In this document: piece by piece, positions 1 to 64,000 of the stretch
Numbering within the stretch: position 1 is the stretch's first letter
How the letters are laid out: each line of letters starts with the position of its first letter
Program-made: the position numbers and the translations under genes
Notes under the pieces: model-generated
Seen by the model: the letters and a program-made list of their open reading frames with translations, nothing else
What the model was told of the DNA's origin: nothing
Databases searched by the model: none
Assembly (NCBI RefSeq): GCF_900156625.1
Contig: NZ_FTOB01000001.1
Span: forward strand, 992,001-1,056,000
Direction of reading: 5' to 3'
DNA: 64,000 nt
Source of the DNA: Zobellia uliginosa
GTDB taxonomy: Bacteria; Bacteroidota; Bacteroidia; Flavobacteriales; Flavobacteriaceae

Positions 1-840
1 GGCCTCCACTTGGTCGGTACCGTACACCATAAACTTGCTGGTAAACCTTGGATCTTCCAAATGTATTTCCTGCTCTTCCTTAAAATTAAAACTGGCCAAT
101 CGGTCCACTTTTGTCATTTGGTTTTTGGACAATACCACCGTATGGCCGTTCAATTTCTTTTTAAACCGCAACCAACAGAACATACCCCGGAAAGAATAGT
201 TGGTGTTGTCAGCTAATTTTTTGGTTACCATATTCTTGAATACGGTCTGGTACATAACGCCTAACATATTTAGAACGGGAATACGCATTAATATACCCAA
301 AAACTTGTTGGCTACATTGTTTTCCACAATGCCCAAGTCCGTTATGTTTATTTCTGTATCATTGGTTCTTCCTCTAATCTGCCCGTAACTATAAACTGGT
401 GCTTCTTCCTTTATCCAAGGGAATAATTTGCTTTTTACCACTTCATTGGTTGGGGCCATTGCACCTTGGGTAAACTCAACCTGTGGAAACAGCATTTTGA
501 CCATTTTAGCAATGGTTTTCTGTTCCGTGGTTTTGAATTTTTGAAATGCCCTGGTAAAAAAGATGGTGGTCGGATATAAAAGGACCATCAGCCCCATTAT
601 TGGATAGAGGGATGCGTAGGGGTCGGTGTGACTGCTCTTGAAAACATCCAAAAAAGCCAAAGAAGTATTTTCGAGCATTGGTATGTATTGTATGCCCAAC
701 AATGCAAGCATAAATATGAGGTACATACCGGTAATGCCCCACATGACTCTTTGCAAAAAAAGGGTGCGCTTCTTTTTTTTATAAAGCGTATCCAACACTT
801 TGCTGGTTTCGGAATAGGCCGCTACTATGCGCTCTTGCAT
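1..840 (-). CDS. DUF3137 family membrane protein (3' end outside window)
   Basis: The reading frame is open from an ATG at 840 to the left edge, so 280 N-terminal residues are visible and the C-terminus is missing. After a basic N-terminus (residues 20-30 are Lys/Arg-rich) there are two membrane segments, about 30-50 and 80-100, followed by a soluble part with 'IVENNVANKFLG' and 'LRFKKKLNGHTVVL'. This plan, and the neighbouring LemA and DUF1266 genes, fit the DUF3137 family, which has no established biochemical function. Only 10 bp separate it from the DUF1266 stop upstream, so it is very probably in the same operon. The assignment rests on remembered family traits and gene context; the two membrane segments and the open frame are seen directly. 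Confidence 0.7.
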   Translation of the reverse strand, partial: MQERIVAAYSETSKVLDTLYKKKKRTLFLQRVMWGITGMYLIFMLALLGIQYIPMLENTSLAFLDVFKSSHTDPYASLYPIMGLMVLLYPTTIFFTRAFQKFKTTEQKTIAKMVKMLFPQVEFTQGAMAPTNEVVKSKLFPWIKEEAPVYSYGQIRGRTNDTEINITDLGIVENNVANKFLGILMRIPVLNMLGVMYQTVFKNMVTKKLADNTNYSFRGMFCWLRFKKKLNGHTVVLSKNQMTKVDRLASFNFKEEQEIHLEDPRFTSKFMVYGTDQVEA

Positions 841-850
841 TATCTTAATA

Positions 851-1657
851 TTATGGCCATTTTATGGTGTTCCACGGACTGTCTGGGCTTTCCAAAACCT
901 GTTTGTAAAGGTGGAATACTTCTTCTTTGTACGTACTGGAATCGGCACTTATATCTATGGCAAAACCAAGGGCAAAGCTTTTTCCAAAATCTTCCCAAGA
1001 AGAAAAATGTTGCAAGGCCAATGCTTTGGCAAAATTGATGACCTTCCAGGCTTCTTCCTCAGAAATAAGATTGCCGGTATAGGCTTTACGTGCCTGCCCG
1101 ACCAATACTGCCGCATCATAACCTGCCACACCAAGCTTTAATTCGGAATCAAAAAGGATGATGCCTTTTTGCTTTAAACTGTTTAGGGCTTCTCCAGAAC
1201 TTAACGTTTTCAAATAACGATGGGCCCGCTCATTACTGCCGAATTTTTGATCCATTAGTTCGCCCCATTTTTCTTGAGGTTCGTTTTCAATCATTCCTTG
1301 GATAAAATCAAAGTACCATCGGCGACCATCTTTCATAAAATACTCGGTCAAACCCCAATACCCTTCCACGGTATCAATGCCCCAACCTTCCAGATAGGGC
1401 TTAACATCTTTGGCAGTGAGAAATGATAGGGTGTTGGTGTTGGCTTTCCACCATTCGGCTATGGGCGTATACAAGGCTAAGCCAAATAATTGTTCTTGAT
1501 TGAGATCACTGTTTGGCGACTTTCTAAATTTCGCCTTCGTCTTGGCCGGGGTATCGTATTCTTTCTTTCCAATTTTAAAATAACGAATGGCATAAGAAGC
1601 AATAGCGATGGCCAGTATCACATAACCGTACCAGGGTAAGTTTTCGAACATTTGCAT
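851..1657 (-). CDS. DUF1266 domain protein, membrane-anchored
   Basis: A 268-residue protein with one N-terminal membrane segment (about residues 7-26) and then a soluble, tryptophan-rich region. The stretch 'WGIDTVEGYWGLTEYF' followed further on by 'GVAGYDAAVLVGQARKAY' and 'FALGFAID' fits DUF1266, a family of unknown function. The single N-terminal anchor suggests that the domain lies on one side of the inner membrane; which side cannot be told. It lies 3 bp downstream of the LemA gene and 10 bp upstream of the DUF3137 gene, a trio that I recall recurring in Bacteroidota. No catalytic motif is visible. Confidence 0.7.
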   Translation of the reverse strand: MQMFENLPWYGYVILAIAIASYAIRYFKIGKKEYDTPAKTKAKFRKSPNSDLNQEQLFGLALYTPIAEWWKANTNTLSFLTAKDVKPYLEGWGIDTVEGYWGLTEYFMKDGRRWYFDFIQGMIENEPQEKWGELMDQKFGSNERAHRYLKTLSSGEALNSLKQKGIILFDSELKLGVAGYDAAVLVGQARKAYTGNLISEEEAWKVINFAKALALQHFSSWEDFGKSFALGFAIDISADSSTYKEEVFHLYKQVLESPDSPWNTIKWP

Positions 1658-1660
1658 GAT

Positions 1661-2221
1661 TTATGGTTTTAAAAATTGATTAACGTTGATTTCTTTTTGT
1701 TCCGCTTTAGGAATTTCCAATAGCGTACCGGGTTGGTCTTTTCGAATACCCGCGATAATACTTGCGGGAAACATTTCTATGGTATTGTTATAGCTGGTGA
1801 CCGCCGCATTATAGGCACGTCGTGCCGCGGATATCTGGTCTTCAATATCAGAAAGTTCATATTCGATGTTCGTGAATTGCTTGTCGGCCTTTAAATCGGG
1901 GTAGTTTTCCACGTTGATGTTCAACCCGCCAATAATATGAGTTAGCTCGTTTGAGGCCTTTATTTTTTCGTTCGCCCCAGAGGCTTTTTCAACAGTACTA
2001 CGTAGTTCTGTGATCTTTAGCAAGGTTTCCTTTTCATGCGCCAGATATTTGTTGAGCATGGCGATAAGGTTCGGAATCAAATCAAACCTTTTTTTAAGAT
2101 AAATCTCAATGCTGCCAAAGGCTTGTTTGATTTGATTTTTTTTACCAATTATCCGGTTGTTGACAATAATGCCAGTTAGCCCGATAAGCGCTAGAATTGC
2201 AATGGCGATAATGATTTTCAT
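1661..2221 (-). CDS. lemA: LemA family protein
   Basis: A 186-residue protein with an N-terminal membrane helix (about 3-22) directly followed by 'NNRIIGKKNQIKQAFGSI', then 'LKKRFDLIPNLIAMLNKY', 'ENYPDLKADKQF' and 'AARRAYNAAVTSYNN'. The order and spacing of these helices are typical of LemA, an all-helical membrane protein family whose role is unclear; links to signalling and envelope proteases have been proposed for relatives. The usual family length is about 185-200, so this copy is complete. The start at 2221 places the positive-inside side before the helix. It is the first gene of the LemA-DUF1266-DUF3137 trio and is separated by 18 bp from the gene upstream. Confidence 0.93.
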   Translation of the reverse strand: MKIIIAIAILALIGLTGIIVNNRIIGKKNQIKQAFGSIEIYLKKRFDLIPNLIAMLNKYLAHEKETLLKITELRSTVEKASGANEKIKASNELTHIIGGLNINVENYPDLKADKQFTNIEYELSDIEDQISAARRAYNAAVTSYNNTIEMFPASIIAGIRKDQPGTLLEIPKAEQKEINVNQFLKP

Positions 2222-2239
2222 ACTACTTTTTTTAAATGG

Positions 2240-2968
2240 TTATATGCGTAACTGTTGAAATTCCCACTCAAAGGGTTTACCTAAAGACTGGATTGTTTTT
2301 AAGTGGTCTAACTCAAATTTTTTTAAGGTTTCCTCATATTCACGCTCATCGTCTTCATTGCGGGTTTCGGTTGTGATTTTCAGTGTTTTATTTTGAAAAT
2401 CGATGCTATAGTTCATTTCATCGCCCGATACCCTTTGGACGACACCTTTCTTATATTCGACCAATTCAAAAGCTCTATTTTGAAACCTGAAAATGTATTC
2501 GTGGGAAGACCATGTGGTACATTCGCGACATGGCCATATATAAAACTCAATTTGCAAATCTCCATTTGGAAGAATTTGAAGCCCTTTAAAAGGTTCTTCC
2601 ATCGTGGGTGTATTTTGGTTAATGATAAACGCGTTGGATTGAAGTACTTTTTTGAATTTTCCATTGCGTTTGCCAAAGTAGATACCCAATACCCTCGGGT
2701 TAATGTGTAGCGTATCGCTATCTGAACCGTCTCTGTAGATATATTTTTTCTCTATGGGACTTTCGATCGCAAATACGATGTCTTTATAACCGTCTCCGTT
2801 TAGATCTCCTGAAGCTTTTGACAAAATTTTATAATTGGTCGGGATTATATTTTGCATCGACCTTCCCTTGGCGGGCAGCTCCGACAGCATAGGTTCACTT
2901 TGGGCGTAAAACACCTGAACCAAAAAGAATGCCATCAAAAATGCTATGTCCCTAAAATTCATTTCCAA
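2240..2968 (-). CDS. Secreted FG-GAP-like protein, function unknown
   Basis: A 242-residue protein with an N-terminal signal peptide (hydrophobic to about residue 20, cleavage probably after 'VFYAQ'). Residues about 55-66 hold 'GDLNGDGYKDIVFAIE', a DxDxDG calcium-binding loop of the FG-GAP/VCBS-like type, seen once rather than in a full propeller. There is a 'CREC' pair further on. Its start codon overlaps the stop of the lipoprotein gene upstream by 10 bp; a second ATG two codons later would shorten the overlap to 4 bp and is equally good. The overlap argues for translational coupling. No enzymatic motif is seen; a periplasmic or surface role is inferred only from the signal peptide. Confidence 0.75.
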   Translation of the reverse strand: MEMNFRDIAFLMAFFLVQVFYAQSEPMLSELPAKGRSMQNIIPTNYKILSKASGDLNGDGYKDIVFAIESPIEKKYIYRDGSDSDTLHINPRVLGIYFGKRNGKFKKVLQSNAFIINQNTPTMEEPFKGLQILPNGDLQIEFYIWPCRECTTWSSHEYIFRFQNRAFELVEYKKGVVQRVSGDEMNYSIDFQNKTLKITTETRNEDDEREYEETLKKFELDHLKTIQSLGKPFEWEFQQLRI

Positions 2969-4842
2969 TTTGTTTTCAACGCCAATTCATTGTTTTGATA
3001 CACGTAAATGACATTTTTGTTGGTCCTAAGCGTGTCTTCTGAACCAGGCTTTAGAATCACTTCTTCAGATTTGAGGGCGAAAACAAGGCTACCTTCTATT
3101 TCATTTATCTCTAAAACATCTGTCAAATAATTATCCAAATTTTCATCATAGGGTTCAATGTCAAGGGTTCCCATAGACTTCAGGTTTCCGTTTTCAAGAA
3201 TAAAAGCCTCACCTCCAAAGGGATATTCAAATGCCATTTGACAAATAATAATGACTTTGTCCGATGCGTTGCTTTTATAAAAATGGGGCTCAAATAGATA
3301 GGCATCACCTATACCTTTTGATCGGTATACTATTTTGTTGGATGCATCCAACATTAAAAGGCGGTCGCCCCAATCCGTTTCGGTATCTGGGGCTACGGTT
3401 CGTCCGTTTTCTGGTTTATAGTTTCCTGCTGCTATTCTGAATGCCTCCAACTGATAGGCGTGATCTACATTAAATCTGTCTATGTGAATGTCCTCCAATT
3501 TTTCTGGATCGTACTCGGAAAATAAAATGGCCCCAGAATCATGTTCGGTATACGTACTTCCATTGAATTTCAAGACATTGTTTTTAACATGAAAGAATTT
3601 TTCTGTTTGGCATTCCCCATCATTATCTTTAAATATCTTGGTTTCGGTTATCTTGTTGTTTATTAGAATATCAAAATGGTCATTGGTCTTCTTAGTGCTC
3701 ATCACCACCGCTTTTTCTTCATCTTTAAATCTTCCGTCACAATCCCCATCCCATTCTCCACGATTCATGGCAACGGTATAATTGGCAAGCACCTTGGTCA
3801 AACTATCTTTTGATTTCATGAAAAGGGACAGTGTTTTATTTTGGTATGGATTGACCCTTGAGTGTCCGAAGTAGGAAACGTACAAGCCGAAAGCCACTTT
3901 ATTTTCAGTAATCTCAAATAAATTTGGGGCAATCTGAATTTCGTTTAACTCAATGGCATCAGAAATCCATTGGTTGGTCTGGTGACTTTCAAAGTACTTG
4001 TTCATTATTTTTCCAGAACGGTTGTCCGCAATAACAATGTGGCTGTTGAGATCAAAATACTGTTCGCCTTCATCCACGACTTCTGGGATGACCACAATGC
4101 TTTCATCTGGGTTTTCTGGATTTACTCTAGTGGCAATTAAATCGGTCTTTGTTTGCATCCAATCCAAATTCAGGTCCGTTAAAACGCCATTGATCAGCGC
4201 AAAATTTTTAAAGGAATCGTTCAATTTTTTGGCATCTATTTTTATAATGGTGCCATTACCCCGAATTTCATATTGAATTTCTTCTACTTCTTTGGTGTTG
4301 CCCCAAAATATTTTGTTTACCGTTAGTTTGCTTTCGCTAATTCGGGAGACTGTCCTGGACATGCCTTCGGCTATTTCATCGAAAGCTACTTGTTTGTGAT
4401 CTATGATGTTCCCCTCCGTATCATAATTGATTATAATCGTCTCCATTTCATGGTCCCCGTGTTGAATGGTTGCAACAATGGTGTGAAAATTTGTATTCAC
4501 AGGTATCTTATAGATGGTGATTGCCCTGTAATTATGACCTTCCGAATTAAAATCAGGATAGATTTGGTCCAGTTTCAAAGCTTTGGCATCTACTTCATCA
4601 TAATCATCTTCATCGATAAAACTGTCAAAATTCGTGTCTTCGATGTGTGGCAATTTTTTAGTTTGGCTGTTGGCAATTACTTCGGCAAAATCTAAATGCA
4701 CGCTCTTAGGTAAGGTGTCCAAAGCCGTTTCAATGATTTCAACGGCGCCTTGGGTTTCGATCTCCGGTTCTTTATTCGTTTTGGGGCCTTGGCCACAGGA
4801 GATTGTAAGTACTAGTAAGGCTATGTGATATTGAATTTTCAT
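2959..4842 (-). CDS. Large lipoprotein of unknown function
   Basis: A 627-residue protein beginning with a lipoprotein signal, lipobox 'LTISC' with Cys16, followed by a Lys/Glu-rich linker. Near residues 67-80 it has 'DTNFDSFIDEDDYDE', an EF-hand-like acidic loop, and around residue 365 'DGDCDGRFKDEE', also calcium-loop-like. The rest is a long beta-rich sequence without a motif I recognise. It is the second largest protein of the 1-10.9 kb cluster and overlaps the gene downstream by 10 bp. A 49-bp gap separates it from the membrane protein upstream. Its envelope location follows from the lipobox; its function is unknown. Confidence 0.72.
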   Translation of the reverse strand: MKIQYHIALLVLTISCGQGPKTNKEPEIETQGAVEIIETALDTLPKSVHLDFAEVIANSQTKKLPHIEDTNFDSFIDEDDYDEVDAKALKLDQIYPDFNSEGHNYRAITIYKIPVNTNFHTIVATIQHGDHEMETIIINYDTEGNIIDHKQVAFDEIAEGMSRTVSRISESKLTVNKIFWGNTKEVEEIQYEIRGNGTIIKIDAKKLNDSFKNFALINGVLTDLNLDWMQTKTDLIATRVNPENPDESIVVIPEVVDEGEQYFDLNSHIVIADNRSGKIMNKYFESHQTNQWISDAIELNEIQIAPNLFEITENKVAFGLYVSYFGHSRVNPYQNKTLSLFMKSKDSLTKVLANYTVAMNRGEWDGDCDGRFKDEEKAVVMSTKKTNDHFDILINNKITETKIFKDNDGECQTEKFFHVKNNVLKFNGSTYTEHDSGAILFSEYDPEKLEDIHIDRFNVDHAYQLEAFRIAAGNYKPENGRTVAPDTETDWGDRLLMLDASNKIVYRSKGIGDAYLFEPHFYKSNASDKVIIICQMAFEYPFGGEAFILENGNLKSMGTLDIEPYDENLDNYLTDVLEINEIEGSLVFALKSEEVILKPGSEDTLRTNKNVIYVYQNNELALKTNWK

Positions 4843-4891
4843 TTAATGCCGTTTATGGTTTATATAAATCCACTGTTTTTAGTTTCTTATA

Positions 4892-5233
4892 CTATATTAC
4901 GTCAATGACTTTTTCGAGTAAATAATGCACTATGGAAACGAGTACAGTAATCATTAGCAGTACTGCCAAACGGATAACCGTCCTTTTCGGGTTGTTTTTT
5001 AGTTTCTTTCGTAGGTAAAAAATATCTAACAACACGAAGCATAATGCAATGGCGCTCCCAACCCACAGACCAACTTGAATCATCCCTATATCATAAAATA
5101 GATGTAGCAAATAGCCCAATCCTTCTTCGCTTACCGTATTGGCTCCTAAGACCAAACGCATATAGCCAATGCCTATGAACAACGACAACAGCGTCCAAAA
5201 TAGATAGGCCAATATGTATTTTAAAATTCGCAT
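4892..5233 (-). CDS. Small three-helix membrane protein
   Basis: A 113-residue protein with three predicted membrane segments (about 5-27, 47-70 and 87-105) and a basic cytoplasmic loop 'LRKKLKNNPKRT' between the second and third. It abuts the lipoprotein gene upstream with no spacer (start at 5233, previous stop at 5234), so the two are certainly co-transcribed and probably co-translated. I do not recognise the family. It could anchor or help assemble one of the neighbouring lipoproteins, but nothing in the sequence shows this. Confidence 0.68.
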   Translation of the reverse strand: MRILKYILAYLFWTLLSLFIGIGYMRLVLGANTVSEEGLGYLLHLFYDIGMIQVGLWVGSAIALCFVLLDIFYLRKKLKNNPKRTVIRLAVLLMITVLVSIVHYLLEKVIDVI

Positions 5234-6406
5234 CTATAACATTTCTTTCGTGCAAACAGTGTTTTTTTCAACTTCATCGGGCATCCCCTTTAGTTTCTCA
5301 AAAAAATGGGTGTCGGCCATATTTAGTCCTTGCGCTACATCGCATACATAGATAAAAGCATCTTTTTGATTGCTGCTTCGGGTTCTGTAGACCGAATTGG
5401 TCAGTATCCAACTATTCTTTTTAAAGGCTATGTGATGGTTGGCCTCGTTTAGTCCGCCATCAGGAAAGGCAGTTTTAATGAAAAAGCCATCGGGTTCTGC
5501 GACCACATCAACAATTTGATTGCCTCCATCTTCAGAAAAATTGGTGGTTTTTAAAGCGAATTGGTATGCTTTCCCTTCATTTGTAAAGAGCAATAGTTCG
5601 TCTCCTTGATAAGGCCCTGCACTTACTATTTTATCGACTATGCCATCGTTGTTGATGTCAATATCCCTGATAAAAAAGTGCTCGTTTTCCATGTAATCCG
5701 ATAAGGTGTAGGTGCCATTGGTTCGGTCATCTGGAAATGGGTCCGGATTTTCATTGTCATCAAAAAACGCTGTTTCAAATAAATCTTCTAAAATCTGTTT
5801 TTTCGAAGTAGTTAAATGGGATGCAAAATCAGCATCAAATTTTGGATGTGGCCCGTCAAAGAGAAAGAATAGCACCGATTTTGCCTTTTCGTTACTTAGC
5901 TCGTTTATCAGGTAATATTTTTTGTATTCCCTTAAATAGTTTAGCACATGATGTTGAAAGTAGTTGACCCCATCTGCTTCCCATTGTCCGTTCTCACAAA
6001 TACGGATAATGTTTTTTTCATAACTAGGGTATTTGTTGGTTCGCAGCAGATAAAACAAGTATTCGATATAATGTACACTGTGTTCGTAAAGTTCATGGGG
6101 AGCGTCATTTGGTGTATCCCAGCCAAAATAGCTTTGAAACTGTTCAAAATCTTGAGGAAACTGCCGTAGAAATTCTTCTTCATCCTTATCTTCCATGGAT
6201 TTATACAGGTTTAGGATGCTGATTTCCATTGGACTTTTTTCTTGAGTCTCAGCTGGAGCTTCCCATTCGTCCACGTTTAAGTTTTCTGAAGCTTCCATAA
6301 AGAGGGCATTCACCGAATCTTTAGCTTTTTGCTCTTTTTCAACGCGCTTGTTCTCCTGGCCACAAGACAGTAATAAGAGTGCTAGAAATACAAATTGAAA
6401 CTTCAT
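5234..6406 (-). CDS. Lipoprotein with EF-hand-like loop
   Basis: A 390-residue lipoprotein with lipobox 'LLLLSC' (Cys15) and an acidic/charged linker after it. A calcium-loop-like motif 'DIDINNDGIVDKIV' lies in the second half, which is the same DxNxDG pattern as in the neighbouring 242- and 627-residue proteins. The remainder is beta-rich with no recognised catalytic residues. The start codon overlaps the stop of the gene upstream as ATGA, so translation is probably coupled. Function unknown; the shared loop suggests that the secreted proteins of this cluster have related folds. Confidence 0.7.
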   Translation of the reverse strand: MKFQFVFLALLLLSCGQENKRVEKEQKAKDSVNALFMEASENLNVDEWEAPAETQEKSPMEISILNLYKSMEDKDEEEFLRQFPQDFEQFQSYFGWDTPNDAPHELYEHSVHYIEYLFYLLRTNKYPSYEKNIIRICENGQWEADGVNYFQHHVLNYLREYKKYYLINELSNEKAKSVLFFLFDGPHPKFDADFASHLTTSKKQILEDLFETAFFDDNENPDPFPDDRTNGTYTLSDYMENEHFFIRDIDINNDGIVDKIVSAGPYQGDELLLFTNEGKAYQFALKTTNFSEDGGNQIVDVVAEPDGFFIKTAFPDGGLNEANHHIAFKKNSWILTNSVYRTRSSNQKDAFIYVCDVAQGLNMADTHFFEKLKGMPDEVEKNTVCTKEML

Positions 6407-7020
6407 TTTACACGTTTTGTTTTAGGATAAATACCATTGGAAAAAATATTCTTTAGGCTATCGGCTTTGAAGAATTTACCTTCTTTGAAATAATTGATTT
6501 CGCCACAGTATAAGGTTGAATCATTTAGGCATGGGTCATAATAAAACTCTGCCATGCGGTAATCCCGGTACATACCCAGTTCTTCGCTTACAAAGCCCCC
6601 AAAATCTTCTTCATGGTCAATAAAATAGCCCGTGCCAGCTTCCCCAATAAAACCAAATGTCGTTCCCCCGTATTCATAAAAATGAATCCCATTTTCGCCG
6701 GTATACGAAAGTGGTTTTCCGGTTTTATGCTCTGTCCGTAGGTGCACCTTTATTTTTTCTTGTATGGCCTTCTGTACTACGGAATAATCTTTATCCGGAT
6801 ATTTTACCAAATACAAATTGGGATATACGTTTGACTGAATAAACCGCATATCCTTAAAGAAGAAGTGGTGGATTACCAGTCCCGTCGCACCAAATACCAA
6901 CACGGCCAAAACTGCCTGAACCCGTCTTTTGCTTTTTAAGGTCCACTTGAAAAACCTAAAGGCAAGGATCAATAGCAGAATTGCTACAATAACCAGTATG
7001 GTAATGACTAGTATGAACAC
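6403..7020 (-). CDS. Membrane-anchored protein of unknown function
   Basis: A 205-residue protein with two hydrophobic segments at the N-terminus (about 2-24 and 36-55) separated by a basic loop 'KWTLKSKRRVQ', followed by a soluble domain of about 150 residues rich in Tyr, Gly and Phe. Two cysteines in the C-terminal part ('DPCLNDSTLYCGE') may form a disulphide if the domain is periplasmic. It overlaps the downstream lipoprotein gene by 4 bp (ATGA). I do not recognise the family; the sequence supports only an inner-membrane protein made together with its lipoprotein neighbour. Confidence 0.66.
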   Translation of the reverse strand: MFILVITILVIVAILLLILAFRFFKWTLKSKRRVQAVLAVLVFGATGLVIHHFFFKDMRFIQSNVYPNLYLVKYPDKDYSVVQKAIQEKIKVHLRTEHKTGKPLSYTGENGIHFYEYGGTTFGFIGEAGTGYFIDHEEDFGGFVSEELGMYRDYRMAEFYYDPCLNDSTLYCGEINYFKEGKFFKADSLKNIFSNGIYPKTKRVK

Positions 7021-7051
7021 AACGTTGGCTTATTTTTGATATTAAAATGGC

Positions 7052-8191
7052 TCAATGGCTTTTTGGATTATTAGGAAAATGAACATTTACTTTATCTATC
7101 TCAACGGTATACAATGGGTTTTGCATGAAATCTGCACTCTGATGTGCAACCCGGATCAAGTACCCTCCCTTCTTTAATTTTTCTCGATATTGACCATGCA
7201 ATTTTCCCTTTTTGTTGAGGTATTCTTCCATGGTGAAAAAACCATTGTTTTCTAGCACGGAGAAACGGAAATCCATACCCTTTATCTTTGACTTCATACG
7301 GATTGAAACTTGGGCATCTTCCTCCAAAAAGAACAAGAAAAAGGTAGCATTGGCATAAAAGGCATCGGTAAGGGAAGAATAGGATTGAGGCTCATCAATA
7401 GTTACAGCATTTGCGTAAAAAGAGGGCTCCACAAAGTTGATGATTTGATTTTGCCCATTTTTATTAGGTTTTTGATACGAGTACAATCCACCTTTGAACA
7501 TAAATCTTAAAACGGGATTTTTTTTCTTTAAGTCTATAGCATAGCTGATTTTTGTTGGATATATGGTTTTGTACCATTGATTGTCGGCATCTAAACCATG
7601 AGCATATGATACATGTTCCAGGTAAGCATTTTTAGTATTGATTTCGATTGGATAAACACTTTCCAACACGTAGTCTATATTTCGAAAGTCCTTTAGTTCT
7701 TCGTTGATTTTTTCTTGTGTTTCGCCTTGAAACATATAAAAACGGGTCATAAATCGTCCGTTTTTCTTAAAAACCCAATTTTCAACACCCATCTCGTTTT
7801 GAATTCCAAAATGGATGAACTTTCCTTTTTCTGCTTTATAAAGAGGTTTTAGGTCCGCTGTTCGGTTGGAGCAGCCCGCGCATTCCGCTTGAATAAAATT
7901 TGCTAAAATTGATGTTGACTTTCTCCAATCGTCTAAAAGCACGATTTCTTTTTCTTCAAGCAAATCAGAAACTGATTTTGAACCATTCCCATTCGTGATT
8001 TCTTGAAATGGATACATTACGGAATCCAATGTCTTAAAAACTACTTTTTCTCCAGAAGTTGGCACTAATGCTTTACATGAAACAAATAATAGGGCAATGA
8101 ACAGCATAGCACTAAACTTTATTAAGAATGTGCCATGCTGTGAAATATTATATTGTGGATCCATTGATCCTTTCAGGTTTACCTGTTTCAA
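7052..8191 (-). CDS. Probable lipoprotein, function unknown
   Basis: A 379-residue protein whose hydrophobic stretch ends in 'LLFVSCKAL', a good lipobox with Cys39. The N-region before it is unusually long; an internal ATG at residue 10 ('MDPQYN') gives a more normal signal peptide, so the true start may be at 8164. A pair of cysteines ('QAECAGCSNRT') sits near residue 105. The C-terminal region ends in 'PLYTVEIDKVNVHF', beta-rich. No family is recognised. It lies between the membrane protein downstream (31 bp) and the HtrA-like protease upstream (25 bp) and is part of the same transcription unit. Confidence 0.62.
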   Translation of the reverse strand: MKQVNLKGSMDPQYNISQHGTFLIKFSAMLFIALLFVSCKALVPTSGEKVVFKTLDSVMYPFQEITNGNGSKSVSDLLEEKEIVLLDDWRKSTSILANFIQAECAGCSNRTADLKPLYKAEKGKFIHFGIQNEMGVENWVFKKNGRFMTRFYMFQGETQEKINEELKDFRNIDYVLESVYPIEINTKNAYLEHVSYAHGLDADNQWYKTIYPTKISYAIDLKKKNPVLRFMFKGGLYSYQKPNKNGQNQIINFVEPSFYANAVTIDEPQSYSSLTDAFYANATFFLFFLEEDAQVSIRMKSKIKGMDFRFSVLENNGFFTMEEYLNKKGKLHGQYREKLKKGGYLIRVAHQSADFMQNPLYTVEIDKVNVHFPNNPKSH

Positions 8192-8216
8192 GTAATAATT
8201 TTTGGCTTTCGAAGCA

Positions 8217-9281
8217 CTATTTGCTATAATGTGTCATTTCCGCTCCAAAATCGTTTACAAATGTATTGTCCAGTTCATCGGCTTTGGTGGCAAGCTGGGC
8301 CAGACATTCCAGAATTTCGTTTTTATGGTCGGAATACAAATCGCTGATATGGATGCGATACGATAAGTAGATCTGATTATCGGAAATAGACAATCGATGC
8401 GGGCCCATATCCGCGGTTAGGATGTACTCATAAATCTCGGCCAGATTTTTACGGGGCAAGTCGTTTAGGGGAGAGGTAGCGAATAGATAATTGTTGTCAT
8501 AAACGAATATGCGTATCTCTGCACTGCCTTGGTGAAAATACCAACGCTCCCTGCCCGACCTTGCCAAAATGGGATTGATATCCAGTTTGGATATGGCTTC
8601 CTCGACCTTTAGACTGAAATCGGAAAGTTCCATTTCTTCGAATAACTTTTCGTCTACAAGTGTGCCACAATTGGGGCAGTAATCGGTCTTTTCTTCAATA
8701 AGTCCCCCACAGTTGGAACAACCAAGGGTAAAGGCATCCGACATATCATTGACTATCGTTAATTCTTCCCGAAGGGTTTCCATGGGAATGGCAAAACCCA
8801 TGTTGTCGGCGTCGGAAAATTTTGAGGTCACAATCCCCATTAACTCCCCTTTTTCATTGATTACCGGCCCACCGCTATTTCCTGGATTGATGGCGGCGTC
8901 CGTTTGAATATAATAGTTACCTCCTATACTTTGGCGTGGATTTGAAACAATACCTTCGGTAACCGTAAATGGCATACCGTAAGGATAGCCCAAGACAATC
9001 ACCTTGTCTCTTGATTTTGATTCTGTCCGATGTTCAATTACCACCGTTTCAATAGGTTTTGGAAGGTCGTTAGCTCGCAAAAACGCAATGTCCTTTCCCG
9101 GATTTACATAAAGCACTTGGGTCAAGTACCTGTTTTTATCTTTCCCTTCCAGGCTAACGGTATGACAACCCGCCACCACGTGGTAGTTTGTGATGATAAT
9201 ATCATTTTTTTTGTTGTAAAAACCTGTGCCCGTTCCGTTTGCGGTATTTATCTTAAATACCGAACTTTCTATATTCTTCAT
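8217..9281 (-). CDS. HtrA-like serine protease with zinc ribbon, no signal peptide
   Basis: A 354-residue protein. Residues 1-180 form a trypsin-like S1C fold: His34 in 'NYHVV', Asp64 in 'KDIAFLRA' and Ser136 in 'NPGNSGGPV' make a complete triad. A zinc ribbon follows (C188-x2-C191, C202-x2-C205). The C-terminal ~130 residues end in 'KADELDNTFVNDFGA' and resemble a YbjN/CesT chaperone-like fold. No PDZ domain is present, unlike DegP/DegQ. No signal peptide or membrane helix is visible before the protease domain, so a cytoplasmic location is predicted, which is unusual for an HtrA relative. The gene stands 10 bp downstream of the 401-residue gene, which carries the same C-terminal motif. Protease activity is inferred from the intact triad; the substrate is unknown. 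Confidence 0.85.
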   Translation of the reverse strand: MKNIESSVFKINTANGTGTGFYNKKNDIIITNYHVVAGCHTVSLEGKDKNRYLTQVLYVNPGKDIAFLRANDLPKPIETVVIEHRTESKSRDKVIVLGYPYGMPFTVTEGIVSNPRQSIGGNYYIQTDAAINPGNSGGPVINEKGELMGIVTSKFSDADNMGFAIPMETLREELTIVNDMSDAFTLGCSNCGGLIEEKTDYCPNCGTLVDEKLFEEMELSDFSLKVEEAISKLDINPILARSGRERWYFHQGSAEIRIFVYDNNYLFATSPLNDLPRKNLAEIYEYILTADMGPHRLSISDNQIYLSYRIHISDLYSDHKNEILECLAQLATKADELDNTFVNDFGAEMTHYSK

Positions 9282-9291
9282 GATTCCTTGC

Positions 9292-10497
9292 TTAATTGAT
9301 TTTAAAGTTTGCCATGATCTTTTGCATGGCCGCCATGGATTGCTGCATTTGTTCGCCCATCAGTTTTGTAAGGTCCATACCGTAATCGGCATCCATAAAC
9401 GTATCTTCCATGATGGCTTGCATGCCCTTTAAAAGGATGGGAGCCGCTTGGCTCCATGGCAAATCACTGGCTTGTGATAGGGCGTCGGTGATGGGTTTGC
9501 TGATTTCTTCGTTCACCAAATTGTAAAAGAACATATTGTAAAAACAGGACTGTATAAGATTGGAAGCATCCTCGAATCTGGAGTTGGCGATCATTTCCTG
9601 CGCTTCTTCATAATTTTCTTGCCAATTTTCTCTGATGTTTTCCTTTTTTCCGCTGTATTTATAGGGAATAAAGGTTTCTGTCTGATAGAGGTCGGCCATG
9701 AATTGCTCCTTAGGGAGTTCTTTCAATTTTTCCAAGGCCGATTTTCCATTCAGCAATCGGTCATGAAATGGTAGCCTACCATCAAAAAGTCCGTCTATCG
9801 CCTTTTCCAATAGGGTACGTACATACCCTTGGGGCTCTGCATGAAACTCTATCTTTTTTAAGGTGATGTTCAAGGTGTACCATGCATTGTTTCCATGCCG
9901 TTTTTCCATGTATCGGTCAAATCGTTGTAGGCCATCCCCCAAAATTTTTAGATAATTATCGTAAGCTTCCTGTTTGCTGTTTTCTGGAAAAGGGCTTGTT
10001 TTTGGCTCTTGTATGTGGGCTGCACCAAATTTTTCTATAAACTCGTCGTCATAGCTATCTGCGTAATAGCATATTTCCCGAAGCACCCCATAGATTTTGT
10101 ACGGTTCACAAAGACTTATTGGACATGAAAAAGAAAAATACACCAAATGATTGTCCAAGACTATATTGGTCAAATTGAGCGGATACATTCTGAGTTCCGC
10201 CAATTTTCGCATCATGGGTACTTTTTTGGCATTTTTTATGTTCAAAAAAGGACATTTGATCAACAGTTCATCAGTTGTTTGAGTAATGGATACCACTACC
10301 GACCCATGGGGTATTTCGTAGGTGTCACCTTTTTTTTTGCCGGAAAGATGATTCCCGACATAATCCAATAGGGTAGGCACTACCTCGTTATATTGTTTAC
10401 TGTTAAAAAGAGCTACTGCCTCGTCCCATTTTTCATCCTGCCTTGTCGATGATTTTTTAGGATGTATTGGTGGAAAATACTTGTTGTTTTTATCCAT
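9292..10497 (-). CDS. Soluble protein with YbjN/CesT-like domain, function unknown
   Basis: A 401-residue soluble protein without signal peptide. Residues about 55-160 look like the small alpha/beta fold of YbjN or type III chaperone-like proteins: 'LLIKCPFLNI', then 'YYADSYDDEFIEKFGA'. The last motif matches the C-terminus of the adjacent protease (A-D-x-x-D-x-x-F-[IV]-x-x-F-G-A). The remaining 240 residues are helical and end in a Met/Gln-rich tail ('LMGEQMQQSMAAMQKIMA'). No catalytic motif is seen. The shared domain and 10-bp spacing suggest that it partners or presents substrate to the protease; this is inference. Confidence 0.72.
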   Translation of the reverse strand: MDKNNKYFPPIHPKKSSTRQDEKWDEAVALFNSKQYNEVVPTLLDYVGNHLSGKKKGDTYEIPHGSVVVSITQTTDELLIKCPFLNIKNAKKVPMMRKLAELRMYPLNLTNIVLDNHLVYFSFSCPISLCEPYKIYGVLREICYYADSYDDEFIEKFGAAHIQEPKTSPFPENSKQEAYDNYLKILGDGLQRFDRYMEKRHGNNAWYTLNITLKKIEFHAEPQGYVRTLLEKAIDGLFDGRLPFHDRLLNGKSALEKLKELPKEQFMADLYQTETFIPYKYSGKKENIRENWQENYEEAQEMIANSRFEDASNLIQSCFYNMFFYNLVNEEISKPITDALSQASDLPWSQAAPILLKGMQAIMEDTFMDADYGMDLTKLMGEQMQQSMAAMQKIMANFKIN

Positions 10498-10538
10498 TAT
10501 TGTTTTGTAATTAATTGGATTACATTGTATTATTAATT

Positions 10539-10924
10539 TTAGGCCGCTAAACTTTTAATTTTGCCCTCCAATTCCTCAAAGGCTTGCTGCTGCGATTTTA
10601 CCAAGACGGCCTGTTTTAGGGCTCCAGTGATCACTTCTAAGATGCTTCTGCGAGCCTTTACACTTTTCCCGAAATAGGCGTGCATTAGTTTATTGGGAAT
10701 GATATGGTTTACTTTCACCGTGTTTTTATTCACAAAAAGTAACTTAACGGCGTGCATGCCACTTTTTTAAGTACAATACATTGTGCCATTTGTCCGCTGT
10801 TGTCCGTGCAATGTTCCCAAACATCATATTCTTTTGAACACTCAAAACCGGATTCTTTTTTTAAGACTTCATAGAGTTCCTCTAAAGAATTGTATGGTTG
10901 TTTTATTTGAATTAAGTTCTCCAT
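10539..10924 (-). pseudogene. Interrupted small gene, about 128 codons, frameshift in A6 run
   Basis: Two overlapping frames look like one protein. The upstream half starts at ATG 10924 ('MENLIQIKQPYNSLEELYE') and ends early in 'KKVACTPLSYFL' with a stop at 10730. The downstream half begins in the next frame at 10757 ('MHAVKLLFVNKNTVKV') and runs to 10539. On the minus strand the joint is CTTAAAAAAGTGGCATGC. One extra A would read L-K-K-S-G-M-H-A-V and give a continuous protein that ends in a helical 'AFEELEGKIKSLAA'. Causes could be an assembly indel, a true mutation, or slippage on the A6 run. The family is not recognised. A further in-frame ATG at 10975 lies before the terminator stem and is unlikely as the start. 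Confidence 0.62.
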
Positions 10925-10950
10925 TGGTTGTATGATTTTGGTTATAAATG

Positions 10951-10981
10951 AAAAACCACAGATGGTTTTGACCATCTGTGG
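10951..10981 (-). terminator. Rho-independent terminator after the cadherin-repeat lipoprotein
   Basis: A perfect 10-bp stem, CCACAGATGG (10956-10965) and CCATCTGTGG (10972-10981), with a 6-nt loop. On the minus strand it is followed by TTTTT (10951-10955). It lies 14 bp past the lipoprotein stop at 10995 and 27 bp before the start of the next gene at 10924, so it separates two transcription units unless read through. Confidence 0.85.
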
Positions 10982-10994
10982 CGGTACTTTGTTT

Positions 10995-12686
10995 TTAAAA
11001 GTCGGTAAAAGACCGGATTGGCAATACGATGAAATTTGCAGTATTTTTAGGAAGGGCTATGGGAGCACTACCCCCTAAAAAAGCTATATAAGCATCATTT
11101 GCATTAACTTCTGTAGAAGTCCATACTGTACTAAAAAGGGCGCTTCCTCCATTGGCGAGTATCGTCGGTGCAATGTAATCGTCGTAGTTTATCGCTATTT
11201 CATTGAATTCATCCACACTTGGTAAAAACCAATCATCATAACCATTCCAATCCAAATTGGAAATAGTTAATGCGGCAGATGGAATACAACCTGCGGCAAT
11301 AATTGCCTCAGAATTGGTTTCTCCTGTTCCGATACCACTTCCAGAAGCCCCTGTTAGTATACCTGAACAACCCCAGGCGTTAACGGTTAGACCTGAAATT
11401 GCACAAACCAAGCCTTCACTATTGTTACTTGTAGGGTCTATCCAAAAAATAACACCACCATACTTGAATTCCCCAATCTCGTTCAAGTCATTAAGTTCTA
11501 CGAACGCATTGGCGGAAACTGTTTCGGTACCATTGCTTACCGAAATGGTGGCCAACATATTGGGGTTGGTTTCAAAATCGAAAAGGGTTTCATCCGCTAC
11601 GGACAATTCACCTGTATTTTGATCTATCGTAAATGCACCAGCCGGATTCTGGAACGTAATGGTATAGGTTACATTTGAACCACTGGCCTGTATGGTTCCC
11701 ACAACATCGCCATTGGAAGGGTTTTCATCTATGGTCAAATCCGTATTTGTGGCAGATACTTCGTCTACATCGTTTAGATTGATGGTGGCCGTGGCCGTAG
11801 CTGTTTCCGCACCATCTGTCACTGAAATTTCAGCTGTAATCACGGGGTTGGTCTCAAAATCGAATAGGTTGGGGTCAATTACCGTTAATTCTCCCGTAGC
11901 GGCATCAATGGCCATGGCGCCCATGGGTGATTGCGAGGTAAATGAAAACGCTAAAGTACTATTGCTGTTGGCCTGTACCGTTCCTAAAATCTGTCCGTCC
12001 GTTGGATTTTCATCAATGGAGACCGTAAGGTCTTGGGCCGTTACTTCAATTACATTCTCAAGGTTCACCGTAACGGTTACCGGATTATCTGCATCTTCAA
12101 TAGAAACGGTCGCTGTCAGTACAGGATTGGTTTCAAAGTCGAATAGCGCAGCATCCAATACGGTAAGTTCGCCCGAATTGAAATCAATACCCATAGCGCC
12201 GCTCGGTGTCTGGGACGTGATGGCAAAGCCCGAAGCATTGCCAATGGTCTGTAGACTGCCTATAACTTGCCCTTCGGCAGGATTTTCATCTATGGTCACT
12301 TCTAAATTCTGACCGGAAACCTCATTCACATTATTCAGGTTTATGGTAATGCTTGCCGAATTTTCAGCATTGTCCGCGGTAACGGTTGCCGTAATCGTAG
12401 GATGGGTCTCGAAATCGAATAAGGTCGCATTGGCTACAGTAAGTTCACCAGTAGAACCGTCAATACTCAAAGCTCCCGCAGGTGCTTGTGAGACGATATT
12501 AAAATTTGTGGTGGAAACATCGGTTTGTACGGTGCCCACGAGATCACCTTTTTGGGGATTTTCATCTAGGGTTGCCTCTAAATCCGACAGTGTTACGGTT
12601 ACAGCTCCATCATCATCATTGTTGCAGGCAACACTTAGAAAAAGTACACTTACGGCCAAGTAAATAGTTTTAAGTTTATTGTTCAT
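10995..12686 (-). CDS. Surface lipoprotein with cadherin-like repeats and DUF1566-like end
   Basis: A 563-residue lipoprotein, lipobox 'LSVAC' with Cys21, followed at once by 'NNDDD'. Acidic residues just after the cysteine act as a surface export signal in Bacteroidota. Residues about 30-410 hold four repeats of roughly 95 residues, each with 'DENP', 'GTVQ' or 'GSLQ', 'IDxxTGELTV' and 'LFDFETNP', typical of cadherin-like domains in which the acidic residues bind calcium. Residues about 415-563 ('YGGVIFWIDP', 'DDWFLPSVDEFNEI') match the DUF1566/Lcl C-terminal fold found in adhesins. A role in surface adhesion or matrix contact is likely but inferred. The repeats are similar at DNA level, which makes copy number prone to change. 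Confidence 0.86.
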   Translation of the reverse strand: MNNKLKTIYLAVSVLFLSVACNNDDDGAVTVTLSDLEATLDENPQKGDLVGTVQTDVSTTNFNIVSQAPAGALSIDGSTGELTVANATLFDFETHPTITATVTADNAENSASITINLNNVNEVSGQNLEVTIDENPAEGQVIGSLQTIGNASGFAITSQTPSGAMGIDFNSGELTVLDAALFDFETNPVLTATVSIEDADNPVTVTVNLENVIEVTAQDLTVSIDENPTDGQILGTVQANSNSTLAFSFTSQSPMGAMAIDAATGELTVIDPNLFDFETNPVITAEISVTDGAETATATATINLNDVDEVSATNTDLTIDENPSNGDVVGTIQASGSNVTYTITFQNPAGAFTIDQNTGELSVADETLFDFETNPNMLATISVSNGTETVSANAFVELNDLNEIGEFKYGGVIFWIDPTSNNSEGLVCAISGLTVNAWGCSGILTGASGSGIGTGETNSEAIIAAGCIPSAALTISNLDWNGYDDWFLPSVDEFNEIAINYDDYIAPTILANGGSALFSTVWTSTEVNANDAYIAFLGGSAPIALPKNTANFIVLPIRSFTDF

Positions 12687-12735
12687 GATTGTTTGGGTTA
12701 AATAAATTAATTTAATTGAGTAATAGGTTCGGATT

Positions 12736-13296
12736 TTAGTAGTCCATTTTAATTAATGAACCGTCTATTTTGTATGAAAAAGTAAAAGAAGTCCCCCCGT
12801 TTTCAGGCTGCAGTTTTACGATGTATTGGGCATCACTCAAATCACCGTTCTTTGGGTATTTGACAAAAGCCATTTCAAGTCGGGGGTTCTCGATGTCTTT
12901 CTCGGCCTTTAATTGCTCACTCGATTTTTCAACGAGTTCTCCTAATTTCCCAAGGCTGATTTTTTCACCCAATTGAAACATAAAATCTGCCGCCTTGGTA
13001 CCCTCTGGTATTTCCAAGGTTACTTCGGAAGTTTGCTTCCAATTGCCCAACGAGTAGGTCCATTGCCCCATTTTTAAAGATTCAGGGGCATCGGTTACCG
13101 TGGTCGAAATGCTATTACCGATGGATTCATTGTAAATGATAGTCAAATCCGTATAGTAGGCACTATCCCCAAATTCACTTTTCAGTTCTTTCTCAATGCC
13201 CGCAAAGCCATCGGCGTTGGCAGGTAGTTTTGCCGTGTCTCCTCCACAGGAAACCAGTGTTATCGCTATCATTAAAATTATCAACTGTATTTTCAT
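12736..13296 (-). CDS. Small lipoprotein of unknown function
   Basis: A 186-residue lipoprotein with lipobox 'ITLVSC' (Cys17) followed by 'GGDTAK'. The mature part is a mixed alpha/beta sequence with no cysteine and no motif that I recognise ('GIEKELKSEFGDSAYYTDL', 'EMAFVKYPKNGDLSDAQY'). It precedes the cadherin-repeat lipoprotein by 49 bp on the same strand and is likely co-transcribed with it. Location in the envelope follows from the signal; nothing in the sequence shows its function. Confidence 0.68.
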   Translation of the reverse strand: MKIQLIILMIAITLVSCGGDTAKLPANADGFAGIEKELKSEFGDSAYYTDLTIIYNESIGNSISTTVTDAPESLKMGQWTYSLGNWKQTSEVTLEIPEGTKAADFMFQLGEKISLGKLGELVEKSSEQLKAEKDIENPRLEMAFVKYPKNGDLSDAQYIVKLQPENGGTSFTFSYKIDGSLIKMDY

Positions 13297-13325
13297 TTTT
13301 ATGCTTTTTTTATGTTGATTGACTA

Positions 13326-13534
13326 TTACTCTTCAGCTCTTCCAAATAGAAAAAACAGTGCGCCACCTGCTAGAATCAATACTACCCTGAGCACCCATCC
13401 CGTGGTACTGCCCCAGCTATCTATCCAAGCAAGTAATCTGATGTTGTAATTAGAATTGACTAAAGGGTAGTAATTATGCCCATAGCTGCAAGTACAAGGC
13501 CTTTTTGGCCTAGTTTGGATTTGATGTTTTCCAT
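13326..13534 (-). pseudogene. Interrupted two-helix membrane protein, about 69 codons
   Basis: An ATG at 13534 opens 'MENIKSKLGQKGLVLAAMG' but meets a TAG at 13460-13462 after 24 codons. The next frame continues without a break from there as 'VNSNYNIRLLAWIDSWG', then 'TTGWVLRVVLILAGGALFF', ending '...FGRAEE' at 13326. One extra T in the minus-strand run ACCCTTTAG would join the two halves into a small protein with two membrane helices. A longer uninterrupted frame of 105 codons from 13643 exists, but its first half has poor composition (Pro, His, Cys rich) and is probably not coding. The family is not recognised. Confidence 0.5.
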
Positions 13535-13765
13535 TAAGATTTGATTTTAATATTTCTTGATAAGCACCATTGGAAAAGTGTGATTTTCGAAGAGGACTTA
13601 AGTAAGAAATGGTTTGGTCAGGGTAAAGATGGGGCAATGGCATTTCCTATGAAATAGCCAATCTATTTTCGCGAGCCGGGAATCATTATTCGTGCGAAGT
13701 AAGGAAATATGCGTTTTTGGAGAGATAGCTATTTCCGGTAATCTTGATCATTGGGGCAATAGTTC

Positions 13766-14503
13766 TCAATGACTATTGTATTTCAAAAAAGTCGTTATAA
13801 AAGCTTCCTTTTTTCTGGAGGAAACAGGAATTTTTTGACCATTCTTTAAATAGATGATGCCCGACTTATCGTATTTGTCTATGAATTTCAAGTTTACCAT
13901 GAAAGACTGGTGGGGCCGGGTGAAATTGACTTTTTCAAGTTTCTCCTCGTATTCCTTTAATGGTTTGGAAGCCACGTATTTTTTATTATTGGCCAAGTAG
14001 AATGTCGTATATCCCTTGTCGGATTCACAGTACAATAATTCTTGCAGGTTTATGACCTGAAAACTGTCGCTAAGCGAAAGAACCAAGGTGGCATCATCTT
14101 GATACCAAACCTTTTTTACCGTATTTATTTGTCTTTTTTGTTCGGTAATAGGTAAGGTCTTTATCTTTTTTAAGGCCAAATCCAATTCTTCAACGTCAAC
14201 AGGTTTTAAAAGATAATCTACGGCACCAGCCTTAAGTGCCTTCAAAGCATATTCTTCATAGGCGGTAATGAATATGGTTTTGAAGCTAAGGTGCTCGGTT
14301 TGGTCAAGAAAGTCGAATCCAGTACCGTCTGTGAGATTTATGTCCAGAAATATCAATTCTGGTTTACAGGCATTCGCGACCACAACGGCCTCCTTGACCG
14401 TAGCACATTCACCTATGATTTCTATATTGGTTTCAACCGTTTCCAAAAGATTTATCAAGCCTTTTCTAATATAGGCTTTGTCCTCAACGATAAGTGCTTT
14501 CAT
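13766..14503 (-). CDS. LytTR family response regulator
   Basis: A 245-residue regulator. Residues 1-120 are a receiver domain with the acidic pair E7/D8, phosphoacceptor Asp54 in 'IFLDINLTDG', and 'TAYEEYALKALKAGAVDYL' plus 'LKPVD' as the switch Thr/Lys region. Residues about 140-245 form a LytTR DNA-binding domain ('LQELLYCESDKGYTTFY', 'FTRPHQSFMVNLKFIDKY'). Its ATG overlaps the stop of the kinase gene by 4 bp, so the two are a cognate pair. LytTR regulators usually bind imperfect direct repeats; the targets here are unknown. The lipoprotein genes immediately downstream are candidates by position only. Confidence 0.93.
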   Translation of the reverse strand: MKALIVEDKAYIRKGLINLLETVETNIEIIGECATVKEAVVVANACKPELIFLDINLTDGTGFDFLDQTEHLSFKTIFITAYEEYALKALKAGAVDYLLKPVDVEELDLALKKIKTLPITEQKRQINTVKKVWYQDDATLVLSLSDSFQVINLQELLYCESDKGYTTFYLANNKKYVASKPLKEYEEKLEKVNFTRPHQSFMVNLKFIDKYDKSGIIYLKNGQKIPVSSRKKEAFITTFLKYNSH

Positions 14504-16752
14504 GAATTCTTTATTATTTTATAGGGAATGATCAAAGTAACTTTGGTTCCTTGCTCATTATATTTTTTTCTATCCTCGACAAATACGGATCCTGGCATGT
14601 TGAAATCTTTGGCCAAAAGGTTTAGCCGCTCACTGGTAATGGTGGTGGCCAACGACTTCTTTTTGGTATTTGTTTTTTGGAGCATGGCATCTATTCCAAC
14701 ACCATTGTCCGTTATGGCACAGCTTAGTTTTTTGTCCTTAAAAGAGAGGTGAACCTCTATTTCCCGATGTTCTTGATTAGTAGAAAATGCATGTTCTATG
14801 GCATTCTCAATAAAGGGCTGAATGAGCATGGGAGGAACCAAAAAGAGATTGATATTTATGTTTTCGTCCACCACCAAACTATAGTCATAAGGTGAATTGG
14901 CATCCATATTTTGTAAGATCATATAATTGTCTATGGCATCCAATTCTTGAATGAGGGGAACTATTTTGTCCCTTGAATTTTCTAGAACAAGTCGTAGTAG
15001 TTTCGAGAACTTTGATAGATAGGTAATTGATTTTTTCTCTTCTTTGTTCAAGATCATGCCCTGCAAGACTGAAAGCGAATTAAATATAAAATGTGGAGTC
15101 ATTTGCGAGCGCAATAACCTTTGTTCGGTAATAATATTTTGGTTTTTTACTTTAACGTTCTTGTATTTTTGATAGAACACCAAAGAACCTGACAGGATAG
15201 AGATAACCAAAATGCCGATAACGGCCCAAAGGTAATTTTGTTTGGTCTTTGCAAGGTCTTGTGAAGTGCTCATTACCGTTTTGGTAAGTTTTAATTCGCG
15301 TATACTAGCAGAATCCAATGCCTGCTTGTATTTGTATTCGTATTCCAACTGGGCAATTTTTTCGATATTTTCCTTATTAAAAAGGCTGTCGTTCAATAAT
15401 TTGAATTGCTGATGACTTTCAAGGGCTTTTTTATAGTTTCCCTTTGCTTTATATATGGTTGCCATTGTTTTGTATACCAATATTTGCTGAGGCAGAAGTT
15501 CTAGTTCATTTGCTATTTTTTTTCCGTTCTCGGCGTGTATTAGAGCATTAGAATAATCTTTGAGCGAAACATAAGTTTTTGCCAATCCAATATGGGCATG
15601 GCAGCTATAGATCTTATCCTCAATCGATTCACTTATCTCTAAACAAGCTTTATAATGTTTCAAAGCATTTTTAGGTTGATCCATTAAAAAGTACAAATCC
15701 CCAAGTTGAAAATAACCCCCACTTAATTCTGTTTTATCATTGATTTCTTTGCTAAGGTTTATAGATTTTGTCATATACAACAGGGCGTTTTCAAAATCTT
15801 TTAGATCTGCATAAACCGCACCCTTGTTGATCAATGTTCTGGAAATCTGTTTCTTATCATCTAATTCCCTATAAATATTTAGTGCAATATCTAGATGATC
15901 AAGTGTTTTGTCGTACTGTTTCAATTCATAATAAACCGCACTTATGTTATAAGAAGAAACGGCAATATCTTCCTTTTCATCATTTGCAATATGTATGCTC
16001 AAACACTTGTTAAAATAAGTTAGGGCTTCTGTATATCTACCTTGATTAAGGCAAATAGCACCAATGTTGTTTAAAATGTCCAAGTTTAATTTTTCCTCAC
16101 CTAATTGTTCACTTATATCAGCTGCCTTTTTAAACAGGTCGATAGCTTCATCAAAATTTCCTTTTCTGTACCTGGAGGTTCCAATTTGATTATACATATT
16201 TGCCTGAACTAATGAGTCACCATTTTTAATGCTTAGTTCAAGTACTGTATTATAAAAGTCGGCAGCCTTATCAAATTTACCGTTTAAGTATGCTATTTTT
16301 CCCAAAGATGTATAGGAAGCATAAATACAATCCGGGTCCTTCAGTTCCTTACATATTTCAAAGGCTTTAAGCGTATAGTTTTCGGCATTATCTCGTTCAT
16401 TGTTTCTTAAGGCATTGTTGCTTAATCTTAGTAGACTGTTTGCAGTTCCCTTTTTGTAATTAAGCTCTTTGGCCAAATCATAGGCTTCTTGAGCTTTTTC
16501 GTTGGATCGGTTTATATCTGCTGTAGAATAACTTTTAGAAAGCTCGATTAACAAATTAACTTTTGCAGTGTCTTTTTTGGTATGAAATGCCAATTCTTTC
16601 TTTAAGCTGTCTATTTTGATGTCCTGCGCCCTTATTGCGCTTGTGATTAGCAAAAAAATGAGAATAAAAATTTGAATAGGAGAATTTTGATTCCAAAAAA
16701 TCGACGTAATTCTATTGACCCCTATGTTGGCTATTTTACATAAGAAATGCAT
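14500..16752 (-). CDS. LytS-type sensor histidine kinase with TPR repeats
   Basis: A 750-residue kinase. A signal or anchor segment (about 26-42, ending 'AIRAQ') is followed by about ten tetratricopeptide repeats (residues 60-460) predicted to lie in the periplasm, a membrane helix at about 507-527, and a His_kinase domain with the phosphoacceptor His554 in 'MTPHFIFNSL'. The ATPase part shows the N box 'ENAIEHAF' and G box 'ITDNGVGID'. This is a common Bacteroidota architecture. TPRs probably bind a peptide or protein in the periplasm; the ligand is unknown. It is co-translated with the LytTR regulator downstream (4-bp overlap). Confidence 0.93.
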   Translation of the reverse strand: MHFLCKIANIGVNRITSIFWNQNSPIQIFILIFLLITSAIRAQDIKIDSLKKELAFHTKKDTAKVNLLIELSKSYSTADINRSNEKAQEAYDLAKELNYKKGTANSLLRLSNNALRNNERDNAENYTLKAFEICKELKDPDCIYASYTSLGKIAYLNGKFDKAADFYNTVLELSIKNGDSLVQANMYNQIGTSRYRKGNFDEAIDLFKKAADISEQLGEEKLNLDILNNIGAICLNQGRYTEALTYFNKCLSIHIANDEKEDIAVSSYNISAVYYELKQYDKTLDHLDIALNIYRELDDKKQISRTLINKGAVYADLKDFENALLYMTKSINLSKEINDKTELSGGYFQLGDLYFLMDQPKNALKHYKACLEISESIEDKIYSCHAHIGLAKTYVSLKDYSNALIHAENGKKIANELELLPQQILVYKTMATIYKAKGNYKKALESHQQFKLLNDSLFNKENIEKIAQLEYEYKYKQALDSASIRELKLTKTVMSTSQDLAKTKQNYLWAVIGILVISILSGSLVFYQKYKNVKVKNQNIITEQRLLRSQMTPHFIFNSLSVLQGMILNKEEKKSITYLSKFSKLLRLVLENSRDKIVPLIQELDAIDNYMILQNMDANSPYDYSLVVDENININLFLVPPMLIQPFIENAIEHAFSTNQEHREIEVHLSFKDKKLSCAITDNGVGIDAMLQKTNTKKKSLATTITSERLNLLAKDFNMPGSVFVEDRKKYNEQGTKVTLIIPYKIIKNS

Positions 16753-17000
16753 AATTGAAATAAAAAGATTGATTCGGCTGGTTTACTCATTTGCTTATTG
16801 GCTGAAAGGCTTGACTTAAAACAAAATACGGGTTTTTAATCTCCTTCAGAAAATATAAGCGTAATTTTCTTGGCGGTGGACTACGATCAATTTATATACG
16901 TAATGCTTGAATAAATATTTGCAAGGGCAGAATGTTTATTTGTTTCGTAACATGAAATCAATAAATTCTAGCACTTAAGCAAACCTTATCCCTAACTTTT
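16753..17000. other. Non-coding upstream region of the TPR kinase
   Basis: No convincing gene. This AT-rich stretch holds the upstream region of the kinase gene (start 16752) and merges into the repeat tract that begins near 17001. No good TTTG/TAnnTTTG promoter was found; a minus-strand GTATTTTG near 16823 is one base short of the consensus. Confidence 0.4.
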
Positions 17001-17377
17001 GAGCATGGTTTTCTGAGTGTCGTGATCGCGCCAGGATTACCTTCGGTGTTCCTTTTTTATCAATGGTGCAAATAGAAAACCATGGGCTGTCGCCCTGGTC
17101 CATTGTTTTTTTCCAAAACCTAAAACTTCGTTTTGGTTTTTCCATAAAACAAAGAACCATGCTCATAGGAGCATGGTTTTCTGAGTGTCGTGATCGCGCC
17201 AGGATTACCTTTGGTGTTCCTAGGCGCTCAATGTTGCAAATTGTAAACCACGAGCTATCGCTCTAGTTCTTCATTTTATTCCAAGATGACAAGACCCGTG
17301 GTCTTGCATCTTTCCATAAAACAAAGAACCACGCCCTAAGGACGTGGTTTTTAATTTAAAGTGATCGCGCCAGGATT
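17001..17377 (-). repeat. tRNA-linked tandem repeats, about 170-bp unit
   Basis: The 17-bp sequence GTGATCGCGCCAGGATT, which is the 3' end of the tRNA-Arg (T-stem and acceptor strand) plus one base, occurs three times: 17022-17038, 17190-17206 and, inside the tRNA gene, 17361-17377. Spacings are 168 and 171 bp. The two downstream copies share about 50 bp with few differences, then a diverged middle, then the string CCATAAAACAAAGAACCA leading into a hairpin. Hairpins are at 17156-17177 (ACCATGCTC/GAGCATGGT, perfect) and 17327-17349. The design resembles the repeats behind E. coli tyrT, each of which contains the tRNA 3' end. The copies are non-coding; short open frames across them have no protein character. 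Confidence 0.85.
17327..17349 (-). terminator. Hairpin just downstream of tRNA-Arg, probable terminator
   Basis: On the minus strand the RNA forms ACCACGUCC / GGGCGUGGU (one G-U pair) with a 3-nt loop, followed by CTTTGTTTTATGG. It begins 13 bp after the tRNA 3' end. The equivalent hairpin in the next repeat unit (17156-17177) is also followed by CTTTGTTTT, so the terminator itself is part of the repeated unit. Confidence 0.65.
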
Positions 17378-17435
17378 CGAACCTGGGACCGTCTGCTTAG
17401 AAGGCAGATGCTCTATCCAGCTGAGCTACGCGACC
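17362..17435 (-). tRNA. tRNA-Arg (anticodon TCT)
   Basis: A full cloverleaf is visible on the minus strand. The acceptor stem is GGTCGCG/CGCGATC (one G-U pair) with discriminator A. The D arm is GCTCAGCTGGATAGAGC, the anticodon arm TCTGC-CTTCTAA-GCAGA with anticodon TCT at 17399-17401, and the T loop TTCGAAT. CCA is not encoded. The gene reads AGA codons, which are common in the AT-rich genes here. It stands alone, with no protein gene close by on the same strand upstream, and its 3' end is repeated downstream (see the tandem repeat entry). Confidence 0.97.
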
Positions 17436-17598
17436 ATTTCAAAAGCGGTGCAAAGATAGTTTATTTTCGTAAAAAATAAGACAGGTGGGGGTAAAAATAA
17501 GGTTTTGTTGAAAAATAGGGTGTTTTTCAACGGAGCTACAGGGGCTTGGAAGAGGACTTTAGCCCTGATAATGGGGGTTCAGCGAGAAGGGAGTATGA

Positions 17599-17994
17599 TT
17601 ATTTTGAGCTTTCAAATTTTGACTCGTACAGCTTTTGGCAAATAATTTCGAATTCAGTAGTCAATTCGTATTCGTCTATAGGTTTTTTGAGAATGTGGAT
17701 CGGGCCGGTCTTACGGGCACTTTCCAAGGTGTTGAAATCGGAGCTCCCCGTAATATACACAAAAGGTATTTTATATTTCTCCTTGATGAGCGTAGCCGTT
17801 TCAATGCCATTGAGCGTTCCCGATAGTCCGATGTCTAGCAGCACTACGTCGGGCATGTACGACTCTATGATGTAGAGCGCGTCTTCACCGTTGTCGGCGG
17901 TCTTTACATGGGTGCTGCCCACATTGGTAATGATATGTTCAATGAACATTTGAATAATCAGGTTGTCTTCTACTATTAGAACTTTTGTAGTCAT
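17599..17994 (-). CDS. Single-domain response regulator (CheY-like)
   Basis: A 131-residue receiver domain with no output domain. Visible are the acidic pair E9/D10 in 'VLIVEDN', phosphoacceptor Asp54 in 'VVLLDIGLSG', the Thr/Ser switch in 'VYITGSSD' and the conserved Lys in 'ILKKPID'. The ATG at 17994 is chosen because the receiver motif starts three residues after it; an upstream ATG at 18015 would add seven residues overlapping the kinase. It lies 4 bp after the kinase stop, so the two form a pair. Such regulators act by protein contact or phosphotransfer; the partner is not visible here. Confidence 0.92.
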   Translation of the reverse strand: MTTKVLIVEDNLIIQMFIEHIITNVGSTHVKTADNGEDALYIIESYMPDVVLLDIGLSGTLNGIETATLIKEKYKIPFVYITGSSDFNTLESARKTGPIHILKKPIDEYELTTEFEIICQKLYESKFESSK

Positions 17995-17998
17995 ACTG

Positions 17999-19564
17999 TT
18001 AAGATATCTGTTCAATTTCTTGAAACGTTATTATATAATGAGTGCCCTCTTCGGTATTGTCTTTTTCTATGTTGCCCTTTAACTGCAGGCTCAGCATATG
18101 AATGAGTTTTAGGCCCAAGGATTTGGTGTTCCTGAAGTTCACCGTTTCTGAAAAACCACTTCCGTTATCCCCGATATGCAAAAGGTAGTTGGGGTATTGC
18201 GCCTTTTCGAATTTGATGGTGATTAAGCCCTTGTTTTTGTTCTTAAAACCGTACTTCAACGAGTTGGTGATGATTTCATTGATCATGAGGCCGAGTGGAA
18301 CGGAGGTGTCAAGGTTCAAATGAAGTTCTTCGGCTTCTAGCTTTAAATCGATTTCCTTATTTCGCCCTTTCATTGAGGCGATCAGGGTCGTAGCCAATTG
18401 GTTGACGTAGCGGCCATAGTCGATTCTGCTCAAGTCGTTTGATTTGTAGAGCATTTCATGTATAATGGCCATAGAGTTGATGCGGTATTGACTGTACCTG
18501 AACAGGGCCTTTATCTTTTCGTCGTTGATAAAGCTTGATTGTAAGCTTAGGAGACTGGTAATGACCTGTAAATTGTTTTTTACCCGATGGTGTATTTCCT
18601 TTAATAGGGTATCGCGTTCGTTGAGTTGTTGGGTAACGATCTTGTTAAGGGCGTTGACTTGCTTGTTCTTCTTATAGAGTATATAAACAATACCCAACAA
18701 TATCATAAGGCCAAGGGTTAAAATGGCCGAAGTGATATAGGTCGATTTTTTATAGGCCGATAGCTGATTTTGTATAGAGGCAAGGTTTACCTTGGTATAG
18801 AGTGTCCATAGGTGCTTGCCTTCATGGTTAATTTTACGTACGTGATAGTAAGGATGGCCAAAGGAGTTTTTTTTGCTAAGGTCAGTTTTAAGGGTTTCGT
18901 ATGGTTTTTCGTTATCGCTACTGTGAAAGACTTCGTTTTTTGAGTTTAAGAAACTAATGTTCTGACCTTTAAAATTATCCAGCCAGTGGGTGGCATTAAG
19001 GTTGAGTCCTACGATTCCCTTCAGTTCGTTCTGAAGATAAATTGGGGTAAAAAACCGGATGGTAGGTCTGTGCGGAACTTCCACTTCTTGGTTTTCTACA
19101 TTCAGTTCAATTTCTGAAATGTATACTTTTCCCTTGGGTAGTGCCAAAGCCTTCTTAAAATAGTCTCGATCACCTTTGTATTGGGTGTTGGTGGTGACAG
19201 GATTGCTTTTATTCTCTATCCGTATCATTTCCATCCCCCGACGGTCAATTAGGCGGACTTGAAAATAATTGTTGTCGATATTGAGAAAACGGGACAGTTT
19301 CTGTTGGGTGATTTCTATAGGGGTGTTCGTTTTAAGATCGAGTTCGATGAGGTCCCTTAAAAAAATAACGTTCTTTTTACTGATGTTGTAAAGTTCATAA
19401 AGACGGGACTCGGTATCCTTGAGTCGGTTTTCGGTGGTAATCTCCTCTACAAGGGTGATGTTTTTTTCGTATAAATTGATACGTTGAACGGAAAGATACC
19501 ATATAATACTACACGTAATTAAGAATAGTAGGGTCGATGCGATTATTAGTTTTTTTCCCAGCAT
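17999..19564 (-). CDS. Sensor histidine kinase, HisKA_2 type, with periplasmic sensor
   Basis: A 521-residue kinase. It has membrane helices at about 6-26 and 275-297, flanking a periplasmic region of 240 residues that looks like a double-Cache sensor ('LIDRRGMEMIRIE', 'FFTPIYLQNELKGIVGLNL'). The cytoplasmic part begins with a HisKA_2 dimerisation domain, 'LKEIHHRVKNNLQVITSLL', with the phosphoacceptor among His325/326. The ATPase part shows 'MINEIITNSLKYGF' and 'IGDNGSGF'. HisKA_2/HWE-like kinases often work with single-domain regulators in stress responses, which matches the gene 4 bp downstream. A set of inverted repeats 130-185 bp upstream may control it. Confidence 0.92.
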   Translation of the reverse strand: MLGKKLIIASTLLFLITCSIIWYLSVQRINLYEKNITLVEEITTENRLKDTESRLYELYNISKKNVIFLRDLIELDLKTNTPIEITQQKLSRFLNIDNNYFQVRLIDRRGMEMIRIENKSNPVTTNTQYKGDRDYFKKALALPKGKVYISEIELNVENQEVEVPHRPTIRFFTPIYLQNELKGIVGLNLNATHWLDNFKGQNISFLNSKNEVFHSSDNEKPYETLKTDLSKKNSFGHPYYHVRKINHEGKHLWTLYTKVNLASIQNQLSAYKKSTYITSAILTLGLMILLGIVYILYKKNKQVNALNKIVTQQLNERDTLLKEIHHRVKNNLQVITSLLSLQSSFINDEKIKALFRYSQYRINSMAIIHEMLYKSNDLSRIDYGRYVNQLATTLIASMKGRNKEIDLKLEAEELHLNLDTSVPLGLMINEIITNSLKYGFKNKNKGLITIKFEKAQYPNYLLHIGDNGSGFSETVNFRNTKSLGLKLIHMLSLQLKGNIEKDNTEEGTHYIITFQEIEQIS

Positions 19565-19691
19565 TGATTCTATTCTTAGGGTTGTAGATTTATATGAGTT
19601 TAAGCCTTGTCAATATGATTTTTTCATCATGTAGAGCGGTTGTATCTTTAAATTTACTTCAAAATCTAAGCCGATGGAGTTAAAATATGTT

Positions 19692-19748
19692 AAATTTGTA
19701 GTATAAATAGTACAAATTTGTTGTATTTTGACATTTATGCAACAAATT
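19692..19748. promoter_or_regulatory. Overlapping inverted repeats, candidate operator
   Basis: Four half-sites of AAATTTGT type alternate in direction. AAATTTGTA (19692-19700) pairs with TACAAATTT (19711-19719), spacer 10. AATTTGTTG (19715-19723) pairs with CAACAAATT (19740-19748), spacer 16. Both pairs are perfect over 9 bp and they share the central half-site. They lie between the mutB stop and the kinase start (minus strand), 128-184 bp upstream of the kinase. The AT content and the lack of a T-run argue for a protein-binding site and against a terminator. Confidence 0.5.
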
Positions 19749-19776
19749 ATGCAATAATATAAAATGTAGGGGCCTT

Positions 19777-19799
19777 CACTTCTTTAGTAGGAAGAAGTG
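19777..19799. other. Short hairpin downstream of mutB
   Basis: A perfect 8-bp stem, CACTTCTT (19777-19784) with AAGAAGTG (19792-19799), 7-nt loop, 40 bp beyond the mutB stop on the minus strand. It has no T-run after it, so it is not a standard intrinsic terminator, but it may stabilise the end of the mutAB mRNA. Confidence 0.35.
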
Positions 19800-19838
19800 T
19801 AGTCGTAAAAATGTTTGATTTTCAGTTCCGATTTGAAC

Positions 19839-21938
19839 TCAGGGGTCTTCGTCGAGTAAGATTTCGAGAATAAGTAGGGCGGCTTCGGTAATTTTGGTCC
19901 CGGGTCCGAATACGGCTATGGCACCACTTTCCAGTAGAAAGGGATAATCTTGTTTTGGTATGACGCCGCCCACTACGACCATAATATCGTCACGTCCATA
20001 GGATTTCAGTTCGGAGATTACCTCGGGTACCAAGGTCTTATGGCCTCCAGCCAAAGAGGAAACCCCCAAAATGTGAACATCGTTTTCTACGGCTTGCTTG
20101 GCCACTTCGGCAGGGGTTTGAAAGAGCGGGCCTATATCGACGTCGAAGCCCAGGTCGGCATAGCCCGTAGCTATGACCTTGGCGCCGCGGTCGTGCCCGT
20201 CTTGGCCCATTTTCGCAATCAAGATACGGGGGCGCCTACCGTCTTGTTCGGCAAAGCGGTCTGAAAGTTCACGCGCCCGTTTAAAGCTTTTGTCTTCCCT
20301 TATTTCTTTTGAGTACACGCCGGTTACCGATTGAATGTTAGCCTTGTATCTGCCGAACACCTTTTCTAGGGCCGTGCTGATTTCGCCCAAGGTAGCCCTA
20401 TGTCTTGCGGCATCTACCGCTAAAGCTAATAAATTTTCACGGGTGTTATGCCCTTGTGATGTATTCGCAATATGCCGTGCCGCCGCTGTAAGTCGGTCTA
20501 AGGCTTGTTCTACCTGTTGCTTATTGCGGTTTTGCTTTACCGACTGTAGGCGTTCGAGTTGCTTTTTCCGTACGGCATGGTTGTCGACTTCCAGAATCTG
20601 CAACATGTCGTCATCTTCGGTCAGGTATTTGTTGACCCCGACAATGATATCGCGGGTACTGTCGATGCGGGCCTGTTTTATAGCGGCCGTCTCTTCGATG
20701 CGTAATTTGGGAATGCCCGTTTCTATGGCTTTGGTCATCCCTCCCATACCTTCTATTTCCTGGATCAGTTCCCAGGCTTTGTGGCTGAGTTCTTCCGTGA
20801 GTTGTTCCAGGTAATGGCTACCGGCCCACGGGTCTACGGTTTTAGTGATTTTGGTTTCTTCGCGTAGGAACAACTGGGTGTTTCTGGCAATACGGGCCGA
20901 AAAATCTGTCGGAAGGGCAATGGCCTCGTCCAAGGCGTTGGTGTGCAGGCTTTGGGTGCCGCCCAATACGGCCGACAGGGCCTCTATGGTGGTCCGGGCC
21001 ACATTGTTGAAGGGGTCTTGTGCGGTAAGGCTCCATCCACTGGTTTGGCAGTGGGTGCGGAGCGACATCGATTTCTCGTTTTTCGGATGGAACTGTTTTA
21101 CCAGTTTGGCCCAAAGGATACGGCCAGCCCTTAACTTGGCGATTTCGGCAAAATGGTTCATGCCGATACCCCAGAAGAAGGAAAGCCTTGGCGCAAAACT
21201 ATCGATGTCGAGTCCCGCTTTAAGGCCTGTTCGGATATACTCCAGGCCGTCGGCCAAGGTATAGGCCAGTTCAAGTTCGGCGGTGGCGCCCGCTTCGTGC
21301 ATGTGGTAGCCCGATATACTAATGCTGTTGAACTTGGGCATATGCGCACTGGTATAGCGAAAGATATCGGCAATAATTTCCATGGAGGGCGAAGGCGGAT
21401 AGATATAGGTGTTTCGTACCATAAACTCCTTCAGGATATCGTTTTGTATGGTGCCCGTAAGTTCCTGTAAAGACACTCTTTGTTCTTCGGCGGCAACGAT
21501 ATAGAAGGCCATAATGGGCAATACGGCCCCGTTCATGGTCATGGAGACCGACATTTCGTTCAAGGGAATACCATCGAAGAGAATTTTCATGTCCTCTACC
21601 GTATCGATGGCCACGCCAGCTTTTCCCACATCGCCTACCACCCGTTCGTGGTCACTGTCGTATCCCCTGTGGGTAGCCAGGTCAAAGGCAATGGAGAGTC
21701 CTTTTTGGCCTGCCTTCAGGTTCCTTCGGTAAAAGGCGTTGCTTTCTTCCGCCGATGAAAAACCTGCATATTGTCTGATCGTCCATGGGCGTTGTACGTA
21801 CATGGTACTGTAGGGGCCGCGTAAATAAGGAGGGATGCCTGCTGCAAAGTTCAGCTGCTCCCTATCGCTTCCGATGGGGGCCTCTGCCGCCTTTTTTTCA
21901 AATGCTATGTGCTGTATGTCTTTTCTCATCTGAATCAC
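19839..21938 (-). CDS. mutB: Methylmalonyl-CoA mutase, large (catalytic) subunit
   Basis: A 699-residue enzyme that interconverts succinyl-CoA and methylmalonyl-CoA using adenosylcobalamin. Residues about 25-540 are the substrate-binding TIM barrel ('[18 protein letters not shown]', '[17 protein letters not shown]', '[14 protein letters not shown]'). The C-terminal ~125 residues are the B12 domain with the cobalt-ligand His582 in '[15 protein letters not shown]', then 'GVSSLAGGH' and 'VVVGGVIP'. The length is close to that of known large subunits. It starts 3 bp after the small-subunit stop, so the two are co-translated. No epimerase or carboxylase gene is nearby, so the pathway direction (propionate use or production) cannot be read from this window. 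Confidence 0.97.
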
Positions 21939-21941
21939 AAT

Positions 21942-23327
21942 CTACTGATTTGAACGTTCATGCCATCCTTCCTGTTCTAGGCGTTCGCGTTCCAATTTTT
22001 CGCTCAAGCGTTTCGGAATAATCGGTTCGATCAAGGTTTTTTGTGCGCGCCGGGCCATAAAGGGATTCCGGTGGAGTTGGGACTTCATTTGGTCTTCGCG
22101 ATTGGTGTAGGCATTGGTGCCGACCAATACTTCTTGCTTATTATCGAAGCGGAGCTGTTCCTTTTGGGCGCTTTCCTTGATTTTCTTTTGAAGGGTATGT
22201 TGTTTCAGTTGTTTTAGAAAACCGCCTCCCGCCTCTATGTTTTTAAAGAGGAACAAGGCTTTTTCCGCCAGTTGGTCGGTAAGGCTTTCAATATAGTAGC
22301 TGCCGTCCGCTACTTTTTCAAGCGAATTGAAATAGCTCTCCGTTTTTAGGATAAGCAATTGGTTGCGGGCCATGCGCTCGGCAAATTCGTTGTTGTCGTG
22401 ATATATAAAGTCGTAGTTCAGGCTACTGACGGCATCGGCCCCGCCCAATATGGCCGACATGGCTTCGGTGGTGGTCCGTATCATGTTCATATTGTAATCG
22501 TAGAGGGTTTTGTTCCGTTGCGATGGAGAGGCTTCGATGTGGCAATTCAGGTTATTGTTGTATTCCGGGGCGAGTAAATTGAAGAGCTTTCGCAAGGCCC
22601 GAATTTTCGCAATCTCGAAAAAATAATTCCCGCCAACGGCCACTTTAAGGTTTAGGGAAGTCAGCTTTGGGTAGCGATTCAGGTATTCATTGGCATGGGC
22701 CAGGGCGTAGGCCAATTGTTGTACCATGGTCGCCCCTGCATTTTGGTAAAGAGAGGCATCTACGCTGATTGTGTTTTTTTGGGGGTGGGCTTTAGGCGAG
22801 AGCAGTAGGGTATCGAGCAACTCAAAATCGTCTTTCATTCTACGGTACCAGTTACCGCTGCGGGCCAATTTTCCAATAGGGTCTAGATTCAGGGCCAATG
22901 GATCGCTTTGTAGGGTGCCCAAGTATGATACGGCATCCGGAGGAAGGTCGTGAAAATCAAGGGTAACCTCGGTATGTTCAAGGGTTATGTTTTGATACAG
23001 GGTTTTAAGGTCGGCTGGGGCCGAAGTAATGCTAAAGCGAATGCTGTCGGCGCCGTTTTTTAGGGCGTGCAAGGCCCTTGCATTGGCGGAGGTAGCCGTG
23101 TCGACGTTAATATGTTGTACGATGTTCCATGCTTTGGGGGGAGTCGGTACGGGCAGAAGTTCGGTGGTCCGGTCGTCGGCGTGGTAAAAGGGTTTGACCT
23201 TGATGCCTTCGGGAGATTCCCAAACCAATTTTTCGTTATAATCGGCCCCTTTAAGATCATACTGGATCTTTTGTTTCCACGCTTTAGCGGAAACTTCCTG
23301 AAAATCGGTGAACAGTTCTTCTTTCAT
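21942..23327 (-). CDS. mutA: Methylmalonyl-CoA mutase, small subunit
   Basis: A 461-residue subunit homologous to the barrel of MutB but without a cobalamin-binding domain: it ends soon after 'QMKSQLHRNPFMARRAQKT'. Recognisable parts are 'WKQKIQYDLKGADYNEKL', 'GNWYRRMKDDFELLDT' and 'TTEAMSAILGGADAVSSLN', the last equivalent to the MutB 'GGTQSL' region. Family members are non-catalytic partners of the heterodimer. It is shorter than many small subunits (about 600), as is common in Bacteroidota. It is the first gene of the mutA-mutB operon. No cobalamin riboswitch is visible in the 217 bp up to the divergent gene. Confidence 0.93.
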   Translation of the reverse strand: MKEELFTDFQEVSAKAWKQKIQYDLKGADYNEKLVWESPEGIKVKPFYHADDRTTELLPVPTPPKAWNIVQHINVDTATSANARALHALKNGADSIRFSITSAPADLKTLYQNITLEHTEVTLDFHDLPPDAVSYLGTLQSDPLALNLDPIGKLARSGNWYRRMKDDFELLDTLLLSPKAHPQKNTISVDASLYQNAGATMVQQLAYALAHANEYLNRYPKLTSLNLKVAVGGNYFFEIAKIRALRKLFNLLAPEYNNNLNCHIEASPSQRNKTLYDYNMNMIRTTTEAMSAILGGADAVSSLNYDFIYHDNNEFAERMARNQLLILKTESYFNSLEKVADGSYYIESLTDQLAEKALFLFKNIEAGGGFLKQLKQHTLQKKIKESAQKEQLRFDNKQEVLVGTNAYTNREDQMKSQLHRNPFMARRAQKTLIEPIIPKRLSEKLERERLEQEGWHERSNQ

Positions 23328-23544
23328 AAAAATCGTTGCATAGAAAGCTAGTTGAAAAGTACGATTTTAGGGGCGATCCAAAAAATATGTAGATGAAGTT
23401 TCTGTTTCCGTCCTTTCCGTTAAGGGGATGCCGATATAGAAGGGAAACATCGATAAACGGTAAGCGAGTGGTGCAGTTGGTCGAAAACAACAATAAATTA
23501 GGACTTTGTTTGTAATACAGGCTGTTGTCGGTCGTTTCCCCAGC

Positions 23545-24048
23545 ATGAAACAAGTGTTTAGTTCCCTTATCGTATTGGCTTTCTGTGTTGTAGCCAAGGC
23601 ACAAAATGTGGCAAAGCCCGAAAATTCGTCCGCAGCCATGGCCTCCTTGAACGTGTCGGGGGGAGAGGCCAGTAGCAGTAAAGGCTCTGTGGTCTATTCC
23701 GTAGGGACGATTTTTTATACCAATATAGAAACACAGCACAATACGGTGTCTCAATGTATACAACAGGCCAAGTTAGAAAAAGGCAATGACTTAAAAGATA
23801 TTTCGGAGCTAAGGGTGATGGCCTATCCGAACCCTACTACCGATTATGTATTGATCGATATTTTGGACTATGGGAATGAAACGGCCCGATACGAATTGTT
23901 CGATTCTAGGGGGAGTCTTGTAAAGAGTGAACGCATTCATACGGCCACAACAAAATTACCCATGGATGATTTAGGGGCGTCTACCTATTTTTTAAAAGTT
24001 ATCGTAATGAACCGATTTGAAAAAACGCTGCCCCTGATAAAGATGTAA
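23545..24048 (+). CDS. T9SS type A sorting domain protein, short
   Basis: A 167-residue secreted protein. The start at 23545 gives a signal peptide ('MKQVFSSLIVLAFCVVAKAQ'); an earlier in-frame start at 23506 would add 13 poor residues. The central part 'NVSGGEASSSKGSVVYSVG' with 'CIQQAKLE' is a small conserved N-domain frequent in Bacteroidota cargo proteins. Residues from about 95 form the C-terminal sorting domain, starting 'YPNPTTDYVLIDI' and ending in a Leu/Lys-rich strand. The protein is therefore expected to cross the outer membrane through the type IX system. Its N-domain is paralogous to that of the next gene. It is divergent from mutA. Confidence 0.85.
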   Translation: MKQVFSSLIVLAFCVVAKAQNVAKPENSSAAMASLNVSGGEASSSKGSVVYSVGTIFYTNIETQHNTVSQCIQQAKLEKGNDLKDISELRVMAYPNPTTDYVLIDILDYGNETARYELFDSRGSLVKSERIHTATTKLPMDDLGASTYFLKVIVMNRFEKTLPLIKM

Positions 24049-24251
24049 ACCATAATGGCCCGTATACCGATTGATGACGTTTTACGGGATAAGGGTCAAA
24101 CAATTTAAAGAAGTGTATTTTATCGATATTATAATACATTACATCGATTATTGATAATTCTGCAGATCTTGTTTTTTTGGATAAATTTTTAATCTAAAAT
24201 AGGTAATTTCACGTATACAAGTAGCCTTTGTCCCCAACGATAGCGCTACTT

Positions 24252-25247
24252 ATGAAAAAAATTGTCCCCTTTTTAGTATTGGTTTTCGGCTATACTTGTG
24301 TGCAAGGTCAGCAGAATAAAAGTAATACATCCGAAAATATGGTAATCTATAATGCTTCAGGAGGTGATGCTCTTTCCGGCAGTGGGTCGGTGGCCTATTC
24401 CCTTGGAAGTATTTTTTATAGTGTAATTGAATCACCCCGTATATTGGTTTGTGAAGGCGTACAACAGGCCGAGATGGAGGAAGAAACGGTAGTCGATGAA
24501 GAGGAAGTCGAGGATCCCGAGGAAAACCCCACCTTACCCGAGACCCCGATTGAAACCCCTGACCCTGTAGTAGATGAGGTGCCAACGGAGCCCTTACCGG
24601 AAGTGCCAGTGAACGAAGGGGAAGAGGAAGGTCCTGAGGAAAACCCCACCTTACCCGAAGCCCCAGTTGAAGCTCCTGACCCTATAGTAGATGAAGCGCC
24701 GGTAGACGAAGGGGAAGAGGAAGGTCCTAAGGAAAACCCTACCTTACCCAAAGCCCCGGTTGAAACCCCTGATCCTATAGTAGATGAAGTGCCAATGGAA
24801 CCCTTGCCGGAAGAACCGATAGGCGGAGGGGAAGATGCCCAGACACCTCCCTTGAGTCCCCTACCAGAACCTGTGATGGTAGACCCTCCTGAGGAAGGGG
24901 AAGTGCCGGACACCGACCAAGAGCCCGATGCGGGCCAGTCCTATGAACTGCCTTTGCCCTTACAGGCCCAAGATCTTGTAGGGCATGCGCTTCAAGATGT
25001 GGGGGAGGTTGACATTGTCACCTATCCAAATCCCGTGGTGGACGATTTTTCCATCGGAATAAAAAATTATAGAGATCAGCATGCCTGGTATCAACTTTTT
25101 GATCAAGGGGGTAGGGCGCTCCTTGATGGGCGAATCTCTGGGAGGACCACTGAGGTGGCCATACCCCATTTGAGTCCCGCTACCTATGTGCTGCGCATAT
25201 ATATAGCCAACCAAACGGTCAAAACCTTAAGGATTTTAAAAAAGTAA
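24252..25247 (+). CDS. T9SS cargo protein with Pro/Glu repeat stalk
   Basis: A 331-residue secreted protein. ATG 24252 gives the signal peptide ('MKKIVPFLVLVFGYTCVQG'). Residues about 25-75 repeat the N-domain of the preceding gene ('NASGGDALSGSGSVAYSLG', 'CEGVQQAEM'). Then comes an acidic proline-rich stalk of about 150 residues containing repeats of 'ENPTLPEAPVETPDPIVDE' (three clear copies). The end is a type A sorting domain ('TYPNPVVDDFSIGI' ... 'TLRILKK'). The stalk is likely extended and flexible and may span the surface layer. The gene begins 203 bp after the first T9SS gene and ends 4 bp before the next one. Confidence 0.84.
   Translation: MKKIVPFLVLVFGYTCVQGQQNKSNTSENMVIYNASGGDALSGSGSVAYSLGSIFYSVIESPRILVCEGVQQAEMEEETVVDEEEVEDPEENPTLPETPIETPDPVVDEVPTEPLPEVPVNEGEEEGPEENPTLPEAPVEAPDPIVDEAPVDEGEEEGPKENPTLPKAPVETPDPIVDEVPMEPLPEEPIGGGEDAQTPPLSPLPEPVMVDPPEEGEVPDTDQEPDAGQSYELPLPLQAQDLVGHALQDVGEVDIVTYPNPVVDDFSIGIKNYRDQHAWYQLFDQGGRALLDGRISGRTTEVAIPHLSPATYVLRIYIANQTVKTLRILKK
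24519..24840 (+). repeat. Tandem repeats coding for the Pro/Glu stalk
   Basis: Three imperfect direct repeats start at 24519, 24636 and 24729 (each GAGGAAAACCCCACCTTACC or close to it). The unit is 117 bp in the first copy and 93 bp in the second, which lacks 24 bp in frame ('EPLPEVPV'). The third is about 111 bp. All length differences are multiples of three, so copy changes keep the frame. Confidence 0.85.
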
Positions 25248-25251
25248 CGCT

Positions 25252-25994
25252 ATGAAATTGAAATTTTTATTTGCTTTTATGCTGCTCGCCTTCATGGAAA
25301 TGTCGGCGCAGGCACCCGAAAAAATGAGCTATCAGGCCATTATTCGGTCGAGTGACAACAGTTTGGTGATCGATGCGCCGGTCAATCTTAAGATTATTGT
25401 ACGCCAAGGGGGTGTAAACGGAAGCGGCGTATACGAAGAGTCGCATTCGGCCACGACCAATGCCAACGGTTTGGTAAGTTTGGAAATCGGTGCCGGCAGC
25501 CAGATTTCAGGTAGTTTTAGTGAAATACCATGGGACAACGGTCCCTTTTTTATAGAGACCCAAGTAGACCCCAAGGGCGGAAGCAACTACTCCATTATCG
25601 GGGTGAGCCAGTTGTTGAGCGTGCCTTACGCCTTGTATGCCAAATATGCCGAAAACGTATCGGGGGCGGCTACGGGCAGTGGGGGTATTCCAGTGCCGCT
25701 GTGGTATCCTTGCGGGCGTCGCGTAATATAGCTGCAGGTGATATCGGGAATACCTTGGAGTGTACCAAGACCGCTACGGTAACCCTTACCTCTGGATTTT
25801 CGGATATGCAGGTGGGGGAGACGGTGAATTTAGAGGCCCATAACGGGGCTTCGCTTACCGTAAAAGCGGCAAGTGGTGTATCTTTGAATTACAAAGAGGG
25901 CGGTACCGCCAATTTTAAAAGCGAGAGCGGGAATGTACGCTTTGGGTTATTGCGAAAATCAGGGGATAACGCCTATATAATATCAGGACAATGA
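25252..25994 (+). pseudogene. Interrupted secreted protein gene, frameshift near 25.69 kb
   Basis: The first frame gives a signal peptide ('MKLKFLFAFMLLAFMEMSAQ') and a domain common at the N-terminus of Bacteroidota secreted proteins ('APEKMSYQAIIRSSDNSLV', 'GVSQLLSVPYALYAKYAEN'), but after 'GAATGSGGIPV' it turns to nonsense and stops at 25731. From about 25690 the next frame codes 'VVSLRASRNIAAGDIGNT', then 'TLTSGFSDMQVGETVNLEA', and ends at 25994. One added base in or near the G5 run at 25681-25685 joins them into a protein of about 247 residues. The stop at 25994 overlaps the following ATG by 4 bp, which supports the second frame as the true C-terminus. Function unknown; surface or secreted. 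Confidence 0.75.
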
Positions 25995-28147
25995 AGTGTT
26001 TTAAATTTTTATTTCTATTGTGTGTAGTTTCGGTAAGTGCCCAGAGCTATCATTATGCCTTGGATGAAAAATCGGTACCTGATTCCCAAGATTCAGAGGT
26101 AAGTGAAGCCGAGAACCTGCCAGAGGAAAAACTCTATTTCGATTCATATTTACTTCCACTTGAAGATGCGTACAAGTTACAGGAAGCCTTGGATACTTAT
26201 GGAGCTGTTCGTCTTGAAGAAGGGAATTACCCCGGTCCTAAAATTGTATTGAAATCAGGTCAACGTTTATATGGACATCCGACTAAAAATAAAGTGCCTA
26301 GTATTACTATAAAGGCTGGTAGTAAGGATGTTTGGGTACTAAATGTAAATTCTAATATAACTTTTGAGGCTGGTGCCGAAATATCCAACTGTACGATAAA
26401 GAATCTACTGTTTACTACCCTAGAATGTAAGGATTGTAGTTTGTCTGATAATGTGTTCATTAATTTGGATCGATGTATGCTGAATTGGGATTGTGGTAAT
26501 GCTGGTTATTTTCGTAACAATAAATTTATTAAGCATTGGATTCATGGTAGGTGGCCTCAAATTGTGATGAAAGGAAATAGTATTACACCGAGTTATGGTA
26601 ATGTGTCGGTTTGGTTGAACTTATTGACTCCAGGAGGTCATTCTGCCGAATTTGAAAACTTGAAATCACTTACATGGGTTGGAGTGGATGCGGAGAGTTG
26701 GAACTATGATGGGGAGAGTGATAAGCCGTTGCTCAATATGAAAAAAATGGGTGAGGTTAGTTTAGTAGGTATGACTGGGGGGAACAACGGTCCCCATAAG
26801 ACTCCGGTATTTGATGTGGAAGCTGAAATTCTTAACATACAAAAGCAAAGTCTGACATCTAAAGGAGGGGGAGCAAGTGTGGTGCAGCCGAATACAGATG
26901 TATTTTCTTTGTCTGATGATTCTGAAGGATACAAATTGGTCAATCCCCAATCAGGTACTAATTTGGCTATGTTTTCAAATAGTGCCGACGTCTACCTTGA
27001 TAAAAGCCCTGTAGTTTCAAAAATAACAGGTGGAAATTTAGAAAAGATAAAAGCTAATATTATAGGTTCTCAATCTAAACCATGGAGTAGAGGTGAATTT
27101 GGTAATTTACCCGATCCGATGGGTGGTGAATGGGGAGGAAAGAGAAAAAATCAGTTAGATCAGTCTGAGTATATTCAGAATCTGGTAGATTCAGGTAATA
27201 TTGCAGAATTGGATGAAGGGGTTTATTATATTGGAAGTAGTATTGTTCTAAGAGATGGGCAGGGAATTGTTGGTAAAGGTACAGCGAAGACTGTTTTGGT
27301 TGGTCTTACCGATGATTTTCCACTGATTATTGGGGAAGGGGCTTCTTCTGCAGTAGATTTTACTCTTGCTAATATGACATTGCAGGGGGGGCGTTCGGGC
27401 TTTCGAATACGGTCTGATGGGGATAGTTTTTTACAGGTCACCTCGTGCAACTTGAAATTTTTGGTTTTTCGTGATCAACAATATGGTATTCATTTGGATA
27501 AATTCTATGGATTTGATAATAATTTTATCGATCATGTGAGTTTTGTTAAATGTGGAGTTGGTTTTTATCAAGAAGTAGATCCGTCATATGTAAGTGGACA
27601 GACTAAATCTATGATGTATGTTGATAAATTGGTGTTTTACGAAAGTCAATTCATTAATTGCGATATTGGTGTGAGTATGATGGCCGGTCGTGCTGACAAT
27701 TTAATTGCATGGGTAAATTGTAAGTTTGACGGGAATAGGATTGCTGCTGATTTAAAATATCATATTGGGTCGTTCTTTGCTAATTGCGATTTTATTAATA
27801 ACTCAGGTGAATATATCATAGGGGAAAGTACCATTTCCATCTACTCGGGATTGTTCAAAAACAATAAATCAAATACTATTTTTAAATCGAGAGATGTCTA
27901 TATGGAAGGCACAGTCGTGTCGGATAATATTCCTTTATTTGCTAATGATATCAAGAGCAGAAATGCATTTATAGTTAATTCAAGTTTAAGTGGGGGATTA
28001 GGGCGTTTGGATTATGGATTGCTCGTCAATTCGGTTATAGGTTCGGGAAACTCACATCCTCTTTTGATTAAAGTGAATGAAAAAGCGCAAACAGTCCTTA
28101 TAGATTCTCAATCTCATCCGTATCCTCAGCTTTTGGTAAGACATTAA
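25991..28147 (+). CDS. Secreted right-handed beta-helix protein, two modules
   Basis: A 718-residue protein with signal peptide (cleavage probably after 'VSVSAQ'). Two similar modules start at about residues 65 and 390: each has a helix, then '(D/E)EGxY', 'IVL..GQ' and 'G', followed by many short Asn/Gly/Cys-containing coils ('SNCTIKNLLFTTLECKDCS'; 'FDNNFIDHVSFVKCGVGF'). This is the pattern of pectate-lyase-type beta-helices, used by polysaccharide lyases, hydrolases and phage-like spikes. No catalytic signature can be named, and no T9SS domain is seen at the C-terminus. It is translationally coupled to the interrupted gene (4-bp overlap). From about 26.16 kb the coding DNA becomes visibly AT-richer than the genes before it. 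Confidence 0.8.
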   Translation: MKCFKFLFLLCVVSVSAQSYHYALDEKSVPDSQDSEVSEAENLPEEKLYFDSYLLPLEDAYKLQEALDTYGAVRLEEGNYPGPKIVLKSGQRLYGHPTKNKVPSITIKAGSKDVWVLNVNSNITFEAGAEISNCTIKNLLFTTLECKDCSLSDNVFINLDRCMLNWDCGNAGYFRNNKFIKHWIHGRWPQIVMKGNSITPSYGNVSVWLNLLTPGGHSAEFENLKSLTWVGVDAESWNYDGESDKPLLNMKKMGEVSLVGMTGGNNGPHKTPVFDVEAEILNIQKQSLTSKGGGASVVQPNTDVFSLSDDSEGYKLVNPQSGTNLAMFSNSADVYLDKSPVVSKITGGNLEKIKANIIGSQSKPWSRGEFGNLPDPMGGEWGGKRKNQLDQSEYIQNLVDSGNIAELDEGVYYIGSSIVLRDGQGIVGKGTAKTVLVGLTDDFPLIIGEGASSAVDFTLANMTLQGGRSGFRIRSDGDSFLQVTSCNLKFLVFRDQQYGIHLDKFYGFDNNFIDHVSFVKCGVGFYQEVDPSYVSGQTKSMMYVDKLVFYESQFINCDIGVSMMAGRADNLIAWVNCKFDGNRIAADLKYHIGSFFANCDFINNSGEYIIGESTISIYSGLFKNNKSNTIFKSRDVYMEGTVVSDNIPLFANDIKSRNAFIVNSSLSGGLGRLDYGLLVNSVIGSGNSHPLLIKVNEKAQTVLIDSQSHPYPQLLVRH

Positions 28148-28494
28148 TTTCTTGTTTGACAACTGTTTCTAAGCATGGATTTAGTTGCAGTTTTATTAAT
28201 CTTGATATGTAGGCTTTTGGAGTCTGTTTATTTAGAAAAACCAAACATATCTAACTAAATTGTATGAAGCTGATAAAAATGAAGTCAATTGGATATAATT
28301 GGGTTGAATAGTTTGAGATTATCCTGCAAAAGAATGATATTTACTTGCGATTTAATAGGTTGCCATTTTTGTTGAAAATGGTCCAACAAACGTGTCTTAT
28401 TACTTTTTGATGTCCGTTAAATTTATGATTAACAATGTTTTTTTGGGTAGTTCTTTCAGACTATTTGAGGTGTAATTTAAATTGAGAAAAAAGC
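28148..28494 (+). other. Non-coding region ahead of the exopolysaccharide operon
   Basis: No gene or terminator is evident in these 347 AT-rich bp. A possible Bacteroidota promoter is TTGG at 28289 with TAGTTTGA at 28309-28316 (17-bp spacer), one base off the TAnnTTTG consensus, about 180 bp ahead of the first glycosyltransferase. It is the most likely place for the start of the plus-strand operon. Confidence 0.3.
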
Positions 28495-29661
28495 ATGAAA
28501 ATACTTCGAGTTATAGCAAGCATGAACCCTAAGCAAGGAGGACCATGTCAAGGTATCCGAAATGCTATTCCGGAGCTTCTGAAATTAGGTGTAGAGAATG
28601 AGGTGGTTTGTTTTGATGAATTGGATGCGGATTACTTGGGTAAAGATTCGTTTAAAATATACGCTATTGGAGGAGCAAAAAATCCATGGAGATACAATAG
28701 TAAGTTAATTCCATGGCTACTAAATAATTTCGCTGGGTATGATGCGGTAATTGTTCATGGCCTTTGGCAATATCATAGCCATGCTGCAATAAAGGCAATG
28801 CGGGTCTATAGAAAATCAAAAAAAGCGTCTCCAAAGATTTATATTATGCCACATGGTATGCTGGATCCCTATTTTCAAAAAGCTAAAGAAAGACGATTAA
28901 AGGCATTGAGAAATGAGGTGTACTGGCGTTTGTTCGAGAATAAGGTTGTTAACGGTGCAGATGGTATTTTGTTCACTTGTGAAGAAGAATTATTACTGGC
29001 CAGAACTGCGTTTGCCAATTATAATCCGAAAAAGGAAATTAATGCAGGGTATGGTATCCAACCCCCGCCACACAACAATCCCAATAATAAAAAAGCTTTC
29101 GCGGAAAAGGTGCCAAAATGGAAAGGAGAGCCTTTTTTTTTGTTTTTAAGTAGAATTCATCAAAAAAAAGGTGTTGATTTATTGATTAAGGCCTATTTGC
29201 GACTAGAGAAAGAATTGTCAGAATTGCCACAACTTATAATTGCGGGTCCGGTTGATCATGCATATGGTCACGAGATACTGAAATTGGGAGAAACATCTGA
29301 AAATATTCTATTCACAGGAATGTTGACAGGAGCTGCAAAGTGGGGGGCTTTTTATGAGAGCGAGGCTTTTGTTTTGCCGAGCCATCAAGAAAATTTTGGT
29401 ATAGCTGTAGTGGAAGCTTTGGCTTGTAAAAAGCCTGTACTTATAAGTAATAAAGTTAATATTTGGCGTGAAATAGAAAAAGAAAAGGGTGGAATCGTGA
29501 AAAACGATAATGAAGAGGAAACTTATGAACTATTAAAAAAATGGTTGTCTTTCAGCGAAGTGGAAAAGTCTAAAATGGCTATAAATGCGATTAAAGTTTA
29601 TCAGGAATATTTTACAATAGCTCAAGCAGCTCGTCAATTTTTAAAAGGAATAAACCCTTAA
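28495..29661 (+). CDS. Glycosyltransferase family 4
   Basis: A 388-residue GT-B enzyme. The N-terminal half has 'ASMNPKQGGPCQGIRNAIP' (acceptor-side glycine loop) and 'VIVHGLWQYHSHAA'. The C-terminal half shows 'FLFLSRIHQKKGVDLLIKA', the donor-binding Ser/Arg-Lys region, and 'HQENFGIAVVEALACKKPV', the ENFG-x7-E motif of family GT4 (retaining, nucleotide-sugar dependent). It probably adds one sugar to the lipid-linked repeat unit on the cytoplasmic face. It opens the plus-strand operon; the next gene starts immediately after its stop. Confidence 0.92.
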   Translation: MKILRVIASMNPKQGGPCQGIRNAIPELLKLGVENEVVCFDELDADYLGKDSFKIYAIGGAKNPWRYNSKLIPWLLNNFAGYDAVIVHGLWQYHSHAAIKAMRVYRKSKKASPKIYIMPHGMLDPYFQKAKERRLKALRNEVYWRLFENKVVNGADGILFTCEEELLLARTAFANYNPKKEINAGYGIQPPPHNNPNNKKAFAEKVPKWKGEPFFLFLSRIHQKKGVDLLIKAYLRLEKELSELPQLIIAGPVDHAYGHEILKLGETSENILFTGMLTGAAKWGAFYESEAFVLPSHQENFGIAVVEALACKKPVLISNKVNIWREIEKEKGGIVKNDNEEETYELLKKWLSFSEVEKSKMAINAIKVYQEYFTIAQAARQFLKGINP

Positions 29662-30816
29662 ATGAATACCTCCCAAATGAAAAAAATAGGAATTATTACC
29701 ATTCTTAACGTAAATAATTATGGGGCTGAACTCCAGGCTTTTGCCCTTCATCATAAGCTCAAGCTTATGGGGTTTGATAATGAGATTATTAATTACCTCT
29801 ATTATAAAAATCCTAACTACAAGAGTGAAGCGGCCTCTCAACCTCTTATAAAAACTTCAATAAAGAATCGATTAAAAGATTTGGCTTTAAAGTGGTTAGA
29901 TAAATATAGTGCGTTCAAATATCCTGAAATCGCAAAAATCAGAAAGCAACGTTTTGATGGTTTTCATGAGAAGCATACGGCTGTGTCAAAAACATACCAC
30001 AGCTATTCCGAACTCTATAATTCAACATTAGGTTATGATACTTATATTGTTGGAAGTGATCAAGTATGGAACCCGAATAATGGTACGAATATAGCTCCTT
30101 ATTTTCTCACTTTTGCGCCTAAAGAAGCTAATAAAGTTTCTTATGCGTCTAGTTTTGGGGTTGGTAGTATAGATGGAACCTATTATGACCAATATAGAAA
30201 ATGGATTAACAACCTTAAGCATATAAGCACAAGGGAATCTGATGGTGTCAATATCATAAAAGATATAACCGGCAAGGATGCATTGCATGTTGTTGATCCA
30301 ACCTTATTGCTTTCAAAAGAGGATTGGCAGAACATTATGATTCCTTACGAACATAGTGAGCCTTATATTTTATTCTTCATATTTAAGAAAAACAAGTACG
30401 CTGAAGATTTGGCATATAGAATACAAAAGAATACAGGTTATAAAATAATTCGTGTTTGTAAAAATGAAATGCCCTTAGAATCGGACGATAAAATAATAAA
30501 TATTAGAGATTACGGTCCTGCCGAATTTCTAGGGTTATATAATAGTGCCAGCATTGTTTTAACAACTTCATTTCATGGAAGTATATTTTCGTTGATTTTT
30601 GAAAAACCTTTTTATACAATTACACCGGCGAGTAAAAATAATAATAGCCGACAAGAAAGTCTCATGAACGTAGTAGGTTTACAAGAACGTTTATTGCGGG
30701 AAGGTGATGAGGTGAATTTGAATAAATTAACTGATATTGATTTCGAAATAGTTAAATCTAAATTAGATAAGCAAATAAACATTTCAGTTGAATTTTTGAA
30801 AAAATCATTAAACTAG
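29662..30816 (+). CDS. Polysaccharide pyruvyl transferase family protein
   Basis: A 384-residue protein of the CsaB/WcaK type, which transfers pyruvate from phosphoenolpyruvate to form a ketal on a sugar. Seen: 'IITILNVNNYGAELQAFAL' at the N-terminus, 'TYIVGSDQVWNPNNG' and 'LTTSFHGSIFSLIFEKPF' (the SFHG region near the PEP site). The second Met (residue 6, 'MKKIGIITIL') may be the true start. It begins directly after the GT4 stop. Pyruvylation would add negative charge to the polysaccharide. The companion gene 4 bp downstream is the FrhB-like protein usually found with this family. Confidence 0.9.
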   Translation: MNTSQMKKIGIITILNVNNYGAELQAFALHHKLKLMGFDNEIINYLYYKNPNYKSEAASQPLIKTSIKNRLKDLALKWLDKYSAFKYPEIAKIRKQRFDGFHEKHTAVSKTYHSYSELYNSTLGYDTYIVGSDQVWNPNNGTNIAPYFLTFAPKEANKVSYASSFGVGSIDGTYYDQYRKWINNLKHISTRESDGVNIIKDITGKDALHVVDPTLLLSKEDWQNIMIPYEHSEPYILFFIFKKNKYAEDLAYRIQKNTGYKIIRVCKNEMPLESDDKIINIRDYGPAEFLGLYNSASIVLTTSFHGSIFSLIFEKPFYTITPASKNNNSRQESLMNVVGLQERLLREGDEVNLNKLTDIDFEIVKSKLDKQINISVEFLKKSLN

Positions 30817-30819
30817 TTT

Positions 30820-32229
30820 ATGACAGCAGATACTAAAAAAGGGAGTTTAGAGAAGGTAGTTTCAGGTGGATACTGTACGGGGTGCGGAGCATGTGCTTAC
30901 GCTACAAGTACAAAAATGAGTATTAATGAGTATGGCGAATATATACCTGACCTTAGCTTAATTGAAAAAAAAGATCAAAAAACGATAGAGAAGGCAGAGT
31001 TTGTTTGCCCCTCATTAAATCCTTCTTTCAATGAAGATGTGCTGGCCAGTACCTTTTTGGGTCGGGATAATGATAAAAGTAGTGAGTATATAGGTCCTTA
31101 TCAAAACGTCTATGGGGGGTATGTAGTTGAGTCCGACTATAGAAATCGTGGTACTTCTGGTGGTTTTGGGACTTATATTGGCGCGGCACTCTTCGAGAAC
31201 GGAATGATTGATGGCGTCATACATGTTAAGGAAGCAAAAAGGAACAACGCTTCTGATCCTTTTTTTAAATACGGAATAAGTACAACGTTGGATGAAATCC
31301 AAAATGGAGCTAGAACAAAATATCATGTTATAGAGCTTTCTGGAGTTTTAAACTTAATTCATGAAAAACCGGGAAAATACTTATTGATAGGTGTACCCTG
31401 TATGATAAAGGCGATTAGAAGGGTGCAATTGCAAGATTCATATGTGAAGGAGTCTATAAAATATACGTTGGCCTTAGTTTGTGGTCATCTGAAAAGCGTA
31501 AATTGGACACTTTCCTTGGCGTGGGGAAAAGGAATTACACCTGAAAAAGCAACTAAGTTTAAATATAGGACTAAGGGTGAGGGTATTCCTGCAAGGGCCT
31601 ATGTGTTTACAGCTTATAGCGATGCTCAAGAGATTGTTGAAGATTCGGGAAATGTTATAGGGGGTAAATTCAATCAGGGGGCTTTAATGTTAGAGGCTTG
31701 TGATTTTTGTGATGACGTAGTGGGTGAAACTGCGGATATTACCGTTGGTGATGCTTGGTTGCCTCAATTTGAAATTGATGCGCAAGGAACGAATATGCTT
31801 ATTATTCGTAATAAGGAAATAAATAGCCTATTGGAGAAATGTATTGAAGAAAAAAAGGTGAATTTAGTAAACCTTACCGAAGAAGATGCCAAGTACGCAC
31901 AGGCCGGCGGGTTTAGGCAACGCAGGGAAGGATTGTCATATCGTTTACATAAGAAAGATAAATCAAATAAATGGAGGCCGGAAAAAAGAGTGGCTGCTAA
32001 TTCCTATAAGCTTTCTCCACTTAGGAAGACAATTTATACGATGAGATCAGATGTTACTAAAGTGTCTCGAGTAAGCTTCCACAGGGCGCTTAAAACTAAC
32101 AACTATAGTATTTACCAACGACGTATGAAAAGCACGCTTAAAAGGCTTCGTATGTTAGAGGTGGCAAGTTCGGCTCCTAGAATTATCAGTAAAAAAATTG
32201 CGTATATACGTTTAAAAAATAATATATGA
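30820..32229 (+). CDS. FrhB-like iron-sulphur protein (F420 hydrogenase beta family)
   Basis: A 469-residue protein with an N-terminal ferredoxin-like cysteine motif 'GYCTGCGACAYA' and a single further conserved Cys at 'ISLVCPSL'-like position (here 'EFVCPSLN'). The core shows 'GTSGGFGTYIGAAL', 'LIGVPCMIKAIRR' and 'ACDFCDDVVGETADITVGDAW', all typical of the FrhB/FdhB C-terminal family. In sugar loci this family accompanies pyruvyl transferases and is thought to act as a flavin/Fe-S reductase on a sugar or ketal intermediate; the exact reaction is unproven. The C-terminal ~80 residues are basic and look like an extension. It overlaps the acetyltransferase by 4 bp. Confidence 0.88.
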   Translation: MTADTKKGSLEKVVSGGYCTGCGACAYATSTKMSINEYGEYIPDLSLIEKKDQKTIEKAEFVCPSLNPSFNEDVLASTFLGRDNDKSSEYIGPYQNVYGGYVVESDYRNRGTSGGFGTYIGAALFENGMIDGVIHVKEAKRNNASDPFFKYGISTTLDEIQNGARTKYHVIELSGVLNLIHEKPGKYLLIGVPCMIKAIRRVQLQDSYVKESIKYTLALVCGHLKSVNWTLSLAWGKGITPEKATKFKYRTKGEGIPARAYVFTAYSDAQEIVEDSGNVIGGKFNQGALMLEACDFCDDVVGETADITVGDAWLPQFEIDAQGTNMLIIRNKEINSLLEKCIEEKKVNLVNLTEEDAKYAQAGGFRQRREGLSYRLHKKDKSNKWRPEKRVAANSYKLSPLRKTIYTMRSDVTKVSRVSFHRALKTNNYSIYQRRMKSTLKRLRMLEVASSAPRIISKKIAYIRLKNNI

Positions 32230-32780
32230 GTGACGCTTACAATATGACGGAAACCCGACATAATTTTTCTAAGTCTAATAAAATTGGAAGGGTTGTGTGG
32301 TCTATTGGGTATCTGCTTTTGTTTAGGCCATTTTCTATTCGAATTTTCCGAAAATGGAGAATTTTTGTTTTGAGACTCTTTGGGGCAAAAGTGTCTTATA
32401 AAAGTATTGTACATGCTAACGTAAAGATTTGGGCTCCATGGAATCTTGAAGTGGGGGATTATTCATGTGTAGGCCAGAAAGTAGACTGTTATAATCAAGG
32501 ACGAATTACTTTAGGGAATAATGTTACAATAAGCCAAAAGTGCTACCTGTGTGCATCTAGTCATGATTATACGAGTAAATCACATGATTTATTTCTGGCG
32601 CCAATAGTTATAGAAGATAAATCTTGGGTGGCCGCCGATGCATTTATCGGACCGGGTGTAACGATTGGTAAAGGTGCCGTAATTGGCGCTAGAGCAGCAG
32701 TTTTTAAGAGTGTTGAACAGTGGTCCGTTGTTGGGGGTAATCCAGCTAAATTTATTAAAACACGCAAAATAAAAGACTGA
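32226..32780 (+). CDS. WcaF-like sugar O-acetyltransferase
   Basis: A 184-residue left-handed beta-helix acyltransferase. The N-terminus carries a hydrophobic arm ('GRVVWSIGYLLLFRPF') as in WcaF/WcaB relatives. Hexapeptide turns follow: 'VGDYSCVGQKVDCYNQGRI', 'GNNVTISQKCYLCASSHDY' with the catalytic His in 'SSHDY', and 'IGPGVTIGKGAVIGARAAV', ending 'VGGNPAKFIKTRK'. It transfers acetyl from acetyl-CoA to a sugar hydroxyl. It overlaps its neighbours on both sides (4 bp upstream, 1 bp downstream), so the three genes are translationally coupled. Confidence 0.92.
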   Translation: MSDAYNMTETRHNFSKSNKIGRVVWSIGYLLLFRPFSIRIFRKWRIFVLRLFGAKVSYKSIVHANVKIWAPWNLEVGDYSCVGQKVDCYNQGRITLGNNVTISQKCYLCASSHDYTSKSHDLFLAPIVIEDKSWVAADAFIGPGVTIGKGAVIGARAAVFKSVEQWSVVGGNPAKFIKTRKIKD

Positions 32781-33682
32781 TGCATTCCATCTCTACCTTT
32801 ATTCTGACCTATAACGAAGAAAAGCATATTGAGCGCTGTATCAAAAATGCCCAACGCTTTTCCGAAACCGTATATATTGTCGATTCTTTTTCTTCGGATA
32901 AAACCGTTGAGTTGGCTGAATCGTTAGGAGCAAAAGTCTATCAGAATAAGTGGGAAAATAATCACGCCAAACAGGTCAACTGGGCCCTTAAAAACTTGCC
33001 GATTCAGACCGAATGGGTTTTTCGCCTAGACGCCGATGAATATTTGACCGACGAACTCATCGTGGAAATTGGGGAAAAACTCCCTACCCTAGAGCCCCGT
33101 GTTTCGGGCGTGGTCTTCGAGCGGAAAATGTATTTTCTGAATAAGCTCATGACCAAGGGGATGATTCAGATGAACATCTTGCGAATGTTCCGTTATGGGA
33201 AGGCGGTTTGTGAAGATCGTTGGATGGATGAACATATAGTACTTACCGAAGGAGATAGTATGCAGTTCGATGGCTTTTTTGTAGACCATAATTTAAATCC
33301 CTTGGGCTGGTGGATTGAAAAACATAATAATTACGCGATTCGTGAAGCTGTAGAGTTGTTAAATCTAGAGTTTGGGTTAATAGAGCCCAAGGGTGAAGCT
33401 GCAAAATATGCCATGTCTGCCGATGCCCAATCCAAACGGGACAAGAAAAAAAAGTATGCCAATATGCCCCTCTTTTGGCGTTCCTTTATCTACTTTGTCT
33501 ATCGTTACTTCTTTAAATTGGGGTTTACCCAAGGCAAGGAGGGGTTTTTATGGCATTTTCTTCAGGGTTGGTGGTACCGTACGTTGGTGGATGCTAAAGT
33601 GTACGAGATAAAAAAAGCTTGCGGAGATGATACTGACGGTATGAAACTGTATATATATCAGAACTATGCTATAAGATTGTAG
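32780..33682 (+). CDS. Glycosyltransferase family 2 (WaaE-like)
   Basis: A 300-residue GT-A enzyme. It starts 'ISTFILTYNEEKHIERCI', has 'VYIVDSFSSDKTVELAESL' and the metal-binding 'VFRLDADEYLTDEL' (DxD), then 'EDRWMDEHIVL'. This layout is that of the WaaE/KdtX group of inverting transferases, without transmembrane helices at the end. It starts at the last base of the acetyltransferase stop (TGATG overlap). The base composition appears more balanced than that of the AT-rich genes around it, so the operon may be mosaic. Confidence 0.92.
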   Translation: MHSISTFILTYNEEKHIERCIKNAQRFSETVYIVDSFSSDKTVELAESLGAKVYQNKWENNHAKQVNWALKNLPIQTEWVFRLDADEYLTDELIVEIGEKLPTLEPRVSGVVFERKMYFLNKLMTKGMIQMNILRMFRYGKAVCEDRWMDEHIVLTEGDSMQFDGFFVDHNLNPLGWWIEKHNNYAIREAVELLNLEFGLIEPKGEAAKYAMSADAQSKRDKKKKYANMPLFWRSFIYFVYRYFFKLGFTQGKEGFLWHFLQGWWYRTLVDAKVYEIKKACGDDTDGMKLYIYQNYAIRL

Positions 33683-33717
33683 CCAATAAAAGAAGTTTTG
33701 GTAATAAAAAATAGAAA

Positions 33718-35460
33718 GTGAATCTAAAAATACAAAGAATATTAGTTGTATTGTTGTCTGGCGTCTTCGCCGTTCTTATATTTTATCCCAATAGGTTAAA
33801 CCGATATGTCAAAAGAAAATATCGAGCTTATGTTACTGCTCCTAAAGGCACATTAAAAGACGACGTAACCTTCCAAAAAATAGAGTTAGGGAGTGAGGTT
33901 AAAGGGCTATATACAAGTTTGGTATTTGGACCGGATCACAAATTGTATGCGGGTGAGATAGATGGCAAAATAAAGCGATTTCAGGTTCAGCCTTCGGGGG
34001 AGTTGCGGTTAGAGCATACCTTTAAACCTTATGGCGAAGAATCTAAATTTTCCATTGGCCTAGCTTTTGATCCGGCCTCGACCTTCGATAGTTTAATCGT
34101 TTGGGTTACTTATTCGGAGACTTCTTCTAATTGGGCAGAATTCCCAGATTCCCATCAGGATTTTAACGGAGAGATTTGGGCCGGTTGTATGGCGCGTTTA
34201 CGTTTGAGTAGTACGACTAGTGAGGTTGTGCGGAATGATTTGATATTAAAGGAGTTGCCTCGTTTTGGTCCGAATGAGGAAAATTTCGCGAATTCCATTG
34301 TTTTCGGGCCCGATAGGAAGCTCTATTTTGGACAGGGAGCGAATACGGGTATGGGTTGGTGCGACTGTGAGGAGGGACAGGCGCCATCTCGGGAGGCTTT
34401 GTTGTCGGGCACTGTTTTGTGTTTGAATACTGTTGAGCTACCTGAAAAATTACCTATTGTAGTTAAGACCGTTGATGGTGGAGGAAGTTACGACCCCTAT
34501 GATGTTAGAGCTCCTCTTAAGATATATGCTACTGGCCTTCGAAATGCCTATGACATGGTCTGGCATAGCAATGGGCAACTTTACACCACGATCAATGGTT
34601 CTGGGGGTAATGAAAATACCCCATCTTCAGACCCTAAATCTCCGTATTATATTCCTCCCCATCCGAAAATTCATTATACCGGGCCAAAAGATATTCCTGC
34701 CGTAATAGGAGCTCAACCGGATCAAAATGATTTTATGGCAAGGGTGGAAAAGGGCGGGTATTATGGGCACCCCAACCCGCTTCGGGCCGAATATGTGTTG
34801 AACCGTGGAGGTGCCGATGTAGATAATTATGAATATAAGGGAGTTGAAGCGGATAGTAATTTTAGAGGATTTACTTATGATTTTGGTCCTCATATTTCAC
34901 CCACTGGAATTATAGAATATGGGAGCGATTGTTTTAACGGGAAGTTAAAAGGGTGTCTTATCGTGGGGCGATTAGGGTATCAAGACTTAGTTGTTCTTAA
35001 GCCAGATGGCAAGGGCTATAATATTGTGGAAGACTATGATGGGGCTCAAATGAAATTAACTCTTGATAGTGGCCCTTTGGATTTGGTGGAGAACAGAAGT
35101 AACGGTGACATATATGTTTCTGAATATGGTAATAAGACTATTACTCTGTTTCGTCCAACAGAAAATGAATCTAATGAAATGATAAAGGGTGTTGCGGTTG
35201 AGGAAAAAGAAGAGATTACTCCTTTGAAGAAAGGAATGGTAGTCTATGAACAGAATTGTCAAATATGTCATGGGGTTAAGGCTCGGGGAGCAACTGGTCC
35301 AAGTCTAGTAGACGATAAATGGATATATGATAAAGATGATATGATGTCTATTATAAATGATGGGGCGAAAAATGGTACAATGCCAGCATGGAAAGATATC
35401 TTAAATGATACTGAAAAAGAATGCGCCGTAAAGTATATAATGTCCCTTAATAACAAATAG
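33718..35460 (+). CDS. Sugar-dehydrogenase-like beta-propeller fused to cytochrome c
   Basis: A 580-residue protein with an N-terminal membrane anchor or signal (about 7-24). Residues about 50-480 resemble the soluble glucose/sorbosone dehydrogenase propeller ('LVFGPDHKLYAGEIDGKI', 'SIVFGPDRKLYFGQGA', 'IYATGLRNAYDMVWHSNGQ', 'YGHPNP'). The last 90 residues are a class I cytochrome c: Cys514-x2-Cys517-His518 ('CQICH') with Met555 as likely sixth ligand ('NGTMPAW'). Such fusions pass electrons from PQQ-dependent sugar oxidation to the respiratory chain. The likely start is GTG 33718; no nearby in-frame ATG precedes the anchor. It closes the plus operon. A redox enzyme of this kind is not a standard part of an exopolysaccharide locus. 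Confidence 0.82.
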   Translation: MNLKIQRILVVLLSGVFAVLIFYPNRLNRYVKRKYRAYVTAPKGTLKDDVTFQKIELGSEVKGLYTSLVFGPDHKLYAGEIDGKIKRFQVQPSGELRLEHTFKPYGEESKFSIGLAFDPASTFDSLIVWVTYSETSSNWAEFPDSHQDFNGEIWAGCMARLRLSSTTSEVVRNDLILKELPRFGPNEENFANSIVFGPDRKLYFGQGANTGMGWCDCEEGQAPSREALLSGTVLCLNTVELPEKLPIVVKTVDGGGSYDPYDVRAPLKIYATGLRNAYDMVWHSNGQLYTTINGSGGNENTPSSDPKSPYYIPPHPKIHYTGPKDIPAVIGAQPDQNDFMARVEKGGYYGHPNPLRAEYVLNRGGADVDNYEYKGVEADSNFRGFTYDFGPHISPTGIIEYGSDCFNGKLKGCLIVGRLGYQDLVVLKPDGKGYNIVEDYDGAQMKLTLDSGPLDLVENRSNGDIYVSEYGNKTITLFRPTENESNEMIKGVAVEEKEEITPLKKGMVVYEQNCQICHGVKARGATGPSLVDDKWIYDKDDMMSIINDGAKNGTMPAWKDILNDTEKECAVKYIMSLNNK

Positions 35461-35520
35461 ATTACTAATCTATACGATTCCTGTATTTTTAATTTAAAAT
35501 ATATAGAATATGTTGAATGG

Positions 35521-36666
35521 TTATTTTTTGAGTGAAAATTTTTCCCAGCCAAGATCTTTGAAGCATGGGCCTTGGATAGCTTCTGAGAATTTTATATCAT
35601 TACTATAACCGTTCCATTCCATCAATACGGGAGTACTATCTTTATCGACACTTAAATCCCAACCTATAGATTGCACCATAGGCATTTCTTTATGAAGATT
35701 AAGAACTAAAGAAACACAGTCTTGATAGTTGGGTATTGTTATATGATTAAAACGAGCTTTTGAATCAGGATGATGGTTGATTGATTTCCAATTTGATAGA
35801 TAACCTACGTTATAAAGTTTCCCGTTTTGTATATCTAAGGGTACACGAATATGATTGGTAGATTTAACATGTGTATCATTTATTCTTCCTAAACGTAGGT
35901 AACAGGCACGAACAGAAATCTCATTTTTAGAGTCAATAACTGTAGTGATGCGAATAGTTGCTACTGCTTCTGAAATCAGCTCATCAAAAATAGGATGTTG
36001 TTCTATGAACTTTTGGATAACGCAATTTCCCTTTTTTTCAATTTGTTCTAGATTAAAATCTTCTTTTTCAATTCTAAATATTCCGCGACCTTGATAGGAT
36101 TGGTCCAGTTTACAAATTACTTGGTTTGTATTTTTGAAAATTACATCATAAACTTGGGTGTTTTTTATAGGGCGGAGATTATGGTCGAACCAAAATCCGT
36201 TAATAAAAGAAGCCACCTCAGGACAGACTTTTTTATTTAGGAGTTTATTAGATAAAGGTTTAAGAAAAGAAATTTGGCCATATGAACCCTGTATTTGTTG
36301 TATAACGACTCTGCCATAATAATTGTCAGGTATCCAGCCCTCTTTGAAATCTCTAGCTAAGGCCGAGTAAGTGTGCAACCAAGGAGAAAAGCCTTTCCAC
36401 CCCAAAATCTCGATGGCATATTCATCGGCTCTTTTCTTTAATCTTGGTTCTAGTTGTCCCCTATCTTTTTCAATTTCAATGAGCGCTTTTCGCGCAATAG
36501 TGTTGGATATTTGGTGGTATCTATAATCCAATAATTTTTTAGAACACTGCTTAAACAATAATTTAATATTTTCTTTAGAGGTTCTAGTTTTTAATCGTGT
36601 TCGAGGTGGCTCACAATAAGAGGAGTTTTTGTTGTTGTACGTTTTATACGGTTTACTTTCTTGCAT
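35521..36666 (-). CDS. ATP-grasp protein of the sugar-transfer associated type
   Basis: A protein of up to 381 residues. The C-terminal 230 residues show the ATP-grasp pattern: 'ICKLDQSYQGRGIFRIE' (glycine loop and Lys), 'CVIQKFIEQHPIFDELI', 'ATIRITTV', 'RVPLDIQNGKLYNVGYL' and the metal-binding 'SIGWDLSVDKDSTPVLMEWN'. This fits the family named sugar-transfer associated ATP-grasp, found in capsule loci; it is thought to ligate an amino acid or acyl group to a sugar. The ATG at 36666 overlaps the CapK-like gene by 76 bp, which is unusually long, so the real start may lie downstream (no ATG until the domain; an alternative start codon is possible). It is the last gene of the minus operon, 60 bp from the converging gene. 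Confidence 0.85.
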   Translation of the reverse strand: MQESKPYKTYNNKNSSYCEPPRTRLKTRTSKENIKLLFKQCSKKLLDYRYHQISNTIARKALIEIEKDRGQLEPRLKKRADEYAIEILGWKGFSPWLHTYSALARDFKEGWIPDNYYGRVVIQQIQGSYGQISFLKPLSNKLLNKKVCPEVASFINGFWFDHNLRPIKNTQVYDVIFKNTNQVICKLDQSYQGRGIFRIEKEDFNLEQIEKKGNCVIQKFIEQHPIFDELISEAVATIRITTVIDSKNEISVRACYLRLGRINDTHVKSTNHIRVPLDIQNGKLYNVGYLSNWKSINHHPDSKARFNHITIPNYQDCVSLVLNLHKEMPMVQSIGWDLSVDKDSTPVLMEWNGYSNDIKFSEAIQGPCFKDLGWEKFSLKK

Positions 36667-37927
36667 GTTACTTCAATCTCTAAACGTGAACGTTTTTTTA
36701 GTAAATGAACCATTTCTTCAACTGCATCCCTAGCTTCTTTATCCGATGTGCGTGGGACATATTGTATACATACCGTATAATCCGGTTGTTGAAGTAGTTG
36801 AATCTCTTTAAAAGCCGCAATATATTTATCGAACATAATCATCAAATGTTCTCCCCGTATACGCAAGCCTGAAGGAGTCTCAATATTAACTGATTGTCTC
36901 CCTCTAACGTTGTCCATTAGTCGTAAGGGTCTGCCACACTTACAAAAATAATCTAAGTATTTTCCTTCGTCTCCTATTTCATAACGAATTAAGGGAAAAG
37001 CGTGGTTGGTAAGGTCGGTTAACAAGATTTTTCCAGTAGTATTTGGCGGTACGGGCTGATTGTCTTTGTCAACAAATTCAATATGTACGGTGTCTTCCAT
37101 GATGTGCAGACCATTTTGTTCGGGGCACTCGGCCGCAATCAGCATTATTTCGGTATTACCATATTGATCACAAACGGGTGCTCCAAAGGCTTTTTCCATT
37201 AGTAATCGCTGCTCTTCAAATAAAGGAGCTGACGTAACCCAAACTACTTTAGGCGGATTTATTTTTATATTGTTGTCCAGCAAATAAAGAGCAAATTCAA
37301 AAACAACGTCTACATAGCCTTGCAGTAATGAGGGTTTGATACGGTTAAAATCATTAATAAATCTATTAAGTTTTTGTGTATCAAAATTCGCTGCGGCAAG
37401 AAATATTCGCTTGGTAGGCCACCAAAGTAAATGATTTTTGATCCTTTTTTTTAAAGGTCTTTTATATCTGTAGATAAAAGCTTGATTTTCCCAAGGTTCT
37501 ATTCCCCAAAAGTCTAAAATGCGCCATCTAATAGGGGTTTCAGGGTGTCTCAGGTCATGTAATATAGTGATAGGTTTTCCGGTACTTCCAGAGGTACAGG
37601 CCTTTCTGTAGTCGGCCTTAGAGATGTTGTCCGCCTTAATGTCTTCAAAATTTTCACTTAATTCAGAACGTGTTAAATGAGGAAGCTTTAAGAAGTCTTC
37701 CTTAGTCATCACTCCGTTTTTTATAAAATCCAATTGGTGGTATTTTTTTTATAAAATTTAGTGTGTGTAATGGCGTGGTGTACTAAGGCTTGGCGTCTTA
37801 TGAAATTGAGGGCAGATAAATCCTCAGTTTCCAAATTTGTCACTGTTGCGCGATGTAAACCTTCAAGTTTTGGATTTACAAATTTAGTTTTAAATGAAAA
37901 AACTGCTTTTGAAAAGCTATTCTTCAT
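36591..37927 (-). pseudogene. CapK/PaaK-like adenylate-forming enzyme gene, frameshift in A8 run
   Basis: The first 60 codons start at ATG 37927 ('MKNSFSKAVFSFKTKFVNP' ... 'HAITHTKFYKK') and end soon after a run of eight A. The body continues one frame over to 36591. With one more A the joint reads F-Y-K-K-K-Y-H-Q-L-D-F-I-K and runs into 'MTKEDFLKLPHLTRSEL', as expected for the family. The body has the P-loop 'RKACTSGSTGKPITILHD', 'PPKVVWVTSAPLFEEQRLL', 'DQYGNTEIMLIAAECP' and 'TGKILLTDLTNHAFPLIRY'. These enzymes activate a carboxylate with ATP. In capsule loci they occur with ATP-grasp proteins, as here. The gene would be intact at about 445 codons; the break may be an assembly error or a phase-variable tract. 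Confidence 0.82.
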
Positions 37928-38113
37928 AATGGTCAGGTATTAATGATAGCCAAGATAAGGATATCGGATAATTATTTGATCGTACAAATTGGTCTGGCAC
38001 AGTCAATCGAATTGGGGGAGGCAATGAGCTTAAAGTTACAAATGAATCTGCAAACCATAGGGGATACTTTATCAATAGCGCTATTGATCGATAAACTACA
38101 TGTATAAATTCGC

Positions 38114-39373
38114 TCAAGTATACAGTTTTTTTTCAAATGCCTGCATGATGGTGTCGATGGCCAAATAGTTCTCGGCATAGGTTCTTGCCGCTTTTTTTAT
38201 GGAAGCGTTGTCTCGGTTTTCAAAAGCCTCTAAAATACCGGTGTTTAAAGCTTCTTGGTTTTCGGCGGCAACTAAAAGCCCCATGTTGTATTTCCGTACA
38301 ATTTTATGCAAACTAGATTGTTCATTGGCCGTAATCAGGGCCAAACCGCCCACGGCCAAAATAGTGGTTAATTTTGAGGGCATAACGAGGTCACTGGCCT
38401 TTTCTTTCTGTATCACCAAATGTAAATCGGCCATATTTAAAAAAGCATTAAAATCGGCTTTGGGTTGTAGGGGAAGGAAACGCATATTCGGCAAGCCCAT
38501 TTCCTCTGCCATATGGATTAGGGTTTCCTTATAAGGCCCTGTACCGCAAATAGCGAATTGTAGTTGCTTATGACCCTTAAGGGTTTGGGCGGTATGGAGA
38601 ATGGCTTCAAGGCCTTGTTTTTCGCCAATGGCGCCCGAATAGAGTACCACCCAGTCGTTTGGGGCAAACCCAAATTTTTCTTTTAAGCCCTCTCTGTTCT
38701 CAATCATCGGATAAAAGCTATGGGTCTCCGTCCAATTTGGAAAGAACAATAGGGGTTTTTGGGCTTTTTTTTCAATGCGGGCCATCATTCCATCGGAAAT
38801 GCTACTTACCACATCGGTATTTCTAAAAATAAAGCGTTCGGTGCCGTATAATAGCTTGAGCAGTCGAGGTGATTTTATGAGGCCCAAATCTTGGGCGGCT
38901 TCAATCTGTAGGTCTTGTATGTGGTGCAAATGTTTGGCCCCTCTTAGTTTTTTATATAAAACCCCTAAAAGACCAAATTGAAAAGATGGGGCGATGGAAA
39001 TAATCCAGTCATATTTTTGGTGAAAAAATAATGGAATCATACGGAAGAAAGCTGTAATGGAAAAAGTAGTATCTAGCATCATGCGCTTTGCTCCACTAGG
39101 TTGTTTTGGGACATACATAGGACATCGTATTACGGTAAGTTTGCCACCTGACTTAAAAACTTCTTCCTCTTTTGTATACCAAAACCGATTCTTACGATAT
39201 GGTTCTTGTATTTTCCAATATGGATAATAGGGATAGGATGTAAGTACAGTACATTGATGTCCCTTTTTAGCTAACCAATGCATCATTTCACCTGAATATT
39301 TACCTATGCCTGTTAATTCTGGCGAAAAATTATATCCTATAAAGATTATACGTAAAGTTCTTTTGTTTTCCAT
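38114..39373 (-). CDS. Glycosyltransferase family 4, WcaI-like
   Basis: A 419-residue GT-B enzyme with the WcaI/WbuB-type N-terminus 'FIGYNFSPELTGIGKYSG', then 'VLTSYPYYPYWKIQEPYRK' and 'DWIISIAPSFQFGLLG'. The C-terminal half has 'VVLYSGAIGEKQGLEAIL' and 'KASDLVMPSKLTTILAVGG', the donor-site loop of this subgroup. WcaI adds fucose in colanic acid synthesis; the sugar here cannot be predicted. A 187-bp gap without a gene (37928-38113) separates it from the CapK-like gene downstream, and 25 bp from the polymerase gene upstream. Confidence 0.92.
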   Translation of the reverse strand: MENKRTLRIIFIGYNFSPELTGIGKYSGEMMHWLAKKGHQCTVLTSYPYYPYWKIQEPYRKNRFWYTKEEEVFKSGGKLTVIRCPMYVPKQPSGAKRMMLDTTFSITAFFRMIPLFFHQKYDWIISIAPSFQFGLLGVLYKKLRGAKHLHHIQDLQIEAAQDLGLIKSPRLLKLLYGTERFIFRNTDVVSSISDGMMARIEKKAQKPLLFFPNWTETHSFYPMIENREGLKEKFGFAPNDWVVLYSGAIGEKQGLEAILHTAQTLKGHKQLQFAICGTGPYKETLIHMAEEMGLPNMRFLPLQPKADFNAFLNMADLHLVIQKEKASDLVMPSKLTTILAVGGLALITANEQSSLHKIVRKYNMGLLVAAENQEALNTGILEAFENRDNASIKKAARTYAENYLAIDTIMQAFEKKLYT

Positions 39374-39398
39374 AGGTAAAACATTTAGTTGTATTTAT

Positions 39399-40766
39399 TC
39401 AATAAATCTCTTTGCGAAGTGTTGAAATATTTTCATCCTTTAGTAAAGCTTGTGCTAAACCAATTATCACTACTGTAAAACCTAGATTCATTGTAGATGC
39501 CCATTGCCCTTGAATCAGAATAAGTAATCCTACACTTAATAACAGCCATGGCAAAAGGTTGCCGTCTTTGAGAGATTTAAAACTAATAAGTGATAACTTA
39601 ATTGCGAATAGTAGTCTTACTAGGATGATTCCACTGCCCATTACTAACCCCATTTCACCAATTATTCGCCCATATTCCATTTCTGCAATAAGAAATTTTC
39701 TGTCCCCTGTCATTAATTGACTTCCTACATTTGTTCCCATACCGATGCCATATCCAAAAAAAGGTACATCTCTTGATTCTACAAAGCCCCTGAACATATA
39801 TCCAAAAATTCGGTCAACTAATGAATTTGAAACACCTCCTTCAACTTCGTTGGCCTGTTCAAATCTTTTTACTATAACATCTAAAGGAGTACTGAAGAAT
39901 TCAAAATTACTGAGTAATGCTCCGAAAACAATTAATACGCCTGTGACCAAAAGAAGTTTTTGTAATTTTTCTCGGTTAAAAATTAGACTGAAAAGGACGA
40001 ACAAAAATGTAAGACAAATGGAGTAAAATAGAGCTCTGCTTATGGCAAGGGGAATGGAGGCTATTAAGCAAAATGTTGATAAGGTTAATAACAAATTATT
40101 GATTTTCGCTTTGCTAAACCAAAAATAGAAAATATAAACTGCTAGGAAACTATAAAATAAGGTCGTTCCCATTGTGAATGAAAAAGTTCCTGGCGGTCTA
40201 AAATAGCCCATAGCTCCGGCGAAACCAGCTCCTTCAAGATTGCCGCCAACACCTCGGTTCACCCATGCAGATTGCGGGCTATAAAATTGTAAAGCAATAA
40301 GGATGGTCATTGGAATGGCAAGGTAAATCATAATTCTTCCCAAGTTAATGACATCACGTTCGTTAAAAACACCACCAATAATAAATATTAAAGGAAAGTG
40401 TAAGAGGTATATTCTTGCTCCAAATAAAGCAACAAAAATATTTGAATGGCCAAAGAGAAGGGCTGTGATAATACCGAGGGAGCCTAGACCGAACATACTG
40501 ATTAAAAAAATGTTTTTTTTCAGAATTTTATGTTTCCAAGAATAATACAAAATCCATATGGCTAACGGATCACGTACAACCAAAAGTGCGTCAGATAAGG
40601 AAGGAAGAAACCATTTTCTTAATGCTCCTTCGAAAATTAACAGGAAAAAATAGAGCCAAATAGCTTTCTTTAATTTTCTATCTACACTGGTTTTTAAATC
40701 TATATGTTGTATGACTTTGTACACTAATAGGTTGGCTTTATGTTTGCAATCATAAGTTTTTGACAA
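39399..40766 (-). CDS. wzy: Wzy-type O-antigen/exopolysaccharide polymerase
   Basis: A 455-residue protein with about eleven membrane helices and one large periplasmic loop around 'WVNRGVGGNLEGAGF' and 'GYFRPPGTFSFTMGTTLFY', and a second loop 'FFGYGIGMGTNVGSQLM'. Wzy-type polymerases are recognised by this topology and not by strict motifs; the loop sequence resembles a family seen in many Bacteroidota and cyanobacterial sugar loci. It would link lipid-borne repeat units in the periplasm. The start overlaps the GT4 gene upstream by 17 bp. Confidence 0.86.
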   Translation of the reverse strand: MSKTYDCKHKANLLVYKVIQHIDLKTSVDRKLKKAIWLYFFLLIFEGALRKWFLPSLSDALLVVRDPLAIWILYYSWKHKILKKNIFLISMFGLGSLGIITALLFGHSNIFVALFGARIYLLHFPLIFIIGGVFNERDVINLGRIMIYLAIPMTILIALQFYSPQSAWVNRGVGGNLEGAGFAGAMGYFRPPGTFSFTMGTTLFYSFLAVYIFYFWFSKAKINNLLLTLSTFCLIASIPLAISRALFYSICLTFLFVLFSLIFNREKLQKLLLVTGVLIVFGALLSNFEFFSTPLDVIVKRFEQANEVEGGVSNSLVDRIFGYMFRGFVESRDVPFFGYGIGMGTNVGSQLMTGDRKFLIAEMEYGRIIGEMGLVMGSGIILVRLLFAIKLSLISFKSLKDGNLLPWLLLSVGLLILIQGQWASTMNLGFTVVIIGLAQALLKDENISTLRKEIY

Positions 40767-41988
40767 TATTGTTAACTTCGTCGGAATAAACAGACCATTG
40801 TCGTTTTCGAGCTGTTTCCATAGCCTCTTGAGCTACGGGTACAATTTGACTTGGGTTTAGAACTAAATCTTCAATTAGGGCTTCAAGGTTCTCTGTATTT
40901 CCCGCCTCAACTAACCAACCGTTTTTACCATGTTTGATTAAATCGCCGCCAGCTGTATTTGATGTTGTAATAACGGGGAGCCCTTGAGACATAGCTTCTG
41001 TTATCACAAGCCCAAAGCCTTCAAAAAGTGAAGGGAAAACAAAGACGTCATGATCCCGCATTAGCTCCAAAATTTTAGGAAATGGCAGGCTGGGTATATA
41101 ATTATGTTTTGCTAATTGCTCATTTAATGGCTCACATTTATTATTCCATTTTCGACCAACAACGGTTAGTGAAACATTATCTGAAAATTTATTAACGGCA
41201 GTGAAAAGATTAGCGATCCCTTTTCTTTGAGATAGTCCTCCAACAAATAATAACCTTAACTTTTGGTTTTTTTTAATAGAGTTGAATTTTTTGTGTTCAA
41301 AAACCTTTGGGAAACCAAATGGAACAACTTCAATTTTATTGATTTTACCTGGGAATTCTTTTAAAGTATTGGCAGTGAAAGTACTAGCGGCAAATACACA
41401 ATCAGCGAGTTCTAACTCTTTATCTTTGTTCATTAATCGTTCTTCTGAGTTATTGATTGAAGGAATAGTTTCTACCCACTCAGGCCATTTTTCCTTTTCT
41501 TCTTGATACATGCGCTGAGCAGCACGCCAATATCCAATTGGTTGATCGTAAAAACATTTTAATCCTAAAGTTTTGGCTTTTTGAAAGGAATGATATGCGC
41601 CATCTTCATAGGCATATATTGCGGTAGCGCCATTTCTACTCTCCTGAATAAGACGATTTGCTACACTTTTGTCAAAATTTTTATAAACGGACCAAATTGA
41701 GTACGGGTCATTGTCTGTGCGCGCTAAATTTTTCAATCCGAGTCGAGGCATCATTAATCGCATAATCTCTCTATATGGATATATATGTGTAATTGATTGA
41801 AGAGAACTGTCAAATTTTCTCTTTTTTATCTCTTCGAAAGGTTTTAGTTCACTTATCTTATCTAAAAAATCATTAGGGAAAGCAGCAAAACAAGTATGGA
41901 AGCTTTGAAGTAAATTTTCATTATGTAATCCAAGTGTCATTGCTCTATTTACTTGATTACTGGTAGGATGAGAAACTATTATTTTCAT
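40750..41988 (-). CDS. Glycosyltransferase family 4
   Basis: A 412-residue GT-B enzyme. The C-terminal half shows 'LLFVGGLSQRKGIANLF' and 'FVFPSLFEGFGLVITEAMSQ', the EGFG-x7-E signature of GT4, then 'GGDLIKHGKNGWLVEAGN'. The N-terminal half is less typical ('IVSHPTSNQVNRAMTL', 'CFYDQPIGYWRAAQRMYQE') and probably determines the acceptor. It lies between the flippase gene (56 bp upstream) and the polymerase (17-bp overlap). Confidence 0.92.
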   Translation of the reverse strand: MKIIVSHPTSNQVNRAMTLGLHNENLLQSFHTCFAAFPNDFLDKISELKPFEEIKKRKFDSSLQSITHIYPYREIMRLMMPRLGLKNLARTDNDPYSIWSVYKNFDKSVANRLIQESRNGATAIYAYEDGAYHSFQKAKTLGLKCFYDQPIGYWRAAQRMYQEEKEKWPEWVETIPSINNSEERLMNKDKELELADCVFAASTFTANTLKEFPGKINKIEVVPFGFPKVFEHKKFNSIKKNQKLRLLFVGGLSQRKGIANLFTAVNKFSDNVSLTVVGRKWNNKCEPLNEQLAKHNYIPSLPFPKILELMRDHDVFVFPSLFEGFGLVITEAMSQGLPVITTSNTAGGDLIKHGKNGWLVEAGNTENLEALIEDLVLNPSQIVPVAQEAMETARKRQWSVYSDEVNNIVKNL

Positions 41989-42044
41989 TTTCGTTTAATT
42001 TAAAATCTCTTTATAGTAATAAATTGAATTTTATTAATTTGTAA

Positions 42045-43367
42045 TCATTCGTTGATTCTTCCGTCAACGTTAAAGGACTTTAGACCATACCATAAATTAA
42101 AAAGGTATAAAATTAAGATGGACGCAAAAGAAAAAATTGTAAGATAGAGTCCACCAGAAACCGTTGTGAGGTCCAAAAACAGAATACCGCATGTAATCGC
42201 AAGTATATTAAGAGGGATTTCAAAATAAGGCGAAAACTTAATCCAGCCTTTCGAGTTGTTTAAGGTATTAACAATTTCTACAGCAAGCATTAGCAAGCTT
42301 AAGGTGAAAACCAGAAGTAATTCAAAATTCAGATTTGAATACTTAGGTCCAAGCAACCATAGTAATTCGTCTGAAAAAAGATAAACTATGAGTAATGTGA
42401 CAAAGAATAGAATAGTGTAGCCGAAAAATGTAATACTTATCATTTTTATTAACTTATTTTTTTCAGAGCATCTGCCGAACGAAGGGCCTAAGATATTTGT
42501 AGCTAAGGCATTTATGCTCAGAAAAACAAGACCAAATCTAGTAATAGCACCTAAATCGGCAAGCCCACCTGTACTTCCGAAAAAACCTAAAATTAAAATT
42601 GCAATTTGATCTCTGAAAGCAAAGAAAAGAGAGTTGTGCCAATTCAATTTGATATATTTGACTAAGGTAGCTTTCTGTTCTAAATTAATAATTGGAGAGG
42701 GTTTGCCTAAAGATTCAATTTGTACTTTTTTTATATAGAAATATGAGCTTGTTAAAGCTATTACTGTAATGACCAGTACTGTCTTTATTGTCAAATATTC
42801 CTTAAAGAGCAGTAATACTGTGATGACCGCAATGAGTCTAATTGACTGATTGATTATAGATGTCCATTGAACAGCTGCAATTTTTTTTTGAAGTAAAAGA
42901 GCGTCTCTAATAATTCCAATATTTGCACTTGGGATAGCCATAAATAGTAAACTGCAAAGAAAAAATATATTCTCTCCAATTGGAACTTCTTGCCTGTGTA
43001 AAATCAACCCTGCGTATGATCCTGCTATAAGAAAAGAGAATATGATTAAGTATTTACGGAGTGATAATGTGGTCTTAATCAATTCTGAAAACGCAATAGA
43101 GTCATCCCAAATTTGAGAGCCAATTTTTTTGAACCCAATCATGATTCCCGAATTAGATATTATACTCAACATACCGGAAACGGCCATTAGAACCGTGTAG
43201 AGTGCATATTCGGATTTTGGTAAATTCCGGACAAGTACTAGACTAATCACTAACCCCATTATCTGAAATAGAATCTGCGCGCTAAATACTTGCCCTATGG
43301 CTTTAACTAGTGGCTTGGGCAGTAAACTTTTTATACGACTATTTGTAAGATGAAAAAAATCTGTCAA
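42045..43367 (-). CDS. wzx: Wzx-type lipid-linked oligosaccharide flippase
   Basis: A 440-residue membrane protein with 12 predicted helices and the polysaccharide-export (MOP) family start: 'VKAIGQVFSAQILFQIMGL', 'LVRNLPKSEYALYTVLMAV' and 'GIMIGFKKIG'. It carries the undecaprenyl-linked repeat unit across the inner membrane. Its place directly after wzc (42 bp) and before glycosyltransferase and wzy genes is the usual Wzx/Wzy order. Confidence 0.88.
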   Translation of the reverse strand: MTDFFHLTNSRIKSLLPKPLVKAIGQVFSAQILFQIMGLVISLVLVRNLPKSEYALYTVLMAVSGMLSIISNSGIMIGFKKIGSQIWDDSIAFSELIKTTLSLRKYLIIFSFLIAGSYAGLILHRQEVPIGENIFFLCSLLFMAIPSANIGIIRDALLLQKKIAAVQWTSIINQSIRLIAVITVLLLFKEYLTIKTVLVITVIALTSSYFYIKKVQIESLGKPSPIINLEQKATLVKYIKLNWHNSLFFAFRDQIAILILGFFGSTGGLADLGAITRFGLVFLSINALATNILGPSFGRCSEKNKLIKMISITFFGYTILFFVTLLIVYLFSDELLWLLGPKYSNLNFELLLVFTLSLLMLAVEIVNTLNNSKGWIKFSPYFEIPLNILAITCGILFLDLTTVSGGLYLTIFSFASILILYLFNLWYGLKSFNVDGRINE

Positions 43368-43409
43368 ATGATATGTCTTTAAAAATTGTTTTCTTCGTAT
43401 TAGATAAGA

Positions 43410-45680
43410 CTATCGAGTTTTTTCATAACCATAGTTTTTGGCCTCTTGGCTGTCATTTAAAACAACCATTGTATTTCTCAATTTTCCGTTTTCATGAATT
43501 GTTTCAAGTGTTTTGATACAGTCAATTTTAGTATAATCTTGTCTAACGACATAAATCGTACTGTCTATATAATCATTTAAGGCAAAGGCATCTGAAATAA
43601 GTCCAATTGGAGGAGTGTCAATAATAATTCGGGTGTACTTGCCTTTTAAAAACTCCATTAAAGTGCTAATACGGTTGCTTAGTATCAGTCTACCTACTTG
43701 AGAGGTTTCGGTACCCGCCCCAATGAGGTGGAGATTGTCATATTGGGGATGTGTTTGAATAATTTCGCTAATCTGAATATCATTATCAATAATAAAATTT
43801 GTCAAACCTGGATTGTCAGATAGCCCAAATTGATTCATCAATTTGGGCATTCTCAAATCGAATGCTAAAACTATCACCTTTTCGGAATTAGATGCCATTG
43901 TAATGGCCAGATTAGAAGCAATGTATGTTTTGCCTTCTCCTTTTATGGTAGAAGTAATTAAAAGGGTTTGATTATGCTCTGATTTTTTTAAATATTCTAG
44001 ATTAAAACATAATAATCTAAATAGCTCAGCAATAGGAGTTCTGTTACTTTGAGGAGCTATAAGTGTTTCTCCGGTTGTACTTTTTGCTATTTCGCCCAAT
44101 ATCGGGGCAGTTGTGTAATTGCTTAATTCTTCACTTGATGAAATCTTATTGTACAATAAATCTTTAATATAAATAATTGAAAAAGGTAGGAATAGACCTA
44201 GTAAAAAACCTCCTAAATAAAGAGCTGTTTTATTGGGGCTTACAGGATACGTGCTTGATTTCGGTAGACTTACAATTCTTGTCGATGATACTGGAGCTGC
44301 TAAGGATAGGACTTCCTCTTCTCTTTTTTGCAATAAATACAAATAAAGCCCTTCTTTTGTGCTCTTATCACGACTGATGTCTACCAGTTGGCGTTCCATT
44401 GAGGGGACCTTGGCAATCTGGGCCTGGTATTTATTGGCATTCGATTGTAAGTTCCGCTGGGCGATCATCAAACGGTTTTTGGCACTACGGACGTTTTCAA
44501 TTATAGCTTTACCCAATTCATCTAGAGTTCGGTTTAAGTTGACAATAATTGGGTTCGCATCCGAGGCGGATTGGGCCATTTGCCCTTTTTGCAATAAAGT
44601 AGCATTATACTGGTCAATCATACCTGTCAACGACGGGTCGTTGGCGCTCAAAGAAGCAGGTATGGGGGTATCCATATTACCTTGTTGAAGGTAAGTCTCT
44701 ATCGCATCTATAACTTTAATTTCGGTTTGGTATTCGGAAATTAATTTTTTATAATCATTTGCTTGCTCAACGTAAAGACTGGCATTGCTAGCAACATCAG
44801 TTAAATCATTTCTGGTTTTAAATTGTTCAACAGATTTTTCGACCCCCTCGATTTCTCCGGATAGAAGTTTGAGACGACCATCAATCATTTTTATGGTGTT
44901 TTCTGCGAGTTCGTTCTCGTATTTTATCATTTCTTCAACATATGTCTCAATTAGTCCGGCTACAACATCCTCTCCTTTTTTCTTATTTTGACTTAAGAAC
45001 TGAATTTGTAAAAGGTTCCCTGTTTTATTGGCTAAATCAATATTTAGCTTTTTTAAAAAATCATCAATAACTAATTCAGAATTTCTAATGACAAAATACA
45101 GAGGTTTTCCATTGTCAACATATGATGAATTTTCATTTTTTGATATGGTGAATGTTCCAAATGGGGCTTCCACCAAGTCTCCGAAACTATAAGAAGCCCT
45201 ATAGTCTTTATCCTCCATAACTGTTATAAGTTCATATTTGTTATTCTCAAGGATTTTTATTTCAATAGGCAAATCATATATCAAACCTGATGCGGTTTCA
45301 TCTACAAGAACTTCAATTGGTGAATCATTTCCATAAATTTCTACATCGCGTACTTTTCCTTCAACGTAATAGTTGATATTAAGAGAGCGATTGGCTATCA
45401 CTTTTTCCATAATACCAGTTGATTTTAAAATGCCAATTTCGTCCTCTACTTCTGTAGTATTTTTTATAAGCCCTAAACTTTTAATGCTTTCCGCTTGTAT
45501 GGATCCTTGGCCAGCATCTTTGGTTTTAACAAGTAATGTACTTGATATTTGATATTCGGTATCTGCCCAATACCTCAAGTATAAGAATACCCCTCCCAAA
45601 CAGATTACTAGGCTAATTAAAAACAGAGGCCAGTATTTTGTGTAATTCGAGAGTAACTTGTTAATGTTATTTTCTTCCAT
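43410..45680 (-). CDS. wzc: Wzc-type polysaccharide co-polymerase with tyrosine kinase domain
   Basis: A 756-residue protein. Membrane helices at about 15-33 and 485-505 bracket a periplasmic coiled-coil domain ('YENELAENTIKMIDGRLKL', 'IDQYNATLLQKGQMAQS'). The C-terminal BY-kinase has Walker A 'TSTIKGEGKTYIASNLAI', Walker A' 'VIVLAFDLRMPKL' and Walker B 'RIIIDTPPIG'. The C-terminal tail is short with only two tyrosines ('NYGYEKTR'), fewer than the E. coli Wzc cluster. It controls chain length and export. No wza homologue is present in the window, so the outer-membrane partner must be elsewhere. A 10-bp inverted repeat lies 63 bp upstream. Confidence 0.95.
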   Translation of the reverse strand: MEENNINKLLSNYTKYWPLFLISLVICLGGVFLYLRYWADTEYQISSTLLVKTKDAGQGSIQAESIKSLGLIKNTTEVEDEIGILKSTGIMEKVIANRSLNINYYVEGKVRDVEIYGNDSPIEVLVDETASGLIYDLPIEIKILENNKYELITVMEDKDYRASYSFGDLVEAPFGTFTISKNENSSYVDNGKPLYFVIRNSELVIDDFLKKLNIDLANKTGNLLQIQFLSQNKKKGEDVVAGLIETYVEEMIKYENELAENTIKMIDGRLKLLSGEIEGVEKSVEQFKTRNDLTDVASNASLYVEQANDYKKLISEYQTEIKVIDAIETYLQQGNMDTPIPASLSANDPSLTGMIDQYNATLLQKGQMAQSASDANPIIVNLNRTLDELGKAIIENVRSAKNRLMIAQRNLQSNANKYQAQIAKVPSMERQLVDISRDKSTKEGLYLYLLQKREEEVLSLAAPVSSTRIVSLPKSSTYPVSPNKTALYLGGFLLGLFLPFSIIYIKDLLYNKISSSEELSNYTTAPILGEIAKSTTGETLIAPQSNRTPIAELFRLLCFNLEYLKKSEHNQTLLITSTIKGEGKTYIASNLAITMASNSEKVIVLAFDLRMPKLMNQFGLSDNPGLTNFIIDNDIQISEIIQTHPQYDNLHLIGAGTETSQVGRLILSNRISTLMEFLKGKYTRIIIDTPPIGLISDAFALNDYIDSTIYVVRQDYTKIDCIKTLETIHENGKLRNTMVVLNDSQEAKNYGYEKTR

Positions 45681-45742
45681 TAGGTGTTGATTTTGAATTT
45701 TTTGGTGTAGTAATTCTGTAGGATTATTGTTTCTTAAATTAA

Positions 45743-45770
45743 TTTCAAGAAAGTTGATAGTTTCTTGAAA
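45743..45770. promoter_or_regulatory. 10-bp perfect inverted repeat upstream of wzc
   Basis: TTTCAAGAAA (45743-45752) and TTTCTTGAAA (45761-45770) with an 8-bp spacer, 63-90 bp ahead of the wzc start. It could bind a dimeric regulator or form an RNA hairpin in the leader. The rest of the 389-bp gap to wcaJ (45681-46069) is AT-rich with no gene and no clear promoter match. Confidence 0.5.
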
Positions 45771-46069
45771 AACATCATTACATGTATTTTAAATAGTCAT
45801 AAAAAAAAAGAATAGTTCGATTTTATAGCAATTTTCAATTATTTAACCTTATCTATAATTTCAAAGGAAAGCCATTTTTTACATACCGAAAATTTTTAAA
45901 GCATCTAAAAGAGAGATGTCGAAAAAATCGATTCTCAATGTGTTTAATTTATGTGTAACCTATTGAATTAATATAAATTAGGGGCTTGTAAAACTGTGTA
46001 AAAAACAAATCGAGCGCCATTTTATAAGAATATGAGATTTAACATTTCTGCCAATTTTATATCGTTTAC

Positions 46070-47425
46070 CTAATAGGCCTTTTCTTCTCCGCGTACGGCA
46101 TTGACTACGGTTTGTACTATGATCTGTAAGTCTAATAACAGGCTCCACTTTTCTACATAAAAAATATCGAGTTTGGTGCGGTTGAGAATATCTTTCTTTT
46201 CCGCAATTTCGCCCCTATAGCCTTTTACTTGGGCAAGGCCTGTAATGCCAGGCTTTACAAAGTGGCGTACCAAATATTTGTCTACCGACACTTCATAGTC
46301 CCACGTATGTAATTCCATATGCGGTCTGGGGCCTACCACGCTCATATCGCCCAAAAACACATTGAAGAACTGGGGTAGCTCGTCTATACTCGTCTTTCTG
46401 ATAAACTTGCCTATGCGGGTCACGCGCATATCGCCCTTGGTGGCCATTTTTGAGTCGGCATCCTTAGAGGGGCGCATAGATCGAAACTTATAACACCAAA
46501 AGGTCTTACGTTTTAGGCCGTGGCGTTTTTGTTTAAAATAGAGGTCGCCCGGTGATTCCAATTTGATCAATACGTACATAATGGGCACTAGCCAAGAGAG
46601 TACGGTAAGAATCACGAAGGAAGAGAAAAGAATGTCGAAGCTGCGTTTGGAGATACGCGCAAATTCGGTATCCAAAGGTACTTTTCTCAGGTTGAGAACG
46701 GGTATGGTCTCGTAAAGTTCAATAGACATGCCCCTAGAATAGATTTCTTTATTGTCGGGAATGATCTTTATACGGATGAGATTGTTGTCGGCAAAGTCGA
46801 TCAGGTTGCGCAGCTCTTTGTTGTTGAACTTTGAGGCAACGCAGTAGATTTCATCAATGTCGTTTTCCAAGATATAGAGAAAGCAGTCGATGACAGGCCC
46901 CAGATAGGTTTGGCTTTTTGATTTTTTATCGTCAAAGTAGCCCATGTAACGGTAGCCCAATTCGGGTTCGTCAAATACCTTTCGTATTTTTTTTAGGTTT
47001 TTGTCACGGCCGATGACCACGACCCTTACCGAGTTTCCGCCCCATAAACGGTATTTGCGGCGGACCCAGAAAAATAGGGCCCTATACAGGGTCAAGGCAA
47101 TACATATGGTCAAATAGACAAAGAGCTGGTGCTCCAAGGATTCATAAATACGTCCGGTGAAGCCAAAAAGGGAAAAATAGGCCAAACCATAGATAAGATA
47201 GAGCTGGACCATCTTATGAATGTTGGTCATAAAGCGCTCTTTACGCACCCTTACGTAGTATCCTAAACCATAGGTAATGAGCAACCACGATATGTTGTAG
47301 TGCAAAATGTAGTAAATATGGGTGTAGGTATCGGGAGTAAGTAAAAATAATAGCCCGTTTATGATACACAAATGTGCCGCTACGGATATGGGTAAGATTA
47401 AGTCTGAATTCTTTGCATTTATCAT
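46070..47425 (-). CDS. Undecaprenyl-phosphate sugar phosphotransferase (WcaJ-like)
   Basis: A 451-residue enzyme that starts repeat-unit synthesis by moving a sugar phosphate to undecaprenyl phosphate. Four membrane helices in the first 130 residues are followed by a Rossmann-like domain ('VRVVVIGRDKNLKKIRKVF') and, after another helix near 270, the transferase domain with 'GDLYFKQKRHGLKRKTFWC', 'KFRSMRP', 'RKTSIDELPQFFNVFLGDM' and 'VGPRPHMELHTWDYE'. The length and domain order match WcaJ/GumD enzymes. It is the first gene of the locus and has its own consensus promoter about 205 nt upstream. Confidence 0.95.
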   Translation of the reverse strand: MINAKNSDLILPISVAAHLCIINGLLFLLTPDTYTHIYYILHYNISWLLITYGLGYYVRVRKERFMTNIHKMVQLYLIYGLAYFSLFGFTGRIYESLEHQLFVYLTICIALTLYRALFFWVRRKYRLWGGNSVRVVVIGRDKNLKKIRKVFDEPELGYRYMGYFDDKKSKSQTYLGPVIDCFLYILENDIDEIYCVASKFNNKELRNLIDFADNNLIRIKIIPDNKEIYSRGMSIELYETIPVLNLRKVPLDTEFARISKRSFDILFSSFVILTVLSWLVPIMYVLIKLESPGDLYFKQKRHGLKRKTFWCYKFRSMRPSKDADSKMATKGDMRVTRIGKFIRKTSIDELPQFFNVFLGDMSVVGPRPHMELHTWDYEVSVDKYLVRHFVKPGITGLAQVKGYRGEIAEKKDILNRTKLDIFYVEKWSLLLDLQIIVQTVVNAVRGEEKAY

Positions 47426-47635
47426 CTCCGTAGTTCTAGTAAATTGTCAACTGGAACATCTTGTTCGTTTGCAACGTGATTTTTTTTATAGCGTGCATTT
47501 CAAAATGGACCATTGTAAGAATTTAATACATTGTTGATGTCGCCGTAACAATAAATTTCAACACATTACCTCATTATTTTTAAAAGATTTTAATGGTAAT
47601 TTCTCTAGCTTCAGGGCGTGTTTTAAATACGGCGA
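47426..47635 (-). other. Long 5' leader of the WcaJ-like gene
   Basis: About 205 nt lie between the predicted transcription start (near 47630) and the ATG at 47425. No open frame or strong hairpin was noticed. The stretch from 47667 to 48003 beyond the promoter also shows no gene. Confidence 0.45.
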
Positions 47636-47666
47636 CAAATATAAGATTTCGGGTATTACGGGCAAA
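47636..47666 (-). promoter_or_regulatory. Consensus Bacteroidota promoter for the WcaJ-like gene
   Basis: On the minus strand, TTTG (47663-47666) is followed by a 19-bp spacer and TATATTTG (47636-47643). This matches TTTG-N19-TAnnTTTG exactly in both boxes and spacing. Transcription would begin near 47630. Confidence 0.75.
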
Positions 47667-48003
47667 ATTATTAGCCTTCAATAAACCAAGGGCCCTATGG
47701 TTTGGCTGGGATTTAATTCTTTAAAATGTAAGTAGTTGCAATGGGGATAGGGCTTACCAAAGATTGGGGGCGAGTGCATTTTTACGAATTTTATTTTGCT
47801 GTATCTTTTACTTGCTCTTTTCGGAAAAAATTGGGGTAGAACGGCTTTGAAATCTTTTATTCGATAATTATCGGGGGCGCTTTTAAGAAAGCCGAAATTT
47901 TATAGGTGATTTGTTGTTGGATTCATAGTTGAAATGCGTAAAATCTTACTTTTAAATGTTTTTTAGACTTCACTTAAATGCGGCTTGCCCTTGACCGTTG
48001 TAT

Positions 48004-48033
48004 AAAAAAAGGGAGCGCACCCCTACGCTCCCT
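48004..48033 (-). terminator. Rho-independent terminator of the dehydrogenase operon
   Basis: Stem AGGGAGCG (48010-48017) with CGCTCCCT (48026-48033), 8-nt loop. On the minus strand a T-run (48004-48010) follows. It lies 130 bp past the stop of the 43-residue gene and ends the 49.6-48.2 kb minus-strand unit. Confidence 0.8.
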
Positions 48034-48162
48034 TCAACTAATTATACAATTACTATTTCACAAGTGAAATAGGTAATCAACCTACTTATGAGTTACAAAG
48101 ATGCGGCGGTTTGCCTTACGGTATTGATCCTAAAAAAATCAAGATTGACGCTATTGCCAGTC

Positions 48163-48294
48163 TTAGTTGATCACATAACCTAATATCCAGTACAGGATGA
48201 TAAAAACCACGATGCTACCTATGCACCCGCATTTGCCTCCACCTATTTTCTTGGCGCCCCAACCGGCCAGTAGGGCTTTTAGTATGTTCTTCAT
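48163..48294 (-). CDS. 43-residue glycine/cysteine membrane peptide
   Basis: A short frame from ATG 48294 to TAA 48163. It reads 'MKNILKALLAGWGAKKIGGG' then 'KCGCIGSIVVFIILYWILGY' and 'VIN'. It has an amphipathic basic start, a Gly/Lys hinge, a C-x-C pair and one membrane helix. It starts 12 bp after the stop of the gene upstream and is followed by a terminator, so it is the last gene of the operon. The design is too regular for chance. The family is not named by me; small proteins of this sort are often missed in annotation. Confidence 0.72.
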   Translation of the reverse strand: MKNILKALLAGWGAKKIGGGKCGCIGSIVVFIILYWILGYVIN

Positions 48295-48306
48295 ATCCGT
48301 AATTTT

Positions 48307-48828
48307 TTATAGGGTCTTTATAGGCCCCGTTCGGTAAATGGTGTTATAGTCCATCCGTAGCTTTTGGAGCGTACTGTTCAGGTTTTCGGCTTGCGATTGC
48401 AGCAGGGCCTTGGTCGTTTTGGGGACTCCATTAAGGCTTAGGAGCTTTTGGTAACCTAGCACCAAGGCCTCCTCCCTATCGGTAATCAATACATTGATTT
48501 GGGCATCGGATAGGTGGTCTTCCAACACCTGTTTTTCCAAGGGGGTAAAAATAGGGCTTTCCCCCGTAAACGGCGCGACCATTTTTCGTTCCGTTACGCT
48601 GTGGTACTCGTCGGTTAGGATTTTTGCGAAATCCCTTTGCTCAAAATGGCGTTTTTTAAAATAGGCGTGATAGCTCGGGTAGCGATCAGATCGTATCAAG
48701 CTGCCATAGGCCCTTTCTGCGGCCACGGTTTCGGCTACCAATTCATGTAATGCATTTTCCCAGGTACTGCGTTCTTTTTCCATTTGCTTTCTGTTTTTTA
48801 ATTGTCGTACTGTTCTTTTCTTGATCAT
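48307..48828 (-). CDS. Helical protein of unknown function, ferritin-like appearance
   Basis: A 173-residue protein, start at ATG 48828, which overlaps the dehydrogenase stop by 4 bp (ATGA). An in-frame extension upstream to 49125 lies entirely inside the dehydrogenase gene and is rejected. Its helices 'WENALHELVAETVAAERAY', 'YHAYFKKRHFEQRDFAKIL' and 'FTPLEKQVLEDHLSDAQIN' have Glu/His spacing reminiscent of four-helix ferritin-like or DUF2383 proteins, but metal ligands cannot be confirmed. It sits with two oxidoreductases and a small membrane peptide, a stress-type grouping. Confidence 0.68.
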   Translation of the reverse strand: MIKKRTVRQLKNRKQMEKERSTWENALHELVAETVAAERAYGSLIRSDRYPSYHAYFKKRHFEQRDFAKILTDEYHSVTERKMVAPFTGESPIFTPLEKQVLEDHLSDAQINVLITDREEALVLGYQKLLSLNGVPKTTKALLQSQAENLNSTLQKLRMDYNTIYRTGPIKTL

Positions 48829-49643
48829 CCAAAGGCCGATTCCACGGCCCCGCCATCGATACGGACATTGGTCCCGTTCACATAACTGGCGTGTTCCGAA
48901 CACAGAAAAGCCACAACGGCGGCAACCTCTTCGGGCTTGCCCCTTCGTTCCATGGCAATATGGGGTCGTTTGTTTTTTACGAACCATGCTACGGCTTCCT
49001 CTACCGAGATGTCCTTTTCCTTGGCCAAGGTTTCCATCATGGCATCGGTCATCGGGGTTTCTATATAGGCCGGGGAAATACAGTTGAAAAGAAGGTTTTC
49101 TTTGGAATAGGCCCTCGATAGGCATTTAGACAGGTTGATGATACCGGCTTTACATGCGTTGTACGGACTCTCTTCTTCGTAGGGCTGGAAGGCATTTTCG
49201 CTGGCCACCAGCACCATTCGGCCCCATTTCAGTTTTTGCATTTGGGGGATAAAGGCACGGGCTACGCGTACGGCACCCATAAGGTCGATTTCAATGGTCT
49301 TCATCCAGTCCTCATCGGTCAGTTCAAGAAAATCGCCTGCGGCACCACGGGCTCCGGCCGAATGGAAAATGATGTGCGCCCCACCAAATTCGGTCTCGAT
49401 TTTCTTGGCAAGGTCCAGTACTTCTTGGTTCTTGGAAATATCAGCGGCAATACCCATTACCTTGGCGCCATTCCGGGCGTCTTTCTCTACTTGTTTGACC
49501 GCGTTCTTCAGTTCTTTGCCATTGGCCTTATCCGATAAGACGACATTCACGCCTTCCCTAGCTAAAAACTTGGCGGTTTCAATGCCTAGTCCTGAATCCC
49601 CTCCGGTTACGAGGGCCGTTTTTCCTTTTATATTTAAATCCAT
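48825..49643 (-). CDS. Short-chain dehydrogenase/reductase
   Basis: A 272-residue classical SDR. It has the cofactor loop 'TGGDSGLGIETAKFLA', 'ADISKNQEVLD', an NAG-equivalent 'HSAGARGAAGDF', a catalytic Ser in 'LVASENAF', Tyr and Lys in 'YNACKAGIINL' (YxxxK) and the end 'GTNVRIDGGAVESAFG'. The NAG motif is altered to SAG. Substrate unknown. It is 38 bp downstream of the second SDR gene and overlaps the helical protein gene by 4 bp. SDRs of this sort occur in general stress operons; that role is inferred from context. Confidence 0.92.
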   Translation of the reverse strand: MDLNIKGKTALVTGGDSGLGIETAKFLAREGVNVVLSDKANGKELKNAVKQVEKDARNGAKVMGIAADISKNQEVLDLAKKIETEFGGAHIIFHSAGARGAAGDFLELTDEDWMKTIEIDLMGAVRVARAFIPQMQKLKWGRMVLVASENAFQPYEEESPYNACKAGIINLSKCLSRAYSKENLLFNCISPAYIETPMTDAMMETLAKEKDISVEEAVAWFVKNKRPHIAMERRGKPEEVAAVVAFLCSEHASYVNGTNVRIDGGAVESAFG

Positions 49644-49681
49644 TGTCTTTTTTTTATGTTATCTCTAATAGGTTATCGGTC

Positions 49682-50500
49682 TTATCCGTTCGTGGTAAAG
49701 CCGGGGTAGCAGGTCATTCCGCCATCGACGAAAATAGTGGTGCCATTGATGTACTCCGATTCGTCGGAAGCCAACCAACTGGCCACGCTACCGATGTCTT
49801 CGGGGACGCCAATACGTTTATAGGGTATCAATTTTAGCATGTCTTTTTTCCCTTGTTCCGTGCTCCATACGTCTTTGTTGATATCGGTCTTTATGGCGCC
49901 GGGCGCAATACTGTTGCACCGTATTTTATGCGGGGCGTAGGCTTGGCATATGCTTTCCATCAACATAAGGAGTCCTCCTTTTGAAGCGGCATAATTGGCG
50001 TGGCCGGCCCAGGGAATCTCTTCGTGTACCGAACTCATATGGATGATTTTTCCCAAGGAACTCGATACCTCCTCGCGTAGGCCCCTTCTCAGGAATTCGT
50101 TAATGGCTTCCTTGGCACACAGAAACTGCCCGGTGAGGTTGACGTCCAAGACCTTTTTCCAGGCTTCCAAGGGCATTTCGTGTAAAGGATGGTCTATTTG
50201 CAGTCCGGCATTGGCCACACATACATCCACCGTACCGAAATGGGAAATCGTTTGCTTGAACAATGCTTTTACGTCTTCCTCCTTACTCACGTCGCATTTC
50301 AAGACGATGGCCTCGCCACAGCTTTGGTGGGTATTGATCCAATGGGCCACCTCCTCCGCGGCTTCCTTTGAACTGCGGTAATTGACTACAATATTGGCAC
50401 CTTCGGTCCCTAAGGCCTTGGCTACGGCGGCACCTATGCCACCACTTGAACCGGTGATAATACAGGTTTGTTGCTCGAGTCTTTTATTGGGTTTCTGCAT
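49682..50500 (-). CDS. Short-chain dehydrogenase, glucose 1-dehydrogenase-like
   Basis: A 272-residue SDR. The ATG at 50500 is chosen: 'MQKPNKRLEQQTCIITGSSG' puts the TGSSGGIG cofactor loop at residue 16, whereas the longer frame from 50728 adds 76 residues of non-protein character. Seen: 'NYRSSKEAAEEV', 'CDVSKEEDV', 'VANAGLQIDHPL' (NAG), 'HMSSVHEEIPWAGHANYAA' with YxxxK ('YAASKGG'), and 'GTTIFVDGGMTCYPGF'. The last part matches bacterial glucose 1-dehydrogenases (NADP-preferring). It is the first gene of this minus-strand unit. Confidence 0.92.
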   Translation of the reverse strand: MQKPNKRLEQQTCIITGSSGGIGAAVAKALGTEGANIVVNYRSSKEAAEEVAHWINTHQSCGEAIVLKCDVSKEEDVKALFKQTISHFGTVDVCVANAGLQIDHPLHEMPLEAWKKVLDVNLTGQFLCAKEAINEFLRRGLREEVSSSLGKIIHMSSVHEEIPWAGHANYAASKGGLLMLMESICQAYAPHKIRCNSIAPGAIKTDINKDVWSTEQGKKDMLKLIPYKRIGVPEDIGSVASWLASDESEYINGTTIFVDGGMTCYPGFTTNG

Positions 50501-50906
50501 GTTGTTGTGATTAGGGTGTAAAATTATGGGGAAGAAATGGGGTGGAATGGTGCAATACCTCAAATTGATGACGCTATGCGTAAGCCTAAGCCCGTGAAAA
50601 TCAAAGGAAGGCGGGGCTATGGTTTTTACGTTACAAGTTTTAGCAATCCAGCCTATCCGACCTTTTTCTGCGGCCGTTCTTTGTAGGATATAGTTTGTAA
50701 GGGGCCTGAAGCCGATGCTTACCTCCATTAAATCCTCGTAACGGAGCTATTATATGGGTAAAAGAAGTGTCAATAAGGAAAGTGGGTGAAAACCGACCCT
50801 AAAAAATCGTATCTTAAGTAAGAATCTCGAAAGGTCTTCGTGAAGACGGAAACTTTAGGCCGTGACGGTCTATGTTAGAGGGGCCTTCATCACACCTTCC
50901 AATAAA
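50501..50906. other. Divergent intergenic region with a short hairpin
   Basis: About 400 bp between the dehydrogenase (minus) and the 152-residue gene (plus). A short perfect hairpin GTCTTC-GT-GAAGAC lies near 50836. No gene or full consensus promoter is visible on either strand. Confidence 0.35.
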
Positions 50907-51365
50907 ATGAAGCGGATTATGGAACTACATTATAGTATATATCGCAAGGTTAAAATTTACTTCAACAAGGTATGCGGCACCTTGCCCTATCTCGAAGACC
51001 TAAAGCAGCGTTCGTCCCTTCCCGAAGGGAAAGCCTTGATCGGGGCACGTATCGGTGAGTTTCGTTTGGTGCAGGCCCAATTGGTGGCCTTTTTTATAAA
51101 CCCGGGCATTACCATTCCCTATGTTCCGGCTTCACGCTGTTTGGCGCTCAAAATGTGGTATACCGACCCAGCCTTGCTTTCCCCGTCAAGCCTAGCTGTC
51201 CTATTGCGCCATCTGACCAAAGCCGATATCATGATCTTGCAGGAAGCGGGATATATCGCTTCGGAACCCTTGATGCCCTTAAAACTTGGCAAGTTGTTCA
51301 TGGATCATAGGGAAAGGTTGGCACATATTTCAGATCATCAGGAACAGGTAGGCCCATCGCGATGA
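50907..51365 (+). CDS. Conserved-looking protein of unknown function
   Basis: A 152-residue soluble protein. ATG 50907 is taken; a GTG at 50862 would add 15 unlikely residues and a later Met ('MELHYSIYRK') is also possible. It has a basic N-terminus, a hydrophobic centre ('LVQAQLVAFFINPGITIPY') and helices 'SSLAVLLRHLTKADIMIL'. The composition is that of a real gene, but no family is recognised. It overlaps the alpha/beta hydrolase gene by 4 bp, which suggests a joint role. Confidence 0.6.
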   Translation: MKRIMELHYSIYRKVKIYFNKVCGTLPYLEDLKQRSSLPEGKALIGARIGEFRLVQAQLVAFFINPGITIPYVPASRCLALKMWYTDPALLSPSSLAVLLRHLTKADIMILQEAGYIASEPLMPLKLGKLFMDHRERLAHISDHQEQVGPSR

Positions 51366-52117
51366 AGACCTATACAGGTTTGAAATACGAAAAAATTGGA
51401 AAGGGCAAAAAGGCCATCGTCTTTGTGCATTATTTTGGGGGCGATGCCGGAAGCTGGCATTGGCTGGCAAAGCGCTTGCGCAAACGGTACACCTGTATCT
51501 TGCTGAATCTGCCCGGTTTTGGAGGGACGAAACCCCTGGCGGAACCCTCCATTTACGGTATGGCCCAGTACATCAATCTGTGTCTCGACGAGTTGAAACT
51601 AAAGGACTACATCCTCTGCGGACATTCCATGGGCGCTAAACTGGTTCTCTATGCCGCACAGCTCAAAAAAGGGAATCTGGCCGATAAGTTATTGCTTATC
51701 GCTCCTTCACCACCTACCGTAGAAGATATGGCCGACGATGAACGCCAACGCATGCTAAAGCATCCCGATAGGGAAGAGGCGGCAAAGACCGTACGGGGCG
51801 CCACCAAAAAGAAAATGGGCAAAAAAAGAAGCTTGTATGCGGTCAATTCCCAATTGCGTATCGATGGGGCCACATGGCAATGGTGGTTGAAGGGGGGAAT
51901 GAAAAACAATATTGCCGAACGCATTAAGGGGCTCGATATACCCACAACGGTCATCTTTTCGAAAGACGACCCCGTAATCGCTACTGAGGCCATCTATAAC
52001 GAGGTCCTTCCCCATTTGTGCCAACCGTCTACCGTAACCTTGAGCAGGGTGGGGCATCTGATCCCAATGGAAATGCCGCGAAAATTGGCCCGCATCATTA
52101 AAAAGTGGGACCGATAG
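51362..52117 (+). CDS. Alpha/beta hydrolase
   Basis: A 251-residue serine hydrolase. The oxyanion motif is 'VHYFGGDAGSWHW', the nucleophile Ser89 lies in 'CGHSMGAKLVL' (GxSxG), the acid is probably the Asp in 'IFSKDDPVI', and the catalytic His is in 'RVGHLIPMEMP'. The lid region (about 120-180) is basic ('GATKKKMGKKRSLY'). It has no signal peptide. The fold covers esterases, haloperoxidase-like enzymes and C-C hydrolases; the substrate cannot be told. It is coupled to the gene upstream by ATGA overlap. Confidence 0.92.
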   Translation: MKTYTGLKYEKIGKGKKAIVFVHYFGGDAGSWHWLAKRLRKRYTCILLNLPGFGGTKPLAEPSIYGMAQYINLCLDELKLKDYILCGHSMGAKLVLYAAQLKKGNLADKLLLIAPSPPTVEDMADDERQRMLKHPDREEAAKTVRGATKKKMGKKRSLYAVNSQLRIDGATWQWWLKGGMKNNIAERIKGLDIPTTVIFSKDDPVIATEAIYNEVLPHLCQPSTVTLSRVGHLIPMEMPRKLARIIKKWDR

Positions 52118-52230
52118 TCCGCCTCTTATAAGGCTAACGTAGGTATAAGGTCAAGACGAATAGCAATTAAGTCAATTTATGATGGTGAAAAGCATACAAG
52201 TCATGGGCTTATTACTGATCTTTGTGCCTT

Positions 52231-55200
52231 ATGCAAGAGGAGAAAAGGAAATATAGGTGGCTAAGGCGCTTCGGACGGGTGTCTCTAGTGCTGGTCTTGC
52301 TATTTCTCGCTTTGGTGCTTTTTATTCGAAGCCAATGGGGGCAAGACCTTATTGTCGGTAAACTGACGGACTATGTTTCCCAAAAGACCCAGACCAAGGT
52401 GGGCATAGACCGCTTGTTCCTTACCTTTTCAGGGAATCTTTTTTTAGAGGGGCTCTATTTGGAAGATACCAAGGGAGATACCTTGGTCTATTCAAAAAAC
52501 TTGGAGGTCAATCTGGCCCTTAGGCCTTTGGTCTTCGGGAATGAACTGAATTTAAAATCTGCCACTTGGGAAGGTCTCCGGGCAAATATCCATAGGGCGG
52601 AAACCATGGAGGATTTCAATTTTACTTTTTTGGTCGATGCCTTTGCGGCTGCCGATACCACTACGGTGTCTACCGATACGGAAGCCATGCAAATACGTAT
52701 TGGGAAGCTGCATTTTACGGATTTTAAAGTGGACTATAAGGATGCTTATTTGGGAATGGACAGCCGTATCCGACTGGGTGAATTGCTATGGGATGCCGAT
52801 GCAACCGATCTGGAAAAACTGAGATTCGAGCTCGATGGGTTTCAGCTATCGGACACTGAAATCTTCTATAGGCAAACAAAAGCCTTTTCTTCAGAAGATA
52901 CGACCCAGACGACCTTGCCTTATCTGGCCGTAGACCATCTTCAATTAAAGAACGTAAAGGCCGACTATGGTTCGGTTCCCGATTCCACTTTTGCCCATTT
53001 AAATTTTTCCGATTTTGAACTTGAATTGCCCAAAGCCGATTTGGCAACAAATACGATTGAGGTGGATCGAATGGCCCTAAAGGGTTCGTCAATGGCTTTG
53101 CATCTTCCGTCAGACCTTGCCACGGTGGATTCGACCGAAACAGATGTTCCCGATACTGCCTTTGAGTGGCCCAAGTTTTCGGTACGTGCCGATGGGGTCG
53201 ATTTTGAAAACAACACAATTGTATATACCAGGGGAAGGGCCAGGTCCCAAAAGGGCGATTTCAATCCGAACGCGATTTCCCTGTCGGAATTTAAACTACG
53301 GGCGGAGGCGATACGCTATCAACCTAGAATGGTGCAAATGGATTTAAAGGCCTTGTCCTTTGTTGAAAAAAGTGGGATCGTACTGCGAAACCTAGCCTTT
53401 GGTGCCGAGATGGATGATACTTCCGCAGCCTTGACGGGCTTGCAACTACGCCTTAACGAGAGTGCTTTGGCTGGGGAAATGACAATGGGTTATCCCTCTG
53501 TGGAAAAGCTGATGGATACCCCGGATCAAACCGAGGTAGATATGGCACTTGAGGAGGTATACCTCGATTTAAACGATGTGTTCACCCTTCGGCCCCAACT
53601 AGCGGATAACACCTATTTAAAGTCCGCAGCACAACATCCCGTTCAAGGCGGAATTACGGCAGAAGGTACCTTGGAAGAAATCGATATAAAAAATATGCGG
53701 TTGAATTGGGGTGAAACCAGCCAATTCATTGCCCAAGGAAGCCTTAACAATATAACCCGTCCGGATGCTTTGTATTTTAATTTCGATACGATTCGACTGA
53801 ATACGGTCAAAGCGGACATCGCCCGATTTGTTTCTGAAAAGGAGTTGGGAATATCCCTTCCCCAGACCTTGGCTATCGATGCGGAAGCAAGGGGAGAAAT
53901 AAATGACCTAAGGGCCGAGGCAACGCTGGCCATTCCGGAAGGGACCATTGCGGCAAAGGGCAGCTACCAAGACGGTGCGGAGATGCGGTTTAAGGGAGCC
54001 CTAAAAGTAGACGGCCTTCAACTCGACAAGCTATTGAACAATCCGCAATTGGGTGGGGTTTTCTTTACCATGGATGTTTCGGGAGGTGGCGATGTCAATA
54101 ATCTCGACGCCAAACTCAAAGCCGATTTCAGTCAGCTTCAACTAAACGATTACGATTTTTCGGCCTTAAAACTCGAAGGGGATATACAGAACGGTAAAGG
54201 GGCCATAGACCTTTCTTTTAAGGATGATAACTTACACCTTATGGCCCAGACCAAGGTCGTACTCGATTCCGTAAGTTCGGAGCTCGATGTAGACCTGAAC
54301 GTGATAGGGGCCGACCTCTACGCTTTGGGGGCCACACGTGAGAATATAAAGGCAGGCTTCGAATTAAAGGCCCTTTTTACGGGCAATGCCGATGCCTATA
54401 CCATCGATGGGGGAATTGAGAACGGAGTGGCCGTCTATGACGATGAGCAGTATCAATTGGGGGGCGTCAAACTGAGTTCTTCGGTAGATCCGGCCCATAC
54501 GGGACTAAGCCTTGATAGCGATTTTTTGATGGCCCGTTTAGAGTCGAACGCCTCCCCGCAAGGTTTGGGTAAAGCCTTGCAGCAACAGTTTGAAAACTAT
54601 TTCAAGGATAGCCTTACCGAAAATTCGGAAACGGATTCGGTAAAGGTGAAAATGAACCTAAAATTGTCGCCCACCCCCATTTTGACCGAAGTGTTTTTAA
54701 GGGGGGTAGAACGATTGGATTCCCTTTTGGTCGAAGCCGACTTTGATGCAAGGACGAAAAAGATGAATGCGGATGTATATGTGCCTTCCCTGGCCTACCA
54801 AGGGAGTTCCATCGATAGTTTGGGCGTCCAATTAAGGGGTACGGCCACCGACCTGAATTTTAGTGCGGGCTTTGGCGGCTTGGTATTTGAGCCTATACAA
54901 ATGGAAGGCACCTATATTACGGGCAATCTAAAAAATAAGGAGCTTCTCCTGGATTTTGTGGCCCTTGACGGTAAGGAGGAAATGGCCCATATTTCCTCGG
55001 TCATGACCCTTTCCAAGGACACTACCCTAATTCGCATCGATCCGTCGAACCTGCTCTTGAACAAGAAAAAATGGTCCCTTCCCCAAGACAACCAAATTGC
55101 CGTAGGTGAAAAGTTATTGCGTTTTAGGAAGCTGAATTTTACCCGGAACGAGCAAGAACTGACCATTAGTAATAGAATGGAAGGCGTTGAAAAGGAACAT

Positions 55201-57225
55201 ATCGGAATCGGCTTCGACAATTTTAAGCTACAGACCTTTTTGAGTTTGCTGAATCCCGACGAGACCTTGGCTTCCGGCCTGGTCAAGGGCGATTTGGTAA
55301 TCGAGAATCCCTTTGGGGCCACGGGCCTTGTGGCCGATTTTAAGATCAATTCCCTAGAGGCGCTCGAAAATCCCTTGGGTAATTTAGGCCTTAAGGCCAA
55401 TTCCACCGGGGTCTCGGCCTATGACTTTAATCTGGCCTTGAAAGATGGGGGTGTCGATTTCGACTTGGTGGGCGATTATGCCGCAGCGGAAAAAGGGGCC
55501 TTGTTGAATTTAGACCTCGATTTAAACCGTATCGAACTAACAAAACTTCAGGTGTTTACCAAAGGCGCCATTAAGGATGCGCACGGGGCCGTTTCAGGAC
55601 GGATTAATGTATCGGGTACTACGGCTTCCCCTGAATATAAAGGGGTGCTCGATTTCAACGAGGTCGATTTTAACGTAGCTTCGCTCAATGCCGTTTTTAA
55701 GATATCCGAAGAACAGCTCAAATTAGATACCGAAGGCGTATATTTCGATGGTTTTCAGGTGATGGATGCTGATGGAAGTGCGTTTACCGTGCAAGGTGGT
55801 ATCGGTACCCAAAGCCTACTGAACCCCAGCTTTGACCTGAAGTTGAAGGCCGAAAAATTTCGGGTGTTGAACGCTACCGAAAAAGATAATGAGCTTTTTT
55901 ATGGGGAAGCGAGTTTAGATGCCGATATCGCCGTTCAGGGCGATTTGGAATTACCGAAAATCACGGGGAAACTACGGATCAGAAAGGTTACCGATATCAC
56001 CTATGTGGTACCTGAGTCGCAGTTGGACGTAGAGGAAAGGGACGGGGTGGTACTTTTTGTAAACCGTGAAAATCCCGATGCCATATTGACCCGTAACGAC
56101 CAAGAGGAAGTGCCTTCCTTTTTTCAAGGTATGGATGTAAGGACCGTATTGGAGATTGCCGAGGATGCCGATTTTCACGTTATTATAGACGAGCGTACCG
56201 GGGACAATCTAGAAGTTTCGGGCGAGGCGGCCCTGAACCTGAATATAGAGCCCAACGGAAGAATGAACCTAACGGGGCGGTATGAGCTTAAATCGGGCCA
56301 TTACGAGACCAATCTTTACAATTTGGTGAATCGCCGCTTCGAGATCAATCCTGGAAGCACCATTACCTGGCAAGGGGATCCCGCCAATGCCAAGTTAGAT
56401 GTAACGGCCGTTTATAAAGTGGAAACTTCGGCCTCACCATTGATGGCCTCGGTTACCTCAAGTGAAGATTTGGGCGTGTCGAGCCAATACCAGCAAGTGC
56501 TGCCCTTTTTGGTGTATTTGAACGTCGATGGGGAACTTTTACAGCCTGAGCTATCGTTCGGGCTCGATATGCCCGAAGACGAACAGGGTTCCTTGGGGGG
56601 TGCCGTTTACGGAAGGGTACAGCAACTCAACGGTCAGGAAGCGGAACTGAACAAGCAGGTATTTTCCTTATTGGCACTCAATCGCTTCTATCCCGATTCG
56701 GGAAGTGACGGAAGCTTGGGGGGTACGGCCGCCATCGCCAGGGATAACGTAAACAAGGTGCTCTCGGGCGAACTCAATGCTTTTTCCGATAAGGTTTTCG
56801 GCAGCACCGGCCTTGAGGTCGATTTTGACCTTGACAGCTTTACCGATTATCAGGGCGATACCCCCCAAGACCGCACCCAACTCAATATCAACGCAAAGAA
56901 AAAATTGTTCGATGACCGTTTGGTGGTTACCGCAGGTAGTGCCGTAGACGTGGAGGGCAGTGCCCAGTCGGGACAGGAGCAGACCCCCATTATAGGTAAC
57001 GTAAGCTTGGAGTATTTGCTTACTCAAGACGGACGGTACCGCCTTAAGGGCTTTCGAAAAAGTGAATATGAAAATATTGTGGACGGTCAGTTGATCGTTA
57101 CCGGAATGGCCGTAATTTTTAATCGGGAATTCAACAAGTTCAGTCAGTTGTTCAACCCCTTAAAAAAGGAAGCAGGCACGGACAAGAAGAAAAACAAGAC
57201 CGAAGAACCCCAGGAGAATCAATAG
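52231..57225 (+). CDS. tamB: TamB, translocation and assembly module inner-membrane protein
   Basis: A 1664-residue protein with one N-terminal membrane anchor (about 15-33) and then a very long periplasmic beta-rich part with repeating 'GxIxxxGxL...' strands ('ITAEGTLEEIDIKNMRLNW', 'GAVSGRINVSGTTASPEYK'). It ends with the DUF490/TamB C-terminal domain ('LNLNIEPNGRMNLTGRYEL', 'GSTITWQGDPANAKLDVTA', 'LALNRFYPDSGS'). TamB forms a groove linking inner and outer membranes and helps outer-membrane protein or lipid movement. ATG 52231 is preferred to the TTG three codons before. The TamL gene follows after 2 bp. Many long frames on the opposite strand are shadows. Confidence 0.95.
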   Translation: MQEEKRKYRWLRRFGRVSLVLVLLFLALVLFIRSQWGQDLIVGKLTDYVSQKTQTKVGIDRLFLTFSGNLFLEGLYLEDTKGDTLVYSKNLEVNLALRPLVFGNELNLKSATWEGLRANIHRAETMEDFNFTFLVDAFAAADTTTVSTDTEAMQIRIGKLHFTDFKVDYKDAYLGMDSRIRLGELLWDADATDLEKLRFELDGFQLSDTEIFYRQTKAFSSEDTTQTTLPYLAVDHLQLKNVKADYGSVPDSTFAHLNFSDFELELPKADLATNTIEVDRMALKGSSMALHLPSDLATVDSTETDVPDTAFEWPKFSVRADGVDFENNTIVYTRGRARSQKGDFNPNAISLSEFKLRAEAIRYQPRMVQMDLKALSFVEKSGIVLRNLAFGAEMDDTSAALTGLQLRLNESALAGEMTMGYPSVEKLMDTPDQTEVDMALEEVYLDLNDVFTLRPQLADNTYLKSAAQHPVQGGITAEGTLEEIDIKNMRLNWGETSQFIAQGSLNNITRPDALYFNFDTIRLNTVKADIARFVSEKELGISLPQTLAIDAEARGEINDLRAEATLAIPEGTIAAKGSYQDGAEMRFKGALKVDGLQLDKLLNNPQLGGVFFTMDVSGGGDVNNLDAKLKADFSQLQLNDYDFSALKLEGDIQNGKGAIDLSFKDDNLHLMAQTKVVLDSVSSELDVDLNVIGADLYALGATRENIKAGFELKALFTGNADAYTIDGGIENGVAVYDDEQYQLGGVKLSSSVDPAHTGLSLDSDFLMARLESNASPQGLGKALQQQFENYFKDSLTENSETDSVKVKMNLKLSPTPILTEVFLRGVERLDSLLVEADFDARTKKMNADVYVPSLAYQGSSIDSLGVQLRGTATDLNFSAGFGGLVFEPIQMEGTYITGNLKNKELLLDFVALDGKEEMAHISSVMTLSKDTTLIRIDPSNLLLNKKKWSLPQDNQIAVGEKLLRFRKLNFTRNEQELTISNRMEGVEKEHIGIGFDNFKLQTFLSLLNPDETLASGLVKGDLVIENPFGATGLVADFKINSLEALENPLGNLGLKANSTGVSAYDFNLALKDGGVDFDLVGDYAAAEKGALLNLDLDLNRIELTKLQVFTKGAIKDAHGAVSGRINVSGTTASPEYKGVLDFNEVDFNVASLNAVFKISEEQLKLDTEGVYFDGFQVMDADGSAFTVQGGIGTQSLLNPSFDLKLKAEKFRVLNATEKDNELFYGEASLDADIAVQGDLELPKITGKLRIRKVTDITYVVPESQLDVEERDGVVLFVNRENPDAILTRNDQEEVPSFFQGMDVRTVLEIAEDADFHVIIDERTGDNLEVSGEAALNLNIEPNGRMNLTGRYELKSGHYETNLYNLVNRRFEINPGSTITWQGDPANAKLDVTAVYKVETSASPLMASVTSSEDLGVSSQYQQVLPFLVYLNVDGELLQPELSFGLDMPEDEQGSLGGAVYGRVQQLNGQEAELNKQVFSLLALNRFYPDSGSDGSLGGTAAIARDNVNKVLSGELNAFSDKVFGSTGLEVDFDLDSFTDYQGDTPQDRTQLNINAKKKLFDDRLVVTAGSAVDVEGSAQSGQEQTPIIGNVSLEYLLTQDGRYRLKGFRKSEYENIVDGQLIVTGMAVIFNREFNKFSQLFNPLKKEAGTDKKKNKTEEPQENQ

Positions 57226-57227
57226 AT

Positions 57228-59549
57228 ATGAAGTGGAGAACGACCTTTATTTCGCACTTTTTTTTACTACTCTTTCTATCGGGCCTGACCGCCTGTAGCG
57301 TGCGCAAGTACATACCTGGGAATGAAACCCTGTACAAGGGAGCCGAGGTCGACGTGGTTACGGATGAGGGCAAGGATGCTCGGAAGGCCGTAACGCAAGA
57401 GTTACACACCTTGCTTAGGCCCGAGCCGAACTCTACGCTTTTGGGGATGCGTCTGGGCCTGTATTACCATTATAAGTCACAGCGCAAAAAACCGGGGTTT
57501 TTAAACAAATGGCTCAATAAAAAATTCGGGGAAGAGCCCGTCTACCTCAGTGATGTGGATCCCCAACGCATAAGGGAACTTATGCGCAATAGGCTCGATA
57601 ATAGAGGGTTTTTCTATAGTAAGGTGTCGTCGGCCATTGACAGTACCCGAGACTATGCCTCTGTGGCCTACTCGGCCGAATTGTCGAAACCTTATACCTT
57701 AGAGCAGTGGAAAATTGACAAAGATTCCCTGGGGATTTATGGGGAATTGGAGAAGGCCATGGCCGATACACGGCTAAAGGCGGGCGAACGTTTCGACCTT
57801 GAATTGTTGAAGTACGAACGGGAACGCATAGATGGGGTTCTCAAAGGCCGGGGATATTATAATTTTAATCCTGATTTTTTGATTTTTGAGGCCGACACCA
57901 ACCGTTATGACCAGAGAAAATTCGACCTGTTCCTGCGCTTAAAGAAGGGAACGCCACAAAAATCGGTGATTCCGTATACGATAGATTCCATTGCGGTCTA
58001 TCCTAATTATTCGATTGAAAACGACAGTCTGCCCAAACCATGGGCAATGACCGAGGAGAACGGTATCTATTTTGTTCAGGAGGAAGAGTTCTTTAAACCC
58101 AAGCGCTTGGAGCCCTACATCCTTTTTGAAAAAGGGCAGGAGTATAACGCTGAAACGGCCAGGTTAACCAGTAACCGACTTTCCGATTTGGGAAGTTACA
58201 AGTTCGTAAACATACGCTTTAACGAAAACGATACGGTTTCCGCAGACGGAAAGGGCTCGCTTACGGCCGATATTTTTCTGTCGCCCTTGACCAAACGTTC
58301 GGTCAGGGCAGAGTTGCAAGCGGTGACCAAATCCAATGGCTTTGCAGGGCCGGGTATAGCCTTGACCTATAACAATAGGAACGTTTTTAACGGAGGGGAA
58401 ACTTTTAGCCTAACGGGTGATTTTTCGTATGAAACCCAGTTATCGGGATCCCAGAATTCTGGTTTAAGCAGTATTGCGGGCGGGTTAAAGGCGAATTTGC
58501 TATTGCCCAGGCTGCTGCCTTTTTCCCCCAGTCGTTTTAACTATGCGGTACCTAAGACCAAAATCAGTTTGGGGGGCGATTTCCTTAAGCGGAGCCAGCT
58601 CTATACCTTGACCTCGTTTAACGGTTCTTTTGGTTACACTTGGAAGGCCAACCGCTTTGTGTTCCACGAGTTGAACCCTATTAATATAACCTATGTCAAC
58701 CTTTCGAATACCACGGCCGAGTTCGATGCGATCTTGGAGAAAAACCCGTTTTTGAGTAGCAGTTTTGAACAACAGTTCATCGCCGGTCTCAACTATACTT
58801 TTAGCTATAACGAATTGGTCGACGAGAATAAAGACCATCCTATTTATTTGTCCACCAGCTTAGATGTGGCCGGCAATACCCTGAGCCTTTTGAACGGAGG
58901 GAAGAGTACGGCTTTCGGTTTGGAATACGCACAGTATGCCAAGGCCGATATTGATTTTCGGTACTACCTCAAATGGGGCAAAGAGAGCGCCTTGGTAAGT
59001 CGCGTTTATGCCGGATGGGGTATTCCATACGGTAACTCTTCGACCCTGCCTTTTGTAAAACAGTTTTTCTCGGGCGGGCCCTACAGCGTTCGCGCTTTTC
59101 AGATCCGCTCCTTGGGTCCCGGAACCTTTAGTAGTGATGAAGAAGGGAACAGTTCGTTTTTTGATCAGTCGGGTAACCTGCGTTTAGAGGCCAATCTCGA
59201 ATACCGCTTTCCGATATGGTCGTATTTAAAGGGGGCTTTTTTTGTTGATGCGGGCAATGTCTGGTTGACCAATGAGGTGGAGGTAGACGAAGACGAATCG
59301 GCTGAAAGTATAGCCTTTAACCAGCGGCTCGCCACCGAAGGCAAGTTCGGTTCCGATTGGATGAAGGAGCTGGGTGTCGGTTTGGGCTTTGGACTCCGGG
59401 TAGATATACAGAGCTTTGTCATCCGCTTCGATTTTGCTTCGCCCTTACAGGTGCCCTATTGGCCCGAGGGGGAACGTTTGCGTACGCCGTTCATCGACGG
59501 GGGAAGCAATAATCTTATATTTAATTTCGCCATAGGGTATCCGTTTTAA
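57228..59549 (+). CDS. tamL: TamL, lipoprotein Omp85-family partner of TamB
   Basis: A 773-residue outer-membrane protein. It starts with a lipoprotein signal, lipobox 'LSGLTAC' (Cys23), which sets it apart from proteobacterial TamA. POTRA-like domains follow to about residue 370 ('RIRELMRNRLDNRGFFYSK', 'YNAETARLTSNRLSDLGSY'). The barrel contains 'FSGGPYSVRAFQIRSLGPG', the Omp85 lid/loop-6 region (VRGF/Y variant VRAF), and ends in 'NLIFNFAIGYPF', with a terminal aromatic. The C-S-V-R sequence after the lipobox lacks the acidic residues of surface lipoproteins, consistent with the lipid anchor in the periplasmic leaflet. It is co-transcribed with tamB. Confidence 0.92.
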   Translation: MKWRTTFISHFFLLLFLSGLTACSVRKYIPGNETLYKGAEVDVVTDEGKDARKAVTQELHTLLRPEPNSTLLGMRLGLYYHYKSQRKKPGFLNKWLNKKFGEEPVYLSDVDPQRIRELMRNRLDNRGFFYSKVSSAIDSTRDYASVAYSAELSKPYTLEQWKIDKDSLGIYGELEKAMADTRLKAGERFDLELLKYERERIDGVLKGRGYYNFNPDFLIFEADTNRYDQRKFDLFLRLKKGTPQKSVIPYTIDSIAVYPNYSIENDSLPKPWAMTEENGIYFVQEEEFFKPKRLEPYILFEKGQEYNAETARLTSNRLSDLGSYKFVNIRFNENDTVSADGKGSLTADIFLSPLTKRSVRAELQAVTKSNGFAGPGIALTYNNRNVFNGGETFSLTGDFSYETQLSGSQNSGLSSIAGGLKANLLLPRLLPFSPSRFNYAVPKTKISLGGDFLKRSQLYTLTSFNGSFGYTWKANRFVFHELNPINITYVNLSNTTAEFDAILEKNPFLSSSFEQQFIAGLNYTFSYNELVDENKDHPIYLSTSLDVAGNTLSLLNGGKSTAFGLEYAQYAKADIDFRYYLKWGKESALVSRVYAGWGIPYGNSSTLPFVKQFFSGGPYSVRAFQIRSLGPGTFSSDEEGNSSFFDQSGNLRLEANLEYRFPIWSYLKGAFFVDAGNVWLTNEVEVDEDESAESIAFNQRLATEGKFGSDWMKELGVGLGFGLRVDIQSFVIRFDFASPLQVPYWPEGERLRTPFIDGGSNNLIFNFAIGYPF

Positions 59550-59603
59550 GCGTTCTTGCCCAAAGGGTAATCCGTGGTAGTACTGTTTTTTACGGGTTTT
59601 AGG

Positions 59604-59633
59604 TTCGTATTTGGTAATTTGTAATTACTTTTG
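59604..59633 (+). promoter_or_regulatory. Probable promoter of the BLUF gene
   Basis: TACTTTTG (59626-59633) matches TAnnTTTG fully. An upstream TTCG (59604-59607) at 18 bp spacing is one base off TTTG. The start of transcription would be near 59640, leaving a leader of about 120 nt. Confidence 0.45.
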
Positions 59634-59761
59634 CTATCTTCATACATGCTGTTTGGACGTTTTCATCTAGAAGTGAAAACGAGGGCAAGGAGCATTAGAA
59701 TTTGCTTTGTACCGTGGGCTAGGGTCATGGGCAAAATAATCATCCCCATTCTATTTTAGAA

Positions 59762-60199
59762 ATGTATACACTTACTTACGAATCAAAAGCGGTCAAAGAC
59801 CTTTCAAATATCGACATCGAAGCCATCTTGGAGACGGCCCGAAACTTTAATAAGGCCAATGGATTGACAGGTTGCCTCATTTTCTACAAGCGAAAGTTTA
59901 TTCAAATTTTAGAAGGGGAAAAGAAAAAAGTACACGCGCTTTTTGAAAATATCAAACAAGATCCTCGGCATAGCGGTGTTTATTTGTTGTCGGAAGGCGA
60001 AACGGAAGAACGGAATTTCCCCAACTGGGGTATGGTCTACTATCCTATAGACGACAACGAGCTCAACAAAAACGAGTACGAACAGTTCAAGAGAAATTTA
60101 TTGTTATTGGCCGATTTAACGGTGCATTCCAATAAGACCGCCATATTGTTTTGGAAACGGATGAAGGTCTTGATCACCATGCCCCCGGATAATATGTAA
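59762..60199 (+). CDS. BLUF domain blue-light sensor
   Basis: A 145-residue protein that consists of a BLUF domain and a short helical tail. The flavin-site residues are all present with the same spacing as in AppA: Tyr6 ('LTYES'), Asn30 ('FNKANGLTG'), Gln48 ('FIQILEGE'), Trp89 and Met91 ('NWGMVYY'). Light changes the hydrogen bonds around FAD and alters contacts with a partner. There is no fused output domain, so it must act through another protein. It is followed by a terminator shared with the converging dps gene. The DUF892 and dps neighbours suggest, but do not prove, a link between light and oxidative stress. Confidence 0.95.
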   Translation: MYTLTYESKAVKDLSNIDIEAILETARNFNKANGLTGCLIFYKRKFIQILEGEKKKVHALFENIKQDPRHSGVYLLSEGETEERNFPNWGMVYYPIDDNELNKNEYEQFKRNLLLLADLTVHSNKTAILFWKRMKVLITMPPDNM

Positions 60200-60213
60200 A
60201 ATAAGGCTAAGAC

Positions 60214-60247
60214 AAAAAAAACGGCGATACTATCGCCGTTTTTTTTT
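60214..60247. terminator. Bidirectional terminator between BLUF gene and dps
   Basis: Stem ACGGCGAT (60221-60228) with ATCGCCGT (60232-60239), 3-nt loop, flanked by an A-run (60214-60221) and a T-run (60239-60247). It therefore works on both strands for the two converging genes. Confidence 0.92.
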
Positions 60248-60260
60248 GTACTGATCCGTT

Positions 60261-60761
60261 TTAATCGAACTGTTTTAAGGAGGCCCTTAGCATCCATGCC
60301 ATTTGTTCATGGGCCTGGAGGATTCCTGTAATGAAATCGGCGGTACCTTCGTCATTGTGGGCCTCGGCATTATCGCCAATACTTTCCCTGATGAATTTGA
60401 TGACCTTGTCGTGGTCTTTTAGCAATACGGTCATAAAGCTGGCGCTGTCGGTTTGGTCGGGCTTGTTCTCATCTAAATTTGACAACTCTAAAAATTCTTT
60501 TAATGTGCCCGGGGAATAAAACCCTAGCATGCGGATACGCTCGGCTACCTCGTCTATAAAGGTTTCCAGTTTTCCGTACTCCTCTTCGAAGAATACGTGC
60601 TTGGTATGAAAATCTATGCCCTCAACGTTCCAGTGGGCATTACGGGTCTTGGTATAAAGTAAAAATTCATCGGCCAATAACTGGCGTAGCATTTTTACCA
60701 CGGCCTCACGGTTTGATTTTTTTATGCCTATTTCGGCTTTTTGTGCTTCTTTAACTTCCAT
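60261..60761 (-). CDS. dps: Dps, DNA-binding ferritin-like protein
   Basis: A 166-residue member of the Dps family, which stores iron and uses hydrogen peroxide to oxidise Fe(II). Ferroxidase ligands are His43 ('NAHWNVEG'), His55, Asp70 and Glu74 ('FIDEVAERI'), with the spacing of E. coli Dps. The N-terminus is rich in Lys and may contact DNA. The family usually forms a 12-mer. It converges with the BLUF gene and is divergent from the DUF892 gene, with a 216-bp shared upstream region. Confidence 0.96.
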   Translation of the reverse strand: MEVKEAQKAEIGIKKSNREAVVKMLRQLLADEFLLYTKTRNAHWNVEGIDFHTKHVFFEEEYGKLETFIDEVAERIRMLGFYSPGTLKEFLELSNLDENKPDQTDSASFMTVLLKDHDKVIKFIRESIGDNAEAHNDEGTADFITGILQAHEQMAWMLRASLKQFD

Positions 60762-60977
60762 GGTATTGTTTTTGGATTCATAGGCAATTTAAGATAGAAT
60801 AGGGGCTTTGGTTGACCGGAAAAAATTATTGTTTACCCCTAAAGATATTCGCTCTTCGAGGACTCGTCCATATTTGTATTACAGCACTTTTTTCTTCTAT
60901 CAGGTCAATTTCCTATGGGGCCCTGGCTTATTTTTAATCCTGCAAATAAGTAGTATTAATTAGAAAAGCGAAGGCAT

Positions 60978-61469
60978 ATGAAGACGTTGAACGACTTATT
61001 CGAGCATAAACTTAAAGATTTGTACAGTGCTGAAATCCAATTGTTGGCGGCACTTCCCGATATAGTGGAGCACGCTAATGACAAGCGGTTGAAGCAGGCT
61101 TTTGAAAACCATTTGGAGGAAACCAAGGAGCAAAAGAGCAGAATTGAAACCATCTGCCGCGAATTGAATATTACGCCAAGTGGTGAAACGTGCCAGGCCA
61201 TGAAAGGACTGATCAAGGAGGCGAAACAGTTTATTGGGCAGGCCGAGAACGATGAGCTTATGGACGTTGGCTTGATTGCGGAGATCCAAAGGGTACAGCA
61301 CTATGAGATTTCCGGCTACGGTACCGTGGTGCGCTTTGCCAAGGAATTGGGCTACCGACAAATAGCAAAGACCTTGCAAGAAACCTTGAACGAAGAGTAC
61401 GACGCCGATAATGTCTTAGAGAAATTGGCCGAAACCCGACTCAACAAAAAGGCCATAAACGACGCTTAG
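60978..61469 (+). CDS. DUF892 (YciE/YciF) ferritin-like protein
   Basis: A 163-residue four-helix bundle protein: 'LFEHKLKDLYSAEIQLLAA', 'FENHLEETKEQKSRIETIC', 'LIAEIQRVQHYEISGYGTV' and 'LQETLNEEYDADNVLEKLA'. The Glu and His residues in each helix (E..H pattern) form the di-iron-like site of this family, known from structures of YciF/YciE. It is stress-induced in several bacteria. It is divergent from dps, and the two may share control. No terminator is clear downstream. Confidence 0.93.
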   Translation: MKTLNDLFEHKLKDLYSAEIQLLAALPDIVEHANDKRLKQAFENHLEETKEQKSRIETICRELNITPSGETCQAMKGLIKEAKQFIGQAENDELMDVGLIAEIQRVQHYEISGYGTVVRFAKELGYRQIAKTLQETLNEEYDADNVLEKLAETRLNKKAINDA

Positions 61470-61667
61470 TCGATTTCATGGCGATTTCCATTTTATTCCT
61501 GTGAATCTATTTTAAAAAGCCGTACGGTAGGGAGTCCCCAAGAGGGTATCACCTTGTTGTAGGGCTTCCTTTCGTTTGACTATTCTCATAGCACAACTCC
61601 ACTTTCTATAAGGAAGCATATTCTTAAGTTACCCATTGTGTAAAGTAAATCTGGGATGCTTATGCAT

Positions 61668-61695
61668 AAAAAAACCGGCACATCATGTGCCGGTT
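61668..61695 (-). terminator. Rho-independent terminator of the AraC gene
   Basis: Stem AACCGGCACAT (61673-61683) with ATGTGCCGGTT (61685-61695), perfect over 11 bp. On the minus strand it is followed by a T-run (61668-61674). It lies 33 bp past the AraC stop. Confidence 0.92.
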
Positions 61696-61728
61696 CTTAT
61701 CAACAACCAAACTATATAAGCAAATTTA

Positions 61729-62757
61729 TTATGCCGATACGGCCATCATGTTCTGCTTGTCTTTATACTGTTTTGGGCTACAGTTATATTTGTTTCTGAA
61801 AATTTTGGAGAAGTAGCTACGACTGGTAAAACCAATGCTATAGACCACTTCTGAGATGTTGAGGTCGGTGTTTTTGATCAACTCTTCGGCTTTTTTGATC
61901 CGTACCTCGCGGATGTAATCGGTCACCGTGGTGCCGTGCATGAGTTTAAAGCCTTCTTGCAACTTACAAGGTGAGAGTCCTGATTTACGGCAAAGCTCGG
62001 CAATAGACAATTGTCTCTCGGGATAGTTGTGTACAAAACTTGAAATTTCCCTTACCGATTCCATTTCCCTGGTGTTCAGGCTTCCGGTCCGGTTCTCTTG
62101 GTTCTTAAGGTCGTCCGTGTGTTGTTGAACCTCTAGGGCCAAGATCATATGTACCAATCCCTCTATGAGAAGGCTGCGCACGATACCCTGTTGCTTGATG
62201 GCCTTCAATTGTTTGATCTGATCGGCAATCTTTAGGTTGTACGAACCGATGTAGATGGTGTTCTCTGCGGTCTTTCCCTTTAAGATACGTTCTTGAAGCC
62301 TATAGTTCAATCCGTTTCGTTTTTCCGTCTGTTCGGCCCCAACGGTCTTTACAACGATCAATGAGGTGTTGACCCTTACATCTTTTCTAAAGTATAAGGT
62401 ATTTACGGCATGACTCTCATTGGTCAATATTCCGGTTTGGAAATTCTCCAAGGTATGTCTTTCGCTTTCGTTGTTAAAACTGTGTTCTATACGCCCTTCG
62501 GAGCAGTAGGCAAAACATATGGGAGCGTTCTTGTCCGTGCCGGTCCTTAGGGTTACGTCTTCCGAAAATTCCATATCGAATTCTAGATAGGAAATTCCTC
62601 CTTTAAAGGTAATTCCCCTAATGTGTCCACGTCCTAGCTCATTGTCAAGGGTTAAGATATGTTCTTTTACGTTTACCGAAAGCGACCCCCCAAAGTTGTG
62701 GTGAAGTTGTTCGAACATATTTTTAATAGCTGCAGATGATAAGGTGATAGTTGTCAT
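61729..62757 (-). CDS. AraC family transcriptional regulator
   Basis: A 342-residue regulator. The last 100 residues carry two helix-turn-helix motifs: 'SIAELCRKSGLSPCKLQEG' and 'NISEVVYSIGFTSRSYFSK', ending 'YNCSPKQYKDKQN'. The first 220 residues are an unassigned effector domain ('GHIRGITFKGGISYLEFDM'), longer than usual and without a signal peptide. A 47-codon frame lies 44 bp upstream, and repeated CACAAT half-sites lie further up, which may be sites of self-control. The target genes are unknown. Confidence 0.94.
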   Translation of the reverse strand: MTTITLSSAAIKNMFEQLHHNFGGSLSVNVKEHILTLDNELGRGHIRGITFKGGISYLEFDMEFSEDVTLRTGTDKNAPICFAYCSEGRIEHSFNNESERHTLENFQTGILTNESHAVNTLYFRKDVRVNTSLIVVKTVGAEQTEKRNGLNYRLQERILKGKTAENTIYIGSYNLKIADQIKQLKAIKQQGIVRSLLIEGLVHMILALEVQQHTDDLKNQENRTGSLNTREMESVREISSFVHNYPERQLSIAELCRKSGLSPCKLQEGFKLMHGTTVTDYIREVRIKKAEELIKNTDLNISEVVYSIGFTSRSYFSKIFRNKYNCSPKQYKDKQNMMAVSA

Positions 62758-62801
62758 AGTGTTCTGTTTTAAGGTTGTTAATTTCTTTTGGTTGAAATTG
62801 A

Positions 62802-62945
62802 TTATCCTTGGGGGTGTTGTTCCGTTCGGGATGCCCCCATATTGAAATGGTCGGATGTTGTTCCATTAGCGGAGAATTCATGAATCGATCGTACGCGGCC
62901 TACTTTGGCCAGTTGTTCAGATACTTTTTCCATCAAATTTTTCAT
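62802..62945 (-). CDS. Possible 47-residue protein upstream of the AraC gene
   Basis: ATG 62945 to TAA 62802: 'MKNLMEKVSEQLAKVGRVRS' then 'IHEFSANGTTSDHFNMGA' and 'SRTEQHPQG'. The first half is an amphipathic basic helix; the second is polar and low in structure. It could be a real small protein or a leader frame of the AraC mRNA. No homologue is recognised. Confidence 0.4.
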   Translation of the reverse strand: MKNLMEKVSEQLAKVGRVRSIHEFSANGTTSDHFNMGASRTEQHPQG

Positions 62946-63005
62946 AAGGACCAGTTCAATTGTTTAACTGTTGCAAATATCGGATGAGAGGGAGCCTAGC
63001 CTCTT

Positions 63006-63037
63006 ACACAATTACTGCATTGTGTTATACAATTGTG
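63006..63037. promoter_or_regulatory. Repeated CACAAT/ATTGTG half-sites, candidate operator
   Basis: ACACAAT (63006-63012), ATTGTGT (63019-63025) and AATTGTG (63031-63037) form two overlapping inverted repeats of 7 bp in the 400-bp gap between the kinase stop and the AraC start. The rest of the gap (62946-63165) has no gene that I can support. Confidence 0.42.
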
Positions 63038-63165
63038 GGTTTTGGTCAAAAACCGCGTTAAAATGATCTAAAGTAGGGGGTAGGAAGTATCGCCGTTACT
63101 CGGTTTTAGGTCGAGTAAGGGGCGATGTCGGCCGGCGAGGAAAACAAAAAATGGAAGCTTAGGGG

Positions 63166-64000
63166 TTAGGCCGGAAGGTAAAAAACAAAGGCGGAGCCTT
63201 TACCTAGTTCACTAGTGGCATAGATAAAGCCATGGTGATTTTCAATAATCTTTTTACAAATAGCGAGTCCGATTCCCGTACCCGAATATTCCGATTTTTG
63301 ATGCAGCCTTTGAAAGACCTCAAATATTTTTTCGGAGTGCTCGGTAGAGAAGCCAATGCCATTGTCGATTATGGTTATCTTATAATAGGTATTGGCAATC
63401 TTAAAAAAGTTCTCGGGAATCTGTTTGGAATGGATCTTTTCGGCCTGAATGGTAATGTTGGGGGTAACCTCGGTCGCCCTATACTTCAGGGCATTTGATA
63501 TGAGGTTATTGAACAGTTGTTCCAATTGGTAGGATACCCCCTTAATGGCGGGGAGCTCTTCACTTTTGATCAATGCCCCTGAATCGGCAATATTCGAGGA
63601 AAGGTCTTCTTTTACTTTGGCCAGTACCTCGTTAAGGTCAATGATGTCGAAATCTTCGTGTTTTGAATCGATACGCGAGTAGGTGAGCAGGTTCAGTACG
63701 AGCGATTGCATACGCGAGGCGGCATTGACCACTTTTTGAAAGTAGATGCGTCCCTTTTCAGATAAGTTTTCGGCCTCGGTACTTTCTAGGCGAGATATGA
63801 ACATCTGGGTCTTTCGCAAGGGCTCCTGAAGGTCGTGGCTGGCCACCCGGTTGAACGATTCCAGTTCCGCATTGGAATGTTGTAGTTGGAGGTTGCTCGC
63901 CCGTAATTTTTCCTCGGCGGCGATGTTTTGGGTTATATCTTGGGCCACCCCTAGCATGACCGAGGTATGGTTTTTCTCGATCAATTGTCCGTTGACCTCA
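63166..64000 (-). CDS. Sensor histidine kinase, N-terminus beyond the window
   Basis: The frame is open to the right edge, so only the C-terminal 278 residues are visible. They begin with the end of a PAS-type sensor ('SVMLGVAQDITQ') and a coiled coil. Then comes a HisKA domain with the phosphoacceptor His in 'VASHDLQEPLRKTQMF' and an ATPase domain with 'QLFNNLISNALKYR' (N box), 'IDNGIGF' (G1), 'FEVFQRLH' (F box) and 'GTGIGLAICKKI' (G2). This PAS-HisKA layout with 'HDLQEPLR' is typical of phytochrome-like and stress kinases. A TTG at 63984 is an internal codon and not the start. No regulator is seen downstream. Confidence 0.93.
   Translation of the reverse strand, partial: EVNGQLIEKNHTSVMLGVAQDITQNIAAEEKLRASNLQLQHSNAELESFNRVASHDLQEPLRKTQMFISRLESTEAENLSEKGRIYFQKVVNAASRMQSLVLNLLTYSRIDSKHEDFDIIDLNEVLAKVKEDLSSNIADSGALIKSEELPAIKGVSYQLEQLFNNLISNALKYRATEVTPNITIQAEKIHSKQIPENFFKIANTYYKITIIDNGIGFSTEHSEKIFEVFQRLHQKSEYSGTGIGLAICKKIIENHHGFIYATSELGKGSAFVFYLPA

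Follow-up and report, generated by a model that had tools for sequence, protein, structure and literature searches.

The folded repeats behind tRNA-Arg(TCT) of Zobellia uliginosa reported here, which we call units, have their closest described counterparts in the tRNA-linked repeats (TLRs) of Escherichia coli. In the published account, TLRs are traced to a first description in 1978, with a function still unknown by 2021; they occur as 22 copies at ten loci, and the last 18-19 bp of each are those of the tRNA or rRNA gene in front of it (PMC8144298). That account deals with TLRs in E. coli and, where they are linked to 5S genes, in other Enterobacteriales as well. It places the three 5S-linked TLRs of E. 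coli (RrA/B/F) between two terminators, and reports read-through past T1, processing to RNAs of ~173 and ~115 nt, and interaction of these RNAs with Hfq and CsrA (PMC8144298). The published description of TLRs rests on position and the copied end, not on sequence homology.

Other described systems resemble the units in part. CIMEs are kilobases long. Together with accretion at tRNA 3' ends, they are the nearest concept for the DNA side of the units: the source describes CIMEs as decayed ICEs or IMEs that, like the units, have att-type repeats on both sides, lack an integrase and stand in tandem with integrase islands in one tRNA gene (PMC5704250). Unlike CIMEs, the units consist of about 155 bp of non-coding DNA with one conserved fold, and forms intermediate between an ICE or IME and a unit were not seen among the loci. 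Within Bacteroidota, the Arg-tRNA island of Riemerella anatipestifer (10K GI) provides an example of integrase action at Arg-tRNA (PMC6764341). This island shares its phylum and a tyrosine integrase with four islands described below, but it differs from the units in its length of 10 kb and its 12 reading frames, and the accessible part of its description mentions no structured unit. REP/BIME elements with RAYT are, like the units, short structured extragenic repeats, and they are characterized by a regular RAYT partner gene and a tagged hairpin.

The array in the window and in the genus

The window, the whole 64,000-nucleotide stretch of DNA that was analysed, carries the array on its minus strand. 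The features are as follows.

17361..17435, minus strand: tRNA-Arg(TCT) gene (ARAGORN, Rfam tRNA); the identity block repeated in the units is its last 17 nt, 17361-17377
17190..17360, minus strand: unit 1, 171 bp, with a tRNA 3'-end copy at 17190-17206; match to covariance model R1, 194.7 bits
about 17327..17350, minus strand: hairpin I of unit 1, a terminator-like stem on the tRNA strand, read off the sequence
17022..17189, minus strand: unit 2, 168 bp, with a tRNA 3'-end copy at 17022-17038; R1 match, 179.1 bits
about 17155..17178, minus strand: hairpin I of unit 2, terminator-like, read off the sequence
about 17001..17021, minus strand: stub of a third unit, its first ~21 nt, cut by an insertion; the repeat begins at 17001
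1..17000, no strand assigned: the part inside the window of a ~17.4 kb segment interrupting the third unit, placed by gene order against G004

The exact 17-mer GTGATCGCGCCAGGATT stands at 17022, 17190 and 17361, with spacings of 168 and 171, and the last of these is the 3' end of tRNA-Arg(TCT) itself. Read on the minus strand, the 17-nt terminus common to the tRNA gene and both full units is AATCCTGGCGCGATCAC. The units of about 170 bp, each with a 17-bp tRNA end and a terminator-like hairpin, that a first-pass annotation had seen behind this tRNA gene are confirmed. That annotation had counted three units; only two are complete (171 and 168 bp), followed by a 21-nt stub. Units 1 and 2 share 83% identity over 116 nt, and the 371-nt array folds 8.2 s.d. 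better than dinucleotide shuffles (z -8.2). At gathering thresholds Rfam returned tRNA only, in the window and in 20 further loci, and the sub-threshold matches over the window's units lie far under the family cut-offs. A 63-aa ORF over unit 2 was considered as coding and set aside, Pfam giving just one sub-threshold match. Elsewhere in the window, at 24613-24793, there is a tandem repeat of 93 bp (1.9 copies, 90% matches).

The later part of the third unit lies outside the window at G000:C16:991519-991572, ~17.4 kb from the stub, beside a terminator that resembles the one behind the array of G004, another member of the genus. The intervening ~17.4 kb is missing from G004, where the next gene directly follows the array. 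No integrase look-alike was found by eye among the first 60 residues of the segment's frames of at least 90 aa, and Pfam found no integrase in eight of its reading frames. The scanned genes of the segment (window 1-17000 plus G000:C16:991573-992000) include LemA, trypsin-like peptidase, cadherin-like, TPR histidine kinase and LytTR regulator genes.

The first-pass annotation had likened the array to the tyrT repeats of E. coli. The likeness stood for the layout, a unit followed by a tRNA 3' end, and fell for the sequence: a covariance model of the units (R2, below) found nothing convincing at tyrT and gave 14.2 bits at rrnB. In our reading of E. coli K-12, the tyrT units have 178-bp spacing and a junction of ..GAGTAATCC plus the tRNA 3' end; units of the window end in ..GGTAATCC plus the tRNA 3' end. 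E. coli TLRs (tyrT rttR/tpr; rrA/rrB/rrF), like the units, lie directly behind a tRNA or rRNA gene and end in its copied 3' end, 18-19 bp in E. coli and most often 17 in Bacteroidota, and tyrT also shares the tandem copies. The rrnB unit has a spacing of 168 bp; it opens with a long hairpin and closes with an 18-bp copy of the 5S end, and so shows the same order of terminator, structured part and copy. By this analogy of layout, the units extend the TLR class to another phylum as a variant, without any claim of common descent.

We compared nine genomes of the genus, including the window's own (G000), by DNA search followed by base-by-base reading. Units follow tRNA-Arg(TCT) in eight of the nine, with one to three complete units per array. 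The expectation of the same layout in relatives therefore held, with units in seven of the eight other genomes of the genus rather than absence from them. G002, G005 and G008 have one unit each; G004 has two, as does the window's genome in addition to its stub; and G006 has three identical units and a remnant. In G007, one unit and a partial unit precede a Fic gene, and in G001 a unit and a partial unit are followed by a Fic gene, 33 bp of tRNA 3' end and then again a unit and a partial unit. The one empty site is that of G003. The G003 sequence after C74 of the tRNA is the G005 sequence after its last tRNA-end copy, and because the same sequence continues from both points, G005 and G003 are a clean pair of filled and empty site.

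Several further arrangements were observed in the genus. The Fic gene (DUF4172 + Fic) lies within the unit array behind tRNA-Arg in two members (L037:3518-4962; L043/L047). In G007 (L043:5162-5408) the tRNA-Arg gene has one of the two allelic forms known in the genus and the distal copy of its end has the other, a mismatch that we take as a sign of exchange via the repeats. The window's genome has another unit ~0.9 kb behind its tmRNA gene (L045:3686-4800), with copies of the tmRNA 3' end on the unit's flanks and a small collagen-like reading frame in between. In G004, pieces of the tmRNA-linked region are scattered across more than 20 kb.

Units at the ends of tRNA genes

Beyond the genus, the units were searched for with two covariance models. 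R1, built from 12 genus units (eleven linked to tRNA-Arg and one to tmRNA), finds a match at E<=0.01 in 132 of 299 genomes of the family and at E<=1e-9 in 61 of 299, leaving 167 of 299 with no match at E<=0.01. R2, built from 64 units, matches 64 of 196 genomes drawn from the order, 81 of 198 from the class and 44 of 198 from the phylum at E<=0.001; these draws overlap and include family genomes, and the weakest matches, near E=1e-3, may be chance. The two strongest matches outside the class are one that abuts tRNA-Ser (L300) and one at a locus without a tRNA (L301).

For position and structure we used the 146 best-scoring loci fetched rather than all matches, 90 from the family and 56 from the order or class. 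One place was counted twice (L117 and L205), which leaves 145 distinct loci, several of them from one genome. The unit abuts the 3' end of a tRNA (14 amino acids) or tmRNA gene in 109 of these 146 best-scoring loci, abutting being defined as a unit start at most 16 nt ahead of the gene end or 3 nt past it. Neither model was given tRNA genes, yet both contain the CAC start and the copied end. The adjacent genes are Arg (44), Ser (13), tmRNA (10), Val (9), Pro (9), Ala (4, one place twice), Phe (4), Leu (3), Met (3), Cys (3), Lys (2), Gly (2), Tyr (1), His (1) and Gln (1); the search itself accounts in part for the excess of Arg, since eleven of the 12 units behind R1 are tRNA-Arg units.

The copied end belongs to the local tRNA. 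In 48 of 108 adjacent loci (one of the 109 was dropped for too little sequence), the last 12 nt of this tRNA are found again 90-300 nt downstream, with no more than one mismatch, and the ends of other tRNAs, used as a control, recurred in 3 of 2160 trials. The remaining 60 of the 108 have lost the copy or have it in decayed form. An identity block of exactly 17 nt is seen in 31 of the 48, and the block usually starts after the T-loop TTCG or TTTG. The Leu units, the Met unit L255 and the Phe unit L130 have their own A at nt 59 and a block from nt 60, and in the Ala units and the tmRNA unit L251 the block takes in the gene's own ACTCC.

The units form a large group of folded, non-coding inserts that occupy the ends of many different tRNA genes in one phylum, and they are apparently undescribed: a literature search, mostly of sources outside subscription journals, returned no description of such repeats in Bacteroidota. 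Could they have arisen by accidental tandem duplication of a tRNA end and its terminator region, through slippage or unequal recombination, with neither mobility nor function? Short direct repeats favour such events, and G006 has three identical units. Independent events would hardly give tRNAs of 14 amino acids, and tmRNA too, units that are related to one another, or produce the covariation across genera described in the next section, and we consider this origin very unlikely.

The predicted fold and its strand

Fold and terminator tests were made on 131 non-redundant units, 15 of the 146 having been dropped as redundant. The mean fold z is -6.07 on the tRNA strand and -5.42 on its complement, and the tRNA strand is the more stable in 119 of the 131. 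Hairpin I followed by a T-run is terminator-like in 127 of 131 units on the tRNA strand, against 2 of 131 on the opposite strand. Multiloops of three or more branches are predicted for 96 of 131 units versus 28 of 131 mononucleotide shuffles, and the motif ATTTGCA is exact in 51 of 131.

Covariation was assessed by setting each unit's 5' arm against its own 3' arm and against 15 arms of other units. The unit's own arms paired best in 102 of 131 units for hairpin I, 99 for hairpin II, 59 for the outer stem and 39 for hairpin III, where 8.2 are expected. The arms thus covary, into what is predicted to be a four-way junction, and the compensatory change first suspected from the stems of two units finds strong support over 131. 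In the predicted order of parts, a terminator-like hairpin serving the tRNA comes first, then the four-way junction, and then in many units a small hairpin that continues with its 3' strand into the tRNA-end copy. This terminal hairpin (GGAT..ATCC) spans the junction between unit and copy in many units, with a loop of varying length. In integron attC cassettes, too, the recombination point lies within a stem of one folded strand, where an IntI-type recombinase acts. Covariation of a unit with the T-stem strand of its own tRNA was apparent by eye and failed its test: in no more than 22 of 48 units did the own strand give better pairing than foreign strands on average.

A conserved fold of this kind could mark structured non-coding RNA genes, transcribed by read-through of hairpin I, released at the tRNA-end copy and acting as RNA, for example as a protein sponge or in regulation tied to tRNA synthesis. 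The first-pass annotation had likewise suggested that small RNAs or tRNA-end decoys might be released on processing. The covarying arms and the better folding of the tRNA strand (z -6.07 vs -5.42; 119 of 131) argue for such genes, as does the share of G-U pairs, 6.8% on the tRNA strand vs 4.5% on the other, but single-stranded DNA would give a strand bias as well. There is also precedent in the 5S-linked TLRs of E. coli, which are reported to be transcribed, processed and to interact with Hfq and CsrA (PMC8144298), and of which the rrnB member has the equal spacing and part order. On the other hand, the terminator-like hairpin stands before most of the unit, and a host function fits poorly with the patchy distribution (no match in 167 of 299 family genomes), the differing sets of tRNAs used per genome, the variable copy number and the absence from G003. 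We regard RNA genes as a tentative explanation, possible though rather doubtful. It is compatible with a DNA element bounded by att-type sites, because the fold lies on the tRNA strand in both, and these are the two leading readings.

Movement, integrase islands and a proposed mode of insertion

Two kinds of comparison bear on whether units stay in place. Among similar pairs of units from different genomes, 46 of 100 sit at the same tRNA, against 9% of all pairs, the count covering tRNA-labelled pairs from two genomes that align over 100 nt or more; inheritance in place is therefore common. Units at different tRNAs of the same genome can also be alike, as in G028 (Arg(acg) and Arg(tcg), 83%) and G189 (Met and Arg(acg), 79%). 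These two same-genome pairs among the fetched loci, together with the variety of tRNAs that carry units, indicate that relocation occurs as well.

Four reading frames that cluster together, from loci without an adjacent tRNA (L078, L104, L118 and L242), encode Phage_integrase and Phage_int_SAM_5 domains. Each of these integrase genes lies directly upstream of a unit and is oriented away from it. The matching gene end is found 27.2, 4.9, 18.1 and 7.7 kb upstream in the four island contigs; it is tRNA-Arg in three and, in G622, a tmRNA-like end that ARAGORN did not call. At its far side every island closes with nt 60 to C74 of that gene end in copy (in G076 the copy starts at nt 61, its first base differing), and the unit follows directly, so these four tyrosine-recombinase islands and the units share a tRNA boundary. 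A fifth island (L081), 7.5 kb with integrase-like fragments recognized by eye, lies between two nearly identical units; its repeat is longer, starting from the anticodon loop, and its boundary differs from that of the other four.

A gene family constantly beside the units was also sought and did not emerge, the inspected clusters being conserved neighbours, chance frames over units, GIY-YIG genes and, in four genomes, the integrases. The idea that units derive from decayed GIY-YIG genes is not supported; in the five tRNA-bearing loci inspected, no such gene lies inside a unit. GIY-YIG matches occur in 60 of 60 family genomes, with a tRNA in only 4 of 30 fetched loci. In these five loci, the gene is found on the 5' side of the tRNA, flanked by repeats of the tRNA 5' part, in L138 (oriented, 1100-1440), L161 (1340-1906) and L177 (1300-1810, tandem), 3' of tRNA-Asp in L172, and ~0.5 kb behind tRNA-His, past a unit-like stretch, in L175. 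L138 has one tRNA-Arg with a GIY-YIG gene on its 5' side and a structured unit on its 3' side. Twelve further fetched stretches carry GIY-YIG genes, mostly in tandem.

An HUH (Y1/RAYT) transposase might instead move the units as REP-like or IS200/IS605-like hairpin elements. A folded single strand and insertion directly after a short end (..CAC in many) suit this route, and one RAYT-like gene does lie beside a unit, in L083. This gene (L083:5370-6080), a Y1 transposase by motif, stands next to a displaced unit and has its own inverted hairpins, and these are separate from the unit, unlike the arrangement of REP/BIME elements. A RAYT motif was found in only 1 of 110 loci, by a simple motif scan that is insensitive and missed the integrases found later. 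To our knowledge, HUH insertion makes no 17-bp target duplication. Transposition of this type is in our judgement highly improbable.

The explanation that we favour, and to which we would give an even chance, is that the units are TLR-like inserts without an integrase, bounded by att-type tRNA ends, that enter tRNA 3' ends by site-specific exchange. A unit would consist of about 155 bp and a copied tRNA end, usually of 17 nt, with no integrase of its own, and would be bounded on both sides by the tRNA 3' part (nt 58/60 or so to C74). It would enter the tRNA 3' end through exchange at or beside the T-loop, with tyrosine recombinases of such islands as the probable catalysts acting in trans, and would behave like a very small cis-mobilizable element. 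Units may do little harm, because the tRNA end is restored and a terminator is supplied. Arrays would then grow and shrink as their tRNA-end repeats recombine with one another. The fold conserved on the tRNA strand may act as single-stranded DNA during recombination, or as read-through RNA.

Several parts of this explanation are directly supported: the bounding repeat, the presence or absence of units at a site in relatives, the variable copy number, the use of many tRNAs each with its own end, the terminator-like first hairpin, the covariation of the arms, and the boundary common to four tyrosine-recombinase islands. Other observations count against mobile inserts. A plain att site has no need of a four-way junction, and the varying loop length of the terminal hairpin also speaks against an att site. 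A 170-bp circle would be strained as double-stranded DNA. To these we add the 60 of 108 loci without a good copy, the extent of vertical inheritance, the longer block of L081, the reliance of unit movement on two same-genome pairs, and the window's two units, which had no match in phage and plasmid records.

The boundary shared with tyrosine-recombinase islands sets the units apart from E. coli TLRs; they also differ in their predicted four-way junction, their phylum and the many more kinds of tRNA at which they are found. A bolder extension, which we think improbable, is that Bacteroidota have a tRNA-anchored cassette system independent of integrons. Folded single strands with a four-way junction would be the substrates of tyrosine recombinases, exchange would occur at the T-loop, and tRNA and tmRNA 3' ends would dock both minimal cassettes and gene-bearing ones (Fic, islands), with the TLRs of E. 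coli as relics or analogues.

With more than 100 comparable repeats of conserved fold in a second phylum, the origin of TLRs becomes testable, including whether the copied tRNA end is a recombination site, an RNA-processing signal, or both. The boundary held in common with tyrosine-recombinase islands points to a concrete candidate enzyme class. If the units are RNA genes, they would represent a class of tRNA-coupled RNAs overlooked in the annotation of Bacteroidota.
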